This document shows, one piece after another, positions 1-64,000 of a stretch of 64,000 bases of DNA (positions are counted from its first letter, which is position 1; each line of letters opens with the position of its first letter). The position numbers and the translations under genes were made by a program. Location of the stretch: NCBI RefSeq assembly GCF_000364445.2, contig NZ_CP043538.1, forward strand, positions 5,041,447 to 5,105,446, read 5' to 3'. The stretch comes from Methylobacterium mesophilicum SR1.6/6. GTDB lineage: Bacteria; Pseudomonadota; Alphaproteobacteria; Rhizobiales; Beijerinckiaceae. The notes beneath the pieces are model-generated. The model ran no database searches. It was not told the origin of the DNA and saw nothing but the letters and a program-made list of their open reading frames with translations.

Positions 1-1215
1 GTAGCGGGCGTAGAGGTGCTGGATCACCTCCTCCCGGCGCTCGTGCTCGAAATCGACGTCGATGTCGGGGGGCTCGCCCCGGTTCTCCGAGATGAAGCGG
101 GCGAAGAGCAGCCGGTGCTTCGACGGGTCGACCGCGGTGATGCCGAGGCAGAAGCACACGGCGGAATTGGCCGCCGAGCCCCGGCCCTGGCAGAGGATGC
201 CCCGGCCGCGGGCGAACTCGACCACGTCGAATAGGGTCAGGAAGTAGCGGGCGTAGTCCATCTGGGCGATGAGCCGCAGCTCCTCGCGGAGCGTCGCCGC
301 GACGCCGGGCGGGACGTCGCCGCCGTAACGCCAGCGCGCCCGCTCCCAGGTCTTCTCCTCCAGGTATTCCTGCGGCGTGCGCCCGGGGGGCACCGGCTCG
401 TCGGGATACTCGTAATGGAGCTGCGCCAAGTCGAAGTCGCAGGCCTCGGCGATCTCGACGGAGCGGGCCAGCGCCTCCGGGTGGTCGGCGAACAGCCGGG
501 CCATCTCGGCGGCGGGCTTCAGGTGGCGCTCGGCATTCGCCTCCAGCCGGTAGCCGGCCTCGCCGATCCGGCAGCCGGCGCGGATGCAGGTGACCACATC
601 CTGCAGTTGGCGCCTTTCGGGATGGTGGTAGAGCGCGTCCGAGACCGCGACCATCGGGGCGCCGGAGGCCGCGCCCAGCTCGGCGAGCAGCCCGAGGCGC
701 CGCCGCTCGTCGCCGCGGCGCGTGTGGCTTGCCCCCAGGAAGGTCCGGCCCGGGGCGGCGGCGGCCAGCGCCTCCAGCCGCGCCCTGAACCCCTCCGGCA
801 GGCGCCGGGCCGGCGGCATCGCGATGAACATCTGCCCCTCGGCGGCCTCCACCATCTCGGCGAAGGAGAAGCGGCACGCGCCCTTGCGGACGCGCCGGTT
901 GCCCAGGGTGAGCAGCCGGCAGAGGCGCCCCCAGGCGCCCCGGTCCATCGGGTAGGTGACGGCCTCGAACCCCTCCTCGGTGACGAGGCGCACCCCCGGC
1001 AGGATCCGGAGCGCGGTCCCCTGCGGTTCGAGGGCGCGTGCCGCCGCGTGCGCACGCACGACGCCGGCCACGGTGTTGCGGTCGGCGATGCCGATGGCCC
1101 TGAGGCCGTAGGCCGCCGCCTGCACGACGAATTCCTGCGGGTGCGAGGCGCCGTGCAGGAAGGAGAAGTTCGTGGTGACGGCGAGTTCGGCGTAGGCGGT
1201 CCCGGAACGGCTCAC
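1..1215 (-). CDS. dnaE2: Error-prone DNA polymerase DnaE2, N-terminal part (runs off left edge)
   Basis: C-family polymerase alpha paralogue that performs SOS translesion synthesis with ImuA and ImuB. The 405 visible codons begin with the PHP domain (YAELAVTTNFSFLHGASHP near the N-terminus) and reach the palm motif PDIDVDFEHERR, which carries two of the three catalytic aspartates. The rest lies outside the window. The GTG start at 1215 overlaps the imuB stop in a GTGA junction, so translation is probably coupled. It is the last gene of an imuA-imuB-dnaE2 cassette preceded by a LexA-type box near 3576. DnaE2 rather than replicative DnaE1 is inferred mainly from this context. Confidence 0.93.
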   Translation of the reverse strand, partial: MSRSGTAYAELAVTTNFSFLHGASHPQEFVVQAAAYGLRAIGIADRNTVAGVVRAHAAARALEPQGTALRILPGVRLVTEEGFEAVTYPMDRGAWGRLCRLLTLGNRRVRKGACRFSFAEMVEAAEGQMFIAMPPARRLPEGFRARLEALAAAAPGRTFLGASHTRRGDERRRLGLLAELGAASGAPMVAVSDALYHHPERRQLQDVVTCIRAGCRIGEAGYRLEANAERHLKPAAEMARLFADHPEALARSVEIAEACDFDLAQLHYEYPDEPVPPGRTPQEYLEEKTWERARWRYGGDVPPGVAATLREELRLIAQMDYARYFLTLFDVVEFARGRGILCQGRGSAANSAVCFCLGITAVDPSKHRLLFARFISENRGEPPDIDVDFEHERREEVIQHLYARY

Positions 1216-2822
1216 GCGAACAGCCCGTGGACGTACCACGCGGCCGGACGGTCGGGGGCGTGCGCCCCGTCGCGGTAGAGCCAGAGGCGGTGCCCGGCCT
1301 CGCACTCGATGCGGTAGTAGTCCCGCGTCTCCGCGGGCGCGCGCCACCATTCGGCGGCGATCCGCTCCGGTCCCTCGGCGTGGACGACGCGATGGATCCG
1401 GGCCCGCCAGCGGAAGCGCCGGGGCGGACCCTCGGGCACGGTCGAGAGCACGTCGCAGGCGGCCTCGCCGCGGGGGAAGATCACCAGGGGACGGGGCGGG
1501 AGGTGGTCGGGCCAGGGGGCGTCGAAGAAGGCAGTCATGGCTCGGGAGCCACCCTCCCCCGCAGGGGAGGGAGGGGGTGGCGCCTGTATCCGGCCCCGGA
1601 CCGAACTCGGCACCGATCCGGCCCTCCACAGAACACCCCGGTCGGCCCGCTCCGGCAGATGGCTCGCCCGCGGCTCGAGCCGCAGGAGCGCCCGTCCGAG
1701 GCGCTGCGCCAGGGCGTCGGCCAGGAAGCCGATCCCGTCGCCCTCGGTCGCGGCGCCGAGATCCGCTTGGCGGGCCGGCATGGGGCCGGTCACCGTGACG
1801 GCCAGCACCACCGTCTCGAAGCCGAAGCCGGCCTCGAGGGCGGATCCCAGCCGGTCGAGGCGCAGGGCGACGAGGGCCGCGACCCGCTCCGGGCAGCGCT
1901 CGGGGCGCGACAGGCCGAGATCGAGGGCCCGCACCGCCCCGTCGACCCGATGGAGGGCGAGGCGCAGGGTGCAGGCGCCGAGCCCGGCGCGCTCCAGCTG
2001 AGGGGCGATCTCCGCCATCAGGTCCCGGGCCGTCCGGACGATGTCCGTCTGCCGCCCGATCGGGTCGAGGAAGCCGCGGCCCGCGGTGTAGGCGGCCGCG
2101 TCCGACAGGGGCGCCAGCGGCTCGGGCCGCCGCGCCAGGGCCTGGTCGAGGCGCAGGAGCAGGGCCTCGCCGAAGCGGCGGGCGAGGGGGCCCCGGGGCA
2201 GGGCGTCGATTTCTCCGATCCGCTTCAGGCCGAGCCGCTTCAGGCCCGAGACCGTGCCGGGATCGAGCCGCAGGGCCGCCACGGGCAGCCCCCGCAGGGC
2301 CGGGACGGCGCCGCCCGGCGGCACGACGATCCGGTCGGCTCCGCCGTGGCCGGCCAGCGCGAAGGCGGCCCCGGGTGTGTCGGCCAGCGCGATCCGCGCG
2401 GGGATTCCCGCCCGCGCGAGGCGTCCGGCCAGGTCGTCGACGAGGCGCGTCTCGCCGCCGCGCAGGTGGCTCGCCCCGGCGACGTCGATATAGAGGCCGT
2501 CCGCCGCCTCGGCCGCCCCGAAGGACGCGACCAGCGGCGCGTAGCGCATCGCCCAGCGGCAGAGCCGCAGCAGGGCCTCCCGGTCGGCGGCCGGGTCGGC
2601 GGGGTAGACCTGGAGCGGCACGCCGATCCGCGCCCGGACGCGGCCCAGGGGCTCGCCGGGCCGCAGGCCGAGGGCCTGGGCCTGCGGATCGAGAGCCGTC
2701 AGCCGCAGGCCGCCGGAGCCCTCGGCCGCCACGGCCAACGGCCCGGCGTCAGGCGCGAGACCGGCCCGCCGCAGCCGCGTCACCGGCCAGTGGCTCAGGC
2801 AGATGCAGACGATGCGCGGCAT
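1212..2822 (-). CDS. imuB: ImuB, catalytically inactive Y-family polymerase-like protein
   Basis: 536-residue DinB/Y-family protein that in other bacteria bridges the beta clamp and DnaE2 in the SOS mutasome. The N-terminus (MPRIVCICLSHWPVTRL) has the Y-family fold start but lacks the usual DxD metal site, and the position of the SxDE motif reads EAADGLYIDV. Both catalytic acid positions therefore seem lost, as is known for ImuB. The ATG at 2822 lies inside the 3' end of imuA (about 74 bp overlap) and the stop overlaps the dnaE2 start. Residues of roughly 410-435 form a low-complexity proline-rich linker before the C-terminal region. Confidence 0.93.
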   Translation of the reverse strand: MPRIVCICLSHWPVTRLRRAGLAPDAGPLAVAAEGSGGLRLTALDPQAQALGLRPGEPLGRVRARIGVPLQVYPADPAADREALLRLCRWAMRYAPLVASFGAAEAADGLYIDVAGASHLRGGETRLVDDLAGRLARAGIPARIALADTPGAAFALAGHGGADRIVVPPGGAVPALRGLPVAALRLDPGTVSGLKRLGLKRIGEIDALPRGPLARRFGEALLLRLDQALARRPEPLAPLSDAAAYTAGRGFLDPIGRQTDIVRTARDLMAEIAPQLERAGLGACTLRLALHRVDGAVRALDLGLSRPERCPERVAALVALRLDRLGSALEAGFGFETVVLAVTVTGPMPARQADLGAATEGDGIGFLADALAQRLGRALLRLEPRASHLPERADRGVLWRAGSVPSSVRGRIQAPPPPSPAGEGGSRAMTAFFDAPWPDHLPPRPLVIFPRGEAACDVLSTVPEGPPRRFRWRARIHRVVHAEGPERIAAEWWRAPAETRDYYRIECEAGHRLWLYRDGAHAPDRPAAWYVHGLFA

Positions 2823-3543
2823 GGTCCCACTCCAGAAGCCAGTCGCCGCCCCGCCCGTTGCGGCAGCGTTCGAGCCGCGCCCGCCAGCGCGGCCTGTCGA
2901 GGGTGCCGAACCGGTCCCGCGCCGCCGGTGCCGCGGCGATCCGCCAGCGGGTGGCGGCCCCGTTGGGCATCCCGGCCTCCGCCGGCCGCAGGATCAGCAG
3001 GAGCGGCGGGGCGGGGCCCGAAGGGGATTCCTCGGCGGCGAGCTGGAGGCGCCGGCTCGGCTTCAGGGGCAGCCCGTCCCGCAGGAGGCCGACGAGGACC
3101 GTGAGAGCCCGCGCGTGCAGGGCCGCCTCCAGCGCGCGGAACACCTCCGCGTCGCTGCCGGCCTCCAGCAGCAGCAGCCGGTCGGGGTCGAGGCCGAGAC
3201 CGGCCACGCCGTGGCCGTAGGGCAGGGGCTGGCCGGGCGCCGCGGCGATCAACGCCGCCCCGGGCCTGTGAGCGAGGTGGCGGGCGCAGAGCGCCAGAGC
3301 GAAGCCGAGGGCCGCGATCCCGTCCGCGGGCTCGGCCGGCGCGATCTCGTGGGGCGGACCGAGGACGAGGCCGCCGGGGAGATGGGCGTCGAGGGCTGGC
3401 AGGTCCTGCGGCAGGACCGGGCGGGAGCCCCGTCCGTCGACCGGCGGCGCGAGACGCGTCCGCAGGGCCGCCAGCCGCGCCCGGGACTCGCCGCGGTCGG
3501 ACGCGCGCCCGGTCTCGTCCGCAGGGTCCAGCCCCATTTCCAT
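2749..3543 (-). CDS. imuA: ImuA, RecA/SulA-like SOS mutasome protein
   Basis: 264-residue protein and first gene of the imuA-imuB-dnaE2 operon. It resembles ImuA/SulA-related proteins with a degenerate RecA-like fold: residues of about 45-110 contain LDAHLPGGLVLG and GAALIAAAPGQPLPYGHG, corresponding to the ATPase core without a clear Walker A lysine. The ATG at 3543 lies 26 bp downstream of a GTTC-N7-GTTC box, so LexA repression and induction by DNA damage are expected. The 3' end overlaps imuB. Identification rests on synteny plus these segments. Confidence 0.88.
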   Translation of the reverse strand: MEMGLDPADETGRASDRGESRARLAALRTRLAPPVDGRGSRPVLPQDLPALDAHLPGGLVLGPPHEIAPAEPADGIAALGFALALCARHLAHRPGAALIAAAPGQPLPYGHGVAGLGLDPDRLLLLEAGSDAEVFRALEAALHARALTVLVGLLRDGLPLKPSRRLQLAAEESPSGPAPPLLLILRPAEAGMPNGAATRWRIAAAPAARDRFGTLDRPRWRARLERCRNGRGGDWLLEWDHAAHRLHLPEPLAGDAAAAGRSRA

Positions 3544-3568
3544 CGGCTCCGATCATGCCGAACGATAG

Positions 3569-3583
3569 GAACATAACAGGAAC
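3569..3583 (-). promoter_or_regulatory. LexA (SOS) box upstream of imuA
   Basis: Read on the minus strand the sequence is GTTCCTGTTATGTTC, an exact match to the alphaproteobacterial LexA operator GTTC-N7-GTTC. It ends 26 bp before the imuA ATG, close to where a promoter-overlapping operator would be. The divergent collagen-like gene starts 187 bp away on the other strand, so SOS control of that gene is less likely. Confidence 0.88.
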
Positions 3584-3769
3584 GCGCACAAACGGTTTCC
3601 GCCGGGTTCCGGAATCCCGCAGCGGCGCAGCGGCTTGGCCTGTGGATGGCTGTGGACGCCTGTGGAATCAGCCGCCCGTGCCGGCTTCGACGGCCACGGT
3701 TGACCTCGCTCGCAGGGCGAGACCAATGTCCCGGTGCCGCGTGCCTGACGCGGTCGATACGGACCGCGC

Positions 3770-4600
3770 ATGCGCTCGACCCTCGCCCTGACGATCCTGC
3801 TCGCCCTGTCGGGCGCGGCCTTCGCCCAGCAGCCCGCGGACCCGGGGGGCGCGGCCCCGGATGCGGCCCCGGCAACGCAGACACGCCCGGCCCGCCCGCG
3901 GGTCCGGCACGCCCAGGTCCCGAGCCAGCCGATCATGGTCTACGACGCCCGGATCGAGGCCGGCGACCTGCGCATCTCGGGCTCGGTGCGCAAGCCGGGC
4001 GCGATCGTGGTGCTGGACGACGACATCTCGATCCAGGCCGACCGACGCGGGCGCTTCACCTTCCGGCTTCCCTACCGGCCCTCGACCTGCGTGGCGACGC
4101 TCAAGTCCGAGCCGGACGAGCGCGAGGTCGTGGTGGCGAACTGCGCGCCCGAAGGGCCTCCGGGCCCCGCCGGCTCTCAGGGCGTCGCGGGGCCTCCCGG
4201 CGAGGCAGGTCCCAAGGGGGAGCAGGGCCTCAAAGGCGATCAGGGCCCCAAGGGCGAGACCGGACTCAAGGGCGAGACCGGCCCAAAGGGGGATGCCGGG
4301 CCACAGGGTCCGGCCGGCCCGCAGGGCGCGCCGGGTCCGAAGGGCGAGGCGGGAACCCTGGGTCCCAGGGGGCAGGCCGGACCGCAGGGCGCGCCGGGAC
4401 CGAGGGGCGAGGCCGCGGCCTCCGCCCTGCGGCCGGTGCGCAAGTCCGACTGCGCGGGCGGCTGCGCCGTGACCTGCGAGACCGGGGAGACGCTCGTCAC
4501 CGCCCATTGCCTCAAGGGCGGTGCGCCGGTCTATGACGGGGAGGGGGCCAGCTGCCCGGCGGAGGCCTCCGGCATCGTCGGGTTCTGCGCGCGGCCGTGA
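3770..4600 (+). CDS. Secreted collagen-like (Gly-X-Y) repeat protein
   Basis: 276-residue protein of unknown function. Residues 1-20 ([20 protein letters not shown]) form a Sec signal peptide. Residues of about 50-125 look like a compact beta domain with one cysteine near each end ([20 protein letters not shown]). Residues 129-215 are 29 uninterrupted Gly-X-Y triplets rich in GPK, GEx, GPQ and GAP. The C-terminal 60 residues contain six cysteines, which suggests disulfides. Collagen-like bacterial proteins can trimerise and are usually surface-exposed or secreted; that role is inferred here. The gene stands alone between the SOS operon and a convergent flavoprotein gene. Confidence 0.85.
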
Positions 4601-4610
4601 GGGCGGTGCC

Positions 4611-5828
4611 TCAGCCGCCGGTCTCGCCCAGCCAGTCGAGGATTCCGGCGGCCGCCGCCCGGCCGCCCGCGAAGGCCCCCTGGAGCAGGTAGCCGCCGGT
4701 CGGAGCCTCCCAGTCGAGCATCTCCCCGGCCAGGAACAGACCGGGACGGGACCGCAGCATCGACCGCCCGTCGAGGGCGTCGAGCCGGACGCCCCCCGCC
4801 GTCGAGATCGCCCGCTCGATCGGCGCGGAGGCGGTGAGGGTCAGCGGCGCGGCCTTGATCAGCCCGGCGAGGATTTCGGGATCCGTCGGGAGGGCGGCCC
4901 CCGCCGCCTCGCGCAGCAGGCCCGCGGCCACCGGCGGGAGACCCGCCGCCTTGCGCAGCCGGGTGGCGGCCGAATCGCCGGGCCGGGCGCCGGACAGGCG
5001 GCTTGCGAGGGCATCCCGGGTCAGGTCCGGGCGCAGATCCACGACGAGCCGGGCGCCGCCGCGCGCCGCGATCGCCGCGCGCAAGGAACGCGAGAGGGCG
5101 TAGACCGCCCCGCCCTCGAGGCCGGTCTCGGTGATCACGGCCTCGCCCCGCACGGCGCTGCCGTCGCAGGCGAGCGCCACGCGCTTCAGCGGCGTGCCGG
5201 CGAACCGCTCCCGGAACAGGTCGGACCACGCCACCGCGAAGCCGGCATTGGCCGGGCGCAGGGGCGTGACCGCCACGCCGAGCCCTTCGAGGACCGGCAC
5301 CCAGCGCCCGTCCGATCCGAGCCGCGGCCAGCTTGCCCCGCCCAGCGCCAGGAGGACCGCCCGGGGCGCGATGGCCAGCGGCCCGTCCGGAGCCTCGAAG
5401 CGCAGCCCCCCGTCGATCGCCGTGAGCCGGTGTCGGGTCCGGATCCGGACGCCGAGGCGGTCGAGCCGCCCGAGCCAGGCCCGCAGCAACGGCGAGGCCT
5501 TGAAACTCCGCGGGAAGACGCGCCCGCTCGACCCGACGAAGGTCGGCTCGCCGAGATCCGCGCACCACGCCCGCAGCGCGTCGGGAGGGAAGGCCGCGAC
5601 GGCGGCGTCGAGGTAGCCCTGCGGATGGTAGCGGGCGAGGAAGTCGGCCCGCCCCTCGCTGTGGGTGATGTTGAGGCCGCCGCGGCCGGCGATCAGCAGC
5701 TTGCGGGCGACCGACGGCATGCGCTCGTAGACCGTGACCGCGCGCCCGGCCTGCGCCAGCACCTCGGCCGCCGCGAGCCCTGCGGGGCCGCCGCCCACGA
5801 TGGCGATCTCGTCCGTGTCGTCCGGCAT
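4611..5828 (-). CDS. FAD-dependent flavoprotein, TIGR03862/HI0933-like
   Basis: 405-residue flavoprotein of the HI0933/BaiN-like group. The N-terminal dinucleotide-binding motif IAIVGGGPAGLAAAEVL starts about residue 8. The family segment RKLLIAGRGGLNITHSE follows, and a C-terminal FAD contact region reads GLFLAGEMLDWEAPTGGYLLQGAFAGG. The substrate is unknown. The ATG at 5828 is chosen because it places the Rossmann motif close to the N-terminus; a TTG at 5864 would add 12 residues. It converges with the collagen-like gene, leaving only 10 bp between the two stops, and lies 76 bp downstream of surf1 on the same strand. Confidence 0.85.
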   Translation of the reverse strand: MPDDTDEIAIVGGGPAGLAAAEVLAQAGRAVTVYERMPSVARKLLIAGRGGLNITHSEGRADFLARYHPQGYLDAAVAAFPPDALRAWCADLGEPTFVGSSGRVFPRSFKASPLLRAWLGRLDRLGVRIRTRHRLTAIDGGLRFEAPDGPLAIAPRAVLLALGGASWPRLGSDGRWVPVLEGLGVAVTPLRPANAGFAVAWSDLFRERFAGTPLKRVALACDGSAVRGEAVITETGLEGGAVYALSRSLRAAIAARGGARLVVDLRPDLTRDALASRLSGARPGDSAATRLRKAAGLPPVAAGLLREAAGAALPTDPEILAGLIKAAPLTLTASAPIERAISTAGGVRLDALDGRSMLRSRPGLFLAGEMLDWEAPTGGYLLQGAFAGGRAAAAGILDWLGETGG

Positions 5829-5904
5829 CCGCCCGGGAAGCGGCAGGCCGCGGGTCCCTGTCAAGGGCGAAGGCTGTGCGGCGGGGCCTCGCTGCCAACC
5901 GGGC

Positions 5905-6681
5905 TCAGTGCTCTTCGGCAGCTCCGTCCCTCGCCCGGCCGCCCCGCAGGACGTAGACCACCGCCCCCGCCAGCATCAGCGCCATCCCGTACCACGTGAT
6001 CGCGTAGACGAGGTGGTTGTTGGGGAAGGCGATCACCGTGAGGCCGCCCACCGGCAGGCCGCCGGGATTGGGCGTCGCGTCGGCGTCGACGAAGTAGGGG
6101 GCGACATCGGTGAGGCCGCGCGCCGCCGCGATGGCCGCGACGTCGCGAGAGTACCAGCGGTCGTCCTTCGGGTCGTTGGCGCGCAGGAACGCGCCCTTCG
6201 GCTCGGTCAACCGCAGGAGACCGGTGACGGTGGTCTCGCCCGCCAGCTGCCCGGCCGCGCGCGAGGCTGGATCCCGGCGGTCGCCCGGCACGAACCCGCG
6301 GTTGATCAGCACGAGGCTGCCGTCCGGGCGGCGCAGCGGCGTCAGCACCCAGAAGCCGCCACCGCGCTCGGTCACCGCCTGCACCAGCGTCTCGCGATCG
6401 TGCAGGAAGGTGCCCGACAGCGTCACGTGCCGATAGGCGTCGTCGGGGCCGATCCGGGGCCAGTCGGCGGGGCCGGGCGCCGGCACGGCGGGCGCATGAA
6501 CCCGGGCGTCCACCTGCGCGATCAGGTCGAGCTTCCAGGCCCGCCGCTCAACCTGCCACGTGCCGAGCCCGACCAGGACGACGAATACGAGGGTGGCGGC
6601 AACGCCGAATACGACGCGCCGCAGCAACGAAATCGGGGCCGGGGAGGGACCTGGGTCCCCTCCCGACCCCGCGGGCCTCAT
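5905..6681 (-). CDS. SURF1 family oxidase assembly protein
   Basis: 258-residue membrane protein with the SURF1 plan: an N-terminal membrane helix ending in the signature GTWQVERRAWKLDLI, a long periplasmic domain (YRHVTLSGTF, RGFVPGDRRDP), and a C-terminal helix introduced by NNHLVYAITWYGMAL. SURF1 proteins help insert or deliver heme to subunit I of heme-copper oxidases. Its position 14 bp after cyoD implies service to the quinol oxidase, as described for the Surf1q type of alphaproteobacteria. The ATG at 6681 avoids overlap with cyoD; an in-frame extension upstream would run into it. Confidence 0.9.
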   Translation of the reverse strand: MRPAGSGGDPGPSPAPISLLRRVVFGVAATLVFVVLVGLGTWQVERRAWKLDLIAQVDARVHAPAVPAPGPADWPRIGPDDAYRHVTLSGTFLHDRETLVQAVTERGGGFWVLTPLRRPDGSLVLINRGFVPGDRRDPASRAAGQLAGETTVTGLLRLTEPKGAFLRANDPKDDRWYSRDVAAIAAARGLTDVAPYFVDADATPNPGGLPVGGLTVIAFPNNHLVYAITWYGMALMLAGAVVYVLRGGRARDGAAEEH

Positions 6682-6695
6682 CTCCGGACGCGCGC

Positions 6696-7097
6696 TCAGC
6701 GGGCGTTGTTCATGACGTCGTGGGCGTCCATCGGCATCATGTTGTGGTTGAGGTGATACATCACCCACACCGAGCCCGCGAGCATGATCACCACGAGCGT
6801 GATCGTGAAGATCAGCGCCATGAAGGTCCAGCCGCCCTCCGACTTCGTGTTCATGTGCAGGAAGTAGACGACGTGCACGACCATCTGGACGCCGCCCAGC
6901 GCCAGGATGACCAGGGTGGTGACGAGGCTGTTGTCGAGGACGTTGCCCATCACCAGCCAGAACGGGATCACCGTCAGGATCACCGACAGGACGAAGCCGG
7001 TCATGTAGCCCCGGAAGGAGCCGTGCCCGCCCTCGCTGTGGGCGTCGTGGTGGCCGTGCCCGGCGTGGGCAGCCGCGGGGTGCGCGTCGGCGCTCAT
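6696..7097 (-). CDS. cyoD: Cytochrome o ubiquinol oxidase subunit IV
   Basis: 133-residue subunit IV of the bo3-type quinol oxidase. A His-rich N-terminal tail (HPAAAHAGHGHHDAHSEGGHG) precedes three membrane helices: YMTGFVLSVILTVIPFWLVM, SLVTTLVILALGGVQMVVHVVYFLH and FMALIFTITLVVIMLAGSVW. The FLHMN motif is typical of CyoD. Its ATG at 7097 overlaps the cyoC stop in an ATGA junction, so it is coupled to cyoC. The His-rich tail could bind metal, but that is speculative. Confidence 0.95.
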   Translation of the reverse strand: MSADAHPAAAHAGHGHHDAHSEGGHGSFRGYMTGFVLSVILTVIPFWLVMGNVLDNSLVTTLVILALGGVQMVVHVVYFLHMNTKSEGGWTFMALIFTITLVVIMLAGSVWVMYHLNHNMMPMDAHDVMNNAR

Positions 7098-7726
7098 TCG
7101 AGCACTCCCATCAGGTAGACGACGGTGAAGACGCCGATCCAGATCAGGTCGAGGAAGTGCCAGAACATCGACAGGCACATCAGCCGGCGCTTGTTCTCGA
7201 CGATCAGCCCGTGCCTGCCCACCTGCACCATCAGCACGACCAGCCACAGGATGCCCATCGAGACGTGCAGGCCGTGGGTCGAGACCAGGGTGTAGAACGA
7301 GGACAGGAAGGCGCTGCGCCAGGGCGGCGCGCCCTCGTGGAACAGGTGGACGAATTCCCGGATCTCGAGCGCCACGAAGGCGGCGCCGAACAGGCCGGTC
7401 ACCGCCAGCCAGATCTGCGTCTGCCGGATCCGGTCCCGGTCCATCTCCAGCATGGCGAAGCCGTAGGTGATGGACGAGAACAGCAGCATGGCGGTGTTCA
7501 CAGCGATGCCCTGCAGGTCGAACAGGTCCTTCGGGGTAGGGCCGGCCGCGTAGCTCCGCCCGAGCACCCCGTAGGTCGCGAACAGGGTCGCGAAGATGAG
7601 GCAGTCGCTCATCAGGTAGAGCCAGAACCCGAGCATGGTCGAGCCCTCGGAATGATGGCCCTCCTCGTCGATCTGGTAGAAGACCGGCGCCGCGGCGCCG
7701 GGAGGTGCGGTCTCTGCGTGCATCAT
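7094..7726 (-). CDS. cyoC: Cytochrome o ubiquinol oxidase subunit III
   Basis: 210-residue heme-copper oxidase subunit III of the five-helix type. Recognisable segments are STMLGFWLYLMSDCLIFATL, FALEIREFVHLF-like helix 3 and FLSSFYTLVSTHGLHVSMGI, ending in SMFWHFLDLIWIGVFTVVYL. It starts with two ATG codons at 7726 and 7723, four bases after the cyoB stop, and overlaps cyoD. It stabilises subunit I and may influence the proton-uptake channel. Length matches the family (about 204 in E. coli). Confidence 0.96.
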   Translation of the reverse strand: MMHAETAPPGAAAPVFYQIDEEGHHSEGSTMLGFWLYLMSDCLIFATLFATYGVLGRSYAAGPTPKDLFDLQGIAVNTAMLLFSSITYGFAMLEMDRDRIRQTQIWLAVTGLFGAAFVALEIREFVHLFHEGAPPWRSAFLSSFYTLVSTHGLHVSMGILWLVVLMVQVGRHGLIVENKRRLMCLSMFWHFLDLIWIGVFTVVYLMGVLE

Positions 7727-7730
7727 CGGA

Positions 7731-9731
7731 TCACGCCATCTCCAGTTCGCGCGTCCGCTGACGTTCCGTCCAACTGACCGTGTCGGCTGGGATGTAGTAG
7801 TCGCGCTTGTAGTTGAAGGTGTGGGCGATCGCCACGACGAAGATCGCCACGAAGCTGAGCGCCGCGAGCCACCAGACGTACCAGACCATGGCGATGCCGA
7901 AGGTGAAGTTCAGGCCCGCCAGGATCGCGCCGGCCGCGGTGTTCTTGGGCATGTGGATCGGCCGGTAACCCTTGAGGGGGCGGGAGAAGCCGCGGTTCTT
8001 CATGTCCCACCACGCGTCGGAATCGTGGACCACCGGCGTGAAGGCGAAGTTGTAGTCCGGCGGCGGCGAGGAGGTGGACCATTCCAGCGTCCGGCCCCCC
8101 CACGGGTCGCCGGTGAGGTCGCGCAGCTTGTCGCGGTTGCGGATCGAGACCACGAACATCACGATCTGCGAGGCGATGCCGCAGGCGATCAGCGCCGCGC
8201 CGAGCGCCGCGATGACGAACCAGATCTGCAGCGACGGGTCGTCGAAGTGCTGCATGCGCCGGGTCACGCCCATCAGGCCGAGCACGTAGAGCGGCATGAA
8301 GGCCACGTAGAACCCGGTCACCCAGAACCCCAGCGCCATCTTCCCCCAGAACTCGTCGAGCTTGAAGCCGAAGGCCTTGGGAAACCAGAAGGTCACGCCG
8401 GCGAACATGCCGAACAGCACGCCGCCGATGATCACGTTGTGGAAGTGCGCGATCAGGAACAGCGAGTTGTGCAGGACGAAGTCGGCCGGGGGCACCGCCA
8501 GGAGGACGCCGGTCATGCCGCCGATCACGAAGGTGACGATGAACGCCACCACCCACAGCATCGGCACCTCGAACCGGATCCGGCCGCGGTACATGGTGAA
8601 CATCCAGTTGAAGATCTTCGCGCCCGTGGGGATCGAGATGATCATCGTCGTGATCCCGAAGAACGAGTTCACGTCCGCGCCGGAGCCCATCGTGAAGAAG
8701 TGGTGCAGCCACACGAGGTAGGCCAGGATGGTGATCACCACCAGCGCGTAGACCATCGAGGTGTAGCCGAACAGGCGCTTGCCGCAGAAGGTCGAGGTGA
8801 TCTCCGAGAATACGCCGAAGGCCGGCAGGATCAGGATGTAGACCTCCGGGTGGCCCCAGATCCAGATCAGGTTGAAGTACAGCATGGCGTTGCCGCCGAG
8901 GTCGTTCGTGAAGAAGTGCGTGCCGACGTAACGGTCGAGCGACAGCATCGCGAGAACGGCCGTGAGGATCGGGAAGGCGGCCACGATCAGGATGTTGGTG
9001 CACAGCGACGACCAGACGAAGATCGGCAGCTTCATCATGGTCATGCCGGGCGCCCGCATCTTCACGATGGTGGCGACCAGGTTGATGCCCGAGAGCAGCG
9101 TCCCGATGCCGGCGATCTGCAGCGCCCAGATGTAGTAGTCGACCCCGACGCCCGGGCTCATCGCCGCCCCGGAGAGCGGCGGGTAGGCGAGCCAGGTGGC
9201 GCGGGAGAACTCGCCGACGAACAGCGAGACCATCACCAGCATGCCGCCGGCCACCGTCATCCAGAAGCTGAAGTTGTTCAGGAACGGGAAGGCGACGTCG
9301 CGGGCGCCGATCTGCAGCGGCACGGCGAAGTTCATGAGTCCCGTGACGAACGGCATCGCCACGAAGAAGATCATGATCATGCCGTGGGCGGTGAAGATCT
9401 GGTCGTAGTGGTGCGGCGGCAGGAAGCCCTGCTCCGAGCCGAAGGCGATCGCCTGCTGCGAGCGCATCAGGATCGCGTCGGCGAAGCCGCGCAGCAGCAT
9501 CACGCCCGCGAAGATGCAGTACATGATGCCGATCTTCTTGTGGTCGATCGACGTGATCCAGTCACGCCACATCGGTCCCCAGAAGCGGTAGTAGGTGATG
9601 ACGCCGAGCACGGCGAGGCCGACCACGGCCACGCCCGCGAACGTCCCCTGCAGGATCGGCTCGTGGTAGGGGATCTGCTCGATCGTAAATCGTCCGAAGA
9701 GCAGCTGCTGGAGGTCCAGGTTTGCGAACAT
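7731..9731 (-). CDS. cyoB: Cytochrome o ubiquinol oxidase subunit I
   Basis: 666-residue catalytic subunit with the low-spin heme and the heme-CuB centre; it oxidises ubiquinol and reduces O2 to water while pumping protons. Quinol-site residues known from E. coli (R71, D75, H98, Q101) are present as R81, D85, H108 and Q111. The CuB segment [25 protein letters not shown] helix is intact and the [13 protein letters not shown] heme-ligand helix follows. Second gene of cyoABCD, 75 bp after cyoA. Length is nearly the same as E. coli CyoB (663). Confidence 0.97.
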
Positions 9732-9806
9732 GGGATCGGCCCGTTCAGTGGGTTCGACGGCGACCGCCGGTCTTGTGTGTGGAGTCCGCTGCCATCGCGC
9801 GCGGCC

Positions 9807-11036
9807 TCATTGGTTCAGTTGCTTGGGGGCGATCTGGAAGCCCTCGCTCTGGCCTTCGCCGGAGCCCTTGCCCTGGCTGTCGGGCGACTTCTGCCCCCGG
9901 ACGTCCGGGTTGCCCATGTCGGGCCGCGGCTGCATGCCCTGGGGCTGCGTCTGGCCGTGCGGCAGGGTCTCCGAGGCCGGCGCCGTGGCGCCCGGCCCCT
10001 CGACGCCGCGCTCGGCGAGACGGTTGTCGTACCGAAGCCGCTTGTAGTTCGCCTGCGCCTCCTCGCCCGAGGCGCCGCCCTGGGCGTCGATCTTGGCCAT
10101 CTCGCCGACGCACATCTGGTCGGGACGGGGGCACATGCCGATGATCCGGTCGTAGAGACCCTGCATGTAGGACTTGTAGTAGCGCGCCGGCTCGGCCTCG
10201 CTCGGCTCCTCGAGCTTCAGGTAGGCCTCCTGGGTCAGCTCGCCACCCTCGGCCTTGGCCTTGGCGACCCACTGGTCGAACTTGTCGTTGGTCAGCCCGC
10301 GGAACTTGAAGAACATGTTGGAGAAGCCGGCGCCGCTGTAATGGGCCGAGCGTCCCTCGGAATCGCCCTCGCGGTTGATCACCGCGTGGAGCTGCGTCTG
10401 CATGCCGGGCATCGCGTAGACCATGCCGGCGAGCGTCGGCACGTAGAACGTGTTCATCACGTCGGTGGCGGTGATCTTGAAGCGGATCGGCCGGTCCACC
10501 GGCGCGGCGAGGTCGTTGACCGTGGCGATCCCGTATTGCGGGTAGAGGAACAGCCACTTCCAATCCATGGCGATGGCCTCGACCTCCAGCGGCACGGTGC
10601 CGGCGGGCACGTCGCGCTTCGTGTCGATCTTGCTGAGCGGCCGGAACGGGTCGAGGGTATGGGTGCCGATCCAGGTCAGCGCACCGAGCGCGATGATGAT
10701 CATCAGGGGCGCCGTCCAGATCAGCACCTCGAGCTGCGTCGAGTGGTGCCACTCGGGGTCGTAGACCGCGTCCTCGTTGGAGGCGCGGTAGCGCCACGCG
10801 AAGATCAGCGTGAAGGCGATGACCGGCACGATGATCAGGAGCATCAGCCCGGTGGCGGCCAGCACGAGGTTGCGCTGCTGCTCGGCCACGTAGCCGGCCG
10901 GCTGCAGGACCACGAAGTTGCAGCCTCCGAGCAGCGTCAGGAGGGGCAGGGTCAGGAGCGGCAGGAGGCGGCGCCCGCGGAAGCCCCGGGGTCGCAAGGC
11001 GTCGGTCCTGTCCGGTCGATGGGTCGAAGAGGTCAC
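9807..11036 (-). CDS. cyoA: Cytochrome o ubiquinol oxidase subunit II, lipoprotein
   Basis: 409-residue subunit II. The N-terminus has a signal with a lipobox (LLTLLGGC, Cys about 39), then two membrane helices (LVLAATGLMLLIIVPVIAFTLIF and LIWTAPLMIIIALGALTWIG) and the cupredoxin domain. CuA-ligand cysteines are absent (NTFYVPTLAGMVYAMPGMQT), as expected of a quinol oxidase. The protein is about 90 residues longer than E. coli CyoA; the extra C-terminal part is two Cys plus a Gln/Gly/Ser/Pro-rich tail. GTG start at 11036. It is the first gene of the operon. Confidence 0.95.
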   Translation of the reverse strand: MTSSTHRPDRTDALRPRGFRGRRLLPLLTLPLLTLLGGCNFVVLQPAGYVAEQQRNLVLAATGLMLLIIVPVIAFTLIFAWRYRASNEDAVYDPEWHHSTQLEVLIWTAPLMIIIALGALTWIGTHTLDPFRPLSKIDTKRDVPAGTVPLEVEAIAMDWKWLFLYPQYGIATVNDLAAPVDRPIRFKITATDVMNTFYVPTLAGMVYAMPGMQTQLHAVINREGDSEGRSAHYSGAGFSNMFFKFRGLTNDKFDQWVAKAKAEGGELTQEAYLKLEEPSEAEPARYYKSYMQGLYDRIIGMCPRPDQMCVGEMAKIDAQGGASGEEAQANYKRLRYDNRLAERGVEGPGATAPASETLPHGQTQPQGMQPRPDMGNPDVRGQKSPDSQGKGSGEGQSEGFQIAPKQLNQ

Positions 11037-11122
11037 AGCACGCGTCTCGTTATCCCATGCCGCTGACGCGGCGCTTCTGCCGTGCCGCGCGAAGCGGCTT
11101 TCCTGTCCGTCACGGGAGGGCG

Positions 11123-11140
11123 GCGCGGCCTTCGCCGCGC
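11123..11140. terminator. GC-rich hairpin between the MFS gene and cyoA
   Basis: A 7-bp stem (GCGCGGC / GCCGCGC) closes a CTTC loop about 10 bp downstream of the MFS stop. No T-run follows on the minus strand, so it is a weak terminator candidate or a partial attenuator ahead of cyoA rather than a classic intrinsic terminator. Confidence 0.3.
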
Positions 11141-11150
11141 GCCGCGTCCG

Positions 11151-12482
11151 TCACATCTGACGCAGTTCCGAGCGGTCGGTGAACAGGGCCACGAGGCTGC
11201 AGACCGCGCCGGACAGGAGGTAGACCCCGATCATCGCCAGGCCGTAGCGCTGGGACAGGAACAGCGCGACCAGCGGCGCGAAGCCGGCGCCGATCAGCCA
11301 CGCGAAGTCCGAGGTCAGCGCCGCGCCGGTGTAGCGGTAGCGGTTGCCGAGGCGGGCGCTCACCGCACCCGCGGTCTGGCCGTAGGCGAGGCCGAGCAGC
11401 ATGAAGCCGATCGTGACGTAGATGGTCTGGCCGATGGCGCTCTCGCCGAACAGGAGCGGCGCGATGATGCTGCCCACGGCGAAGAAGGCGATCAGCGACG
11501 CGCTCATGATCAGGCAGTTGCGGCGGCCGATCTGGTCGGCGATCAGCCCGGAGGCCGCCACCGCGCCGGCGCACACGATGGCGCCCGAGAACTGCACGAT
11601 CAGGAACTCCCCCGGCGAGCGGGTCGTGCTGTTCAGCGCGAGCCACGCGATCGGGAAGATCGTCACGAGGTGGAACAGCGCGAAGGCGGCGAGCGGCACG
11701 AAGGCGCCGCGGACCACGTCGCCCGCGTGGTGGCGGAACAGCTCCAGGGCCGGCACCGGGCGCAGACGGTCGAGGTCCATCATCCGGGCGAACTCGTCGG
11801 TGGCGACGAGGCGCAGCCGGGCGAACAGCGCGACCACGTTGATGGTGAAGGCGCAGTAGAACGGGAAGCGCCAGCCCCAGTCGATGAAGTCCGCCTCGTC
11901 GAGGTTGACGATGAAGAAGGCGAACAGGGCGCTCGCCACCATGAAGCCCAGCGGCGCGCCGAGCTGCGGGATCATCGCGTACCAGCCGCGCCGCTCCCGG
12001 GGCGCGTTCATGGCGAGCAGCGAGGCGAGCCCGTCCCAGGCGCCGCCCAGGGCGAAGCCCTGCAGCACCCGGAAGCCCGCGAGGATGTAGACGGCCGAGA
12101 TGCCGATGCTGTCGTAGCGCGGCAGGAAGCTGACGGCGGCCGTGGAGGCGCCGAGCAGGAACAGGGCGGTGGTGAGCTTGACGCTGCGTCCGTGACGGCG
12201 GTCGATCGCCATGAAGATCACGGTGCCGATCGGCCGGGCGATGAACGCGAGGGCGAAGATCGCGAAGGCGTAGAGCGTGCCCTTCAGCGGGTCGACGAAG
12301 GGGAAGAACACCTTCGGGAAGACCAGCACGCAGGCGATGCCGAACACGAAGAAGTCGAAATATTCCGAGGCGCGCCCGATGACCACGCCGATGGCGATCT
12401 CGTTCGGGTGGACCTTGTGGTCCCCCATCGCCTGCTGGGCGTCGCGTTCCAGCCCTGTGACCGTCGGGGTGTTCGCACTCAT
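11151..12482 (-). CDS. MFS transporter, metabolite:H+ symporter-like
   Basis: 443-residue, about 12-helix major facilitator of the MHS type. The loop 2-3 motif is seen in IARPIGTVIFMAIDRRHGRSVKL, and FRVLQGFALGGAWDGLASLL carries the helix-4 signature. A conserved-looking ASEYFDFFVFGIACVLVFPKVF N-terminal helix matches proline/betaine or dicarboxylate-type symporters. The substrate cannot be told. It lies directly upstream of cyoABCD on the same strand with 114 bp between, so it may be co-transcribed, although a hairpin lies in the gap. ATG start at 12482. Confidence 0.85.
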   Translation of the reverse strand: MSANTPTVTGLERDAQQAMGDHKVHPNEIAIGVVIGRASEYFDFFVFGIACVLVFPKVFFPFVDPLKGTLYAFAIFALAFIARPIGTVIFMAIDRRHGRSVKLTTALFLLGASTAAVSFLPRYDSIGISAVYILAGFRVLQGFALGGAWDGLASLLAMNAPRERRGWYAMIPQLGAPLGFMVASALFAFFIVNLDEADFIDWGWRFPFYCAFTINVVALFARLRLVATDEFARMMDLDRLRPVPALELFRHHAGDVVRGAFVPLAAFALFHLVTIFPIAWLALNSTTRSPGEFLIVQFSGAIVCAGAVAASGLIADQIGRRNCLIMSASLIAFFAVGSIIAPLLFGESAIGQTIYVTIGFMLLGLAYGQTAGAVSARLGNRYRYTGAALTSDFAWLIGAGFAPLVALFLSQRYGLAMIGVYLLSGAVCSLVALFTDRSELRQM

Positions 12483-12664
12483 CTCTGCTTGTCGCCCTCG
12501 CCGCGCGCCCGCAGGGACGCCTCACTGGGCGCCCCGGCCGGAACCGCCTCTTGCGGCATGTCCAGAGGTATCGCAACCGGCTCCGGACGCAAGTTCACCC
12601 ACTGACGCATGCATAGCACCACGCGGTCGCAGCCATCCGGCAGCATCCACGCAAACCGCGCCGC

Positions 12665-14854
12665 TCACACCCGGTAATGGGCAGAATTCCGTGACAGGTT
12701 GATGTTGTAGTAGGGGTCGGCGCGCAGTTCCGGGCCCCAGCGGTCCAGCATGGTGAGGACCTCGCCCTCGAAGCGCTTCTTCTTCTCGGGGGTGTCCTCG
12801 GCCCCCCGGCTCTTCGACTCGTGATGGATCAGCGTGGCGAAGGGCGTCCAGACGATCCTGTAGCCGGCCCGGCGGATCCTCAGGCAGAGGTCGACATCGT
12901 TGAAGGCGACCTTGAGGTCGACCGCGTCGAAGCCGCCGACCTCGGCGAACACGTCCGCCCGCATGGCGAGGCACGCGCCGGTGACCGCCGAGGCCTCGTG
13001 GGCGATGACCATGCGGCAGAAATAGCCCGGATCCGCCTCCGCCACGCCGAGATGGCTGTGGCCGGCGACGCCCCCGATCCCCAGCACGATGCCGCCGTGC
13101 TGGATGGTCCGGTCCGGGTAGAGGAGCTTGGCCCCCACGGCGCCGATCTCCGGCCGCACAGCGTGGCGGACCATCTCGGTGAGCCAGTCCGGCTCCAGCA
13201 CCTCGATGTCGTTGTTGAGGAACAGGAGCACCGGCCCGGTGGCCGCCGCGGCGCCCCGGTTCGAGAGATCGGAGAAATTGAAGGCCCCGGGCACCGCCAC
13301 CACGCGCACCCGCGGATCGTCCCGGTAGCGGGCGAACAGGGCGGCGGTCTCAGGCTCGCGGCTGTCGTTGTCGACGATCACAACTTCGATGTCGGGATAG
13401 TCGGTGGCCCCGAGCAGCCCGTCGAGGGTGATCGACAGGATCTCGGCACGGTCCCGGGTCGGGATGATCGCCGAGACCCGGGGCGGCGGCTCCGGCAGCG
13501 GCCGGATCAGCCGGTTGAAGCCGCCGGGACCGCGCTCGGCCCGGCCGCCGAAGGGCGCGACCACCTCCTCCAGCGCCCGCAGGCGCGCGGCCTCGGCCCG
13601 GGCGAGCGCCCGGTCCGAGAAGGTGCCGGAGCCTTGAGCGGCCCGCCAGTGATACAGAACCCGCGGGATGTGGTGGATGCGCGCCGGGTCGAGCCCGTCG
13701 GTCAGGCGCAGCAGCAGGTCGTGGTCCTGGCTGCCCTCGAAGCCCGGGCGCAGGCCGCCGACGGCGCGCAGCGCCTCGGTGCGCACCACCGTGAGGTGGT
13801 TGATGTAGTTCTGCGCGTAGAGCAGCTCCCGGTCGAAGCCCGCCTTGAAGTGCGGGTCGAACCGGCGCCCGCGCCCGTCGATCTTGTCCTCGTCGCTGTA
13901 GACCAGCACCAGCGCCGGGTCGCGGCGCAGCGCCCGGGCGACCTCGTAGAGCGCGTCGTCGGTCAGCGCGTCGTCGTGGTCCATGAACGCGCAGGCGACG
14001 CCCCGGGCGATCCCCAGCGCGTCGTTGGTCGCCCGGGCGATGTGGCCGTTCTCGGGCCGGGTGACGACGCGGATGCGCGGGTCGTCCGCGGCCGCCTTGG
14101 CGAGGATGCGCGGGATCGCGGGCCGCGTCGAGGCATCGTCGACGACGCAGAGTTCCCAGTGCGGGTAGAGCTGCGCGCGCAGGGAGGCGAGGGCGGCCCG
14201 GAGCACCTTCGGGTCGGGGTCGTGGACCGGCATCAGCACGGAGACTAGGGGCGGGTCGGCCCAGGCGGCGATCTCGGCGGCGATCCCGTCCCGCTCCGTG
14301 CGGCGGAGCGCGTGCGTGCCGATCCAGGCCTCGTAGCCGGTGACGCGCCGGTGGCGCAGCGCCCGCCCGAGGAAGCCCCGGGCCCGCACCTTCTTGCCCA
14401 CGACCCGCCAGCCTAGCGCCCGCGCGGTCAGGCCGGGATCGCGCAGGAGCCCGCGCAGGGCGAGGCCCGGCCGGGCGAGGCGGCGCACCGCGATCCGGCG
14501 CAGACGGGCCGGGACCCGCCCGGCCGGGTCGAACACGCGCAGCTCCGCGGCATCCTCGGGCAGGCGGCCGATCCACGCGAAAGCCCCCGCGCCCCGGGCC
14601 TCCTGCGGCAGCAGCGGGCCGGGACGTCCGTCGGCCCCGACGAAGCTGATATCGGGCACCGCGTCGCGGCCGTCGGCCGGATCGTTGAACAGGACGATCT
14701 CGGCCCAGCGGCCGGCGAGGCCGGGGAGCGCGACGCGCAGCCCGTCGGCCCCGGACCGGACCGGCAGGCCGCCGCGGCCGCGCCGGGTCCCGGCCAGCTG
14801 CGCCGGGGGCAGGCGGTGCCCCGCCGCGTCGGCGACGCGCACGTTCAGCTCCAT
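12665..14854 (-). CDS. Two-module family 2 glycosyltransferase
   Basis: 729-residue protein. Residues of about 1-200 form an N-terminal region with a beta domain. A first GT-A module starts near residue 205 (PLVSVLMPVHDPDPK, VVDDAS, FMDHDDALTDDAL as the DxD-type site). A second starts near residue 457 (RVSAIIPTRDRAE, VIVDNDS, LFLNNDIEVLEPDW, and NDVDLCLRIRRAGYR). This layout is typical of transferases that extend O-antigen or exopolysaccharide chains. Its start overlaps the upstream gene by 10 bp, so the two are coupled. Donor sugar and acceptor are unknown. Confidence 0.88.
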   Translation of the reverse strand: MELNVRVADAAGHRLPPAQLAGTRRGRGGLPVRSGADGLRVALPGLAGRWAEIVLFNDPADGRDAVPDISFVGADGRPGPLLPQEARGAGAFAWIGRLPEDAAELRVFDPAGRVPARLRRIAVRRLARPGLALRGLLRDPGLTARALGWRVVGKKVRARGFLGRALRHRRVTGYEAWIGTHALRRTERDGIAAEIAAWADPPLVSVLMPVHDPDPKVLRAALASLRAQLYPHWELCVVDDASTRPAIPRILAKAAADDPRIRVVTRPENGHIARATNDALGIARGVACAFMDHDDALTDDALYEVARALRRDPALVLVYSDEDKIDGRGRRFDPHFKAGFDRELLYAQNYINHLTVVRTEALRAVGGLRPGFEGSQDHDLLLRLTDGLDPARIHHIPRVLYHWRAAQGSGTFSDRALARAEAARLRALEEVVAPFGGRAERGPGGFNRLIRPLPEPPPRVSAIIPTRDRAEILSITLDGLLGATDYPDIEVVIVDNDSREPETAALFARYRDDPRVRVVAVPGAFNFSDLSNRGAAAATGPVLLFLNNDIEVLEPDWLTEMVRHAVRPEIGAVGAKLLYPDRTIQHGGIVLGIGGVAGHSHLGVAEADPGYFCRMVIAHEASAVTGACLAMRADVFAEVGGFDAVDLKVAFNDVDLCLRIRRAGYRIVWTPFATLIHHESKSRGAEDTPEKKKRFEGEVLTMLDRWGPELRADPYYNINLSRNSAHYRV

Positions 14855-15885
14855 CCCTTGTCGACCGAGGCCTTCACCACATCCGACATGGCGACGTCGA
14901 ACACCAGCATCTCCTCGACCGCCTTGACGCTCTTCAACCGCTGGGCGAGCGCTTCCGTCTCCGGCGGAACCGCGGGCAGGACCGGGATCGGCGCGGCGAT
15001 ACCGAGCCGGTCGAACAGGGTCGACGCGAAGGCGGGAAACCGGGCCTTGTGGCCGACGATCTCGATCCGCGCGAGCACCTCGATCGCCGCGATGGAATTG
15101 CCGGGATGCAGCCGGTCCTCGGGCATGCGGGTGCCGAGCTGGCGGGTCAGCGGGTTGTAGAGCAGCCGGTAGGCCGGCTCCGGCAGCATCCGGAAGAAGC
15201 GCTTGAGGCTCTTCACGTCGGCGAAGTCGTACTCGTCCGCGAAGGTCGCGGCCTCGGCCAGCGGGCCCAGGCGCCAGCTGCGCGCCGGATCGGCAGCGTC
15301 GCCGGCCCGGGCTTTGAGCCAGCGCATGCGGGTCGCCATCTCGATATGCGGATCCTGCAGCAGGATCGCGGTGAGCATCAGGTCCGGCGTCAGATAATTT
15401 TCATACCGCGGCACCGTGAGCGAGCCCGACATCAGGAGCGAGCGCGTGGTGCTCATGAAGATGCTGGATATGATCTCGTCGCTCAATTTGTGAGCGCCGA
15501 AGTAGCACTTCTCATAATGCGGGAACAGAGCATTCTGAATGAGGACTTCAGGCTCGATCCCGGTATTTATGAGATAGGTGCGAACCTGCGTGAGATTCTT
15601 CTGGACATTGCGCCGATGGATGAGCGTGTTCGTATCGGCGTCGTAAAGCTCCAGCCGCTCGATGTCATGGAGCCCCGGCACCTCGACGCCGGTTATCAGG
15701 AAGATGCACTGCCCCGTCGCGTGCCAGCCGTTGGTCTTGAACACCGGGTCGGTGAGGCTTGCCTCGATCTCGGCGACCCGACGTCCATTGACGGACACGG
15801 CGACCCGGCCGATGGCCTGCTGATTATCCGGTACAACCCAGCCGCGGATCGAGTGAATATCATCGTGATCTATATAAAAGCGCAC
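14845..15885 (-). CDS. Hypothetical protein coupled to a glycosyltransferase
   Basis: 346-residue protein of unknown function with a GTG start at 15885. Residues 1-90 look like a beta-sandwich (HSIRGWVVPDNQQAIGRVAVSV, GWHATGQCIFLITGVEVPG), a layout often placed beside glycosyltransferases. The rest is alpha-helical without catalytic motifs that I recognise. There is no signal peptide, so it is probably cytoplasmic. It overlaps the two-module GT2 by 10 bp and follows an AlgX-like gene by 224 bp, which suggests a role in surface glycan assembly. The 3' half has the usual high GC, while the first 400 bp are more AT-rich. Confidence 0.7.
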   Translation of the reverse strand: MRFYIDHDDIHSIRGWVVPDNQQAIGRVAVSVNGRRVAEIEASLTDPVFKTNGWHATGQCIFLITGVEVPGLHDIERLELYDADTNTLIHRRNVQKNLTQVRTYLINTGIEPEVLIQNALFPHYEKCYFGAHKLSDEIISSIFMSTTRSLLMSGSLTVPRYENYLTPDLMLTAILLQDPHIEMATRMRWLKARAGDAADPARSWRLGPLAEAATFADEYDFADVKSLKRFFRMLPEPAYRLLYNPLTRQLGTRMPEDRLHPGNSIAAIEVLARIEIVGHKARFPAFASTLFDRLGIAAPIPVLPAVPPETEALAQRLKSVKAVEEMLVFDVAMSDVVKASVDKGWS

Positions 15886-16109
15886 GGCGGATTTCTAAAT
15901 TTCTCTGTTTCTCGAGGATCGGGTCTGCAAGTCTGCGTCAGGAGCCGGGCCGGTTCATAGCACGCGCAGCCGGCGAACGCCGTTCTCTCGGCAGGCCAAC
16001 CTATCAGCGCGCGAAGGCGCGTGCAAAGCGCGACGCGGGATCCGGCGCACCGTGTTCGGGATCCGGGCGCACAGCCTTGCCGCCGCCCTGGAACGCGGCG
16101 CGTCATCCC

Positions 16110-17114
16110 TCACGACCGAACGGCGTCCGGCGCGGCCACAGCCGCCAGCTCCGCACCGTAACGGTGCCGCGCGTAACGATCCAGGCTCCACCCGTCGTCC
16201 GCGGACCGGAACACAAACCGTTCCGACATCTCCGTCAGAACCAGATCGGGACGGACCTGCTCGATGTAGCCGTAGTCGAGCTGCGTGCTCCAGATGAAGT
16301 GCAGCTCCCGGAACGTCTCAGCCAGCATGATCGTGAGGCCGTTCGGCAGGCAGTTCGCGTAGCTGTCGCCGAACAGGACGACCCGCCGGGCGTCGGCCGC
16401 GCCGTCATTGCGGTAGATGACGTGAGCGCCGGTGTGGAGCGTTCCCTCCAGTCCGAGACGCTCCCGGAGTTCGACGATCGGGCTTGCATGCACCCGAACC
16501 GCGTCCCGCTGGATGTGGTGCAGCGTCGTTCCCTCGTATCTCGGCGGCGTGAAGGCGATCCCGAGGTCGCCCGCCCAACCCGGATGGTATGTGGTCGGAC
16601 GTTCCCAGAAATCGCGCACGGGACTGGCTTCGACCGCGCGGCAGATCGCGCGATACGCCACCATTCGGCCGGCGAAGGACAGGTGGCTGTCGGTCCGATA
16701 GTAGAGATCCTGCTCGCCTCTCTGGCGCCGCAACGGCCCGATCAGATCGATCAGGGTTGATCGCCAGCGTGCCCGACGCCGCAAGACGAGATCGACGCGC
16801 AGGCGGAGAAGCGGAGCGTGCTTAAGATATTGATCCTCGTGGTATAACCTGAATGCTGGCGACAACTTCCAATCGAGATCGATCTGATCCAGAAGATTGT
16901 CATAGATCGTGATCTTTTCCGGAACGAGAATGTGCCTGTAGGCGACCCCCATCTCACGGAGCTTTCGCCTGCGATACAGGATCATGGTCTGCCAGTGCAG
17001 GAGAAAATTCTGAACGTCTGCAGACCTGACAAACTGCTCGCTGACGTTGTTGCTTCCCTGCAGAAGGAACAGGAAGCCATCCTTCCCGATATGGATCTGG
17101 TCGGCGGCGGCCAT
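16110..17114 (-). CDS. AlgX/AlgJ-like SGNH O-acetyltransferase
   Basis: 334-residue protein resembling the AlgX/AlgJ SGNH-hydrolase-like domain. The N-terminal family motif is IGKDGFLFLLQGSNN. The Asp-His pair lies in YYRTDSHLSFAGR (D142, H144) and the Ser in VVLFGDSYAN (S250), giving a complete candidate triad. Relatives O-acetylate alginate or other exopolysaccharides in the periplasm, but no signal peptide is visible with this start, which is odd for that role. A longer TTG-started form from 17234 adds 40 residues without family features. Neighbouring GT genes support glycan modification. Confidence 0.72.
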   Translation of the reverse strand: MAAADQIHIGKDGFLFLLQGSNNVSEQFVRSADVQNFLLHWQTMILYRRRKLREMGVAYRHILVPEKITIYDNLLDQIDLDWKLSPAFRLYHEDQYLKHAPLLRLRVDLVLRRRARWRSTLIDLIGPLRRQRGEQDLYYRTDSHLSFAGRMVAYRAICRAVEASPVRDFWERPTTYHPGWAGDLGIAFTPPRYEGTTLHHIQRDAVRVHASPIVELRERLGLEGTLHTGAHVIYRNDGAADARRVVLFGDSYANCLPNGLTIMLAETFRELHFIWSTQLDYGYIEQVRPDLVLTEMSERFVFRSADDGWSLDRYARHRYGAELAAVAAPDAVRS

Positions 17115-17363
17115 AAATCGTTTCCAAGGTGAGCGCCCGGAGCGTGTCTCCGGGCGGTCAAGCGGTGGCGGCTGGCGGAAGCCAGGATGGCATTCTGATC
17201 GGCCCCTTGTCTCGATGATCGGTGTTGCAGGCAAGCATGTCGCTCAAGCCTCTCGAACGCGTTCGCGCCGGGATCCAACGCGCGGGGCGCGCAGGTTCCG
17301 CTTGCACCCACGCCGGGCAGCCGCTATAGGCCCGGCCCAACGGAGCCCGCACGGCTCCGGCCC

Positions 17364-17438
17364 GGGCGCGTAGCTCAGCGGGAGAGCACTACCTTGACAT
17401 GGTAGGGGTCACAGGTTCGATCCCTGTCGCGCCCACCA
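17364..17438 (+). tRNA. tRNA-Val (GAC)
   Basis: The acceptor stem GGGCGCG pairs with CGCGCCC, followed by discriminator A and an encoded CCA. The D stem is GCTC/GAGC, the anticodon stem CTACC/GGTAG with loop TTGACAT (anticodon GAC), and the T stem ACAGG/CCTGT with loop TTCGATC. 75 nt including CCA. It sits between the glycan genes on its left and small unknown genes on its right. Confidence 0.95.
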
Positions 17439-17792
17439 CTCGACCTGCAGGGGCCGAGTGATAGTCTATCGGACAAGCGATCGTTTAACGTCTTGTCGTC
17501 AGGTTCGCCGAACCTGGATTCCGATCAGCGGACTGCACCGACGGGCTCGCATGGCTGCCCATCCCGCCTCAACCGCGCCGCGCAAGGTCGCTCTGATCTC
17601 CGATCGGGCGTTCGATGCCGTTCAGGCCAGCAGCGCGGCAGCGGCCCATCAGGCCACGACGGGGCGGACGCCCGACGCGGTCGGGACGCTCCGCTCCAAC
17701 ATGCCCGTGACCGTGGTGCTGGCAGCCGGGAAGCGCCTGCGCACGCGCGTCGGGGCCCGAGCCGCAATCCTGCCGCCGAATCCGGTGCAGCG

Positions 17793-18080
17793 GTGAGCGA
17801 GCGCGCGGCCACAGCTGCCGAACGCCGGCATTGGTTCTACGACAGCAAGCTTCTGGTCGGCGCGTTCTGCTTGTTGTCGTTCGTCGCCATCTTCTGGCAG
17901 ATGAGCCGCTTCGAGGGGTTCCAGCCGATCTTCACCTGCGAGTCCGGCAAGGACATCGATCACTGGCTTCTCACGTCGGGGATGGATGCGTGCATGGGCA
18001 AGGCGCATTCCCCCGAGGCCCAGACCCGCTGCGTGCGGACGGTCTACATCCTGGCCTGCATGAAGGAGCGGTGGCGCTGA
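17793..18080 (+). CDS. Small single-pass membrane protein, unknown
   Basis: 95-residue protein from a GTG at 17793. After a short charged N-terminus, one membrane helix (LLVGAFCLLSFVAIFW) is followed by a region with four cysteines (FTCESGKD, MDACMGK, TRCVRT, LACMKERWR) at regular intervals, which may form two disulfides outside the cytoplasm. I do not recognise the family. Start choice is weak: there is no convincing ribosome-binding site. Confidence 0.5.
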   Translation: MSERAATAAERRHWFYDSKLLVGAFCLLSFVAIFWQMSRFEGFQPIFTCESGKDIDHWLLTSGMDACMGKAHSPEAQTRCVRTVYILACMKERWR

Positions 18081-18089
18081 GAGGACAGC

Positions 18090-18380
18090 CCAGCCCCGTC
18101 GTCGCCGAGCACCGGGTCCTCTCGGCCGATGGCGTCACGCGCTGGGTGCTGGACCGCGGCGACACCGTGCGCGATGCCGCGGGTCGCCCGGTGCGTGGCC
18201 GGGGGCATCCCCGTGGACATCACGTGGTCACGTACCGGCAGGCTCACCCTGTCGACGGGCGAGCATGCCGCCCACAGGCCGCTTCTGGAACAGGCGGCGG
18301 AGCACCTTCTGGCGGCGCGACAGGCGCTGGCTCACCTCCCGGAACCGGACCTGAAGGCGCGGGGGCAGATGCGCTGCTGA
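18090..18380 (+). pseudogene. Decayed PAS/PAC domain fragment, frameshifted
   Basis: One frame reads EHRVLSADGVTRWVLDRGD and then TVRDAAGRPVRG, a typical PAS/PAC end. At a G-run near 18200 the homology continues in another frame as GIPVDITWSRTGRLTLSTG, matching the usual GxxxDIT end of a PAC motif, then a helix QAAEHLLAARQALAHL. No start or kinase domain remains, so this is probably a leftover of a sensor kinase or response gene. Confidence 0.5.
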
Positions 18381-18454
18381 TGGAGCTGGCCGCAGGCTCG
18401 CCCAGCAGGAGGCTCAGGAGCGGCACAGGCCCATGAGCTGAGCCGGGGGCCCGG

Positions 18455-19222
18455 TCAGCACACGATCTTCGTCATGCCGGGCAACCTTCCAAGCTCCTCG
18501 GACGATTTCTCGGCCGCCGGCAGGAGCAAGTAGTCAGGCTTGAAGTCCGCGAAATCGCACAGGCGGCCCAGGTCCGGTACGCTGATGCTCTTGCGTCCGC
18601 TGGTGATCAAACCCGCGTTGCGCAGGTCCGCGAGCACGCGGGAGAGATGCACATTCGAGAGACCGGCCGTGTCGGCCAGTTCGGCCTGCGTCAGCGGGAG
18701 CCGGTAATCGGCCTCCGTGCCGAGGTCCACGGCCCTGAGCCGGGTGAGGAGTTCACAGAGGATATGGGCGACCTGCTTGTCGGCGGAGCGACGCCCGATC
18801 CCCACCAGCCATTCCTGCAGCACAGCCCCATCGACCAGAACGGACCACCACAGAGCGCGATAGATGTTGGGGCGAGCCGCGGCCAGTTCCTTGATCGCGC
18901 GATACGGGACCGAGGCGATCGTACAGTGCGTCAGTGTCGCGACGGAGTTGATGGCGCGGTTGAGAAGGGATGCGTGCAGATCGCAGCCGTCGCCCGGGAC
19001 CAGGTAGGCGAGGATCGAGCGGCCGCCGTCGGGCACGAGCTTGTAGCGGCAGGCAAAGCCGTCGAGGATGATGCAGGCGCCTCCCGGGGCACTCCCCTCC
19101 GTCACAAGATCACGACCGGCCTCGACCCGTGAGATGTCGCGGATCGCGCGCTCCAGCGCCGCGACATCATCCCGGTCCAGATGCGCGCGGAGCGACAACT
19201 TTCGGATGAAGGGATCCAACAT
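18455..19222 (-). CDS. Crp/Fnr-family transcriptional regulator
   Basis: 255-residue regulator. The N-terminal cyclic-nucleotide-binding-like beta roll (residues of about 30-145) includes GRDLVTEGSAPGGACIILDGFACRYKL-type strands, and the C-terminal winged helix contains LTQAELADTAGLSNVHLSRVL. There are no N-terminal Fe-S cysteines as in Fnr, so the signal is unknown. The ATG at 19222 gives family length; in-frame sequence upstream has no domain. It stands alone, facing away from the genes at 20 kb. Confidence 0.88.
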   Translation of the reverse strand: MLDPFIRKLSLRAHLDRDDVAALERAIRDISRVEAGRDLVTEGSAPGGACIILDGFACRYKLVPDGGRSILAYLVPGDGCDLHASLLNRAINSVATLTHCTIASVPYRAIKELAAARPNIYRALWWSVLVDGAVLQEWLVGIGRRSADKQVAHILCELLTRLRAVDLGTEADYRLPLTQAELADTAGLSNVHLSRVLADLRNAGLITSGRKSISVPDLGRLCDFADFKPDYLLLPAAEKSSEELGRLPGMTKIVC

Positions 19223-20048
19223 AGTTGTCGCCGCACTCGTAACGCACACACACGTGCTCCCTATACATGCAATCGCGGCATCCGCCCCGTGCCCGATCTT
19301 GTGCCCGATCTGCGATCGCCCTACCCCGGGCCGGGAATGACCGCGGCGCGCGCGCATGCCCGGCCAAGGCACGCATCCTGTCTCGGGATCGGCAGACGCG
19401 CCCGCGTGCGAGCCGGCCGCCGCGACCGTCGATGAACCGGATCTCTGACGGAGGCCCGGCCAAGCCATCAAAAGAGGGCGATGCGACGCGCTGACCATGC
19501 TACCGGACCGTGTCAGCTCAGGTCGGACACTCATCGTGACCGATGGTCGAGAGGCATACGGGGGGCCTACCGAGGGAATGGCGCCGGAGACGGTCGGGTC
19601 GCGGAGCGACGCCGGATCGAACCACGCGCCACATCCGTGAGGCGAATTGTCGCATCCGTAGACGGACACGGTGATGATGCCGTTCTCAGCTTTGCTTCCG
19701 TAGCGAGTAAGTCCAATCTCCCCACGCGCGCGCTATATTCCTCGATGCTTCTCGACCGTCCTCGGATGGAGCCCTCGCCTTATGAGACTTCGTGCTTCAG
19801 GACGGCGCTCGGAGATGTCTCCTGTGCCCTCTTCGCTGTCTGTTCGCGTCGCCGTCACGTTCGTCTGCTCTCTGCTGCTGACCACCCTGTCCTATGTTTC
19901 TGTTTTACTTCTAAAGAGCTGATAACTCCGTCCTTAAATATTGATCTCGCGAGCGTGTCGGGGAGACAATCGCCGCGTCATCGCTTCCCGATGCTTGCCG
20001 ATCGGGATACGGGGAACCCCGGAAGCAGATCAAACAGGCGCGCCCGGC
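19223..20048. other. Intergenic stretch without a convincing gene
   Basis: About 825 bp between a leftward Crp/Fnr gene and a rightward small membrane gene. Frames are open in places only because of high GC; I see no family motif, RNA gene or IS end. It should hold the promoter of the regulator. Confidence 0.4.
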
Positions 20049-20294
20049 ATGATCTATCTCTTGACGGCAACGATCGGGATGATCATCGCGCGGTGGCTCA
20101 ACTGGTTCAGCCTCGCTGTCATCACGATGGTGTTCTCCACCGCGATCGGCATCGAGGGCGCCCTGCACGCCCGACCTTTCCTGACGGTCCTGCAACGGGG
20201 CCTTGAGGTGAATGCCACGCTCCAGGGCGCCTATCTCGGCCAGGCCATCCTCCTCGTGTTCGGGCCTCGTCTGCTGAGACGCTCCGGCAAGTAG
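20049..20294 (+). CDS. Small membrane protein, unknown
   Basis: 81-residue protein with two hydrophobic segments (IYLLTATIGMIIARWLNWFSLAVITMVFSTAIG and LQGAYLGQAILLVFGPRLL) and a basic C-terminus (LLRRSGK). ATG at 20049. I do not recognise the family. It converges with the GT61 gene, whose stop is about 100 bp away. Confidence 0.5.
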   Translation: MIYLLTATIGMIIARWLNWFSLAVITMVFSTAIGIEGALHARPFLTVLQRGLEVNATLQGAYLGQAILLVFGPRLLRRSGK

Positions 20295-20395
20295 AAGCGG
20301 CCGAGGGAGGACCGCCGGACAGGATCCCTACGTCCCAGCCGATCATGCCGCGCGTCCGATGCGCCGGCACGGCATCCGCATCGGTCCCGGGCGCC

Positions 20396-21523
20396 CTAGT
20401 CGCGCACGCCGCCCCCGAACCGCTCCTTGAATGTCCGGCGCCACGCGCTGAGCCGATGCGTCCAGCGGCGCTCCTTGCGCGCACGCCGCGCCTCCTGGGC
20501 GGCATCAAGCTGGTCGAGGGTGTCGAAGTGCGCCACGCGTTCGAGCAGCTCATGCGCCACGCGCTCCGGATCGGGGATGGCCCAACCGACACCGAAATTG
20601 CTGACGTCCGAATACTCTGTTTTGAAAATCCAATAATAGTAAGCCTGCGTGTGATTGAATGTGTCGAACAGCAGGAAATTTGAGTTGATCTGATAGCTCC
20701 AGTTCAAGCCGATGATGCGCCGTCCCGGCGCGGAGAACGCGGCCGTGTGAAAGGCCGACGTGGTCGGCCCGAGGATCGGCCCGCGGGCTGCGAGCAACGA
20801 CACCTGCGCCCCGAAGCTCAGCTCTTCCGGATAGACGATGTCGATGCCGAGGCGGCTCAACGCGGATTCGAGCTTCGCTTCGTTGACGAGACAGTTCATC
20901 CCCGAGCTGAGCTTCGTCTTCGACAGGTAGACGGGCCTTTCGGGTGCGGCACCGGAAGCGGTCGGCCAAGATGCCTGACCGACTGTCCTGCACAGATCTC
21001 CGAAGATCGAATGGACATGCGATCGCTCGTGGAAGCTTCGCTCCGCCACGATGACCTGCGAAATCCGCGTCGTCCGGTCGAAGCTCACGACGTCCGCGCG
21101 CCGGATCCCCAGACCGGACAGCATCGCGTACAGGAATGCGTGCTCCGGACCTTCGGGAAATGCCTCGAGGCGATGACAGAGAATCTTCGGCCGGCGCCCG
21201 GTCATGACGAGCATGGGCCAGAGCCGGGACAGGGTGTCGATGATGAAGTGCCCGTAGTGGAGGATCAGCAGGCCGACATAGAGGTACGGCCCGTCCGCGG
21301 CGTCCGCCTCGCCGTCGAAACCGAAGCGGGCGGCACCGGTGGCGACGGCATCGGCGACTTCGTAGATGCGCTGGTCGCCCTTGTACAATCCCCACGGGAC
21401 AGGCGCGCCGTCCGGGACGTAACGCACATCGGCGATCGTGATCGCGCCCGGAAGCGATGGCCGTTCATCCGCCGAACCCCAAACCGATCGACAGCGCCGG
21501 AAGACCGTTGTGTCGCTCAACAT
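20396..21523 (-). CDS. Family 61 glycosyltransferase (DUF563)
   Basis: 375-residue protein matching the GT61 plan: YLYVGLLILHYGHFIIDTLSRLWPML in the first half, which carries the His-containing HFIxDTL core, and GPILGPTTSAFHTAAFSAPGRRIIGLNW in the second half, the family's nucleotide-sugar region. GT61 enzymes include xylosyl- and other transferases and are frequent in bacterial exopolysaccharide loci. The ATG at 21523 is preferred over an in-frame start 96 bp upstream. It has no partner gene beside it; donor and acceptor are unknown. Confidence 0.8.
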   Translation of the reverse strand: MLSDTTVFRRCRSVWGSADERPSLPGAITIADVRYVPDGAPVPWGLYKGDQRIYEVADAVATGAARFGFDGEADAADGPYLYVGLLILHYGHFIIDTLSRLWPMLVMTGRRPKILCHRLEAFPEGPEHAFLYAMLSGLGIRRADVVSFDRTTRISQVIVAERSFHERSHVHSIFGDLCRTVGQASWPTASGAAPERPVYLSKTKLSSGMNCLVNEAKLESALSRLGIDIVYPEELSFGAQVSLLAARGPILGPTTSAFHTAAFSAPGRRIIGLNWSYQINSNFLLFDTFNHTQAYYYWIFKTEYSDVSNFGVGWAIPDPERVAHELLERVAHFDTLDQLDAAQEARRARKERRWTHRLSAWRRTFKERFGGGVRD

Positions 21524-21933
21524 TCTCGACCGGATCGCGCGAGGCCCTGACGGCCATCGGAGGTTCGGATATGGCCGCCGGGGCAGGAAAGCGAGACTGC
21601 CGAAGGGCGAAGCGTCCACGGCGCGGCGACGGACAGAGCCAGCACGAGCAAGACCGATCCGCGCCGCATGTCAGCTCCCTGGTCCTCCGGCCGGGAGTCG
21701 GATTGTCGTCACAAAATCTCACGTTGCAACGGCACAGTCTGCGGACGTTGTCGGCGCGGCGGCCGCGTTCGGCCGGGCCGGCATCCCGCGCCGGCCTCGA
21801 TCCGGAGCACGAACGGGCCTCGCGCGGCGGAGGCTCGACGCGAAAGGCCCGCCGCGGTGAACCGGGCGGGCCAAGACGGTGCCGAGCCGGCGCCGCCGAT
21901 GGGTGGAGGATGGCGCCTCGAACGGACGCGGCG

Positions 21934-22305
21934 TCAGGACTGCGTCTTGAGATAGGCGATCACGTCGTTGATCTTCTTGTCGTCCGTATAGCCCTGGAAG
22001 ATCATCTTGTTGCCCGGGACCTTCGCCTTCGGGTTCTTCAGCCACTCGTGCAGGTTGGCCTCGTCCCAGGTGATCCCGGAATTCTTCAGCGCCGCGGAGT
22101 AGTTGTAACCCTCGTAGGTGCCGGCCTTGCGGCCGACGACGCCCTTGAGATCCGGGCCGACACCATTCTTCTGGAAGTTGTGGCACGCCTTGCAGGGAGC
22201 GAAGGCCTTCTCGCCCGCGGCCGCGTCTCCGGCCTCCTGGGCCTGCGCCGAGAGCGAGAGCGGGATCAGCACGGTAAGCATCACGCCGAGCACATATGAA
22301 CGCAC
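21934..22305 (-). CDS. Class I c-type cytochrome (c2/c550-like)
   Basis: 123-residue periplasmic cytochrome. Residues 1-22 are a signal peptide (LGVMLTVLIPLSLSAQAQ). The heme site is CKACH (C38, C41, H42) and the sixth ligand is probably M101 in PGNKMIFQGY. The pattern KGVVGRKAGTYEGYNYS is typical of mitochondrial-like cytochrome c2. It would carry electrons between a bc1-type complex or a dehydrogenase and an oxidase or peroxidase. It stands alone; two similar 34-bp motifs lie upstream. Confidence 0.93.
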   Translation of the reverse strand: MRSYVLGVMLTVLIPLSLSAQAQEAGDAAAGEKAFAPCKACHNFQKNGVGPDLKGVVGRKAGTYEGYNYSAALKNSGITWDEANLHEWLKNPKAKVPGNKMIFQGYTDDKKINDVIAYLKTQS

Positions 22306-22872
22306 AGATTGACTCCTGAGAGGATGCTGACGACGCCGATGGCGGGCCGGGACGCCGCCTGACCCAGCGTAGACGTTGGCGGATCCCGCTTAATCCGAAG
22401 CGGATGATGGGCACCGCGCGGGACCCGGTTGCGTCAAAGAGAGCCCCGCTCGGCGGCGGCCGGCGGGGCGAAGGTGGTCTCGTTCTGAAAGGGTAGACGT
22501 CGGGACGCCCGCTTTAATCCGGGGCTGCGATGCGTCCGGGCCGCGCCTCATCGGCTATGGCAGTGCCGAACCCGGATCGGTCTTACCCTCGCGACAGGGG
22601 AGCGGGAGCGCCGCGTCCCCGCAGCCGATCACGCTGTCCTTGCTGTTCCTGATCGTCAGCAAGGCCCCGGTTCTGGGGATGCGCCCGACGGTCGAGACGT
22701 TCCCGCGGAAGCGGACACATCAAGCCGTGCCGGTTATCGACCCGTTCCGGAGCCTGGCCGAGACTCTATGAGGCAGGTCGGAGAAAAGCTGCGCCAGCCC
22801 GGCGTTCCGGATGCCGCGCGGCGGCGCGGTGGAACCGCGCGATCGGGGGAGCCGGACGCGACGCGATGCCCG
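22306..22872. other. Upstream region of the cytochrome c gene with two similar 34-bp motifs
   Basis: No gene is supported. The segment beginning GTAGACGTTGGCGGATCCCG at 22369 resembles one at 22493 beginning GTAGACGTCGGGACGCCCGC; both continue into CTT(T)AATCCG. A GC-rich hairpin with 7-bp arms (22443-22449 and 22463-22469) lies between them. Confidence 0.4.
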
Positions 22873-23109
22873 TCACATCATCGGATTCGCGGGCAGCGGC
22901 ACCAAAGGGTGCGAGGCCTCGTGCTGCCAGGACGGATGGCGGGCATCCAGGGCCACGTGCTGCCCGACATACACGGTGGCGAGAAGTCCCAGGAGGAGAA
23001 CCAGCCCGAACGTGACGGCATCGGGATGCCGGCGCGCGCGGTGGATGCCGACGCAGCCGAGCGTGAACAGGCCCGCGAGGATCAGGGGAACGAGCGTTTC
23101 GCGCGACAT
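22873..23109 (-). CDS. Small membrane protein, unknown
   Basis: 78-residue protein with two hydrophobic helices (LVPLILAGLFTLGCVGI and AVTFGLVLLLGLLATVYVGQHVAL) separated by a basic loop (HRARRHPD). ATG at 23109; another in-frame ATG at 23118. The family is not recognised. Helical character and clean start favour a real gene. It lies just outside the left IS5 copy. Confidence 0.45.
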   Translation of the reverse strand: MSRETLVPLILAGLFTLGCVGIHRARRHPDAVTFGLVLLLGLLATVYVGQHVALDARHPSWQHEASHPLVPLPANPMM

Positions 23110-23344
23110 CGGGATCACCGCTGTGCGAGGCCAATCCGGAGCCCGGCGCGCCGCCCTGCTCCCGAGCAGCGCGCTGCGGCCCCACGGGATAGACGTTCGA
23201 GACCGCCGGAAACATCCCGGCTCTGCCGGCAGCGTCTCGCCCGCCCCTCGGGCTGCATCAGCGCGGACCGGTCTGTCCGGATCGCACCCCGCGGTCCGCT
23301 ACCGGACCAACGCTCCGGAAGTCGCCGCCACGCGCGATCTCTTA

Positions 23345-24042
23345 GAGCGCCTAACAGAACCGTTTGATCTGCTTGAGGGTGATGAGGCTCGCGGCCAGGG
23401 TTGTGAAGGCCTCGTAGATGTCGCCGCGCCGCTCGTAGCGGATGGGCAGGCGGCGGAAGCGGTTGATTCATCAGGTGCGCTTCCACACCATAGCGCGACG
23501 CGAGATCGCCCGCCGAGCCCAGGCTGACGCTCGAAATTTCACAGCGCGTCCCAGGGCATCGCAACCCGCCGGTGTCGCGACCCGGCCACCGATAGGTGGC
23601 GCTTCGTTGCCCTGGCCTTGCCCCGATCCGTCGGGTTCGGGCCCGTGGCAGAGCCCCTTTTTTGGCCGGGACAGACGCACTGTCCAGGCTCGCGCGGCCC
23701 CAATCGATCTCGCCCGCCGCGTGCAGGCGCTCCAGCAGGATCTGATGCAGCCGCGCCCAGACGCCTGCCGCCTGCCAGTCGCGCAGGCGGCGCCAGCAAC
23801 TCATCCCGCAGCCGCAGCCCATCTCGGCGGGTAGCATCTCCCAGGGCAGGCCAGAGCGCAGCACGAACAGGATGCCGGTCAGCGCCGCACGGTTCTCGAG
23901 CGGGCGCCGCCCGCCCTTCGGACGCGGCCGGGGCGGCGGAAGAAGCGGGGCGATCTCAGTCCACAGATCGTTGGGAAGAAGGGGGCGAGCCATCCCAGCC
24001 AACGCCCGACCACACGATCCGTGCCCGTTCTGTTAGGCGCTC
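23345..24042 (-). mobile_element. IS5-family element copy A, catalytic core replaced
   Basis: Terminal inverted repeats GAGCGCCTAACAGAAC (left) and its complement (right) are intact and flanked by TTA on both sides, a likely target duplication. On the minus strand the first transposase frame starts MARPLLPNDLWTEIAPLLPP and reaches LDSASVPAKK, where an A6G4 run would allow a -1 shift into the second frame. About 128 bp at 23466-23593 do not match the other copy: they replace the part that encodes the second Asp and the Glu of the DDE triad. The C-terminal tail (LKQ..KRFC region) is present. The element is therefore inactive by itself but keeps both ends. Confidence 0.8.
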
Positions 24043-24045
24043 TTA

Positions 24046-24690
24046 GCCAGCGGATTTTCGACTGCGAAGCTGTCACGCGGCCGACCATGTGCTTCGTGCC
24101 GACCAAACTGGTCGAGCAGCGATCAGCCCTGTCTCTGAATCGGACACGCGATCTCCTGGTCCGCCAGCGCACGCAATTGGTCACATGGTCCGCGCGCTGC
24201 TGCCCGAGTTAGCATCGATATCCCGACGGATCTCACGCTCGCCCTCGCCTTAGTACCGCGTGCGATCGCCGGCGAGGCGTACGAGGTCCGGAAGCTGACC
24301 GCCAAGTGATCGGCACCCTCGCTGAGCAGGCGATTGGGGGTGCAAGACAGCCTTCATCGGCTCGAGCGCGATCAGTTGGCCTGGTACCGCTCGAACGATC
24401 ACGCCCGACGCATCGCCAACAAGCCGGGGGGGCGGCGGCTTCCTCGGCGCGACCGCGCTGGCCGCCGCCGTCACCGGTCCGAGCCATTCCTGCTCCGAGC
24501 GTCAGTGTGCGGCCTGGCCGGGTTTGACACCGCTCGACAAGTCCAGCAGCGGTGAGGAACGGCTCGGCCGGAACTCCAAGGGAGGAGACCAGTACCCGCG
24601 CCGGCTCCTCGTCACCGGCTCGGAAGGTCTGCGAGAGGCTCGATCCGTACAGAAATCGGCGGCCGTTGCCACCGTGTCGATGTCCTCGCG
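24046..24690 (+). pseudogene. IS110-family transposase remnant
   Basis: Broken frames recall an IS110 transposase: MCFVPTKLVEQRSALSLNRT followed by RDLLVRQRTQLV, then RLERDQLAWYRSNDHARRIANKPG, and after a frameshift at a G7 run near 24428 GFLGATALAAAVTG, AAWPGLTPLDKSSSGEERLG and RRLLVTGSE, which is the Transposase_20 part. The N-terminal DEDD half is missing or scrambled. It lies between IS5 copy A and the GH16 gene. Confidence 0.75.
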
Positions 24691-24759
24691 ACGCAGATCC
24701 TACGGCAAAGACAATTTGATGGTATCGCCATCGAACACAGCTATACTGTTCGATATCAA

Positions 24760-26007
24760 ATGAGCTACATGGAGCGTCGCGTGCAGATTGACAGACGATC
24801 TTTGTTGGGCGCCGGTGCTGCCGCCCTCGCGGCCAACGCGATGCCGACGACGCCGGCTGAAGCCACGGCTGCGCGCATGCTGACGCTCACATCACCGATC
24901 AAGACGGGCTCGGCCACAGCAGAAGCGCAGGGCTGCGTGGCCTACCCGGACATTATCCTCACTGCCAGCAAGACGTTCGCCTTCGCCGGCACATACACCG
25001 GCACATTCAAGAACATCATGATTGCCGTGCCTGGCGTGTCGCCCTGGGTCAGCGTTGTGCAGGACGGCCAAGGCGGGTGGACCGCCACGATGGATCTCAG
25101 CAGCGTCCGCACCGGCCCGCTCAACTGCCGCATCATGGCGTGGTATGACGACCCAACCGAAAAAGGGCTTCGCCTCGATTTCACACTGTTGATCGATAAT
25201 CCGGCCATCCGGCGTGCGGCGCTGTCGGTTCCTGCTCCCGCGACCGGGATGAGGCAGCTTCTCGCGGACGACTTCGACACGCTCCCGGACGACAGCCGGT
25301 GGGCGTTTGGCGTGCGCCCTGACGGCAACCAGTGGGGATCGGGTTCGTACTTCATGACAAAAAACGAGAAGCTGAGCGATGTCTTCCAGCTTCCGATGCC
25401 GTCTTGCCTTCGCATTCGCGCCCTTTACGATGACGCCTACGTGGATCCACAGAGTTATGGGCGCAAATGGCGCTCCGGCCTGCTCTGCACCGCTTACGCA
25501 GATGGACGGCCGCCGATTGCTGCATTCCGCAAAGGCTACGTCGAGATGCGAGCCATTTTGCCGCTCGGCAAGGGTATGTGGCCAAGCATGTGGGCCGGTA
25601 GCCTAGGCACCGACGGCAAGGGAAACGAGCCGAACGGCCTCGAGATCGATGGTTTCGAGGCTTACGACGAGCAGGCTGACCCCGGTTCGTACACCATAGC
25701 CAATAACGTCATCCTCTGGATAGGAGACGGCAAGAATGATGGCGTTCCTCGGCAGATGTTCACAGCAAATTTTGACGCCACCTCAGATTGGCATACGTAC
25801 GGGGTGCTGGTCGAAGATGCACAGGCAACATTCTACATCGATGATAAAGTAACTTTCAAGATACCAATCCCAGAGAAAGGCAGCAAGACGCCTCTTTATT
25901 GGATGTTTGACAACGCTCTCTCCTCGGGTGATTGGCCCATAGTCGTTCCGCCCGCGAAACATGTTGATATGTGGGTTGATTACATTCGAATTTATTCTGC
26001 AGATTGA
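24760..26007 (+). CDS. Exported GH16-type glycoside hydrolase
   Basis: 415-residue protein. The N-terminus (DRRSLLGAGAAALAANA) looks like a Tat signal with a twin-Arg motif. Residues of about 40-155 form a beta-rich accessory domain; residues of about 165-415 are a GH16 jelly roll. The catalytic motif is E295-I-D297-G-F-E300, matching ExDxxE with nucleophile and acid/base. GH16 enzymes cut beta-1,3/1,4-glucans and galactans, and in exopolysaccharide loci (ExoK type) trim the polymer. GC is lower than in core genes. It is flanked by inverted IS5 copies and an IS110 relic, so it may have moved with them. Confidence 0.83.
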   Translation: MSYMERRVQIDRRSLLGAGAAALAANAMPTTPAEATAARMLTLTSPIKTGSATAEAQGCVAYPDIILTASKTFAFAGTYTGTFKNIMIAVPGVSPWVSVVQDGQGGWTATMDLSSVRTGPLNCRIMAWYDDPTEKGLRLDFTLLIDNPAIRRAALSVPAPATGMRQLLADDFDTLPDDSRWAFGVRPDGNQWGSGSYFMTKNEKLSDVFQLPMPSCLRIRALYDDAYVDPQSYGRKWRSGLLCTAYADGRPPIAAFRKGYVEMRAILPLGKGMWPSMWAGSLGTDGKGNEPNGLEIDGFEAYDEQADPGSYTIANNVILWIGDGKNDGVPRQMFTANFDATSDWHTYGVLVEDAQATFYIDDKVTFKIPIPEKGSKTPLYWMFDNALSSGDWPIVVPPAKHVDMWVDYIRIYSAD

Positions 26008-26376
26008 ATGAAGGCGTGACCTTCCCGCTCATACCTGTGCTCGGGTCGATGGCGGCATTGAGGCTGGACTGCTCCCATCGGCCACCGCTACGGTGTTGCA
26101 CGACGTGGGCGCAGATCCATCTGCGAATGCGAAAGTCTGCTCAGACCTTCAAACAAAACCGTATTCGGCGCGTTGCAGAGGGACAACGAAATCGCTCTGT
26201 CGCGATGGCCCTTGGGTCGGGATCGTGCCGATAACTCCGCTTGAGCTGGCCCAAGCTGGAGAGCGGTCGGCCGCGCACACCCGACCGCGCCGCGTTGACC
26301 GTTATGCGAGCCAGCCCGGAGGTGGCCTCTACCCGTCACGACATGATCGAGAACCCAGCGTAAATAGCGATACTTA
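26008..26376. other. Intergenic stretch between the GH16 gene and IS5 copy B
   Basis: About 370 bp without a supported gene. Short open frames in it show no family motif I can name; it may be IS debris too decayed to place. Confidence 0.35.
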
Positions 26377-26755
26377 GAGCGCCTAACAGAACGGGCACGG
26401 ATCGTGTGGTCGGGCGTTGGCTGGGATGGCTCGCCCCCTTCTTCCCAACGATCTGTGGACTGAGATCGCCCCGCTTCTTCCGCCGCCCCGGCCGCGTCCG
26501 AAGGGCGGGCGGCGCCCGCTCGAGAACCGTGCGGCGCTGACCGGCATCCTGTTCGTGCTGCGCTCTGGCCTGCCCTGGGAGATGCTACCCGCCGAGATGG
26601 GCTGCGGCTGCGGGATGAGTTGCTGGCGCCGCCTGCGCGACTGGCAGGCGGCAGGCGTCTGGGCGCGGCTGCATCAGATCCTGCTGGAGCGCCTGCACGC
26701 GGCGGGCGAGATCGATTGGGGCCGCGCGAGCCTGGACAGTGCGTCTGTCCCGGCC

Positions 26756-26765
26756 AAAAAAGGGG
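26756..26765 (+). other. A6G4 run, candidate -1 frameshift site of the IS5 transposase
   Basis: The run AAAAAAGGGG lies where the two overlapping transposase frames join. Frame 1 reads AAA AAA GGG; slipping back one base continues the conserved protein in frame 2. The same run occurs in copy A, and copy C has it mutated to AAAGGGG. IS427-like IS5 elements are known to use such slippage. Confidence 0.55.
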
Positions 26766-26823
26766 CTCTGCCACGGGCCCGAACCCGACGGATCGGGGCA
26801 AGCCGGGCACGAAGCGCCACCTC

Positions 26824-27474
26824 GTCACCGACGCGCGCGGCACGCCGCTCGGCTTCTGCCTGAGCGGCGCCAACCGACACGACAGCGTGATGATGGCCCA
26901 GACCCTCGACGCCATCCCGCCCCTGCGCAACGGGCGGCGCGGACGCCCGCGGCATCGTCCGGACAAGTTGCACGCGGACAAGGCCTATGATGCCAAAGCA
27001 CGACGCCGGGAGTGCCGGGCGCGCGGGATCGTGCCGCGGATCGCGCGCAAAGGCATCGAGAGCAGCGAGAGGCTCGGGCGTCACCGCTGGGTCGTCGAGC
27101 GGACCCATGCCTGGTTCAACCGCTCCTCGCTCAAATCTTCGAACATATCTCTCACATTCGCCGTCGATCGTGCGTCACCGACGCGCGCGGCACGCCGCTC
27201 GGCTTCTGCCTGAGCGGCGCCAACCGACACGACAGCGTGATGATGGCCCAGACCCTCGACGCCATCCCGCCCCTGCGCAACGGGCGGCGCGGACGCCCGC
27301 GGCATCGTCCGGACAAGTTGCACGCGGACAAGGCCTATGATGCCAAAGCACGACGCCGGGAGTGCCGGGCGCGCGGGATCGTGCCGCGGATCGCGCGCAA
27401 AGGCATCGAGAGCAGCGAGAGGCTCGGGCGTCACCGCTGGGTCGTCGAGCGGACCCATGCCTGGTTCAACCGCT
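26824..27474 (+). repeat. 301-bp direct duplication within IS5 copy B
   Basis: Positions 26824-27124 and 27174-27474 read the same throughout as far as I can follow, separated by 49 bp that match neither the element nor its copies. The repeat covers the segment for VTDARGTPLGFCLSGANRHD through RTHAWFNR. Confidence 0.8.
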
Positions 27475-27587
27475 TCCGCCGCCTGCCCATCCGCTACGAG
27501 CGGCGCGGCGACATCTACGAGGCCTTCACAACCCTGGCCGCGAGCCTCATCACCCTCAAGCAGATCAAACGGTTCTGTTAGGCGCTC

Positions 27588-27775
27588 TAAGACGATCAGC
27601 GGCTTGTTCAAGCCGAGGTGATCCATCGGCGCAGGCCGTCGAGTTCGCTACCTTCGAATTCACCGACTGGTTCAACACCCGCCGCTTGCTCGAACCCATC
27701 GGCAACGCGCGTTCTGCCGCAGCCGAAGCGACCGGATTTCCTGAGGTCGAGGCGCTCACCCCGGCTCCCTGATCC
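27588..27775 (+). pseudogene. IS3-family transposase OrfB, C-terminal remnant
   Basis: The string AVEFATFEFTDWFNTRRLLE and then PIGN matches the usual IS3-family end (VEYATLEWVDWFNxRRLLEPIGN). Just before, in another frame, TISGLFK and EVIHRR match INGLYKAEVIHRRG. Only the end of the integrase domain is left, and it abuts IS5 copy B. Confidence 0.72.
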
Positions 27776-28167
27776 AAGCCATACGGCCCCCAGGAAATAC
27801 GGTGCGGTCCAGGCCTGTCTGGAGTCGTGGACGTGCCGCCCGTGCTTTATCGTGGCCGGAGCCCGACCGCATGAATACTCAGACGGCTCAACGGATTCCA
27901 CCATACCGCCTTAAACCACGCTCGCCTCGTCCGCAGCTAATCCACTGCAGTCTGCCTCTTGTTTACTTTCTGCCGCCGGTTCCTAGTTTTGAAAATACAA
28001 GCAAACGGGTCCTGAGATTTTGAGAATTCGGACCTGTCTCAGTCTCTGATCTTTTCAAGAAAGAATCGAAAATTTCCCAAACAAAAACCCGAGCCGAGAT
28101 ATTGATTTTGCCTTCTTCGCGAACGATTCCATGCTAGTTCTTTGGGCACTGAAAGGGGGAAGCGCTG
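27776..28167. other. Promoter region of the EptA-like gene
   Basis: About 390 bp, AT-rich towards its right end, no gene seen. It ends in a purine-rich ribosome-binding site (GAAAGGGGGAAG) 6 bases before the ATG at 28168. Confidence 0.45.
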
Positions 28168-29805
28168 ATGTTCGGTCTCGTCGGGATGAGGCGGGGAGGA
28201 CCGCTATTGTCAGCGCTTCTACTCGGTGGCACAGTCCCCCTTGCGGCGGCCGTTCTCACAGCTGCAACCGGCACCGCGATGGCTTTCACCACCCTCGCTC
28301 TTTTGGGCATTGCCCTTTTCAATCTCGTCTTCTTTACAGCGCTTTTAACAGCCGGCGTGCACTTCCTTGGGCGGACTATCTTCCGCATACTTTACAGCTT
28401 ACTATGCCTTTTTTTGAGTCTCTACCTATTCGCTTACACATACCACTTCCTACTCTACGGACAGCTCATAGGCGATCCGTCGATCAGCGCGCTTCTCGAT
28501 ACCAATCCGCAGGAGGCCCTTGAATTTCTAAACTGGGCGACGGACTGGCGTCGTGTGCTTCTGGCCCTCCTGGCGGCGGTTCTCGCCGCACTTGCGCTCG
28601 CCCTAACGACGCCACGCTCAGTCCCGAGGCCGTCGCGGCGAATTGGGCTCGCTGCGGTTGCGCTTGCCGGCCTGATGCTGCCGGTCGGCGCTTGGCATCG
28701 CGGCATCTCGTATTTCAATCCGGGCTTCTTCCTGCCGCGCTCGGTTACCAACAACCTGCTCTACCGCGCCGCGGCCGAGCGCATGCAGGCCGCCCTTGAG
28801 AAGAATAGTGTCGGCGATGTCACCCGACCAATAGAGCGGGCGGCGACCCACATCCTCATCATCGGGGAATCCACCACGCGCCGCCACATGTCCCTCTATG
28901 GTTACGAGCGTGACACGACACCCAACCTGCGTCGGCTCGCGCCGGAACTCTATGTCGCTGAGGACGTCTGTTCGTCCCGCGGCCAGACGGTTCCGGCACT
29001 GCAGGAATTGCTCACCTTCGCATCTCGCGAGGATCTTGCGCCGCTCTTCGAGAAACCGAGTCTGCTCCAGATCCTGAAGGCCGCCGGTTTCCGCACGTGG
29101 TGGCTTTCGAACCAGCAACTCTACGGCAGATGGGACAACTGGTCTGCGATCCTGTCGGGACCGGCTGACACACGTGTCTTCGTGAACCGCGTCGGCTGGG
29201 GCGCGGGCGTCAGCCTCGACGAACAGCTTCTCGCTCCCCTCACAATGGCCCTCGCCGACCCAGCGCCCCTGAAATTCGTAATTGTTCACCTACTCGGCGC
29301 GCACGCCGAATACAGCCTCCGATATGCGCCAGCGTTTGCACGCTTTACCAACGTGTCGCTTCCTTCTACGCCACGGCGCCTACAGGGAATCGAAATCGAC
29401 CGCTACAACGCCTATGACAACGCCGTGCTCTACACGGATCATGTGGTCGCACAGATCATAGATGCCGCTCGCGAGACCGGCGAGAACGCAAGCGTCACCT
29501 TTCTCTCCGACCATGGCGAGGCGCTCGGCGAGGTCTCGGACTTCCACTCCCACATTGATGGCCCCGCCCCACGCCAAGTCTACGAGATTCCATTCACAAT
29601 GTGGATCTCGCCGGCGCTGCGCAACCGCCTCGGCGCCAAGGTTGAGGACCTTCGGGAGAATCTAACGCGGCCCTACCAGACGGACAGCGTCATCAATACC
29701 CTTCTTGACCTGTACGGCATCGACCATGCCGGCCGCGTCGCCGAAAGGAGCCTGTTCGCGCCCGCGTTACGGATCCCGGTCCGATACTGTGACACCCTGC
29801 CTTGA
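28168..29805 (+). CDS. EptA-like phosphoethanolamine transferase
   Basis: 545-residue inner-membrane alkaline-phosphatase-fold protein. Five hydrophobic helices lie within residues 1-175. The periplasmic catalytic domain starts with HILIIGESTTRRHMSLYGYE, where T236 is the expected nucleophile, and includes LLGAHAEYS and FLSDHGEALGE, which hold metal ligands. The family moves phosphoethanolamine from phosphatidylethanolamine to lipid A or other glycans. Spacing and the strong ribosome-binding site support the start. It lies within an island of polysaccharide genes and IS remnants, so the acceptor could be lipid A or a polysaccharide; the sequence does not decide. Confidence 0.88.
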   Translation: MFGLVGMRRGGPLLSALLLGGTVPLAAAVLTAATGTAMAFTTLALLGIALFNLVFFTALLTAGVHFLGRTIFRILYSLLCLFLSLYLFAYTYHFLLYGQLIGDPSISALLDTNPQEALEFLNWATDWRRVLLALLAAVLAALALALTTPRSVPRPSRRIGLAAVALAGLMLPVGAWHRGISYFNPGFFLPRSVTNNLLYRAAAERMQAALEKNSVGDVTRPIERAATHILIIGESTTRRHMSLYGYERDTTPNLRRLAPELYVAEDVCSSRGQTVPALQELLTFASREDLAPLFEKPSLLQILKAAGFRTWWLSNQQLYGRWDNWSAILSGPADTRVFVNRVGWGAGVSLDEQLLAPLTMALADPAPLKFVIVHLLGAHAEYSLRYAPAFARFTNVSLPSTPRRLQGIEIDRYNAYDNAVLYTDHVVAQIIDAARETGENASVTFLSDHGEALGEVSDFHSHIDGPAPRQVYEIPFTMWISPALRNRLGAKVEDLRENLTRPYQTDSVINTLLDLYGIDHAGRVAERSLFAPALRIPVRYCDTLP

Positions 29806-29842
29806 GCATCAGATCGCTGCGCGGCATGAGCGCAATCTTGAG

Positions 29843-31135
29843 CCTCCCTCAGCATCGCGGACACAGGGAGATCATTTCGCGGTCCTCTCGGCGTGCTCGG
29901 GCGTAAGATCGCCGAGTGCCGAGTGGATGCGGTGCCGATCGTGTTAGCCCGCGATGTGAGCGGGCAGATCGCGCCGCGCTTCATCCCGGGTTACCCATCG
30001 TCGCTGATGGACGAACTCGACCTCGAGCGTGTGGAAGAAGCTCTCCTTCGGAGCGTTGTCGTGAGGCCCAAGCCGTGCGGCTCATGGACGGCTTCGCCCC
30101 CCATACCGGCGAGCTGTCTCCGGTAGGCCTCGGTTGCGTCCTGGCTGCCGCGATACAAGTGGCCGATGAGCCCGGCGGCCGGCCGCTGCCGCTTGACGGC
30201 CATCATCAATGCCGCCGCCCCTCAGCTCGGCGCGCATGTGATCGCGCATCGACCAGCCGACGATCTTGCGCGCGGCCAGTTCGAGGACGGCGGCCAGGTA
30301 CCGCCAGCCCGTGTCGGTCGGCAGGTTGGCGATGTCGCTCCGCGATCCTTCGGTTCGGCAAACCAAGCCGTGTCGGGTCGCGCAGCCGAGAAATCCTGCT
30401 TGACGAGATTGGGCGCGATCGGGAGATCGTGACGGCTGTCGGTCGTACAGCGCCGGAACCGACGCCCCGCCAGGGCACGAATGTCTTGCCGGCGCATGTG
30501 ACGCTCCACCCGCTCGCGGCGGACGAACCAGCCCTCAGCCCGGAGGGCCGCATGCACGCGTGCGGCACCTTGTCGTCGGTGGCAGGCGGCATGGACGCGC
30601 CGGACGTCGTCCAGGGGTTGGCGATCGGAGGCCGAGCGGGCGCTCTCAAGCCCTGAGCGCCATCCGTGGAAGCCGCTGGGCGAGACCCGGAGCACGCGGC
30701 ACATGAGACGCACCGGCCGGGTCCGCGCATGCTGCTCCTTCAAGGCGAAGGTCACTTGGGCAGCTCCGCGAAGTTGCCGATGGCTTTTTTGATCCGTCGC
30801 GCTCCATGCGCGGGCGTTCGAGCCCCTGCCGCAGCCGGACGATGTCGGCAACCTGATTGGAAGGGGACGCCACTGGGCTTGGTAGCAAGGCACCCGTCAA
30901 TCCAGCAGACTGCGGTCCAGATGAAGGCCCGTTCAGCGTGTCGTGCCATTTGCTCAGCATCGAGTGCTGGATCCCGAGCTCGGCCGCGACTTGCATCGGC
31001 GGCCGGCTGCTGCTCTCCAGCAAGGCGGTCGCCTCGCGTTTGGACTCGTGTGTGAACTCTCGTCTCGTCTTCGCCATTCGACACCTTCCCCGCTCAGCAT
31101 GAGCGTATCAAAGGTGTCCGCGATGCCGAGGGAGG
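29843..31135 (-). mobile_element. Decayed IS3-family element
   Basis: Imperfect inverted repeats 22 bp long bound it: CCTCCCTCAGCATCGCGGAC at 29843 and its near-complement at 31114-31135 (one mismatch in the first 20). On the minus strand OrfA reads KTRREFTHESKREATALLES and then AAELGIQHSMLSKWHD (HTH) from 31077. OrfB pieces follow in several frames: EQHARTRPVRLMCRVLRVSP, SRHDLPIAPNLVKQDFSAAR, MAVKRQRPAAGLIGH, and ESFFHTLEVEFVHQRRWVTR. Frameshifts and stops make it inactive. Size (1.29 kb) fits the family. Confidence 0.82.
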
Positions 31136-31178
31136 ATCAACATACGGATCCCCGCGAATGACGGAGGTGACCTTAACC

Positions 31179-32300
31179 TCAGGTCGGTGAACCAGCAGCT
31201 CCAATCGCGACCTTAGGTAGCTCCACGCGCTTAGGTAGCAGCCGTGCGCGGAGTCCAAGGATAGGCTTCTCATAGAAGCGCCAGGAAATATGTGCGAGAG
31301 CAACGCTAATTGCAAAGCTGATTAAGGCACCAATGAACCAGCCCAAGATTGGATAGTTCGCAAGACCAATATAGCCTGGAATTGATCGGCTCGGTATGAA
31401 GTTATGAATGAGATAGAACCCGTAACTGATAACCCCAAAATATTCAAGCGGCGGCCACTCAAGTAACCGGACCGCTAAACTTTCTTGATTACAACGTATC
31501 CATGCAACAAGCAATGCTAGCGCAATGCTGACTGTGAAAGTTGAAAATCCGCCAATGGGATCGGGCACACGGGCGGCAAGCCAACTCGCGCTGTAAGTTG
31601 CGATGATGGTCATCGCGATGAGGAGCGGAAGTGGCCTGCGTAAGGGCGCGCGGTATCGCTCCGCGCGCATGAGAATGCCAGCCGCTCCTCCCAATGCGAT
31701 CAGCGCGAAATTCCAAGGACTTGTCAGGTAGATATCCCGCGCTGACACGCCGTGATGTTGCATCAATAAGTGCCCTGCTGCGGCAACGACCACCACGCAA
31801 ATACAGATGCGTGCATGCCAGACCGCCGGGCACAGCACGAAGGCGAGCGGGGCAAGCACATAGAACTGCTGTTCGACCGACAGCGTCCATAGGACTCCGA
31901 AAGGACTGCCTAAATTGGGACTGACGAACGCTGAGAAATAGTTCGACAAATAGACCGCGTGCCAAACAAAATCGAGGCCATTTCCCATAGGGTCATATAG
32001 CCTTCGTACAAGAAAGAGGAGAGCCAGCAATCCATAGTAGGCTGGAAAGATACGTAGCGCTCGCTTAGTGGCGAAGATGCGCAGTGCCGTGCCGACCCCG
32101 TAACGAGCGGCCTCCACATCAAGGCGCGCCCCATGCAACTCGCCAATGATGAGGAATCCTGAAATTACTAAGAAAGTCCATACCCCCAAGGGCGCGGCAT
32201 AAAACTCAAGATTGCACTTGTGCGATAGGAATACGGCTATTACGCACAAAGCGCGTAGCCCGTTAAAGCCAAGTATTCTAAATTTAGTCGACTCTGCCAT
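31179..32300 (-). CDS. Acyltransferase family 3 membrane protein
   Basis: 373-residue polytopic protein with about ten hydrophobic helices. The N-terminus (FNGLRALCVIAVFLSHK) carries the family's RxxAxxxVxxxH-like motif, and GVLWTLSVEQQFYVLAPL is the conserved SVE motif. Such proteins O-acetylate or O-succinylate sugars of exopolysaccharide, O-antigen or peptidoglycan across the inner membrane. GC is clearly lower than the core genes. It is in the same strand as the second GH16 gene, 257 bp downstream of it. Confidence 0.88.
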   Translation of the reverse strand: MAESTKFRILGFNGLRALCVIAVFLSHKCNLEFYAAPLGVWTFLVISGFLIIGELHGARLDVEAARYGVGTALRIFATKRALRIFPAYYGLLALLFLVRRLYDPMGNGLDFVWHAVYLSNYFSAFVSPNLGSPFGVLWTLSVEQQFYVLAPLAFVLCPAVWHARICICVVVVAAAGHLLMQHHGVSARDIYLTSPWNFALIALGGAAGILMRAERYRAPLRRPLPLLIAMTIIATYSASWLAARVPDPIGGFSTFTVSIALALLVAWIRCNQESLAVRLLEWPPLEYFGVISYGFYLIHNFIPSRSIPGYIGLANYPILGWFIGALISFAISVALAHISWRFYEKPILGLRARLLPKRVELPKVAIGAAGSPT

Positions 32301-32557
32301 CTGCTCTTACAATCAAAATGCTTCCATCCACACTGAAAATCTCAGATGCCGTTACTAACCCTTGATTCGATCCGTATGGCAGAAAATGCCAACTTCGAAA
32401 TTTATCAATATTTCCATGCTGTCAATAGAAATCTCTTCCCTGGGTTGATACAAAATACTTACAGATCGACAACGTGGCAATGACATGCCGGCCCGGATCT
32501 TGGAGCTCGAAATGGGATGACGAGGGCTTGCCGATCTTAGAGGAATGTCATTTTAGC

Positions 32558-33442
32558 TCATTCCTTGCAGATCAGATCGCGCTTAGGCAAATCGGGCGCA
32601 TAGGCATGAACATAATCAACAAGCAAATCTGAAGGATTCCGCGTTTTGTCGATAGGCCAACCTGATCCGAGGGCAAGATTGACAAGCATCATCAGTGGCT
32701 TCGTGTGCTCGTGCGGAGTTGGCTTTCTGCCGATCTCGCGCCGATCTAAATAGAATATGATCCATTCCTTTGTCACTTCGACGCCATAGGTGTGAAAAGT
32801 CTCGCTCAAACTACCGCTTGGCACCTTAGTGGTAATTGCTTCGCCTCGATTTTCTTCGGGATTGATCTTATTCCAAACATGCAGAACAGAATTGAAGGCA
32901 TCCGGAATGTGTCCATAATACTCTATGACATCGATCTCGACGCTCGGAGTCTTGTCGTCCTTCCGTGAATTGGATGCAAGCCAGAACGCCGGCCAAACTC
33001 CTGGACCGGGAGGCAACTTCATACGTGCCTCGAAGTAACCGTATGTCTGTGCGAAACCGGCCGTCGTCGGGTCAGCGGAAGACAGCAAACCCGACGTCCA
33101 CTTGCCGTTCTCGTGCTTCCTGGCTCTAATAGTCAATATGCCATTTTTCACAAAGAACGGCACGTTCCTTTCGGGGTCTGAGTAAAAGTCTATAGGATCC
33201 AGAAACTTTGCGTCGCCGAAATCGCCATTCCAGGGGGTGTGTGCAGACCACCGCGCTCGTTCGTTGTTGGACTTAGATACGCTTAAATCATTAAAATCGT
33301 CACCCCAGACTTTTTTGTAACGGCAAATCTGCAGTGATCCGTCCCCTGCCTGAAGCTGATTACACGCTGCAAGGACAGAAACGACGCTCAGCACTGAGGC
33401 CGGGGACATCATCAGGATCGCTTTTCGGAAACGCGATTTCAT
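32558..33442 (-). CDS. GH16 glycoside hydrolase, probable lipoprotein
   Basis: 294-residue GH16 protein. The N-terminus (FRKAILMMSPASVLSVVSVL) ends in LAAC, a lipobox with Cys27, so it may be a lipoprotein. The catalytic motif is E169-I-D171-V-I-E174, with GVWPAFWLASN before it and YLDRREIGR after, all typical of the family and intact. ExoK/ExsH-like enzymes in this family shorten nascent exopolysaccharide. It is second GH16 in the island but differs clearly in length and export signal from the one at 24.8 kb. Confidence 0.88.
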   Translation of the reverse strand: MKSRFRKAILMMSPASVLSVVSVLAACNQLQAGDGSLQICRYKKVWGDDFNDLSVSKSNNERARWSAHTPWNGDFGDAKFLDPIDFYSDPERNVPFFVKNGILTIRARKHENGKWTSGLLSSADPTTAGFAQTYGYFEARMKLPPGPGVWPAFWLASNSRKDDKTPSVEIDVIEYYGHIPDAFNSVLHVWNKINPEENRGEAITTKVPSGSLSETFHTYGVEVTKEWIIFYLDRREIGRKPTPHEHTKPLMMLVNLALGSGWPIDKTRNPSDLLVDYVHAYAPDLPKRDLICKE

Positions 33443-34288
33443 TCGGGAGTTCCGCTAATTCTAAGTTGGCTCAGCGCATAGGTGCAGCGGCCGACGAAGG
33501 CTCTTTTCGAGGTTAATCTAGAGCACGGTCGCTTCTCCCTCTCACTCTCTCAACCGCCAGACGCCTCATCCATCTACGGACAATACCACGTTATCCGACA
33601 AATTTCCGGACGTCGTACCGAATGCCAAGCGGCCGTCACGACAAACCGGGCGGGCTGAGCGTGATGAGTCTGCTAGACATCGACCGGGAGACCTTCGTGC
33701 GGGTGGCGTTTTCAACGCGTGTCGAAGGTCGGTCTGCCGATGGCTCTCCCATGCAGGCAGTGCGAACATCCTTCACGACGCCGCCCATCGACAGGTATCG
33801 AGATCGCTTACCACCGCTTCGCCGCCTGAGGGACGACCCGTGCCGGGCGTGGGTTCGGAGGCCTCCCGGCACACCACAGCGTCCTGTTGGTGTTCATGGA
33901 CGGATCACGCAGCCTTTGAGCCTACCGACTGCCCTTGCACGTCACAGCTCATACTACACAGGCCATCAGGACACGGACAGGTTCCGGCCACGCAGCATCA
34001 CGCTGAGCCTCGTCTGCCGCAGGATCGAGAACAGCGAGCGCCCGCGACGCCGCGGCTAGATCGTCGATCTATCGACAGGCTTGGGATGAGGACGGCCTGG
34101 CCCGCTTGGCTCGCGTCCATCGCCGCCCAATCCGTGACCAGCACAGGACAACTACGCCCTTGCATCCACGCCCGCGCCCTCATCAGCCAAAACGAAGCGA
34201 AATGAGCACACGCTTAACCCCAAACTGGAAAGCTTCGGGCTGACCGTATCACGACAATTTATTCCTTATCCAGATCGTACATGTCCTA
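33443..34288. other. Intergenic stretch, no convincing gene
   Basis: About 845 bp, GC-richer than both neighbours. Open frames exist but I recognise none. Around 34068-34095 a sequence like CGACAGGCTTGGGATGAGG resembles a degenerate copy of the small repeat found in IS5 copy C. Confidence 0.35.
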
Positions 34289-36097
34289 TCAGACCTTCGA
34301 CACCACGCCAAAATGCTCACGTCGATTATGTGCGGCTAACTTGGCGTTTTCATTTTGAATGATGCCTCTCAACGCCAGGTCAAATTCATCAAACACTCCT
34401 TCATTGGCGAGATTATGGTCCGCCTTATCAATCACGACAATGGGGCCTCCAATAATATCCTCGACCTTCTTCTTATCATGTCCCAAATTTCTATAAACCT
34501 CCAACATGCCTGGCTCGTTTTCGCTGAAAATGAAGGCAAGAGACGCGCCGCGTTTGCGGACATTATCGATCCGGCCACTTACAGTATCTTGAAAATTGAC
34601 TTTCTGGAATATATTTTTTACGCTCCTTTTGGAAACTCGACCTGCAAGGCGCGATAGCTTCATCAATATGCTCAAAATTCTTTTGGGATCACGAAAGAGG
34701 CGAGACCATGATGCACGGCTCTTGGCTTGTGCTGCATAGCTCGCCAAGCCCCAATTCGGGTTACGCATCATAGTTTCAAGATCATACGAGGGATTCCAAT
34801 CAAAGCAAAATAAGTTTACGAGAACTGCCGCTGAGATCCGCTCATCTCGACATATAGCGTGAAACGCGAGAAACGCTCCGCTACAAAATCCGACGACCAT
34901 GACCGGATTTTGAGTTGACGCTTGCAAATGATCAATAACGGCTCTTACGTCATTGACAGCGTCCAGCGAGTACAAGGGCGATGAACCGTCCCTTCTTTCC
35001 ACACTGTCTCCGATGCCGAGGAGATCAAATCGGAAGGACGATACGCCGGATTGCGCTAACTTGCGGGATAGGGCTACAATCTGCCGTCCTCTTCCCGAGT
35101 GTGGGTTACGACCTGAGCCAATAAACAAGATTATTGGAGTATCGGCCGCACTGTGTTCCGGCCGGCACAAGACGCCGAACATGCCATGACCGAATTGTCT
35201 CGGCCTTTCGCTCCAGCCCGGACCATTGATCTGGCTCGCCGGTGCGGGCGTTCGTCGCGTCTCCGTCGATAAACTCGCTTGGTGAATAACAAAATTCGTA
35301 ACATGTTTAAATGCTTCGGTCGGCGTTTCCGAAAACATGTCACTGACAAGAAGATTGGCAAGTTCTGGAAACAAGTCTGTCGACACTTCACAGCCAAGAT
35401 CCTTGTATCGCTGTGCGAGGCGTTTGGTGTCGCTGCCGATGATAAGTACTCTGGGAGCCGGCGCTCGTATATCAGCAAACAAATCAATTTTTGAAATATC
35501 AACAATCAGAGAACTGTGTAAACGAAAACTGCCAAGCAGCAATTCGTCAGCTTTCTGAGGGATTGGCGTACCATCCGGGAGATGATCGATCGTAGTCGCT
35601 CGTAATCTCATTTCTCGCAAATAAGCTCGACCGCTTGTAAAAGGCGCGAGAAGGGCAAGTCCGTCAACGTTGCAATTGGCTGCAACCAGAGCCGCGAGAG
35701 TCGCGCCTAGTCGAAGTCCAACCAGTACGATCTCCTTCGCTTCAGCTTCAGTGCGAAGAAACATGACTGCTTGAAAAATCGCGTTGGTAAAATTATCCAG
35801 GCGCCGGGGATCGATGTCGAGCGAATCGCCCTCTCCTGGGTAATCGAAACGCAGAACTGCACATCCAGCACCCGCGATCTGCGCTGCTAATTCTCGCCAT
35901 GCTCGATGAGCTGAAAGTTGTTCGAATCCTAAAGTTCCGCACAAAATCACAGCGCGTTCGCTGACACCAGCACTGAACCAGCCAAAATTTCCATTAAATT
36001 CAACAGGATATTCAAGAATAGATGACTCGACATCTTTCATTGCTGCCGACATGAATTCAGCGCCCATCAAGTCAGGAGATTCCCATTGCGTGTCCAT
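34289..36097 (-). CDS. Tandem alpha/beta-hydrolase protein
   Basis: 602-residue protein with two alpha/beta-hydrolase domains of about 270 residues each. Domain 1 has CAVLRFDYPGEGDS (strand 3-4 and oxyanion region) and LVGLRLGATLA (127-131) where the nucleophile position is Arg129, not Ser. Domain 2 has SSFRFDLLGIGDS and MVVGFCSGAFL (403-407), with Cys405 in the nucleophile place, and a possible His in VIDKADHNLANEG. Similar GLR(L/A)G and GxC(S/D)(G/A) forms occur, as I recall, in exosortase-system hydrolases, so this could be a fused pair of that sort. There is no signal peptide. Activity is uncertain. AT-rich; between GH16 and IS debris. Confidence 0.8.
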   Translation of the reverse strand: MDTQWESPDLMGAEFMSAAMKDVESSILEYPVEFNGNFGWFSAGVSERAVILCGTLGFEQLSAHRAWRELAAQIAGAGCAVLRFDYPGEGDSLDIDPRRLDNFTNAIFQAVMFLRTEAEAKEIVLVGLRLGATLAALVAANCNVDGLALLAPFTSGRAYLREMRLRATTIDHLPDGTPIPQKADELLLGSFRLHSSLIVDISKIDLFADIRAPAPRVLIIGSDTKRLAQRYKDLGCEVSTDLFPELANLLVSDMFSETPTEAFKHVTNFVIHQASLSTETRRTPAPASQINGPGWSERPRQFGHGMFGVLCRPEHSAADTPIILFIGSGRNPHSGRGRQIVALSRKLAQSGVSSFRFDLLGIGDSVERRDGSSPLYSLDAVNDVRAVIDHLQASTQNPVMVVGFCSGAFLAFHAICRDERISAAVLVNLFCFDWNPSYDLETMMRNPNWGLASYAAQAKSRASWSRLFRDPKRILSILMKLSRLAGRVSKRSVKNIFQKVNFQDTVSGRIDNVRKRGASLAFIFSENEPGMLEVYRNLGHDKKKVEDIIGGPIVVIDKADHNLANEGVFDEFDLALRGIIQNENAKLAAHNRREHFGVVSKV

Positions 36098-36143
36098 TAA
36101 TTCCGGAGGCCTACAGTGTAAACTCCCGATCTACCGTCTGGAC

Positions 36144-36540
36144 TCACTCCCAGTTGCAAACGGTCGCCGCGAAGCAGACGGCAGCGAGGTATTTGCGGGC
36201 GAACCAATCGCAACAGGCGGCGTTGCGACAGGTATCCGCACCCCTGTCCGGACGTCCGTTCGATGGTGGTACAGCCGCGACAGAGCACGGACGAGACGGA
36301 CGTGATCTGCCCGGCAGCTCCGGACTTGGCTGATTGAGAGGATCAGCCAATACCAAGGAGGCCAGCATACGCCGAGGGCTGAAGTTGAACGCGCGGGCGG
36401 GGCCTCGTGCGCTGGAGCAGGATCGCGGGGCGCGCACCCATGTTTAACAAGTGCTCGCGGACGGCGTGCCTGGTGGAGCCGCGGTCGCCGACAACCCTCT
36501 TGGGCGCGCTTGGCGGCTGGTCGAGCAACGGACTGAACCG
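36144..36540 (-). pseudogene. IS5-family transposase C-terminal remnant (different subgroup)
   Basis: Broken minus-strand frames read VVGDRGSTRHAVREHLLNMG then ARPAILLQRTR, and end FARKYLAAVCFAATVCNWE before a stop. This resembles the DDE-end of other IS5-family transposases (GDRGYD..., LAAVCLAA). No ends found. It differs in sequence from the three other IS5 copies. Confidence 0.55.
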
Positions 36541-36584
36541 CCCCCGGGGTTTTCGGAGGCTCCAGCTCTTGGAAAGCTGGAGCC

Positions 36585-37245
36585 ATGACGAAACACACTC
36601 CGCCTTTATACCTGAGGCTTGCGAGCGGGCAGTCCGGCTGGTTCGGGAGCACGAGGGTGAGTCCAGTTCGCAATGGGCTGCGATCCAATCGATCGCGGCC
36701 AAGATCGGTTGCTTGGGCGAGACGCTGCGCAATTCGGTGCGCCAGGCCGAACGCGGCCGGGGCGTCGGGGTCGGCTCGACCACGGACGAGTGCGAGCGGA
36801 TCAAGGCTTTGGGGCGGGAAAACCGCGAACTCCGGCAGGCCAACGAGATCCGGAGGAAAGGATCGACGTATCCTGCGCAGGTGGAGCTCGACTGCCGGTT
36901 CCGGTCGTGATCACATTCATCAACGATCACCGCGCCCTGAACGTTGACGGGGCGATCTCGAGGGTCCTGCCGAACATCCCGTCAACGTACCGCGCCCAGA
37001 CTGCGCGGCGGACCGATCCCGGCACGCTGCCGCCCGGGCCAAGCGTGCCGCGGCACTGATGGTCGAGGTCCGGCGCGTGCACGCAGTCAACTTCGGCGTC
37101 TACGGCGTCCGGACGGTCTGGCGGCGGCACGCTCGCGCGGGGATCCGGGTCGCACGCTGCACGGTGGCCCGGCTGATGCGGGCGTTGAGCTTGGCCGGCG
37201 TGGTGCGGAGAGCGCAGGGTCCGCACCACCGTTCCCGATTTTGTG
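36585..37245 (+). pseudogene. IS3-family transposase remnant (OrfA and start of OrfB)
   Basis: OrfA parts: PEACERAVRLVREHEGE, SQWAAIQSIAAKIGCLGETL, ERIKALGRENRELRQANEIR then RKGSTYPAQVELDCRFRS, the usual IS3 helix-zip. OrfB parts: FINDHRALNVDG, RVLPNIPSTYRAQTARR, and MVEVRRVHAVNFGVYGVRTV, ending at MRALSLAGVVR. The catalytic domain is absent, so the element was truncated at about 37.24 kb. Frames change several times. Confidence 0.8.
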
Positions 37246-37456
37246 CTACGAACCGTTTCCCGTGAAGATGACCGTAGAATATCTGTGCAAATTAAGCCTC
37301 CTCGATTTTGCGAGATGAATTTGATCGCGGCTTGCGGCAGACTGAGTCATGCAATTATAATCAGATTCTGAATTCGCAATTGACTCGCTGGACATTTGAT
37401 ATAGATCAACCGTGTCGATCTGCTCAGTCGACAAAGATGCAGGAATGGCCTCTGAG

Positions 37457-38476
37457 ATGAAAATTGCGAGATATCTTAAATCTTATCTTATTAACGGGAT
37501 TGTCGCATGGATCCGCCGCACTGCGAAATCAAGAGACTTGGCGTGCATCAAACTTCGACCGGAATTGAGCCAGGCGATCCATGTTGTTTTGATGATTGTC
37601 AAGAATGAGCAATCGCGGATACCGTTCTTTCTGCGATATTATAGAAACTTAGGATTTCAGCATTTTGTAGCAATCGACAACTGCTCTACCGATGGCACAA
37701 GGGAAATCTTATTACAGGAGCATGATGTATCGCTATTTGAAGCCAAAGGCGGATTCAAGAGCGCGAGATTTGGCATGGACTGGGTTAATCACATCGCGGC
37801 AAAATATTGCGCAAATAAATGGCTTCTACATGTTGACGCAGACGAATTTTTAGTCTTCGAAGGCTACAAGACTCGTAAAATTTTAGAGTTTACCAAGGAC
37901 CTCGCAGCTCGCAATCAAATCAGCGTCCAGTGCGTCATGCTGGACATGTATAGTGACCGATTGCCCTCTGAGAATTTTTATAGGTCTGGGCAGGATCCAT
38001 TGACAATCTGCAACAAGTTTGATGCCTCCGGATATCAAGTCACATACGATTCGGTTTCAAGAACCAGTTGGATCAAGGGTGGCGTGCGAAATAGATTATT
38101 TTTTGAGGAGATTTCTAGCTCTCCGGCGCTGAATAAGACGCCTTTGACATACTGGAAGAGCCATTATGCCTTCATTAAGTGCGCCCATGAACTTTGGCCG
38201 CCAAGGCTTAACAATGGCGACTCCATTGAAGGAGGACCACACCATGGAGCGCTGCTCCATTTTAAGTTCTTAAGTGATTTTGACTCGAAAATTTTGAACG
38301 AAATCACGAGCCAGCAGCATACCGCTGAGTACAGTCAATATATACTTGGAGCCAATCGAGCTTATGAGAAGGGTTTTGTATTCAGTGAAACTGTCGACTA
38401 TAATGACTGGAATACACTTGTGCAAGTTGGACTCATCTCACAGATATACTCGAAAGAAAGTAGAGTAACGGTTTAG
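37457..38476 (+). CDS. Glycosyltransferase, PF13704 (Glyco_tranf_2_4) type
   Basis: 339-residue transferase. The N-terminal part holds VLMIVKNEQSRIPFFLRYYR then NLGFQHFVAIDNCSTDGT, the family start, and WLLHVDADEFLVF carries the DxD motif. Later HYAFIKCAHELWP and GGPHHGALLHFKFL look like acceptor-side motifs. The protein probably acts on the inner leaflet in surface polysaccharide assembly. Codon use is AT-rich for this window. Start uncertain: in-frame GTG at 37412 and ATG at 37445 exist; 37457 has the better-spaced AGGA. Confidence 0.78.
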   Translation: MKIARYLKSYLINGIVAWIRRTAKSRDLACIKLRPELSQAIHVVLMIVKNEQSRIPFFLRYYRNLGFQHFVAIDNCSTDGTREILLQEHDVSLFEAKGGFKSARFGMDWVNHIAAKYCANKWLLHVDADEFLVFEGYKTRKILEFTKDLAARNQISVQCVMLDMYSDRLPSENFYRSGQDPLTICNKFDASGYQVTYDSVSRTSWIKGGVRNRLFFEEISSSPALNKTPLTYWKSHYAFIKCAHELWPPRLNNGDSIEGGPHHGALLHFKFLSDFDSKILNEITSQQHTAEYSQYILGANRAYEKGFVFSETVDYNDWNTLVQVGLISQIYSKESRVTV

Positions 38477-39241
38477 CAGCATCGCGTCGAATTATGATGA
38501 TTATCCAATTAAGCCAACAAAGTTGCGATATTCTGCCGTATGAATGCGTGTAAAAACGCCACGATTGATCTTCGCTGCTGCGTCACCTTCACGCTCGAGC
38601 GCGACGATTGGCCGATACAACCCGAAGTCCCTCAATTTTTATTGCGCAAGGATCCTGTTCAAGGCCGGTCCCGCTCCAGCGAGGCAAGTCCACCAAAGCC
38701 CTTCCCAGGGTCTTTGTGGCCAGTATTCAGCCACAGGCGCAAGCCCGACGGAACGGGGATCATCGATCCCGCGGCGCCGCGTGGAGATCCCGGACCAAGG
38801 CCGTATGTTCAACGGCCTCAACACACAGCCCATGGTCGCCGATGTGTTCCACCTCGATGGCGCGACCTTGCTGACCATGATCACGCATCGGTAGCCCGAC
38901 CGGCGCCGGAAGAGAGAGCGGAACGAAGGGAGGCCAAGTTGGCCTCTCGCCGCCTCCTCATCCCTGACCTCACGTCGACAGCGACAGAGGAGCGATGGCG
39001 TCGGCTGTGGCGACGCGCCACAAACGATATTGATGCTGTGATGATCTCCGCCTCATCAAGAACCGCTCGCACCTTTTCACGCAATCAGGAGCGGCGCGCA
39101 CTGGCGACCAAGAGGTGCGACGAGATCGAAGGTCAAGACATAGGATAGATAAGGGCCTTCATGACATCACTGTATCCAGGCCCCGCCTTTAACCCACTGA
39201 GACGCATGTCAGCGAACACTTACTCGTGAATATTTTACACG
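38477..39241. other. GC-rich gap with decayed reading frames
   Basis: Two frames hold protein-like strings: VEIPDQGRMFNGLNTQPMVA then DVFHLDGATLLTMITHR (about 38780-38892), and REAKLASRRLLIPDLTSTAT then EERWRRLWRRATNDIDAVMI (about 38928-39045). I do not recognise them. Their GC differs from the AT-rich genes beside them, so this may be debris of an inserted element. Confidence 0.35.
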
Positions 39242-40675
39242 TCATCTAAAAACTGCGACGAGAGATTTAATATTATATCCTGCAATTAGAAGGGCAAGCA
39301 AATATGCCATTGCACCGACAGAAACGACAACCGCAGTGGTGACATATATATTGACAAAGACACCGGCGATAGTTCCCCCTAATAGACCAACCGCACAATA
39401 CATCGCGGCTCCGGCCATCAATGGTATTGCGCATTGTCGCAGCTGTGTAAACGGACTCAGCCCAATCATCGATTTTAAGCAATACATCGTTATTATCATC
39501 AATATAAATGAACACAGCAGCCGTGATAATATGACTCCCTCGGCACCGAACTGCCAGGCGCCGATCGCAATCACTGGCAATTTCAGCATAAATTCGACGA
39601 AAGACAGATTGAATAAAATCTTTGTCTTTCCAAGTGCAGCAGCAAGCGCTGGAAATGGCTGAGTCAATAAGTAAAAAATGGGCTCAATCGCGATTATCTG
39701 CAAGAACGGCACCACGGAGAGCCATTTTTCTCCGAGAAGTGCTCGAACTAGGGGGTCTGCTGCAACGCTAAGGCCAAAAAATATGGGGACCCCGACCATC
39801 GAAACTGCTCGCAAGCATCGTTCGTATTGTTGAGTGAGTATCGGTCGATTGCCAGTCGATTTTGCGAACGTTGACATCATCGGTGTTACTGTTGGCAAGA
39901 TCAGACTCTGCGCCGGCAGCGCCGCGATGTCATTGGCCATAGTATATCTGCCAAACTGCGCGTGATCTACAAATTTACCTAGCAATAGTCTATCATACTG
40001 CCAATTGAATGCGGCAAATGCCTTCGATAGGCTCAGCCAGCCGGAGAATGAAAGAAAATATTTGTACTGCAGAAAAGTTAATCTTGGCCAGCACGGGGCG
40101 ATAATATATGACAGGCTTGAGGATGCCGCTGGAGCTACAACAGTATTTACGACAATCGACCAAACTCCCGCGCCCATATATGCGCAGGTGATGGCAGCTA
40201 TGCTACCTATAGCTTTCCCAAACGTTTCGATAACGAATGTCGGTCTAAAATCCAAATTCTTTACCGTTAAAGCGATGCCAGGACTTGTCATGCCTCGCGC
40301 GACCGAACACAAACTTAGTGCTAATACTAAATCATGCAATTGAGGCATTCCGTAGATTGCGGCGAACGGCACGGACAGCGCAGCAGTTACAGACGCTATC
40401 AAAAAACTTCTTGCTAGATTAATTGTAAAGGCAGTGTCTAGATGTGATTTAGAAATGTTAGGCATGCAAATGAGGGCAGCACCAACTGGGAAATCGGTAA
40501 TCATATCGATTATCGATATCAACGTCATCGCAATCGCAACGATGCCGAATTCACTGGGTCCGAGCGTTCTTGCGAGAACAAGTAACGTGATAAAATCGAT
40601 TCCCTTTCCAATTATCTTTGAAGAAATTGTTAACAGGGCACCGTTAAGCGCTCGTTTGGAACTCATTAGAAACAT
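39242..40675 (-). CDS. Wzx-type polysaccharide flippase (MOP superfamily)
   Basis: 477-residue protein with about 12-14 hydrophobic helices. The N-terminus (ALNGALLTISSKIIGKGIDF then ITLLVLARTLGPSEFGIVA) is typical of the oligosaccharide flippase family, and QYDRLLLGKFVDHAQFGRYT fits the middle of it. It would flip lipid-linked repeat units to the periplasm in Wzx/Wzy-type assembly. No wzy polymerase is seen in the window. GC is low (well below the flanking core). Two ATGs at the start (40675, 40666). Confidence 0.87.
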   Translation of the reverse strand: MFLMSSKRALNGALLTISSKIIGKGIDFITLLVLARTLGPSEFGIVAIAMTLISIIDMITDFPVGAALICMPNISKSHLDTAFTINLARSFLIASVTAALSVPFAAIYGMPQLHDLVLALSLCSVARGMTSPGIALTVKNLDFRPTFVIETFGKAIGSIAAITCAYMGAGVWSIVVNTVVAPAASSSLSYIIAPCWPRLTFLQYKYFLSFSGWLSLSKAFAAFNWQYDRLLLGKFVDHAQFGRYTMANDIAALPAQSLILPTVTPMMSTFAKSTGNRPILTQQYERCLRAVSMVGVPIFFGLSVAADPLVRALLGEKWLSVVPFLQIIAIEPIFYLLTQPFPALAAALGKTKILFNLSFVEFMLKLPVIAIGAWQFGAEGVILSRLLCSFILMIITMYCLKSMIGLSPFTQLRQCAIPLMAGAAMYCAVGLLGGTIAGVFVNIYVTTAVVVSVGAMAYLLALLIAGYNIKSLVAVFR

Positions 40676-41088
40676 CCCGGCAGAAACATCGAATTTCTCA
40701 CGAATCCATCCGCAAATTTACCGATAGACGAAGAATGCTTTCAAGATCATGACTCGTGGACGAAATAGCCATATCATAGACACGTTTTGCTTAAACACTC
40801 AAATTTCCAAGATCGAGTTTATGTGATGCGGCTTGCTGACTGATCCCGGCTACTCAGCGCGAAAACCATCCAGGCGAGTTTAGGGCTGTGCCTCGTTGCC
40901 AGCAGGCTGCCCAATGAGCCCGAGCCGCAGGGGGGCTTTTAGCGTAGGCGGTAAGTTTTTCAATTGCGAGTACGTTTCGGGTTGAGCACTGCTGAGTGCT
41001 CGGCGGCATTGAACATCGCCTATCCGAGCTCAACCGTCAGGAAATTATAGATCTGGTGGAGCCACCGCTTCCTCCGTGAACCGATCTA
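40676..41088. other. Intergenic stretch upstream of the flippase
   Basis: About 410 bp, AT-rich near the flippase and GC-richer near IS5 copy C. No gene, RNA or repeat seen; it likely carries the flippase promoter. Confidence 0.35.
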
Positions 41089-41965
41089 GAGCGCCTAACG
41101 GAACCGTTTGCGCGAGTTGAGTATCATGAGGCTTCCAGCGAGGCTGGTGAAGGCTTTGTCGATATCGGCGCGTCGCTCGTAGTGGATTGGCAGGAGGCGG
41201 TAGCGGTTGAACCACGCGTGGATGCCCTCATCCTGAGCTTGTCGAAGGATCGACGACCCAGCGGTGACGCCCGTGCCGCTCGCTGCTCTCGGTGCCTTGC
41301 GGGCGATACCCGGTACGATCCCGCGGGCCCTGCACATCTGGCGCCTCGCCCTGGCATTTGACCTTCGGCGCGCAGTTTTCCGGGCCGTCGGCGCGGTCGC
41401 CAGCGCCGTCCGCTCCGTAGGGGCGGGATGGCGTCGAGCGTCGGGGCCTGCATCGGGCTGTCGTGCCGATTGACCCCGCTCAGGCAGAAGCCGAGCGGCG
41501 TCCCGCGCGCATCAGTGACGAAGTGTCGCTTCGTGTCCGGCCTGCCCCGGTCCGTCCGCTTCGGGCCGGTGGCAGAGCCCCTTTCCCGCAGGGACCGACG
41601 CAGTGTCCGAACTCACCCGGATCCAGTCGATCTCACTCGCCGCGTGCAGGCTCTCCAGCATGACCTGGATGCAGGCGCGCCCAGACGCTCGCCCCCTGCC
41701 TGTCACGCAGGCGCCGCCAGCGACTCATCCCGCAGCCGCAGCCCATCGCGGCGGGCAGCATTCCCCAGTGCAGACCTGAGCGCAGCACAAACAGAAGGCC
41801 GATCAGCGCCGCCCGGTTCGCGACCGGACGGCGTCCGCCCTTGAGACGGGGCCGGGGTGGTGGAAGGAGCGGGGCACTCAAGGTCCAGAGATCATCGGGC
41901 AGAAGCGGGCGTGTCACATCCACCAACGCCTGCCAAACGATCCGTGCCCGATCTGTTGAGCGCTC
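41089..41965 (-). mobile_element. IS5-family element copy C, degenerate
   Basis: Left end GAGCGCCTAACGGAAC and right end GATCTGTTGAGCGCTC match the ends of copies A and B with changes. Flanks (CTA, TCA) do not match each other. On the minus strand the first frame starts MVDVTRPLLPDDLWTLSAPL and is diverged from copies A/B. The A6G4 site has become AAAGGGG. At about 41227-41256 the frame contains SILRQAQDEGIHAWFNR in place of the VVERTHAWFNR of copy B, so the Glu of the DDE triad is lost. Inactive. Confidence 0.8.
41227..41256. repeat. Small palindrome-type repeat inserted in IS5 copy C
   Basis: The plus strand reads CCTCATCCTGAGCTTGTCGA then AGGATCG. This unit, whose translation gives RQAQDEG or SFDKLRMR, is frequent between genes of alphaproteobacteria and sometimes inside them. 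Here it sits in the transposase frame, replacing conserved residues. Confidence 0.5.
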
Positions 41966-42091
41966 TCAGTCGGCATCGCGCGCAGCGACGCCGGCGCGTC
42001 AGGGCGGCGACTTTGCTTCATGCCGTCACGAGAGCCAAACAGCGTATGCAGCACTGTTTAAGCTCGTGTCGACTATGATCGTGCGGGTCTG

Positions 42092-43141
42092 TCACAGAGC
42101 TGATTTGTAGACCTCAATCGTTTCGGCGCAAACACGCGAGATGGTTAAATATTGTATCTGGTTCTGGCTTTGGATTTTCCAGAACGCCAGTTGTTGCGGA
42201 TCGTCCAGTAACCGCAACATCTCACGTGCAAGGGCGTCTGGCCTTCGCGCGGGCACAAGAATACCGGCCTTTCCATCGTTCAACAGCTGCGGAATTCCAT
42301 CGACGTCGGTCGCGATCACTGCACAACCCGCCTCTCTTGCTTCGGAGATCACGAGCGGTGCAGGGTCCGCATGGGAGGGCAGAACGAAGATATCCGCCGC
42401 GGCCAAATAGGAAACTGGCTGCTGGATTGTCCCAAGGAACTCGACCGAATTTGCGCTGGACAGATCGGAAACATATTTAGTGTATGTGTCGATCATAGGG
42501 CCGCCCCCGACAATATATAATTTGCAATTCGGCCTGGATCGATAGACAATTTCGAAGGCATCGAATAGATCAATCAAGCCTTTTCTAGGATGAAGTCCTC
42601 CTACGAACATGACATTGGGCTTTGAAAGAGAGACTTGCTTGCGATCCACACTTTTCAATCGGGCGGAACCAATTGTGCCGTTCAGCACGACCGCAAGCTT
42701 CTTTTCCTTAATGCCTCGCCTAGACATCGACTTTTTCACGGCCTCGCTAACTGCGATGACCTTCTTGCCAAGCCCCATCAAGATGGAGCTTCGTTCGAAC
42801 TCGTTGTGTACAGTTGTAATTAAAGGAATGCCAAGCATCATGCAGGATGGCCACGCCAGGACTGCACTGGTCATCATATGCGCATGCACAATATCGGGGC
42901 GATCCTTTCGCAACAACCGATAAAACGCCAGCATCTCAGATGGAACGAGATGTATCTTTCGCCGATGAGCGAGGTATCTCGTTCCAACTTTGTTGTCCTG
43001 CAGCAAATCGTCAAAGTCACCGCCGGCGCTAGCGATGAGAACAGCATGATCTAGTCGCGCCTGCTCGCATGCCAGGTCGACCGCAGCATGGACATGCCCA
43101 TTTGATTTCTTTGTATGGTTAAGAATATGGATGATTTTCAT
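42092..43141 (-). CDS. Family 4 glycosyltransferase (GT-B)
   Basis: 349-residue GT4 protein. It begins MKIIHILNHTKKSNGHVHAA as GT-B enzymes of this group do, and has VMFVGGLHPRKGLIDLFDAF and the donor-site ADIFVLPSHADPAPLVISEA, with conserved acidic residues at E in ISEAREAG. The enzyme would use a nucleotide sugar to extend a lipid-linked oligosaccharide. GC is moderately low. Its neighbours are IS5 copy C and a 620-bp gap; no partner overlaps. Confidence 0.9.
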   Translation of the reverse strand: MKIIHILNHTKKSNGHVHAAVDLACEQARLDHAVLIASAGGDFDDLLQDNKVGTRYLAHRRKIHLVPSEMLAFYRLLRKDRPDIVHAHMMTSAVLAWPSCMMLGIPLITTVHNEFERSSILMGLGKKVIAVSEAVKKSMSRRGIKEKKLAVVLNGTIGSARLKSVDRKQVSLSKPNVMFVGGLHPRKGLIDLFDAFEIVYRSRPNCKLYIVGGGPMIDTYTKYVSDLSSANSVEFLGTIQQPVSYLAAADIFVLPSHADPAPLVISEAREAGCAVIATDVDGIPQLLNDGKAGILVPARRPDALAREMLRLLDDPQQLAFWKIQSQNQIQYLTISRVCAETIEVYKSAL

Positions 43142-43764
43142 CGGAACTGACTTTAAGCTCCTCAGCAGATAGTTTGTAGCAAATGGGAAAATTCAGTCCG
43201 CCATCTTAGTCGACTCATTCAGCGGCTATTAGGTTAACAAACGGCCTTTCGACGAAGTTGGATGGCGGTACAGATAAGACAGCTGGACCAACGCTTGATT
43301 TACCCACGTCCATTAATATTGTTCTCGGCAATTGCCAACCCGTCACAACGATCGGCCGATGAGTTTTTAATGGGCCGCGAGGAATGAATTGGCTTAGAAC
43401 TGAGATCGATCAACTACATGATCGGTTCGATCCAACAACAAAACAACACCGATCAGCATTTATTAAGGCGACTCGCCAGTTTAAGTATTGACCGTTCGCA
43501 AAACTTCAATTGCATATGACGCGAATTGAGCAGATTATCCGACTCTCACTCGCGCATACGCGAGTTTTTATGCTCTCGTCTTATCAAGGAAACTTATAAA
43601 TTCATCGTTCCAAAATTCATTTCCTGAAAATTGCTTGCTATAGGCTAAGATGGCGGGGATTGATATTTGAACGTTCATTAGCTCTTGCTCAGCCCGATCA
43701 TTTAAGGGTCCGTCAGAAGGCCGGTTCGTCGAAGGAGGCTGTTGAGCCGGTTATCTTGTGCTTG
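43142..43764. other. Intergenic stretch, AT-rich
   Basis: About 620 bp between the ends of two minus-strand genes, the GMC-SDR gene reading in from the right. It is AT-rich, without frames of interest and without IS ends that I see. It should contain the promoter of the GT4 gene. Confidence 0.35.
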
Positions 43765-46431
43765 CTAACGAGGTTTCGCGCCTTGCTGTGGTAACGCTTC
43801 GCAAGCCGCCTCAACGCGCAAGAGGCGCAGTGCCTCGGCATGCGCCCAGGCCATGCCGAATGGCGGAGACCAGCCAGCTGCGGCAATCTTGTTCGCGGGG
43901 AAGCGCATACGCCACAGCGGGTTGCGCAATGGCAGGCGGCGGAAACGCGCAAAGTCGCGAACCCAATCGACCGCAGGCGGCACGGGCGGTACCTTAAAGC
44001 GTAAGTCGCCGGTCGCATCATACGCCTTAAGCATAAAATCGGCGTGCGTCGGCGTCGCGAAATGGTCCTCGCCTACATTGAAGGTCTCGAAGCTCCCGGC
44101 AGGGCCAACGCCGGAGAGCCCCCGCTCCATCGCCCACAGGATCGCATCTGAGACGTCGCCCACGTAGACGTGGTGCGCGTGACGGTGGGCCGCAATGACG
44201 CGTTTCGAACGGGGCCAATCACGGATTTCAATGAGTTCTGGGAGACCCACGACTACCGTCGGGCGCAGCGCCACGTAGCGGGTCAGACGTGCCTCGGCGG
44301 CCAACGCAAGCTCGCCAGCGAGTTTCGTGCGGCCGTAGGCTCGGGTCTGGTCGATGGCCCAGTACTCGTTGGGCACGTCTCGATCGGCAGTCAGCACGGG
44401 GGCGTCCTCAGACATGATGCGACCGCGGCCACTGCCATAAACGGCGACTGAGCTGGTGTAGACGAAGGTGCGCACCTGAGCCCGCTCGCCCGCTGCGGCG
44501 AGCAGCCGAGTCGCCTCGACATTGGCCTGCGGCATGCGAGCAGGGTCGTGCATCTCGGCAGCAATGTGGAGGATTGCATCACAGCCCTCGACCAGAGCAT
44601 CGTAGCCATCTTGGCGCAAAAGGTCGAAATGCCGCCATTCGAGCCCCGGCGCACGTGAGTCTAAGGGTAGGGACTTGGACGTCGTCGCTCGCACCCGGTA
44701 ACCCCGCGCAGCGAGGTCGGCTAATACAACTCGGCCGATGCGCCCGGTGGCACCGGTGAGCAAGACCCGTATTGGGTTCTGTTCGCCGGCCGGCGAAGTG
44801 CAAATGGCGGGCGGGCGGGCAGACCGGACACGGGCCTTGAGGCCGTCGGCCAAGCGCAGAGAGGTTGCCACGATCATCTGCGTTGGATTGGCGTGGCCGG
44901 CCGTGGGAAAGGTCGAGGAGCCGGCGACGTAGAGCCCGTCGACCCCGTGGACCTGATGATCTGCGTCCACCACGCCCATGGTCGGATCGTCCGCCATCCG
45001 CGTTGCCCCGGTCGGGTGGCCGACGTCGGTGATCGAGTCCGGGAAAGGTGCTTGGTGCCGCACCCAAGGTTCGAGTTCAGGAACCGGAAGTCCCATCGCC
45101 GCGAAGCTGTCGCGGGCGACTTCGGCCATGCGGCGCATGGAACGCTCTTCGTCCGGATGTACACGCCAGTCGATGCGGGGCAGCCGCGAGCCGAAACGGT
45201 CGCGCCGGTCCGACAAAGTAATCCGGCTATCAGGATCCGGCCGTTGCTCGCACATCGCGTCAAGCGTCAGGGACGAGAGCTTGCGGGGAAAGCCGTTTGC
45301 CTGAACGAAATACTGATGTAAACCACGCACCAGCAGGCCTGGACTGGCCGCTAGCACGCCGACGTCTTCGCTCAACTTGGCGCGTCCCGAGGCGATGCGC
45401 TTAAGCGCCTCAAGGGGGTCGCCCGGTGCGACTTCCTCTCCGAGCCAGGCCGCGACGTTGAGCAATCCTTCCTCGCGCTGCAATTGCGGGCTCAACCGCA
45501 GGCCGGCCCGGAACAGGTTGCCGCGCACGGTGAAGCGCCCGAAGCGGCGCTCAACCTCTCTCGAGCTCTCGACCGGGAAGGACGCGATTGAGCCGCGGGG
45601 ATGGTCCATGAGATAGCGGCCGACGAGGTCGCGGTCGTTGCCCAGGCCGCCTTTGACCACGCTATCTGATGAGAGGAGCAGGCGTGGGTTTTCGATGCCA
45701 CCCGCACACAACACAACGGTGCGGGCCGGTATCGTGAACCGTTGTCCGTCAGGCGCGGCAACAATAACCGAGGAAACGGCCTTACCGGATTCGACCGGAT
45801 CGATCCGGATCACGGTGGCGTTTGTCAGCAACGTGAAGTTGGGGCCAAGCCGATCGTCAATACGCGGTCCAAACCGCATGTACTCGAACCGGTAGGCATG
45901 CTCGCCGTCGCGACTGAATTGCCAAAAAAACGGCAGCAATAGCCGTGGGTCGGGTGCGGCCGGCGCTTGGCGATTGGCAAGCCTCCAGAAGCGGTCGTCA
46001 CTGAAGCCCTCGCCGGAGACCAGCCCGAGGTATTCGGCGCTGCGCTCAAGAAAAGGAACGAGGATTTCGCGCCTGAAGGGCCAGCCGGAAGCTGGCACCC
46101 AAGGGCGGTGCTCGAAGTCGATTTCGTCGAAGGCGGCGCAGCGGCCGCCCCAAGTGTGCGAACTACCGCCGATAATTCGATTGCGTACGTGCCACTGGTC
46201 ATCGACTGAGAGGCGTGCGCGTCCGATGTTCTCGACTTCGTCGAGCGCGTCTGCATCGGACTGCCGCTCGTGACTGCCGCTCTCCAGCATCGTCACACGC
46301 AGGCCGCTCCGTGTGAGTTCACGGGCGATGGTGCTACCGGCAGGACCAGAGCCCACGATGCACACGTCGCTGCCTTCGACAGCTGCGGTCGCTTGGCCGC
46401 CGGCGGTGCGCAGATCGATGATCCTCATCAT
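43765..46431 (-). CDS. GMC oxidoreductase fused to an NAD-dependent epimerase/dehydratase
   Basis: 888-residue fusion. Residues of about 20-540 form a GMC flavoprotein: DVCIVGSGPAGSTIARELTR (GxGxxG 27-32), GGSSHTWGGRC in the FAD region, and HPTGATRMADDPTMGVV and AGHANPTQMIVATSLRLADG at the end with a candidate catalytic His/Asn pair. Residues of about 554-880 form an extended SDR: VLLTGATGRIGRVVLADLAA, TSSVAVYGSG and YGRTKLAGE (Y698, K702). Both halves look complete. I would expect it to oxidise a sugar or polyol and then epimerise or reduce it. A GGAGG ribosome-binding site precedes it. Its GC is higher than that of neighbouring GT genes. Confidence 0.85.
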   Translation of the reverse strand: MMRIIDLRTAGGQATAAVEGSDVCIVGSGPAGSTIARELTRSGLRVTMLESGSHERQSDADALDEVENIGRARLSVDDQWHVRNRIIGGSSHTWGGRCAAFDEIDFEHRPWVPASGWPFRREILVPFLERSAEYLGLVSGEGFSDDRFWRLANRQAPAAPDPRLLLPFFWQFSRDGEHAYRFEYMRFGPRIDDRLGPNFTLLTNATVIRIDPVESGKAVSSVIVAAPDGQRFTIPARTVVLCAGGIENPRLLLSSDSVVKGGLGNDRDLVGRYLMDHPRGSIASFPVESSREVERRFGRFTVRGNLFRAGLRLSPQLQREEGLLNVAAWLGEEVAPGDPLEALKRIASGRAKLSEDVGVLAASPGLLVRGLHQYFVQANGFPRKLSSLTLDAMCEQRPDPDSRITLSDRRDRFGSRLPRIDWRVHPDEERSMRRMAEVARDSFAAMGLPVPELEPWVRHQAPFPDSITDVGHPTGATRMADDPTMGVVDADHQVHGVDGLYVAGSSTFPTAGHANPTQMIVATSLRLADGLKARVRSARPPAICTSPAGEQNPIRVLLTGATGRIGRVVLADLAARGYRVRATTSKSLPLDSRAPGLEWRHFDLLRQDGYDALVEGCDAILHIAAEMHDPARMPQANVEATRLLAAAGERAQVRTFVYTSSVAVYGSGRGRIMSEDAPVLTADRDVPNEYWAIDQTRAYGRTKLAGELALAAEARLTRYVALRPTVVVGLPELIEIRDWPRSKRVIAAHRHAHHVYVGDVSDAILWAMERGLSGVGPAGSFETFNVGEDHFATPTHADFMLKAYDATGDLRFKVPPVPPAVDWVRDFARFRRLPLRNPLWRMRFPANKIAAAGWSPPFGMAWAHAEALRLLRVEAACEALPQQGAKPR

Positions 46432-46539
46432 GCCTCCGTTTCAGATCAAAATCGCTTAAGGCAGATCGGGCCGGTTTGAACACATATATCGTAAGCTTTG
46501 CCATAAACCCAATTGGTACGGTTAAGTTTATATGATATT

Positions 46540-46985
46540 ATTCCTCAGTCTGTCTATTCGGCAGCGGTGCCTGATCGAGCTTGGTCGAACGGCAGCGGAT
46601 GCTCGACTGGCCGATGCCGAGCGCGGCGCAGCCGCGCCACTCCCTGACCCCGTGTGCCTCCTGAACCTGGCGCAGAAGCTCGCGTCGCCGAGCAGGCGTC
46701 AGATCTCTTTTGCGAGCACATCCGGCAGGCCATCTTTGTCGCGGCTGAGATCGGCTACGCGCTGCTTGAACCTGTGGTTCTCGTCCTCGCGCTGCTCCAG
46801 CCGCCGTAGCTCGCCTGTGACCAATCCACCACAGAGATCCTTCGCGCGGTGGAATCTCTGCTCGGTAATGCCCATCCCGGCAGTGCCTCCGCGGCCGGTG
46901 TCCCGGTCTCGGCCTGCTTCGCCGCGAACGCGATCTGCTCTTCGCTGAACCTGCACTTCTTTATGGCTCCGCTCCTCCCTTCAAG
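46540..46985 (-). pseudogene. IS3-family transposase remnant (OrfA, start of OrfB)
   Basis: Minus-strand frames read KKCRFSEEQIAFAAKQAETG then, after a shift, MGITEQRFHRAKDLCGG and RRLEQREDENHRFKQRVADL, SRDKDGLPDVLAKEI, the OrfA of an IS3 element (KKxRFTEEQI..., ADLSLDKxMLQDVL). OrfB begins LTPARRRELLRQVQEAHGV and breaks off. No complete inverted repeats found. It lies upstream of the GMC-SDR gene. Confidence 0.78.
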
Positions 46986-47277
46986 ATCTTACAAAGCCGG
47001 CACACTCGCGCTCAAGACGGGTCAAAACAATGGGGGACGTTGCGTGGCAGCGTGATGAGCACCTTCGAGCGCACATGCTCAGGGACTTTCCCGGGACCGT
47101 TCCGCTCAGGCCCCTGTGTGCTCACATGATCAACTCAGCGGCGTGCCCACCAAGTCGTTACTCGACAAGCGTATCTCAGGGGATGCCCGATCACGTCGAT
47201 CGAACCTCGAATAGGGCTCACGTTGTTTCGGCGAACAAAAAATATAGATCTTCTGCAAAACTCAAAATGCACCCCAT
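46986..47277. other. Intergenic stretch
   Basis: About 290 bp, no gene supported; part may be IS debris on the left. Confidence 0.3.
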
Positions 47278-48303
47278 CTAAGATATAATTCTCTTCGCCC
47301 GGCGAATTATTGAGCGCAGATAGGGATAAGCCATAGGATTGATGCGGGCATTGATTATCGATCGCGCCATTTTGTTCGGCAATGTCCAAAGGCTTGTGAT
47401 GAACAGTAGGATTGGTATGAACTGAATAGGACTGACCTCTTGCTTCGCCCGCTTCAAAATTCCCGTAACTTGGCTGAATGAGATTGATTTTTGATCCAAC
47501 ACATCGGCCATGAATTCTCTTTGAAGAGTATAAAGATAGCGAGAATGTATTTCAGTCTCCGATCCGTCTAGATTGTGATGGTTCAACAAGCTTGCGAGGT
47601 GCCTCAATCTTTTCTCAAAGACATGAGCATCACGTCTTAACCGCTGGGCATTCACTGAACCAGCGCCAGAGAGATTGGTACCATGCAATCGATACTGCCC
47701 AAGAGCCGTGTTGATTGAAATGACTTGCCCCCTGTAAGGCGCCAGCAAATAGGCGACCCCATCGATACCGAAATCGTAACTGATATCACCAAGCCCTTCA
47801 TACAACGACCTCCTCCAAATATTCCCGGAGGTTGGCGGTATGACATAATAACCCCTGCGCTGAATGTCGCGTCTGAATTGATCACTTCCTTCAGAGTCAT
47901 TCAAGGATGGGAAAGATAGCCCGATGATTTTTCCGTCAGGCCCTATTGGATCGAGAGCAAATTGAACTTTAGAAACTTCATCCGTCAAATACTGAGATAT
48001 GCTTGAAACAGCGTGAGGATACAGCACATCATCCGCATCAAGAAACATCAGAAATTCGCCAGATGACTTTGAGACTCCGTACAGACAGGCCGGTATTGAG
48101 CCACGATTTTCTGTTCGAAAGGAGTTCAATTTATTGCCGTAGGAGCTGATAACCTCCCACGAATTGTCGATTGAACCATCATCTACGACTATGATTTCGA
48201 AACTCACGCCGTTTTGAGCCAGCGCGCTGTTTATTGCGGTCGCTACATATTTTCCATAATTAAAACAGGTAATTATGATGCTGATTTTTGGCTGGGTATC
48301 CAT
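47278..48303 (-). CDS. Family 2 glycosyltransferase
   Basis: 341-residue GT2 protein. It begins KISIIITCFNYGKYVATAIN, then IIVVDDGSIDNSW and GEFLMFLDADDVLYPHAV, which hold the conserved Asp of the GT-A fold and the DxD site. The C-terminal 100 residues have a hydrophobic segment (PIQFIPILLFITSLWTL) that may touch the membrane. AT-rich. Likely adds a sugar to the repeat unit made in this island. ATG at 48303. Confidence 0.88.
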   Translation of the reverse strand: MDTQPKISIIITCFNYGKYVATAINSALAQNGVSFEIIVVDDGSIDNSWEVISSYGNKLNSFRTENRGSIPACLYGVSKSSGEFLMFLDADDVLYPHAVSSISQYLTDEVSKVQFALDPIGPDGKIIGLSFPSLNDSEGSDQFRRDIQRRGYYVIPPTSGNIWRRSLYEGLGDISYDFGIDGVAYLLAPYRGQVISINTALGQYRLHGTNLSGAGSVNAQRLRRDAHVFEKRLRHLASLLNHHNLDGSETEIHSRYLYTLQREFMADVLDQKSISFSQVTGILKRAKQEVSPIQFIPILLFITSLWTLPNKMARSIINARINPMAYPYLRSIIRRAKRIIS

Positions 48304-48864
48304 CCTTAGGCCTCTGGAATGCTGCTTATGAGAGGATGAAAAATTGGCTGGAGATGATCGTCGATATAATTATCACTTTGTTAACAAGCCATAATGAATT
48401 GCCCATCTCATTCTTGATTCAAAATTCTGCGGAAGCGTTGCCAGTCGACCTGACACGGTCATGAAGTGTGCGTATCGACATCCGCCTTCCAGAACCTTCT
48501 GTGCAGGAATGTGGCCTGGAACGGTTTGCCTGCGCGAGTGACAAGGACCATTGTCCCAGCATGGTCGGTTCGACGCATGAAGCTCCGCCCGGTCGAGACG
48601 AGCACTCATTGCTTGCAGCAGAGCTCGGATGGTTGACCGTGGGCGTGCATTCCAAACGCGCGAGGGGACGATATTCGTCATATTGCCGATCCGGGCCGGA
48701 ACGATGTCGTCGATGAGGCGTGGCTGCACGTCGCCATCGTCGCGCTGGAAAGTTCCCATAACCCGGCGTCCACGCCGTTCCCTTGAGTGCTTGGTCTCGG
48801 AAGTGGGGTGACGGATCGAGCCCGAAGCGCTCGGTTTCTCGTCGAGGTCCGAACGATAAGCTCT
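48304..48864. other. Stretch upstream of the GT2 gene, no gene recognised
   Basis: About 560 bp. The left 100 bp are AT-rich and should hold the GT2 promoter. The remainder is GC-rich with open minus-strand frames (for example ARPRSTIRALLQAMSARLDR) that I cannot place; it may be debris next to the IS481 remnant. Confidence 0.35.
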
Positions 48865-49610
48865 TAGGTTGTGAGGCCAAGCAGAGTCTCGAGCGGACGG
48901 ACGTGGTCGTAGGCGTCGACGAACACCTGAAAGCGGTCCCGGAGTTGTTCGTGCGTGTCGTTGCGGGAGCGCTTGACCGCCGCGTCCTCGATGGTGCGGC
49001 TCATTCACTCGACCCGACCGGTGGTCCACGGATGGTTGGACTGAGTCAAGCGCCGCTCGATGCCGTGGTCGTGGCAGATGCGATCGAGCATAAGCCGGCC
49101 GTACCAGACGATCGGACTTGAGCGATTGCCCGCGGCAGGGCGGAATTGCACTCCGTTGTCGGTCAGGGTTCGCTTGAGCGTCCAGCTTGGCGAGAGCCGG
49201 CTTCGAAGTGCCGTCGATGGCCACGAACAGGCGGACTTTGCCTTGCTCAATCCAGGCCTTTTCGATGTCGATGTGGACGCAGCCAATGCCAACATCGGCC
49301 AAGCGCTCATTCCGGCGCTTGGCGCCTTCCATCTTCGGCAGGCGGCTGATGCCGTGCCGGGTCCCGGGCCGCGGCGGAGTGACGAGCGGGCCAGATGCGG
49401 GAACGTGGGCTTCAGACCGTAGAGGCCGTCGTCCGGCGGCGGCAGTGTGTGGCGCCGGGCGCCGACGATAACCGCCACCTCCGCTGGAGCGAGGACGGGC
49501 GAGCGCGGCTTCTTCGGCCCCATGGCAGCGTCTGCCGTCGACCGCCGTGCGCCTTGTCTGGATCGACTTCGGGCCATGTGTCACCTGAAAGCCCCAGCGC
49601 CTTATATTCG
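48865..49610 (-). pseudogene. IS481-family transposase remnant
   Basis: Minus-strand pieces match IS481: DDGLYGLKPTFPHLARSSL, HGISRLPKMEGAKRR, VHIDIEKAWIEQGKVRLFVA then IDGTSKPALAKL, TLTDNGVQF, CHDHGIERRLTQSNHPWTTG then RVE, and QVFVDAYDHVRPLETLLGLT. The frames shift several times and part of the rve domain is missing. This remnant closes the island on its right side. Confidence 0.8.
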
Positions 49611-49764
49611 GTTGCCATCTGCACTGCTGACCCGAGCCAGATCGCAGCTTTTGCGCTAAGCCTAACCGTGGGGCGGGCTTGATCGGATACCAGCGTAACG
49701 CCGTACCTTGGCCGTTCTCGTCTCGGGAATCCGGATTGAAAGAGACCGCAAGGGCTTGTTTATC

Positions 49765-51402
49765 GTGACACTGCGTCCACAAGCGGGTTGCCTGAAGTTC
49801 CGCTCCGTCGGAATGGTCTCCGCGCTCGCGCTCTTGGCAGCGACACCGTCCGCTGCGGAGACCTTAGAGAGCGCGCTCGCGAAGGCCTACCAGGGGAATC
49901 CGACGCTCAACGCGAGCCGTGCGGGCGTTCGGGCGACCGATGAGAACGTGGCGATCGCGCAATCCGGATACCGGCCTCAGGTCAACGTCGGTGCGTCCAT
50001 CGGTGTCCAGTACCTCCAGACCCGCAGCGCGAGCGCTCTCACGGCCGCGAGTTCGACCGGCACGGGCGCGACAGCGACGGGTGCCGGCAGCGCTCTGGGT
50101 ACGAGTGCGAGCACCGGCGCGGGTCTCGGTACGTCGACGGGTATCGGAACCACCTCGGGCACGACCGGCACGGGGACGGCCGGCTCGTTCACCACGGGCG
50201 GCACCGGTCAGACGGCCTCCGCCGTCGGGGGTTCTGTCGGAGGCTCGACCGACATCGCGACGCAGACGATCGGATCGAGCCGGACGATCCGGACGACCTA
50301 TCTGCCGAGCAGCGCGAATCTGACGGTCTCGCAGACCATCTTCAACGGATTCCAGACCGACAACCTGACCCGGCGCGCCGAATCGACCGTCTACAGCCAG
50401 CGCGAGACGCTCCGCTATACGGAGCTCACGGTCCTCTACAACGCCGTCCAGGCGTACATGAACGTGCTCAGCAACACCGCGACGCTGGAGCTGAACCGCA
50501 ACAACGTCGAGGTGCTGGAAGAGCAGCTCCGGCAGACGCGCGACCGGTTCAACGTCGGCGAGGTGACCCGGACCGACGTGGCCCAGGCGGAGGCGCGCCT
50601 CGCCGGTGCCCGCTCGCAGGTCAGCGCGGCCGAATCAGCCCTGCGCACCAGCATCGGCATCTATCGGCAGAATATCGGCGTCGAGCCGCGCCAGCTCGCG
50701 CCGGGCCGGCCGCTGGATCGGTTCGTGCCGGGGAGCCTCGACGCGGCCATCGCCGTCGGCCTGCGCGAGCATCCGCAGATCGTGTCGGCCATCCACGCCG
50801 TCGATGCCGCCGAATCGCAGGTCAAGGTGCTGGAAGGCCAGCTCGCCCCGAGCCTCAGCCTTCAGGGCTCGCTCAGCCAGCTCTACGATCAGAACGGCCC
50901 GAACACGAGCTTCTTCGTCGGCTTCGTCGGCGGCCGGCTCAACATCCCGATCTACGAGGGCGGCCAGACCTACGCGCAGATCCGCCAGGCCAAGGAGACG
51001 GTCGGCCAGACGCGGATCCAGGTCGATCAGGTCCGCGATCAGGTCCGGGCGCAGATCGTCGATTTCTGGGGCCGGCTGGAGGCCGCGAAGGCGCAGGTCA
51101 TCGCCGCCCAGGCTCAGGTCCAGGCCAACGAGGTGGCGCTGAACGGCGTGCGCGAGGAGGCCCGCGTCGGCCAGCGCACCACCCTCGACGTCCTGAACGC
51201 ACAGCAGGAATTGCTGAACTCGCGGGTGAACCTGATCCTCGCCCAGCGCGACCGGGTGATCTTCTCCTACGGGGTGGTGCAGGCGATCGGACAGCTGACG
51301 GCGCGCTTCACGGCACTGCCGGTGGAATACTACAGCGCGAAGGTCCACTACGATCAGGTCAAGGACCTGTGGTTCGGCCTGCGCACGCCGGACGGACGCT
51401 GA
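49765..51402 (+). CDS. tolC: TolC-family outer-membrane channel
   Basis: 545-residue TolC-type protein for type I secretion or multidrug efflux. A signal peptide (SVGMVSALALLAATPSAAET) precedes two OEP repeats; typical strings are ETLESALAKAYQGNPTLNAS, RDRFNVGEVTRTDVAQAEAR and VRAQIVDFWGRLEAAKAQV, which are the coiled-coil helices. A Gly/Thr/Ser-rich insert of about 80 residues (roughly 90-170) sits in the first repeat, before TYLPSSANLTVSQTIFNGFQ. GTG 49765 chosen; ATG 49813 and a TTG 49708 are alternatives. It lies just outside the IS-rich region, alone on its strand before popZ. Confidence 0.9.
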   Translation: MTLRPQAGCLKFRSVGMVSALALLAATPSAAETLESALAKAYQGNPTLNASRAGVRATDENVAIAQSGYRPQVNVGASIGVQYLQTRSASALTAASSTGTGATATGAGSALGTSASTGAGLGTSTGIGTTSGTTGTGTAGSFTTGGTGQTASAVGGSVGGSTDIATQTIGSSRTIRTTYLPSSANLTVSQTIFNGFQTDNLTRRAESTVYSQRETLRYTELTVLYNAVQAYMNVLSNTATLELNRNNVEVLEEQLRQTRDRFNVGEVTRTDVAQAEARLAGARSQVSAAESALRTSIGIYRQNIGVEPRQLAPGRPLDRFVPGSLDAAIAVGLREHPQIVSAIHAVDAAESQVKVLEGQLAPSLSLQGSLSQLYDQNGPNTSFFVGFVGGRLNIPIYEGGQTYAQIRQAKETVGQTRIQVDQVRDQVRAQIVDFWGRLEAAKAQVIAAQAQVQANEVALNGVREEARVGQRTTLDVLNAQQELLNSRVNLILAQRDRVIFSYGVVQAIGQLTARFTALPVEYYSAKVHYDQVKDLWFGLRTPDGR

Positions 51403-51524
51403 GGTCTTTTCCACGGTGAGTGTGGTGCGGGCGCGCTTGCCGCAACGAAACGGCATGAAATACTGATCGAACACCGACCCGCCCGGGTCGCATTCCAGTC
51501 TCCCATGCCCGAGTGCGCCTGCCG

Positions 51525-52127
51525 ATGAGTGCAGCAAGCCCCAAGATCCAGGATTCGAATTTCCAGGACAAGGCTGCCGACAAGGCGCACGAGCCTTCGA
51601 TGGAAGAGATCCTCGCGTCGATCCGGCGGATCATCGCCGACGATCAGGCGACGAAGCCGACCGAGACGGCCACGCCCGAGCCGGAGGATGTGCTGGACCT
51701 CGCCGAGGCCGCCGAGCCCGTGGTGCGGCCGCGCGTCGTCGCGCCGGAGCCCGAGCCCCTCGATTTCGACGCCATCGATTTCGACGATCCGGAGCCCGTC
51801 GCGCGGGAGCCGGAGCTGGTGCCGGAACCGCCTGCACCGCCAAGCAAGCCCCCGGAGCCTGCCTTCCAGGCTACGCGGCCGGAGCCTGCCTTCCAGGCCC
51901 CGCAGCCGGAGCCCGAGGCCCTCGTCTCGCCGGCGACCGATGCCAGCGTCAGCGGTGCGTTCAACCTGCTGGCTCATACGGTGCTGACCCAGAACGCACG
52001 CACGCTCGAGGATCTCGTCAAGGAGATGCTTCGGCCCATGCTGAAGTCCTGGCTCGACGACAATCTGCCGGCCGTGGTGGAGCGTCTCGTGCGCGCCGAG
52101 ATCGAGCGGGTCTCGCGCGGCCGGTGA
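51525..52127 (+). CDS. popZ: PopZ-like polar organising protein (DUF2497)
   Basis: 200-residue acidic protein. N-terminal helix EPSMEEILASIRRIIADDQ and C-terminal helices FNLLAHTVLTQNARTLEDLV and MLRPMLKSWLDDNLPAVVER match PopZ, with a Pro/Glu-rich disordered middle in between that includes a short repeat (PEPAFQA twice). PopZ makes a polymeric matrix at cell poles and holds the chromosome origin through ParB. Start at ATG 51525. It precedes valS by 114 bp, an order common in Rhizobiales. Confidence 0.87.
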   Translation: MSAASPKIQDSNFQDKAADKAHEPSMEEILASIRRIIADDQATKPTETATPEPEDVLDLAEAAEPVVRPRVVAPEPEPLDFDAIDFDDPEPVAREPELVPEPPAPPSKPPEPAFQATRPEPAFQAPQPEPEALVSPATDASVSGAFNLLAHTVLTQNARTLEDLVKEMLRPMLKSWLDDNLPAVVERLVRAEIERVSRGR

Positions 52128-52241
52128 GCCGCTGCGCCTGGGTCCGAGCACCGGGCCCTGCCCACCGCGTGTTGACGGGAGCGGCGTGACGGTCGAAAGC
52201 GGGGCCGACCCCGTTTGGACAAGCGCCGGCCCGTACCCGCG

Positions 52242-54959
52242 ATGATGGACAAGACCTTCGAGCCCGCCTCCGTCGAGGCGCGGATTTCTGCCGCCTGGAC
52301 TGAGGCGGACGCGTTTCGCGGCGGACGGCCCGAGCGCGCCGGAGCAAGCCCCTACTGCATCGTGATCCCGCCGCCGAACGTGACGGGCTCGCTGCACATG
52401 GGCCACGCCCTCAACAACACCCTGCAGGACATCCTCTGCCGCTTCGAGCGCATGCGCGGCAAGGACGTGCTCTGGCAGCCGGGGACGGACCATGCCGGCA
52501 TCGCCACCCAGATGGTGGTCGAGCGGCGGATGATGGAGCGCCAGGAGCCAGGCCGCCGCGAGATCGGCCGGGCCGCCTTCGTCGAGAAGGTCTGGGCCTG
52601 GAAGGCGGAATCGGGCGGCGCCATCGTCAACCAGCTGAAACGGCTCGGCGCCTCGTGCGACTGGTCCCGCGAACGCTTCACCATGGACGAAGGGCTGAGC
52701 CGCGCCGTGCTCAAGACCTTCGTCGACCTGCACCGTCAGGGCCTGATCTACCGCGACAAGCGGCTGGTGAACTGGGATCCGAAGTTCCAGACCGCGATCT
52801 CGGACCTGGAGGTCCAGCAGATCGAGACCAAGGGCCACCTCTGGCATTTCGACTACCCGGTGGTGGACGAGGCCGGCGCCGAGACCGGCGCGGTCATCAC
52901 AGTGGCGACCACCCGCCCCGAGACGATGCTGGGCGATAACGCCGTCGCGGTCCATCCGGAAGACGAACGCTACACGGCACTGGTCGGCAAGCGCGTGCGC
53001 CTGCCCCTGGTCGGCCGGCTGATCCCGATCGTGGCCGACGAGTACTCCGACCCCGAGAAGGGCACCGGCGCGGTGAAGATCACCCCGGCACACGACTTCA
53101 ACGACTTCGACGTCGGCCGCCGCCACGGCCTCGGCCTGATCAACGTGCTCGACCCCGAAGGTCAGATGCTCCTCGACGGCAACGCGGCGTTCCTGGCCGA
53201 CGCCGCCCCCGAGCCCGAGGCGCTGGCGCTTCACGGCCTCGACCGGGCGCACGCGCGCAGGAAGGTCGTCGAGCTGATGGAGGCGCGCGGGCGCCTGCGC
53301 ACGATCGAGCCGAACACGCACGCGGTCCCGCACGGCGACCGCTCGGGCGTGGTCATCGAGCCCTACCTGACCGACCAGTGGTATGTGAACGTCAAGCCGC
53401 TGGCCGAACGCGCCCTCCAGGCGGTGCGCGACGGACAGACCAGATTCGTCCCCGAAAACTACGAGAAGATCTTCTTCCAGTGGCTCACCAACATCGAGCC
53501 GTGGTGTATCTCGCGCCAGCTCTGGTGGGGCCACCAGATCCCGGTCTGGTACGACGCGGAAGGCGGCGTCTTCGTCGCCGAGAGCGAGGCCGAGGCCCTG
53601 GCCCAGGCCGAGGCGAAAGTCGGCCGGCCGGTCGCCCTCACCCGCGACGAGGACGTCCTCGACACGTGGTTCTCCTCGGCGCTCTGGCCGTTCTCGACCC
53701 TCGGCTGGCCGGATGCCACGCCGGCCTTCGCCCGCTTCTACCCGACCAACACCCTGGTGACCGGCAAGGACATCCTGTTCTTCTGGGTGGCCCGGATGAT
53801 GATGATGGGCTTGCACCTCACCGACCGGGCTCCCTTCGACACGGTCTACCTGCACACGCTGGTGCGGGACGCGTCGGGTGCGAAGATGTCGAAGTCGAAG
53901 GGCAACGTCGTCGATCCGCTGGAGCTGATCGATCAGGTCGGGGCCGACGCCCTGCGCTTCACCCTCTGCGCGCTGGCCGTTCAGGGCCGCGACATCAAGT
54001 TGTCCACCGACCGGGTCCAGGGCTACCGCAACTTCGCGACCAAGCTCTGGAACGCCGCCCGCTTCGCCGAGCTGAACGGCTGCCGCCTGGATCCGGCGTT
54101 CGACCCGCGTTCCGCGACCGGTGCGATCAACCGCTGGGCGCTGACCGAGGCGGCCCGCGCGGTGGCGGAGGTGACGGCGGCGCTGGAGGCGTTCCGCTTC
54201 AACGATGCGGCGGGCGCCGCCTACCGCTTCGTCTGGAACATTTTCTGTGACTGGTATCTCGAACTCGCCAAGCCGGTGCTGCAGGGCGAGAGCGTCGATC
54301 CGGCAGTCCGGGCGGAGACGCAGGCCAGCGTCGCGTTCCTGATCGATCAGGTCGCCAAGCTCCTGCACCCGTTCATGCCCTTCCTCACCGAGGAACTGTG
54401 GGCGATCAAGGGCGCAGCCCTGCCGGAGCGCGGGCTCCTGACCCTGGCGCCCTGGCCGGACCTGGCCGGACTCGCCGACGCGACCGCTGAGGCCGAGGTC
54501 GGCTTCGTGGTCGATCTCGTCAGCCAGATCCGCTCGGCGCGCTCCGAGACCAATGTCCCGGCCGCCGCGCAGATCCCGCTGGTGATGGTCGGTGCGGTTC
54601 CGGAGGTCCGGGCACGAGTGGAGGCGTGGCGGGACACGCTGCTGCGCCTCGCCCGGCTGTCGGACATCACCTTCGCGGAGGGGCCGCCCAGGAACTCGGT
54701 CCAGCTGCTCGTGCGCGGCAGCGTCGCAGCGCTGCCGCTGGAGGGTGTCGTCGACCTCGCCGCCGAGGTCGCGCGCCTGAAGAAGGAGCAGGGCAAGGCC
54801 CAGGGCGAGATCAAGAAGATCGACGCCAAGCTCGGCAATGCCGACTTCGTGGCCCGGGCGCCCGAGGAGATCATCGACGAGAATCGCGAGCGGCGCGAGA
54901 GCGAGGCGGCGCGGCTCGTGAAGATCGAGGAGGCGCTGGTCCGGCTGAGCGGGGACTGA
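52242..54959 (+). CDS. valS: Valyl-tRNA synthetase
   Basis: 905-residue class I aminoacyl-tRNA synthetase. Motifs: PPPNVTGSLHMGHALNNTLQ (HIGH motif at 52-55), the CP1 editing domain with ATTRPETMLGD, WCISRQLWWGHQIPVW, and KMSKSKGNVVDPL (KMSKS at 548-552). A C-terminal coiled coil (AEVARLKKEQGKAQGEIKKI) is present as in bacterial ValRS. Start at ATG 52242 (another ATG follows directly); a TTG at 52215 is less likely. Confidence 0.97.
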   Translation: MMDKTFEPASVEARISAAWTEADAFRGGRPERAGASPYCIVIPPPNVTGSLHMGHALNNTLQDILCRFERMRGKDVLWQPGTDHAGIATQMVVERRMMERQEPGRREIGRAAFVEKVWAWKAESGGAIVNQLKRLGASCDWSRERFTMDEGLSRAVLKTFVDLHRQGLIYRDKRLVNWDPKFQTAISDLEVQQIETKGHLWHFDYPVVDEAGAETGAVITVATTRPETMLGDNAVAVHPEDERYTALVGKRVRLPLVGRLIPIVADEYSDPEKGTGAVKITPAHDFNDFDVGRRHGLGLINVLDPEGQMLLDGNAAFLADAAPEPEALALHGLDRAHARRKVVELMEARGRLRTIEPNTHAVPHGDRSGVVIEPYLTDQWYVNVKPLAERALQAVRDGQTRFVPENYEKIFFQWLTNIEPWCISRQLWWGHQIPVWYDAEGGVFVAESEAEALAQAEAKVGRPVALTRDEDVLDTWFSSALWPFSTLGWPDATPAFARFYPTNTLVTGKDILFFWVARMMMMGLHLTDRAPFDTVYLHTLVRDASGAKMSKSKGNVVDPLELIDQVGADALRFTLCALAVQGRDIKLSTDRVQGYRNFATKLWNAARFAELNGCRLDPAFDPRSATGAINRWALTEAARAVAEVTAALEAFRFNDAAGAAYRFVWNIFCDWYLELAKPVLQGESVDPAVRAETQASVAFLIDQVAKLLHPFMPFLTEELWAIKGAALPERGLLTLAPWPDLAGLADATAEAEVGFVVDLVSQIRSARSETNVPAAAQIPLVMVGAVPEVRARVEAWRDTLLRLARLSDITFAEGPPRNSVQLLVRGSVAALPLEGVVDLAAEVARLKKEQGKAQGEIKKIDAKLGNADFVARAPEEIIDENRERRESEAARLVKIEEALVRLSGD

Positions 54960-55040
54960 TCGCGTCTCGCCCAGACCCGGCACGGCCGGCCGCGCCGTCC
55001 GGGCCGTCATGCGACTTCCGTTCGAACGCTGCTGCTGACG

Positions 55041-55159
55041 CGCCCCTCTGTCGTCAGGGGCGAAGCGCAACCGCGAAGGGTATGCTGGCGATTGGCCTGC
55101 TTCACTCCGCGCGTAAGGACGGCCGGGTCGAACTCGATCGGTGACACGACCCGGCCGTC
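55041..55159 (+). terminator. Two hairpins downstream of valS
   Basis: First: 7-bp stem CGCCCCT/AGGGGCG at 55041-55047 and 55056-55062. Second: 13-bp perfect stem GACGGCCGGGTCG and its complement at 55118-55130 and 55147-55159 with a 16-nt loop. Neither has a T-run, so they may act as attenuators or processing sites rather than intrinsic terminators. The rest of the 375-bp gap to the next gene has no gene. Confidence 0.4.
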
Positions 55160-55334
55160 ATGCGCGCATGCCAGCAACCTGCGGATGACCCTAACCCCGC
55201 ATGGCCGCACCACCACCTGTCCAAACGGTAATTTGACCGCCACGCCCGGGTCAGGGGCGGCCCTCTAGACAGATCCCATCGACCGCCGCGTGAGCCGGCG
55301 TCGTCCCGATCAGTTTCAAGAGGTTCAGACCCCT

Positions 55335-56861
55335 ATGACCGAGACCCGTCCCTCAGGCCGCACCTCGCGCCGCGCCCTCGCCTCCGTGGCGGCCGCCGCG
55401 CTGATCGCCGGCGGCGCCCTCGGCAGCGGCTACCTGCCGTCCGCCACGCCCGCCTACGCGCAGGCCCTGCCCAAGTCGCCGATCGAGGCCCCCGAGCATC
55501 CGCCGGGCTCCTTCGCCGGCATCGTCAACAAGGTGAAGCCCGGCGTCGTATCGGTGAAGGTCAAGCTCGACGACTCGGCGAGCAGCGACGACGATGATGG
55601 CCCGAGCCAGGGCCGCAACCTCCAGAACGTGCCGCCGCAGCTGCGTGAATTCTTCAAGCGCTTCGGCCAGAACGGCCCCGGCGGCATGCAGCCTCAGCAC
55701 CAGGGTCCGCGCGGCGCGGTCGGCTCCGGCTTCATCATCTCGGGCGACGGCTACGTGGTGACCAACAACCACGTGGTCGATCACGCCAAAACCGTGCAGG
55801 TGACCCTCGACGACGGCCGCACCCTCGACGCGAAGGTGATCGGCAAGGATTCCAAGACCGATGTCGCGCTGCTGAAGATCACCGAGGGCTCGAACTTCCC
55901 CTACGTGCAGTTCGGCAAGGCCGCGCCGCAGGTGGGCGACTGGGTCGTGGCGATCGGTAACCCGTTCGGCCTCGGCGGTACCGTGACCGCCGGCATCGTC
56001 TCGGCCCGCGGCCGCGACATCGGCGCCGGTCCCTACGACGACTTCCTGCAGATTGACGCGCCCATCAACAAGGGTAATTCCGGCGGTCCGACCTTCAACG
56101 TCAACGGCGAGGTGGTCGGCATGAACACCGCCATCGCGTCCCCGTCGGGCGGCAGCGTCGGCCTCGCCTTCGCGATCCCCGCCGAGACCGTGCAGGCGGT
56201 GGTCGATCAGCTCCGCACCGACGGCAGGGTCGCCCGCGGTTATCTCGGCGTGCAGATCCAGCCGGTGACGCAGGACATCGCCGAGGGGCTCGGCCTCGAC
56301 AAGGCCAAGGGCGCCCTGGTCGACCACGCCGAGAACGGCACGCCGGCCGCCAAGGCCGGGCTCAAGGCCGGCGACGTGATCGAGAAGGTCAACGGCGACA
56401 CGGTGGACAGCGCCCGCGAGCTGTCGCGCAAGATCGCCGGCATGAAGCCGGGCGCCAAGATCGAGCTGAGCTACCTGCGCGGCGGCAAGTCCGACACCGC
56501 CACGGTGACGCTCGGCACCATGCCCACCGACGGCTCCAAGATGGCCAGCCGCGACGAGGATTCGGGCAACGGCCAGCCGCGGCTCGGTCTGCAGCTCGCC
56601 CCGGCCGGTGAGGTCGGCCTGTCCGATCAGGGCGTCGCGGTGGTGCAGGTCGATCCCGACGGGCCGGCGGCCGCGAAGGGCATCGAGGCGGGCGACGTCA
56701 TCCTCGACGTCGGCGGCCAGAGCGTGTCCCGTCCCGCGGATGTCGCGGCACAGATCCGGTCGGCCGAGTCGAGCGGGCGCAAGGCCGTGCTGATGCGGGT
56801 GAAGAGCGGCAAGGGCCAGACGCGCTTCGTCGCGGTCTCGCTCAGCAAGAACGCCGGCTGA
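55335..56861 (+). CDS. Do/HtrA-family periplasmic serine protease
   Basis: 508-residue DegP/MucD-like protease. Signal peptide to about residue 42 (LASVAAAALIAGGALGSGYL, cleavage near AYAQA). The triad is H146 (VTNNHVVDH), D176 (KTDVALLK) and S249 (NKGNSGGPT). Two PDZ domains follow: the first from about residue 300 (RGYLGVQIQPVTQ), the second from about 420 (PRLGLQLAPAGE). It degrades or refolds damaged envelope proteins. ATG 55335 places the signal at the start; an upstream in-frame start at 55290 is less likely. Confidence 0.94.
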   Translation: MTETRPSGRTSRRALASVAAAALIAGGALGSGYLPSATPAYAQALPKSPIEAPEHPPGSFAGIVNKVKPGVVSVKVKLDDSASSDDDDGPSQGRNLQNVPPQLREFFKRFGQNGPGGMQPQHQGPRGAVGSGFIISGDGYVVTNNHVVDHAKTVQVTLDDGRTLDAKVIGKDSKTDVALLKITEGSNFPYVQFGKAAPQVGDWVVAIGNPFGLGGTVTAGIVSARGRDIGAGPYDDFLQIDAPINKGNSGGPTFNVNGEVVGMNTAIASPSGGSVGLAFAIPAETVQAVVDQLRTDGRVARGYLGVQIQPVTQDIAEGLGLDKAKGALVDHAENGTPAAKAGLKAGDVIEKVNGDTVDSARELSRKIAGMKPGAKIELSYLRGGKSDTATVTLGTMPTDGSKMASRDEDSGNGQPRLGLQLAPAGEVGLSDQGVAVVQVDPDGPAAAKGIEAGDVILDVGGQSVSRPADVAAQIRSAESSGRKAVLMRVKSGKGQTRFVAVSLSKNAG

Positions 56862-56968
56862 GGCCGGTTCATCCCGGCGCGGGGTTCTTCCGCCTCGCGC
56901 CGTCTCGTGGTGACCCCCGACTGGCGCCGGCCGATCAGGCCGGCGCCTCTTTGCGCCTTCGAACCGGT

Positions 56969-57058
56969 CGTCTTTGCGAGCGCTGCGAAGCAACCCGGTG
57001 AACCACGACATCGACCGGCGTGGCGCTGCTGGATTGCTCCGCTGCGCTCGCAAAGATG
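56969..57058. repeat. Palindromic intergenic repeat (REP-like)
   Basis: Arms at 56969-56996 (CGTCTTTGCGAGCGCTGCGA and on) and 57031-57058 (complement CATCTTTGCGAGCGCAGCGG and on) match at about 24 of 28 positions with a 34-nt loop. The unit (TTTGCGAGCGCAGCG..AGCAA) is of the kind scattered between genes in Methylobacterium and related genomes. It lies between converging htrA and hpnG ends, so it may double as a bidirectional terminator. Confidence 0.6.
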
Positions 57059-57074
57059 ATGGGTGGCCGCACCC

Positions 57075-57788
57075 TCAACCGGAAGCCGGATTTTGTCCCG
57101 GTATCGGGATCCCCAGTCCCGACCCGAGCCGCGCCCGGCACCGGCCGAGGGCCGCGAACGCGGCGTTCGAATCGCGGGCGAGCCGCATCAGATCCCCGAG
57201 CCGTGCCCGGCCGCGGGCGAAGGCGAAGAAAACCGCCGCGATGTCGGGCTCACCATCCGCCGTGAGCGCCTCCGCGGCGAAGGCCGGCAGCGCTTGGCCG
57301 GCAGGGTCGCAGATCACCCGCAGGGCCGCGAAGGGGAGCCCGTGCCGCCCGGCGAAGGACGCGGCCACGTGAGACTCCATGTCGACGGCGGCGGCTCCCG
57401 TCGCGGCCCGCAACTCCGTCTTGCCGTCGACGGCGAGGACGGCCGTGTCGACGCCGGCCAGATCCGCCGGGATCACCCGCGGCCCCACCCCCGACAGGGC
57501 GTTGAGGAGCGTCGCCGAGAGGTCGAGATCGACGGCGCGCCGCCCCTCCTCGCCGACGACGCCGGTGCCCACCACCACGTCCCCGGGCTTGAGCGACGGA
57601 TCGAGCCCGCCCGCGATCCCGAAGCTGACGACGGCCCGGCACCCGGGTGGGACGCGCGCGTCGAGGAGCTGGCGGAGCCGGTGCGGGTTGCCGCCGGCGC
57701 CCACCGCCTCGACCCCCTCCCCTGCCGCCATGCGGCGCTCGCGGGCGAGGCCGGTGACGGCCAGGACGGGTGCGGTCGGGTCGATCAT
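57075..57788 (-). CDS. hpnG: HpnG, hopanoid-associated nucleoside phosphorylase
   Basis: 237-residue protein of the PNP/UDP-phosphorylase fold. It includes VLAVTGLARERRMA, AVVSFGIAGGLDPSLKPGDV and AVDMESHVAASFAGRHGLPF, the site where ribose and base bind (the VDMES segment). HpnG removes adenine from adenosylhopane to give phosphoribosylhopane in side-chain formation. It is the last gene of the hpn operon, 223 bp after shc. ATG 57788; the frame is open further upstream but without domain features. Confidence 0.85.
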   Translation of the reverse strand: MIDPTAPVLAVTGLARERRMAAGEGVEAVGAGGNPHRLRQLLDARVPPGCRAVVSFGIAGGLDPSLKPGDVVVGTGVVGEEGRRAVDLDLSATLLNALSGVGPRVIPADLAGVDTAVLAVDGKTELRAATGAAAVDMESHVAASFAGRHGLPFAALRVICDPAGQALPAFAAEALTADGEPDIAAVFFAFARGRARLGDLMRLARDSNAAFAALGRCRARLGSGLGIPIPGQNPASG

Positions 57789-58011
57789 GGCGCGCTGGTG
57801 GACCAGTCCGGCGAGGTCCGCAAGCAGGCGCGAGCGCCGCGGTGCGGCGGCGGGCCGATCCGGCACGGGGCGGGGCTTGCCCGGTCCCGCGGGATCGCTG
57901 TCTGAGGAGGCCACGTGTCGGATACCGGGGCTCGCGAGTCGGTCACCGGGACGGTCGGACGCGCTGCGATCCGGCGGGGCGGGGCCGGCCCTCGCGGCCA
58001 GCCCCCTCACA

Positions 58012-60009
58012 TCACATGCCGAACTGGACGCGCCGGCTGTTGCCGCGCTTGAGGTTGCGGAAGCGCGCCATCGCCCAGAGCGGGAAGAACTTCGGGTAGC
58101 CATGGTACCGCAGGTAGAATACCCGCGGGAAGCCCGTGGCGGTGTAGCGCTCCTCCTTCCAGAACCCGTCCGCGCCCTGCGTGCGGGTCAGGAAGTTGAT
58201 GCCGCGCGTCACCGCCGGGTCGTCGACCGCGCCGGCCGCCATCAGGGCGAGAAGCGCCCAGGCGGTCTGCGAGGCGGTGGAGGAGCCGGGCTCGAAGGCC
58301 GGGTCGATCTTGTACGAGGACGCGTCCTCGCCCCAGCCGCCATCCGGGTTCTGGATGCGGACGAGCCAGGAGACCGCCCGCTGGATCCGCGGGTCGGCCG
58401 GATCGACGCCGGCGGCGTTGAGGGCGCAGAGCACCGACCACGTGCCGTAGATGAAGTTCATGCCCCAGCGGCCGTACCAGGAGCCGTCCTCCTCCTGGTC
58501 GTTCAGGAGGTAGTTCACGCCGCGGTCCAGCGCCCGGGAGGTCTCGCGGGTCTCGCCGAGCTGGGCCAGCATCCCGACCACGCGGGCGGTCACGTCCGCG
58601 GTCGGCGGATCGAGCAGCGCGCCGTGATCCGAGAACGGGATGTGGTTGAGGTACATGTGGTTGTTGTCGGCGTCGAACGCCGCCCAGCCGCCATCCTCGG
58701 ACTGCAGCCCCTCGACCCATTCGCGGGCGCGGGCGATGGAGGCCTTGTAGTCGGGCATGCCGGCGACCAGGCCGTGCTGGTGCATGGCGCGATCCATCGC
58801 CATCACCACGACGGCGGTGTCGTCGAGGTCGGGATAATGGGCGTTGGCGTACTGGAACGCCCAGCCCCCCGGCCGGACCTTCGGCTTGCGCGCCGCCCAG
58901 TCGCCGACGATGTCGAGCACCTGACGGGGCTTCAGCCAGTCGAGCCCGGCGCGGGCCTGGGCCTCGGCCTCGGGGCCGCCGGCCTCTAGCAGCGCGTGGC
59001 TCGCGAGCGCCGTGTCCCAGACCGGCGAGACGCAGGGCTGGACATAGGCCTCGTCGGCCTTCTCGACGACGAGCTTCTCGATGGCGTCGCAGGCGACGCG
59101 GACCTGCGGGTGGTCGGGCCGGTAGCCCATCACCTCGTACATCAGCACCGAATTGACCATGGCGGGGAAGATCGCCCCGAGCCCGTCCTCGCCGTTCAGC
59201 CGCTCGCTGACCCAGGCGCGCGCCTTCTCCATGGCCCGCTGCCGCCTCTTGCGCGGCATGTGATCCTCCACGAGCTGGAGGATCCGGTCGATGAAGCCGA
59301 AGATCGGCGTCCAGGGCCAGGTGGCGTGGGGCGAGCCCGGCCAGCGCCGGACGCTCTCCGGCGGCGTGATGAAGAGTTCCTGCACGCTGATGCCGCGCGG
59401 GTTGCGCGCCCGGGGCTTCGTCGCCTGGAGCACGAACAGCGGCACCACGGTGGTGCGCGCCCAGTAGCTGATCTTGTCGAGGTGGAATGGGAACCACTTC
59501 GGCAGGAACATCACCTCGACGGGCATCACCGGCACGGCGCGCCACGGCACCTCGCCGTAGAGGGCGAGCATGAAGCGGGTGAACACGTTGGCGTTGGCCG
59601 CGCCGCCGCGGGACAGGATGCCCTCGCGCGCCCGGCGCATGTGCGGCGCCTCGATGTCGTCGCCGATCATCTTGAGGGCGAAATACGCCTTGACCGTGCA
59701 GCTCATGTCGAATGGCCCCTCGTGGACGAGGGCCCATCCGCCGTGCCGCCCCTGGGTGCGGCGGAGATAGTTGCCGATCTTGGCCTCGAGGTCGCCGGGG
59801 ACCTGCGTGCCGCGGAAATGGTGGAACAGGATGTACTCGGACGGGATCGTGGCATCCGCCTCGAGCTCGAAGCAGATATGCCCGTCGTCATGCGCCAGGG
59901 CGGTCAGCGCGCGCGTCGCCTGCGCCACGCCGCGCTCGACGTCGTCCAGCGAGATCCCCTGCGTCTTCGAGCGCTGCAGCGCCTCGACTTTGCTTACGGC
60001 CTCTCTCAT
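58012..60009 (-). CDS. shc: Squalene-hopene cyclase
   Basis: 665-residue terpenoid cyclase (HpnF). The catalytic DxDDTA motif is in YPDLDDTAVVVMAMD near residue 390, and several QW repeats such as QSEDGGWAAFDADNNHMYLN and QNPDGGWGEDASSYK are present. It converts squalene into hopene/hopanol at the membrane. Start ATG 60009, chosen as 42 bp after hpnE. Length typical (E. coli lacks it; Alicyclobacillus 631). Part of hpnA-C-D-E-shc-G. Confidence 0.96.
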   Translation of the reverse strand: MREAVSKVEALQRSKTQGISLDDVERGVAQATRALTALAHDDGHICFELEADATIPSEYILFHHFRGTQVPGDLEAKIGNYLRRTQGRHGGWALVHEGPFDMSCTVKAYFALKMIGDDIEAPHMRRAREGILSRGGAANANVFTRFMLALYGEVPWRAVPVMPVEVMFLPKWFPFHLDKISYWARTTVVPLFVLQATKPRARNPRGISVQELFITPPESVRRWPGSPHATWPWTPIFGFIDRILQLVEDHMPRKRRQRAMEKARAWVSERLNGEDGLGAIFPAMVNSVLMYEVMGYRPDHPQVRVACDAIEKLVVEKADEAYVQPCVSPVWDTALASHALLEAGGPEAEAQARAGLDWLKPRQVLDIVGDWAARKPKVRPGGWAFQYANAHYPDLDDTAVVVMAMDRAMHQHGLVAGMPDYKASIARAREWVEGLQSEDGGWAAFDADNNHMYLNHIPFSDHGALLDPPTADVTARVVGMLAQLGETRETSRALDRGVNYLLNDQEEDGSWYGRWGMNFIYGTWSVLCALNAAGVDPADPRIQRAVSWLVRIQNPDGGWGEDASSYKIDPAFEPGSSTASQTAWALLALMAAGAVDDPAVTRGINFLTRTQGADGFWKEERYTATGFPRVFYLRYHGYPKFFPLWAMARFRNLKRGNSRRVQFGM

Positions 60010-60051
60010 AGTCCTCGCCTCGAACGGCCACCTTGCGGCGGACGCCATGCC

Positions 60052-61353
60052 TCAAGCTGCGCCGCGCGCCCGGGTTCCGGCGCGCACGACAGATCCCGCG
60101 CGCAAAGTACGCGCGGCCGTCTGGCCCGAGCGGATCGCTCCCTCGATCGTCGACGGCAGGCCGGTGGCGGTCCAATCGCCTGCCAGGACGAGATTGTCGT
60201 AGGCGGTTTCGGCCCTGGGTCGCCGCGCGGCTTCCGCCGGCGTCGCCGCGAAGGTCGCACGCTTCTCCTTTACGATCTGCCAGCTGGGCAGGTCCGGTGC
60301 AAGGTTGCACAGCTGTGCGATCTCGGACCAGATCTGCCGCGCGAGGTCTTCCCGCGGCACGTCGAGAAGCCGGTCCGCCCCGCTGATCGTCACCGAATAC
60401 CGGTCCGGATAGGCGAACAGCCACTCCGTCAGGCTGTTGACGACGCCGAGGACCAGGGGGCTGCCGGGCTTCGGCACATACGCGAAATGCGCGTTCACGA
60501 TGGAGCGGAATTCCATCGGGGCGAGGAGACCGGGCAACACCTCGCGGGCCACCCAGGGCGGCAGCGCCAGGACGACGCCGTCCTCCGGCCCGAGGCTCTC
60601 GGCGCCGTCCGAGAACACGAGCTGGCCGACCCGGCCATCCGCGAGGTCGAGCCCGCGCAGGCGCCGGCCGAGGCGGATCTCGCAGCCGCGCCCCGTCAGG
60701 TAGCGCAATGCCGGGTCCACGAAGGCGTAGGACAGGCCCTCGACGGCGACGAGGGGCCGGCAAGCCTTGCCGCCGGCGCCGAGGGTCTCGCGCAGGATCC
60801 GCGCCGCCAAGCCGACGTCGCTGTCGCGGGGCTCGGTGTTCAGGGCGGCGAGCAGCACCGGATGCCAGAGGCGCCGGTAGAGCGCGCCCTCGCACGCCAT
60901 GTGGGCGCCGATCGTGCCGCCCGCGCCCTCCGCCTTGCCGGAGGCGGCGCGCAGGATGCCGAGGGGCGCGAGGTAGTCGCGTGCCTTCGTGCCGGGAACG
61001 CGCCGCGCCGGGCTCATCACCCACCAGGGCAGCCGTCCCGCGTTGGGCCGCAGGCGCCAGCGCTCGCCGGTCTCCAGATCGGCGAAGTCGAACTCCGCCG
61101 CGTCGGGCCCGACCAGGGCGTCGGGCGGTGCGCCGACCGTTTTGAGGAAGCCCAGCGCATCGGCATTGCCGGAGAGCAGCAGGTGGTTGCCGTTGTCGAT
61201 GGTCAGGCCGAGGGCCGGGTCGTAATAGGAGCGGCAGCGACCGCCCGCCTGCTTGGCGGCCTCGTGCAGCACGACCCGGGCGCCCGAATCGACCAGGGCG
61301 ACAGCGGCGGACAGGCCGGCCAGGCCGGCGCCGACGACGTGAACGGTGCCCAT
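60052..61353 (-). CDS. hpnE: HpnE, hydroxysqualene/squalene-associated FAD-dependent oxidoreductase
   Basis: 433-residue amino-oxidase-type flavoprotein. The FAD motif VHVVGAGLAGLSAAVALVDS is followed by GGRCRSYYDPALGLTIDNGN, and the C-terminus has LVLAGDWTATGLPSTIEGAI then RSG. HpnE reduces hydroxysqualene to squalene after HpnC and HpnD. The ATG at 61353 shares one base with the hpnD stop (TGATG), so the two are translationally coupled. Confidence 0.93.
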   Translation of the reverse strand: MGTVHVVGAGLAGLSAAVALVDSGARVVLHEAAKQAGGRCRSYYDPALGLTIDNGNHLLLSGNADALGFLKTVGAPPDALVGPDAAEFDFADLETGERWRLRPNAGRLPWWVMSPARRVPGTKARDYLAPLGILRAASGKAEGAGGTIGAHMACEGALYRRLWHPVLLAALNTEPRDSDVGLAARILRETLGAGGKACRPLVAVEGLSYAFVDPALRYLTGRGCEIRLGRRLRGLDLADGRVGQLVFSDGAESLGPEDGVVLALPPWVAREVLPGLLAPMEFRSIVNAHFAYVPKPGSPLVLGVVNSLTEWLFAYPDRYSVTISGADRLLDVPREDLARQIWSEIAQLCNLAPDLPSWQIVKEKRATFAATPAEAARRPRAETAYDNLVLAGDWTATGLPSTIEGAIRSGQTAARTLRAGSVVRAGTRARGAA

Positions 61354-62204
61354 CAGATCAGGCCGTGCCGGAGGACGACGCCGAGGAGGGCGAGCTTGCC
61401 GGGCTTCACCCGGGCGCGGGGCATGGCCCAGCCGCGTGCGAGCACCGCCTTCAGATAGAGGTGATAGGCCGCCGCCATCAGCCGGGCGGCCTTGGTCGCC
61501 TTGCGCGGGCTGCGCCGGATGATTTCCCAGGTCGCCTGGTAATGGTCCTCGGCCTCCCGGGCGAGGGAGGTGCAGACCTCGCCGATGCGCGGATGACGGA
61601 TCGCCTCGACCGGCGTCGGGTCGGTGAGGCCGATGGCCTGGAGCTTCTCCCGCGGCAGGTAGAGCCGGCCGCGCTCGGCATCCTCGTCGATGTCCCGGAG
61701 GATGTTGGTGAGCTGGAGCGCGCGCCCCTGATGCCACGCGAGCCGGACGCCGTCCGCCTCCGGCATGCCGAAGATCCGCACCGACAGTCGCCCGACGGCG
61801 CTGGCGACCCGATCGCAGTAGAGGTCGAGGGTCTCGGCGTCGGGGGCGACGATGTCCGCCACGGCGTCCATGGCCATGCCGTCGATCACCGCCTGGAAAT
61901 CCTCGCGCTTCAGGCCGAAGCGGCGCACCGGCTCCACGAGGTCGTGGACCCGGGGGACCGGGCGGCCGGCATACAGGGCGTCGATGTCGGCGCGCCAGCG
62001 GTCGAGTTCGACCTGCCGGACCGCCCGGGTGCCGCCGTCGTCGGCGACGTCGTCCACCGCCCGGCAGAAGGCGTAGACGGCGTACATCGCCTCCCGCCGC
62101 TCCTTCGGCAGCAGGCGCATGGCCGTGTAGAACGAGGAGCCGGCGGCCGGCAGCGCCGGAGCGGCGCTCTCGGGGTCGTGGGCGGGTGTCGCGGTGGCAC
62201 TCAC
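61353..62204 (-). CDS. hpnD: HpnD, presqualene diphosphate synthase
   Basis: 283-residue prenyl-head-to-head synthase. The two Asp-rich motifs are FCRAVDDVADDGG and LTNILRDIDEDAERGRLYLP. HpnD joins two farnesyl diphosphates to presqualene diphosphate. GTG start 62204 overlaps the hpnC stop (GTGA). Length and motif order are usual for the family. Confidence 0.93.
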   Translation of the reverse strand: MSATATPAHDPESAAPALPAAGSSFYTAMRLLPKERREAMYAVYAFCRAVDDVADDGGTRAVRQVELDRWRADIDALYAGRPVPRVHDLVEPVRRFGLKREDFQAVIDGMAMDAVADIVAPDAETLDLYCDRVASAVGRLSVRIFGMPEADGVRLAWHQGRALQLTNILRDIDEDAERGRLYLPREKLQAIGLTDPTPVEAIRHPRIGEVCTSLAREAEDHYQATWEIIRRSPRKATKAARLMAAAYHLYLKAVLARGWAMPRARVKPGKLALLGVVLRHGLI

Positions 62205-63097
62205 GGGCGGATTCCTTGAGCCGCGGCCCGGACGATCCGGCCGCGGAAGGGCCGGCGCGTCAGGGTGGCGGTGATGCCGCCGAGCGCCGTGAGGGCGAAG
62301 GCGGCCTTGCCGTGATGGACCTTCTCCGAGAGCGGGTCGCGTTCCAGCAGGCCCCGGCTCAGAACCACGGCGAGGCGGTGGATCGCGGCGATCTCCAGCG
62401 ACAGGCGCAGGTCGTCGATCAGGTCCGGCAGGACCGCACCCTCGTCGAGGAGGTCGAGGCATTTCTGCGCCAGCTCGCGGATCACGGCCCGGAGCTGCGG
62501 CGGCGCCTTGGCCTCACCCAGCATCGTTACCGTGGCGCCGTGGCGGTCGAGGCAATCCTGCGGGAGGTAGACCCGGTCGAGGGCGGCGAAATCCTTGCCG
62601 CAATCCTGGAGGTGGTTGATCACCTGCAAGGCGGCGCAGATCGCGTCGGACGGCCCCCAGACCCGGGCCGGATCCTCGCCGTGCACGTCGAGGACGTAGC
62701 GACCCACCGGCATGGCCGAGTAGCGGCAATAGTGGATCAGTTCGTCCCAGTTGGCGTAGCGGCTCTTGCGCGCGTCCATGCGGAACGCGTCGAGGAGTTC
62801 GAGGGCGTGGCGGGGCGGCAATCCGCGGGCGGCGAGTTCGCGCTTGAGCGGCTCGGCCTCCGGATCGGAGGGACCGGCACCGGTGAGCGAATCCGCCAGC
62901 CGGTCGAGCAGCTCGATCTTGCGCTCGGGCGACAGGTCCGCGTGGTCGGCCACGTCGTCGCCGGCACGGACGAAGTTGTAGAAGGCCAGGATCGCGCCGC
63001 GGTGGCGCGGATGGATCAGGTGCGAGGCGACCGGGAAATTCTCGTCGTGGTGGCCCTTGCCGGAGCGCGTCGCGGTGGCGGTCTCGAGGGTGCTCAT
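62201..63097 (-). CDS. hpnC: HpnC, hydroxysqualene synthase
   Basis: 298-residue relative of HpnD. Motifs: ILAFYNFVRAGDDVADHADL and INHLQDCGKDFAALDRVYLP. HpnC turns presqualene diphosphate into hydroxysqualene. ATG 63097 lies in an ATGA overlap with hpnA. The paralogues HpnC and HpnD are told apart by order (C before D) and by FVRAGDDVADH with NHLQDCGKD, which are typical of HpnC. Confidence 0.92.
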   Translation of the reverse strand: MSTLETATATRSGKGHHDENFPVASHLIHPRHRGAILAFYNFVRAGDDVADHADLSPERKIELLDRLADSLTGAGPSDPEAEPLKRELAARGLPPRHALELLDAFRMDARKSRYANWDELIHYCRYSAMPVGRYVLDVHGEDPARVWGPSDAICAALQVINHLQDCGKDFAALDRVYLPQDCLDRHGATVTMLGEAKAPPQLRAVIRELAQKCLDLLDEGAVLPDLIDDLRLSLEIAAIHRLAVVLSRGLLERDPLSEKVHHGKAAFALTALGGITATLTRRPFRGRIVRAAAQGIRP

Positions 63098-64000
63098 GCG
63101 AGGTACCCCGCCTCCCGGAACCACGTGATCGCGTCGGACAGGCCCTCGCGGTAGGGCCGCGCCGCGTAGCCGAGTTCGGCCCGCGCCTTCCTGTCCGAGA
63201 AGAACATCCGGTAGCGGGACATGCGGATGCCGTCGATCGTCGCGAAGGGCTGCTTGCCGGTGACCCGGGCGGCGAGCTGGGCGAAGAACGCCACCGGGTA
63301 GACCGCCGCCCGCGGCAGGTTCACGGTCGGCGGCTTGCGCCCGACCATCCCGGCGATGTCGGCGAGCATCTGCGACAGGAACACGTCCTCGCCGCCGAGG
63401 ATGTAGCGCTCGCCGATCCGGCCCTTGCGCAGCGCCAGGAGGTGCCCCTGGGCCACGTCGTCCACGTGGGCGAGGTTGAGGCCGGTATCGACGAAGGCCG
63501 GCATCTTGCCGAGCGCCGCCTCCTGGATGATCCGGCCGGTGGGGGTCGGCTTGACGTCGCGGGGGCCGATCGGCGTCGAGGGGTTGACGATCACCGCCTG
63601 CAGGCCGTCCCGGGCGACCATCTCCTCGACCACCCGCTCGGCCACGACCTTGCTGCGCTTGTAGGCGCCGATGGCGGTCTCGGGCGTCAGCGGCATGGTC
63701 TCGTCGGAGGGCGTGACGCCGTCGGCCGGCGGCCTGATCGTCGCGACGCTCGACGTGTAGACCACCCGCTCCACCCCCGCCTCCAGGGCCGCGCGCATCA
63801 TCAGGCGCGTGCCGTCGCGGTTGGTGCGGACGATCTCCTCCATGTCCGGCGCCCAGAGCCGGTAATCGGCCGCCGCGTGGATCAGGTAGCGCTGTCCGCG
63901 CATCGCCGCCGCCACGGCGGCCGGATCGCGCATGTCGCCCTCGGCGATCTCGACGTCGGTCCAGGTGAGATTCCGGCGGGGGCTCGAGGCGCGCACGAGG
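63094..64000 (-). CDS. hpnA: HpnA, hopanoid-associated sugar epimerase (partial, runs off right edge)
   Basis: About 302 C-terminal residues of an extended SDR. Seen: VEIAEGDMRDPAAV, YLIHAAADYRLWAPD, VVYTSSVATI, and YKRSKVVAE, which gives the YxxxK catalytic pair. The N-terminal GxxGxxG motif lies beyond the edge; the frame is open to base 64000. The protein is often called hopanoid-associated sugar epimerase/NAD-dependent dehydratase. First visible gene of the operon with ATGA overlap to hpnC. Confidence 0.9.
   Translation of the reverse strand, partial: LVRASSPRRNLTWTDVEIAEGDMRDPAAVAAAMRGQRYLIHAAADYRLWAPDMEEIVRTNRDGTRLMMRAALEAGVERVVYTSSVATIRPPADGVTPSDETMPLTPETAIGAYKRSKVVAERVVEEMVARDGLQAVIVNPSTPIGPRDVKPTPTGRIIQEAALGKMPAFVDTGLNLAHVDDVAQGHLLALRKGRIGERYILGGEDVFLSQMLADIAGMVGRKPPTVNLPRAAVYPVAFFAQLAARVTGKQPFATIDGIRMSRYRMFFSDRKARAELGYAARPYREGLSDAITWFREAGYLA

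Follow-up and report, generated by a model that had tools for sequence, protein, structure and literature searches.

A GMC oxidoreductase–SDR fusion family encoded among bacterial polysaccharide genes: a possible two-step sugar epimerase

A single open reading frame of Methylobacterium mesophilicum SR1.6/6 joins a GMC flavoprotein to an extended SDR. The fusion represents an existing but unnamed protein family, present in databases under automatic names, and it is encoded in a polysaccharide-synthesis setting both in alphaproteobacteria and in a single actinobacterium. We judge the chances to be about even that it is a two-step sugar epimerase in one chain. The features discussed lie in a 64,000-nucleotide stretch of DNA, hereafter the window (Table 1).

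Table 1. Coordinates in the window of the fusion gene, its domains and motifs, and polysaccharide genes of the same island.
Feature	Position	Strand	Basis or remark
GMC oxidoreductase–SDR fusion ORF	43765..46431	minus	888 codons; probably 887 aa from second ATG at 46428
GMC flavoprotein half, residues 1–541	44809..46431	minus	Pfam; predicted fold matches fructose and glucose dehydrogenases, glycoside and pyranose oxidases over about 14–540
FAD-binding GxGxxG, G27–G32	46336..46353	minus	G27, G29 and G32 each in 111/115 rows (4 gapped)
Predicted GMC catalytic His472	45016..45018	minus	115/115 fusion rows; 206/206 rows of fused, split and single GMCs
Predicted GMC catalytic partner Asn515	44887..44889	minus	114/115 rows
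Linker, residues 542–550	44782..44808	minus	pLDDT under 50
Extended SDR half, residues 555–888	43768..44769	minus	Pfam Epimerase; fold
SDR nucleotide-binding TGATGRIG, 559–566	44734..44757	minus	T559, G560, G563 and G566 each in 115/115 rows
Strand-2 end VRATTSK, 580–586	44674..44694	minus	NADP-type, no acidic residue; alignment of 115 fusions
SDR YxxxK, Y699 and K703	44323..44337	minus	both in 115/115 rows; S660 likewise 115/115
GT4 glycosyltransferase, next downstream	42092..43141	minus	relatives (43–58%) at 6 other fusion-family loci
GT2 glycosyltransferase, upstream	47278..48303	minus	relatives at 5 other loci
MOP/Wzx-type flippase	39242..40675	minus	relatives at 5 other loci
GH16 glycan hydrolase	32558..33442	minus	relatives at 7 other loci
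Acyltransferase (PF01757) of the island	31179..32300	minus	acyltransferases also near relatives L056–L059 and L009

The frame runs from ATG to stop without an internal stop codon. Pfam recognizes both halves, with GMC_oxred_N at residues 193–278 (5e-6), GMC_oxred_C at 398–522 (4e-24) and Epimerase at 556–776 (7e-24), as expected of the GMC–SDR fusion described in the initial annotation. That annotation would have regarded the fusion as an artefact had a stop or frameshift lain between the halves, or had homologues always been two genes. Neither was found: the stop-free frame and 114 other full-length relatives exclude an assembly artefact or frameshift, and the claim that homologues are always separate is countered by these common full-length fusions and by split pairs that fall inside the fused clade. 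The sequence GGAGG lies 1 nt ahead of the first ATG and 4 nt ahead of the second, and the database copy of the protein (P0002) has 887 aa. Given this spacing and length, Met2 is probably the true start.

Active-site residues are invariant or nearly so in 115 aligned fusions, and both halves therefore look functional. Conservation at both sites agrees with the candidate catalytic sites first proposed: the C-terminal His/Asn region of the flavoprotein corresponds to H472/N515, and the SDR pair had been numbered one too low, as Y698/K702 in place of Y699/K703. The predicted structure of the fusion, which the initial annotation had called for, reached a mean pLDDT of 89.5, but its pTM was 0.67 and the linker was disordered. 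The domain arrangement is consequently not fixed in this model, which gives no sign for or against the channelled intermediate once suggested. A hydropathy scan of the fusion chain found no transmembrane segment.

A protein search with the fusion returned 664 proteins at E ≤ 0.001. Among the best 120 of these 664, 115 were at least 820 aa long, including the query's database copy, and the other 114 cover 92–100% of the query at 43–63% identity. The alignment of 115 rows, all of at least 820 aa, comprises the query and 114 relatives; the query's database copy and the shorter P0058, P0103, P0117, P0119 and P0120 were left out. Sources named among the best 120 include Methylobacterium, Phenylobacterium, Paracoccus, Blastococcus, Modestobacter, Friedmanniella, Pseudonocardia, Quadrisphaera and a Polyangiales MAG, which we take to represent at least three groups, among them alphaproteobacteria and actinobacteria. 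Occurrence is patchy. Seven of 111 genomes of the genus, the fusion's own included, carry it at a threshold of 1e-30, six as near-full-length matches at 57–100% identity and one as a distant match (970 aa, L050). Any match at E ≤ 1e-60 was seen in 14 of 248 genomes of the family: the own genome, a near-full-length fusion (G162), a split pair (G275), a fusion of GMC to a Gfo/Idh/MocA oxidoreductase (G313) and ten that were GMC-only within the stretch fetched. Across 337 genomes of the class, the own genome alone passed 1e-100. Open-licence full text, judged by titles and abstract openings and with subscription literature mostly outside its scope, yielded no paper on a GMC–SDR fusion.

The first half falls in the GMC superfamily, scoring 86.2 bits for PF05199 (gathering threshold 24.6) and 27.0 bits for PF00732 (threshold 23). 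Asn515 is the predicted partner of His472, by analogy with H440/N484 of PsG3Ox. The nearest solved relatives are oxidisers of sugars or glycosides, namely FAD glucose dehydrogenase (the top match among PDB relatives), fructose dehydrogenase, and pyranose and C-glycoside oxidases. Choline oxidases gave fold scores almost equal to those of the sugar oxidisers. Also among the relatives is 7dve; its chain bears the name 6'''-hydroxyparomomycin C oxidase, whereas the entry title describes a C-glycoside oxidase. The pyranose-oxidase model TIGR02462 scored 61.7 bits against a cut-off of 544.9. At E values up to 0.01, this N-terminal half matched only GMC and general FAD/NAD-binding Rossmann families, with no match to the DprE1 (VAO/ALO) family.

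The second half scored 85 bits for PF01370 against a gathering threshold of 20.9, as an extended SDR. Residues 580–586, at the end of strand 2, include D or E in just 3 of 115 rows (the query not among them), and position 586 is K or R in 98. GalE-type epimerases that retain NAD+ have an acidic residue here, and epimerase 6wjb, unlike the fusion SDR, reads VLDD. The pocket thus bears an NADP-type rather than an NAD-type signature, which fits an NADPH reductase. None of the 25 NCBIfam models displayed, of 34 matched, reaches its cut-off; the best is HpnA, "hopanoid-associated sugar epimerase" (TIGR03466; 69 bits, cut-off 367.65), while galE (34.4 bits, cut-off 262.3), rmlD and the other nucleotide-sugar models displayed score far beneath theirs. 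In nucleotide-sugar epimerases a nucleotide-binding Arg sits in the motif RD[FYWLV][VIL][YHF]VxD. This motif occurs in none of the 115 rows, although Arg750, two residues upstream and present in 112, might stand in.

These features bear on a tentative alternative, that the halves serve the same pathway on separate intermediates. The GMC half might, for example, turn a primary hydroxyl into an aldehyde, as aminoglycoside oxidases do, while the SDR half separately makes or reduces a nucleotide sugar, the fusion ensuring equal amounts only. Such a division would accord with the presence of 7dve among the GMC relatives and with an SDR fold that is common to many nucleotide-sugar epimerases and dehydratases. 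The NADP-type pocket, the low galE, rmlD and other nucleotide-sugar scores, and the missing Arg motif (subject to the same reservation over Arg750) all argue against it.

The SDR half was also folded alone for the fold search, since a search with the whole model listed GMC matches only. Uronate dehydrogenase (3rft, 3rfx) matched it weakly (3e-6). Together with FAD glucose dehydrogenase as the top match of the GMC half, this would suit a double oxidation, in which the product of the GMC half, at the level of an aldehyde or lactone, is oxidised further by the SDR half acting as a dehydrogenase, so that the polymer contains uronic-acid-like residues. We consider this unlikely, as epimerases and NADPH ketone reductases match the SDR half better than does uronate dehydrogenase, and the cofactor signature is of NADP rather than NAD type.

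Gene neighbourhoods place the fusion among polysaccharide genes. Across 23 stretches, genes were called from open reading frames and codon-position composition, and BLAST was used to cluster them. Contexts were viewed for 25 stretches in all, two of which contain a GMC–Gfo fusion. In this non-random sample of loci, taken without a random-locus control, all 13 long main-clade loci (the window, L009, L045–L049, L051, L056–L059 and L061, with L057 nearly a copy of L056) have two or more gene families for polysaccharide assembly that recur in at least two other stretches. Among the seven GMC-only loci (L010, L011, L052, L054, L060, L062 and L063), only L063 has as many. The search for homologues and their neighbours, recommended at the outset, thereby yielded both the 115-fusion alignment and this shared setting. 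Over the 23 stretches the recurrent families are a Wzz/GNVR chain-length protein (11), a HAD-like hydrolase (9), a double GT4–GT2 glycosyltransferase (9), GH16 (8), two GT4 families (7 each), an initiating sugar transferase (7), a flippase (6), GT2 (6), an export protein (6), a Wzy-like protein (6, from a weak Pfam match beneath cut-off) and ManC (5).

The window holds GT4, GT2, flippase and GH16 members of these families. It is without the sugar transferase and the export protein, both of which are found elsewhere in the genome, in four places each. Export-protein and sugar-transferase hits in the genome (G000:C1) include equal-scoring pairs at 4286976 and 5424525 and at 487620 and 1308497, which suggests duplicated polysaccharide genes. 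The same island encodes a second GH16 protein (24760–26007, plus) and an EptA-like sulfatase-family protein of the phosphoethanolamine transferase type (28168–29805, plus). A 469-aa frame at 48373–49782 (minus) has no Pfam match, overlaps the start of an outer-membrane efflux protein at 49708 and is probably not a gene.

The polysaccharide setting agrees with the earlier proposal of an activated or lipid-linked sugar made near glycosyltransferases, but does not choose between nucleotide-linked and lipid-linked forms. It also bears on whether the substrate is a sugar of the polymer at all. Were it a polyol, a lipid or a hopanoid-type alcohol, with the polysaccharide genes mere neighbours, HpnA as the top-scoring NCBIfam model for the SDR half and the closeness of choline oxidases to the GMC half by fold would be accounted for, as would a GMC–Gfo relative (L067) that lies outside polysaccharide genes, among those for DNA polymerase I, a transporter and a TonB receptor. 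The recurrence of polysaccharide families at every long main-clade locus and the patchy occurrence in the genus make this an improbable explanation.

The two halves are not always fused. On three annotated rhizobial plasmids they are separate genes, with an overlap of 11 bp in R. binae and R. etli and of 20 bp in R. tumorigenes; Paracoccus liaowanqingii carries the fused form. Twelve of 31 plasmid records cover at least 80% of the query; usable annotation is absent from most, and the count takes fused and split forms together. In G857 a GMC frame of 546 aa is followed 40 bp further by an SDR match in another frame. A tree of GMC halves was built with FastTree and then improved on 51 of the 206 rows. 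Three rhizobial split pairs nest in a fused clade of 10 rows (7 fused, 3 split; support 100/98), which points to their origin by fission of a fused gene; the distant split pair G275 is not a member of this clade. With the R. etli SDR as query, 148 proteins were found at 1e-30. The best 120 of these 148 are mostly free-standing SDRs, and mostly rhizobial where named, although many lie on short contigs and could be truncated, and at least five retain a GMC domain.

GMCs of this kind are joined to two different reductase families. In G313 (L055) the position of the SDR is taken by a Gfo/Idh/MocA oxidoreductase, fused to a related GMC. A search with this fusion found 249 proteins; from the first 53 of the best 120, the 50 that reach 860 aa were aligned, the query's own copy included and three shorter proteins dropped. 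The GMC His and Asn are kept in all 50, and one (P0153) is without a precomputed PF01408. The core of the Gfo half (P0122–P0173; P0122 numbering) reads E675 (50/50), T676 (49/50) and P677 (50/50), with H739 in 50/50; the motif of this family is usually E-K-P. No plasmid match to the GMC–Gfo protein was found at 1e-100. Recruitment of Gfo/Idh/MocA on two occasions, as drawn by the first FastTree tree, was dropped when the better tree permitted one recruitment and later losses, and we claim no number of events. Another SDR subtype, 27–34% identical to the window's SDR over part of its length and with YxxxK kept, is fused to GMC in P0198, P0201 and P0206. G763 has two divergent GMC+SDR gene pairs adjoining in a polysaccharide cluster (L066, L068); their SDRs are of different subtypes, one sharing 60% identity with the G275 SDR and the other having P0206 as its nearest relative (28% over 281). 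At L068 (G763:C1:1430000-1448000, 6198–12017) a flippase and a polysaccharide pyruvyl transferase adjoin these pairs.

A constant oxidase with exchangeable reductases is predicted if the second half need only reduce the product of the first, and the GMC–Gfo/Idh/MocA fusions accordingly favour coupled chemistry over separate intermediates. Against the epimerase reading stand the L067 GMC–Gfo locus, with its unrelated neighbours, and six single genes for related GMCs that have none of the three kinds of fused partner nearby. At one of the six (L010) an ordinary epimerase gene (PF01370) follows 394 bp downstream, as might be expected if oxidase and epimerase acted on separate intermediates. SDR-like hits near four GMCs of the genus (L022, L025, L026, L029) are convergent with the GMC gene and were not counted as pairs. 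The neighbours of P0122 are a GT2–GtrA protein (PF00535+PF04138), which resembles polyprenyl-phosphate glycosyltransferases, and a membrane protein without a Pfam hit. The resulting hint of a lipid-linked substrate was set aside as that of a single locus; a scan of four neighbours at L067 showed no gene of this type. On two Rhizobium plasmids (L062, NZ_CP063398; L063, NZ_CP032691) a related GMC (42–46%) lies beside genes for a large NRPS/PKS, a protein with a condensation domain, a phosphopantetheinyl transferase and a DegT aminotransferase, and here oxidation is perhaps followed by amination.

In the two-step epimerase reading, the GMC half, with FAD, His472 and Asn515, would oxidise one secondary hydroxyl of a sugar already on a carrier or glycan to give a keto-sugar. 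The tethered SDR half (Ser660/Tyr699/Lys703) would then reduce the ketone with NADPH from the opposite face, and neighbouring glycosyltransferases would add the resulting epimer to an exported polysaccharide. We infer the sugar substrate, the shared keto intermediate and the stereo-inversion. The initial proposal of sugar oxidation and stereo-inverting reduction is supported indirectly by the sugar-oxidiser-like GMC half, the NADP-type pocket and the alternative reductase fusions, and tempered by choline oxidases that are nearly as close by fold. More speculatively, GMC–reductase pairs could form a general modular class of glycan epimerases that evolved apart from DprE1/DprE2. One conserved FAD oxidase module would then be partnered by interchangeable NADPH reductases, from two SDR subtypes or from Gfo/Idh/MocA, and would act on sugars already linked to a carrier, rare epimers arising once the sugar has been activated rather than beforehand. 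If so, this would be a second bacterial FAD-plus-NADPH route to rare sugars, in at least two phyla, and DprE1/DprE2 chemistry would be a recurrent solution, not a mycobacterial oddity. Polysaccharide clusters annotated with "GMC oxidoreductase" and "epimerase" would gain a testable function, and a fused oxidase–reductase with a swappable reductase would be a ready enzymatic tool for epimers.

Several known systems resemble parts of the fusion. Its SDR half shares fold, TGxxGxxG and YxxxK with extended SDRs such as dihydroflavonol and cinnamoyl-CoA reductases and GalE/HpnA-type epimerases. The NADP-type strand-2 end is similar to that of NADPH ketone reductases, and presumably resembles that of dihydroflavonol reductase in particular. 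By their entry titles, fructose dehydrogenase is membrane-bound and the glucose dehydrogenase forms a gamma–alpha subunit complex, whereas the fusion is without a transmembrane segment and has an SDR partner. The GMC–Gfo/Idh/MocA fusions (P0122 and relatives) have a related GMC and an NAD(P) oxidoreductase at the same place, but the reductase family differs, with E-T-P rather than E-K-P. To our knowledge, bacterial pyranose/C-glycoside 3-oxidases have no fused reductase. Those represented by PsG3Ox and DaCGO1 are about 20–23% identical to the GMC half. Precedents for the two enzyme families exist in a GMC enzyme and in one of the Gfo/Idh/MocA family, each active on C3 of glycosides (PMC10646112, PMC11239390), and the role given for PsG3Ox is C-glycoside breakdown, unlike the polysaccharide setting of the fusion.

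The closest parallel in logic differs in its protein families from the fusion. DprE1/DprE2 is the mycobacterial decaprenylphosphoryl-ribose 2'-epimerase, in which DprE1 is a VAO/ALO-type flavoprotein using FAD and DprE2 a classical SDR. The two oxidise and then reduce one sugar via a keto intermediate for a cell-envelope glycan (PMC10307805), and the logic proposed for the fusion is the same. In the fusion, by contrast, the FAD half is a GMC protein, the SDR is of the extended type (PF01370) and both are held in a single chain. What is new here is that the idea of an epimerase built from an FAD oxidase and an NAD(P)H reductase would be realised with other families.
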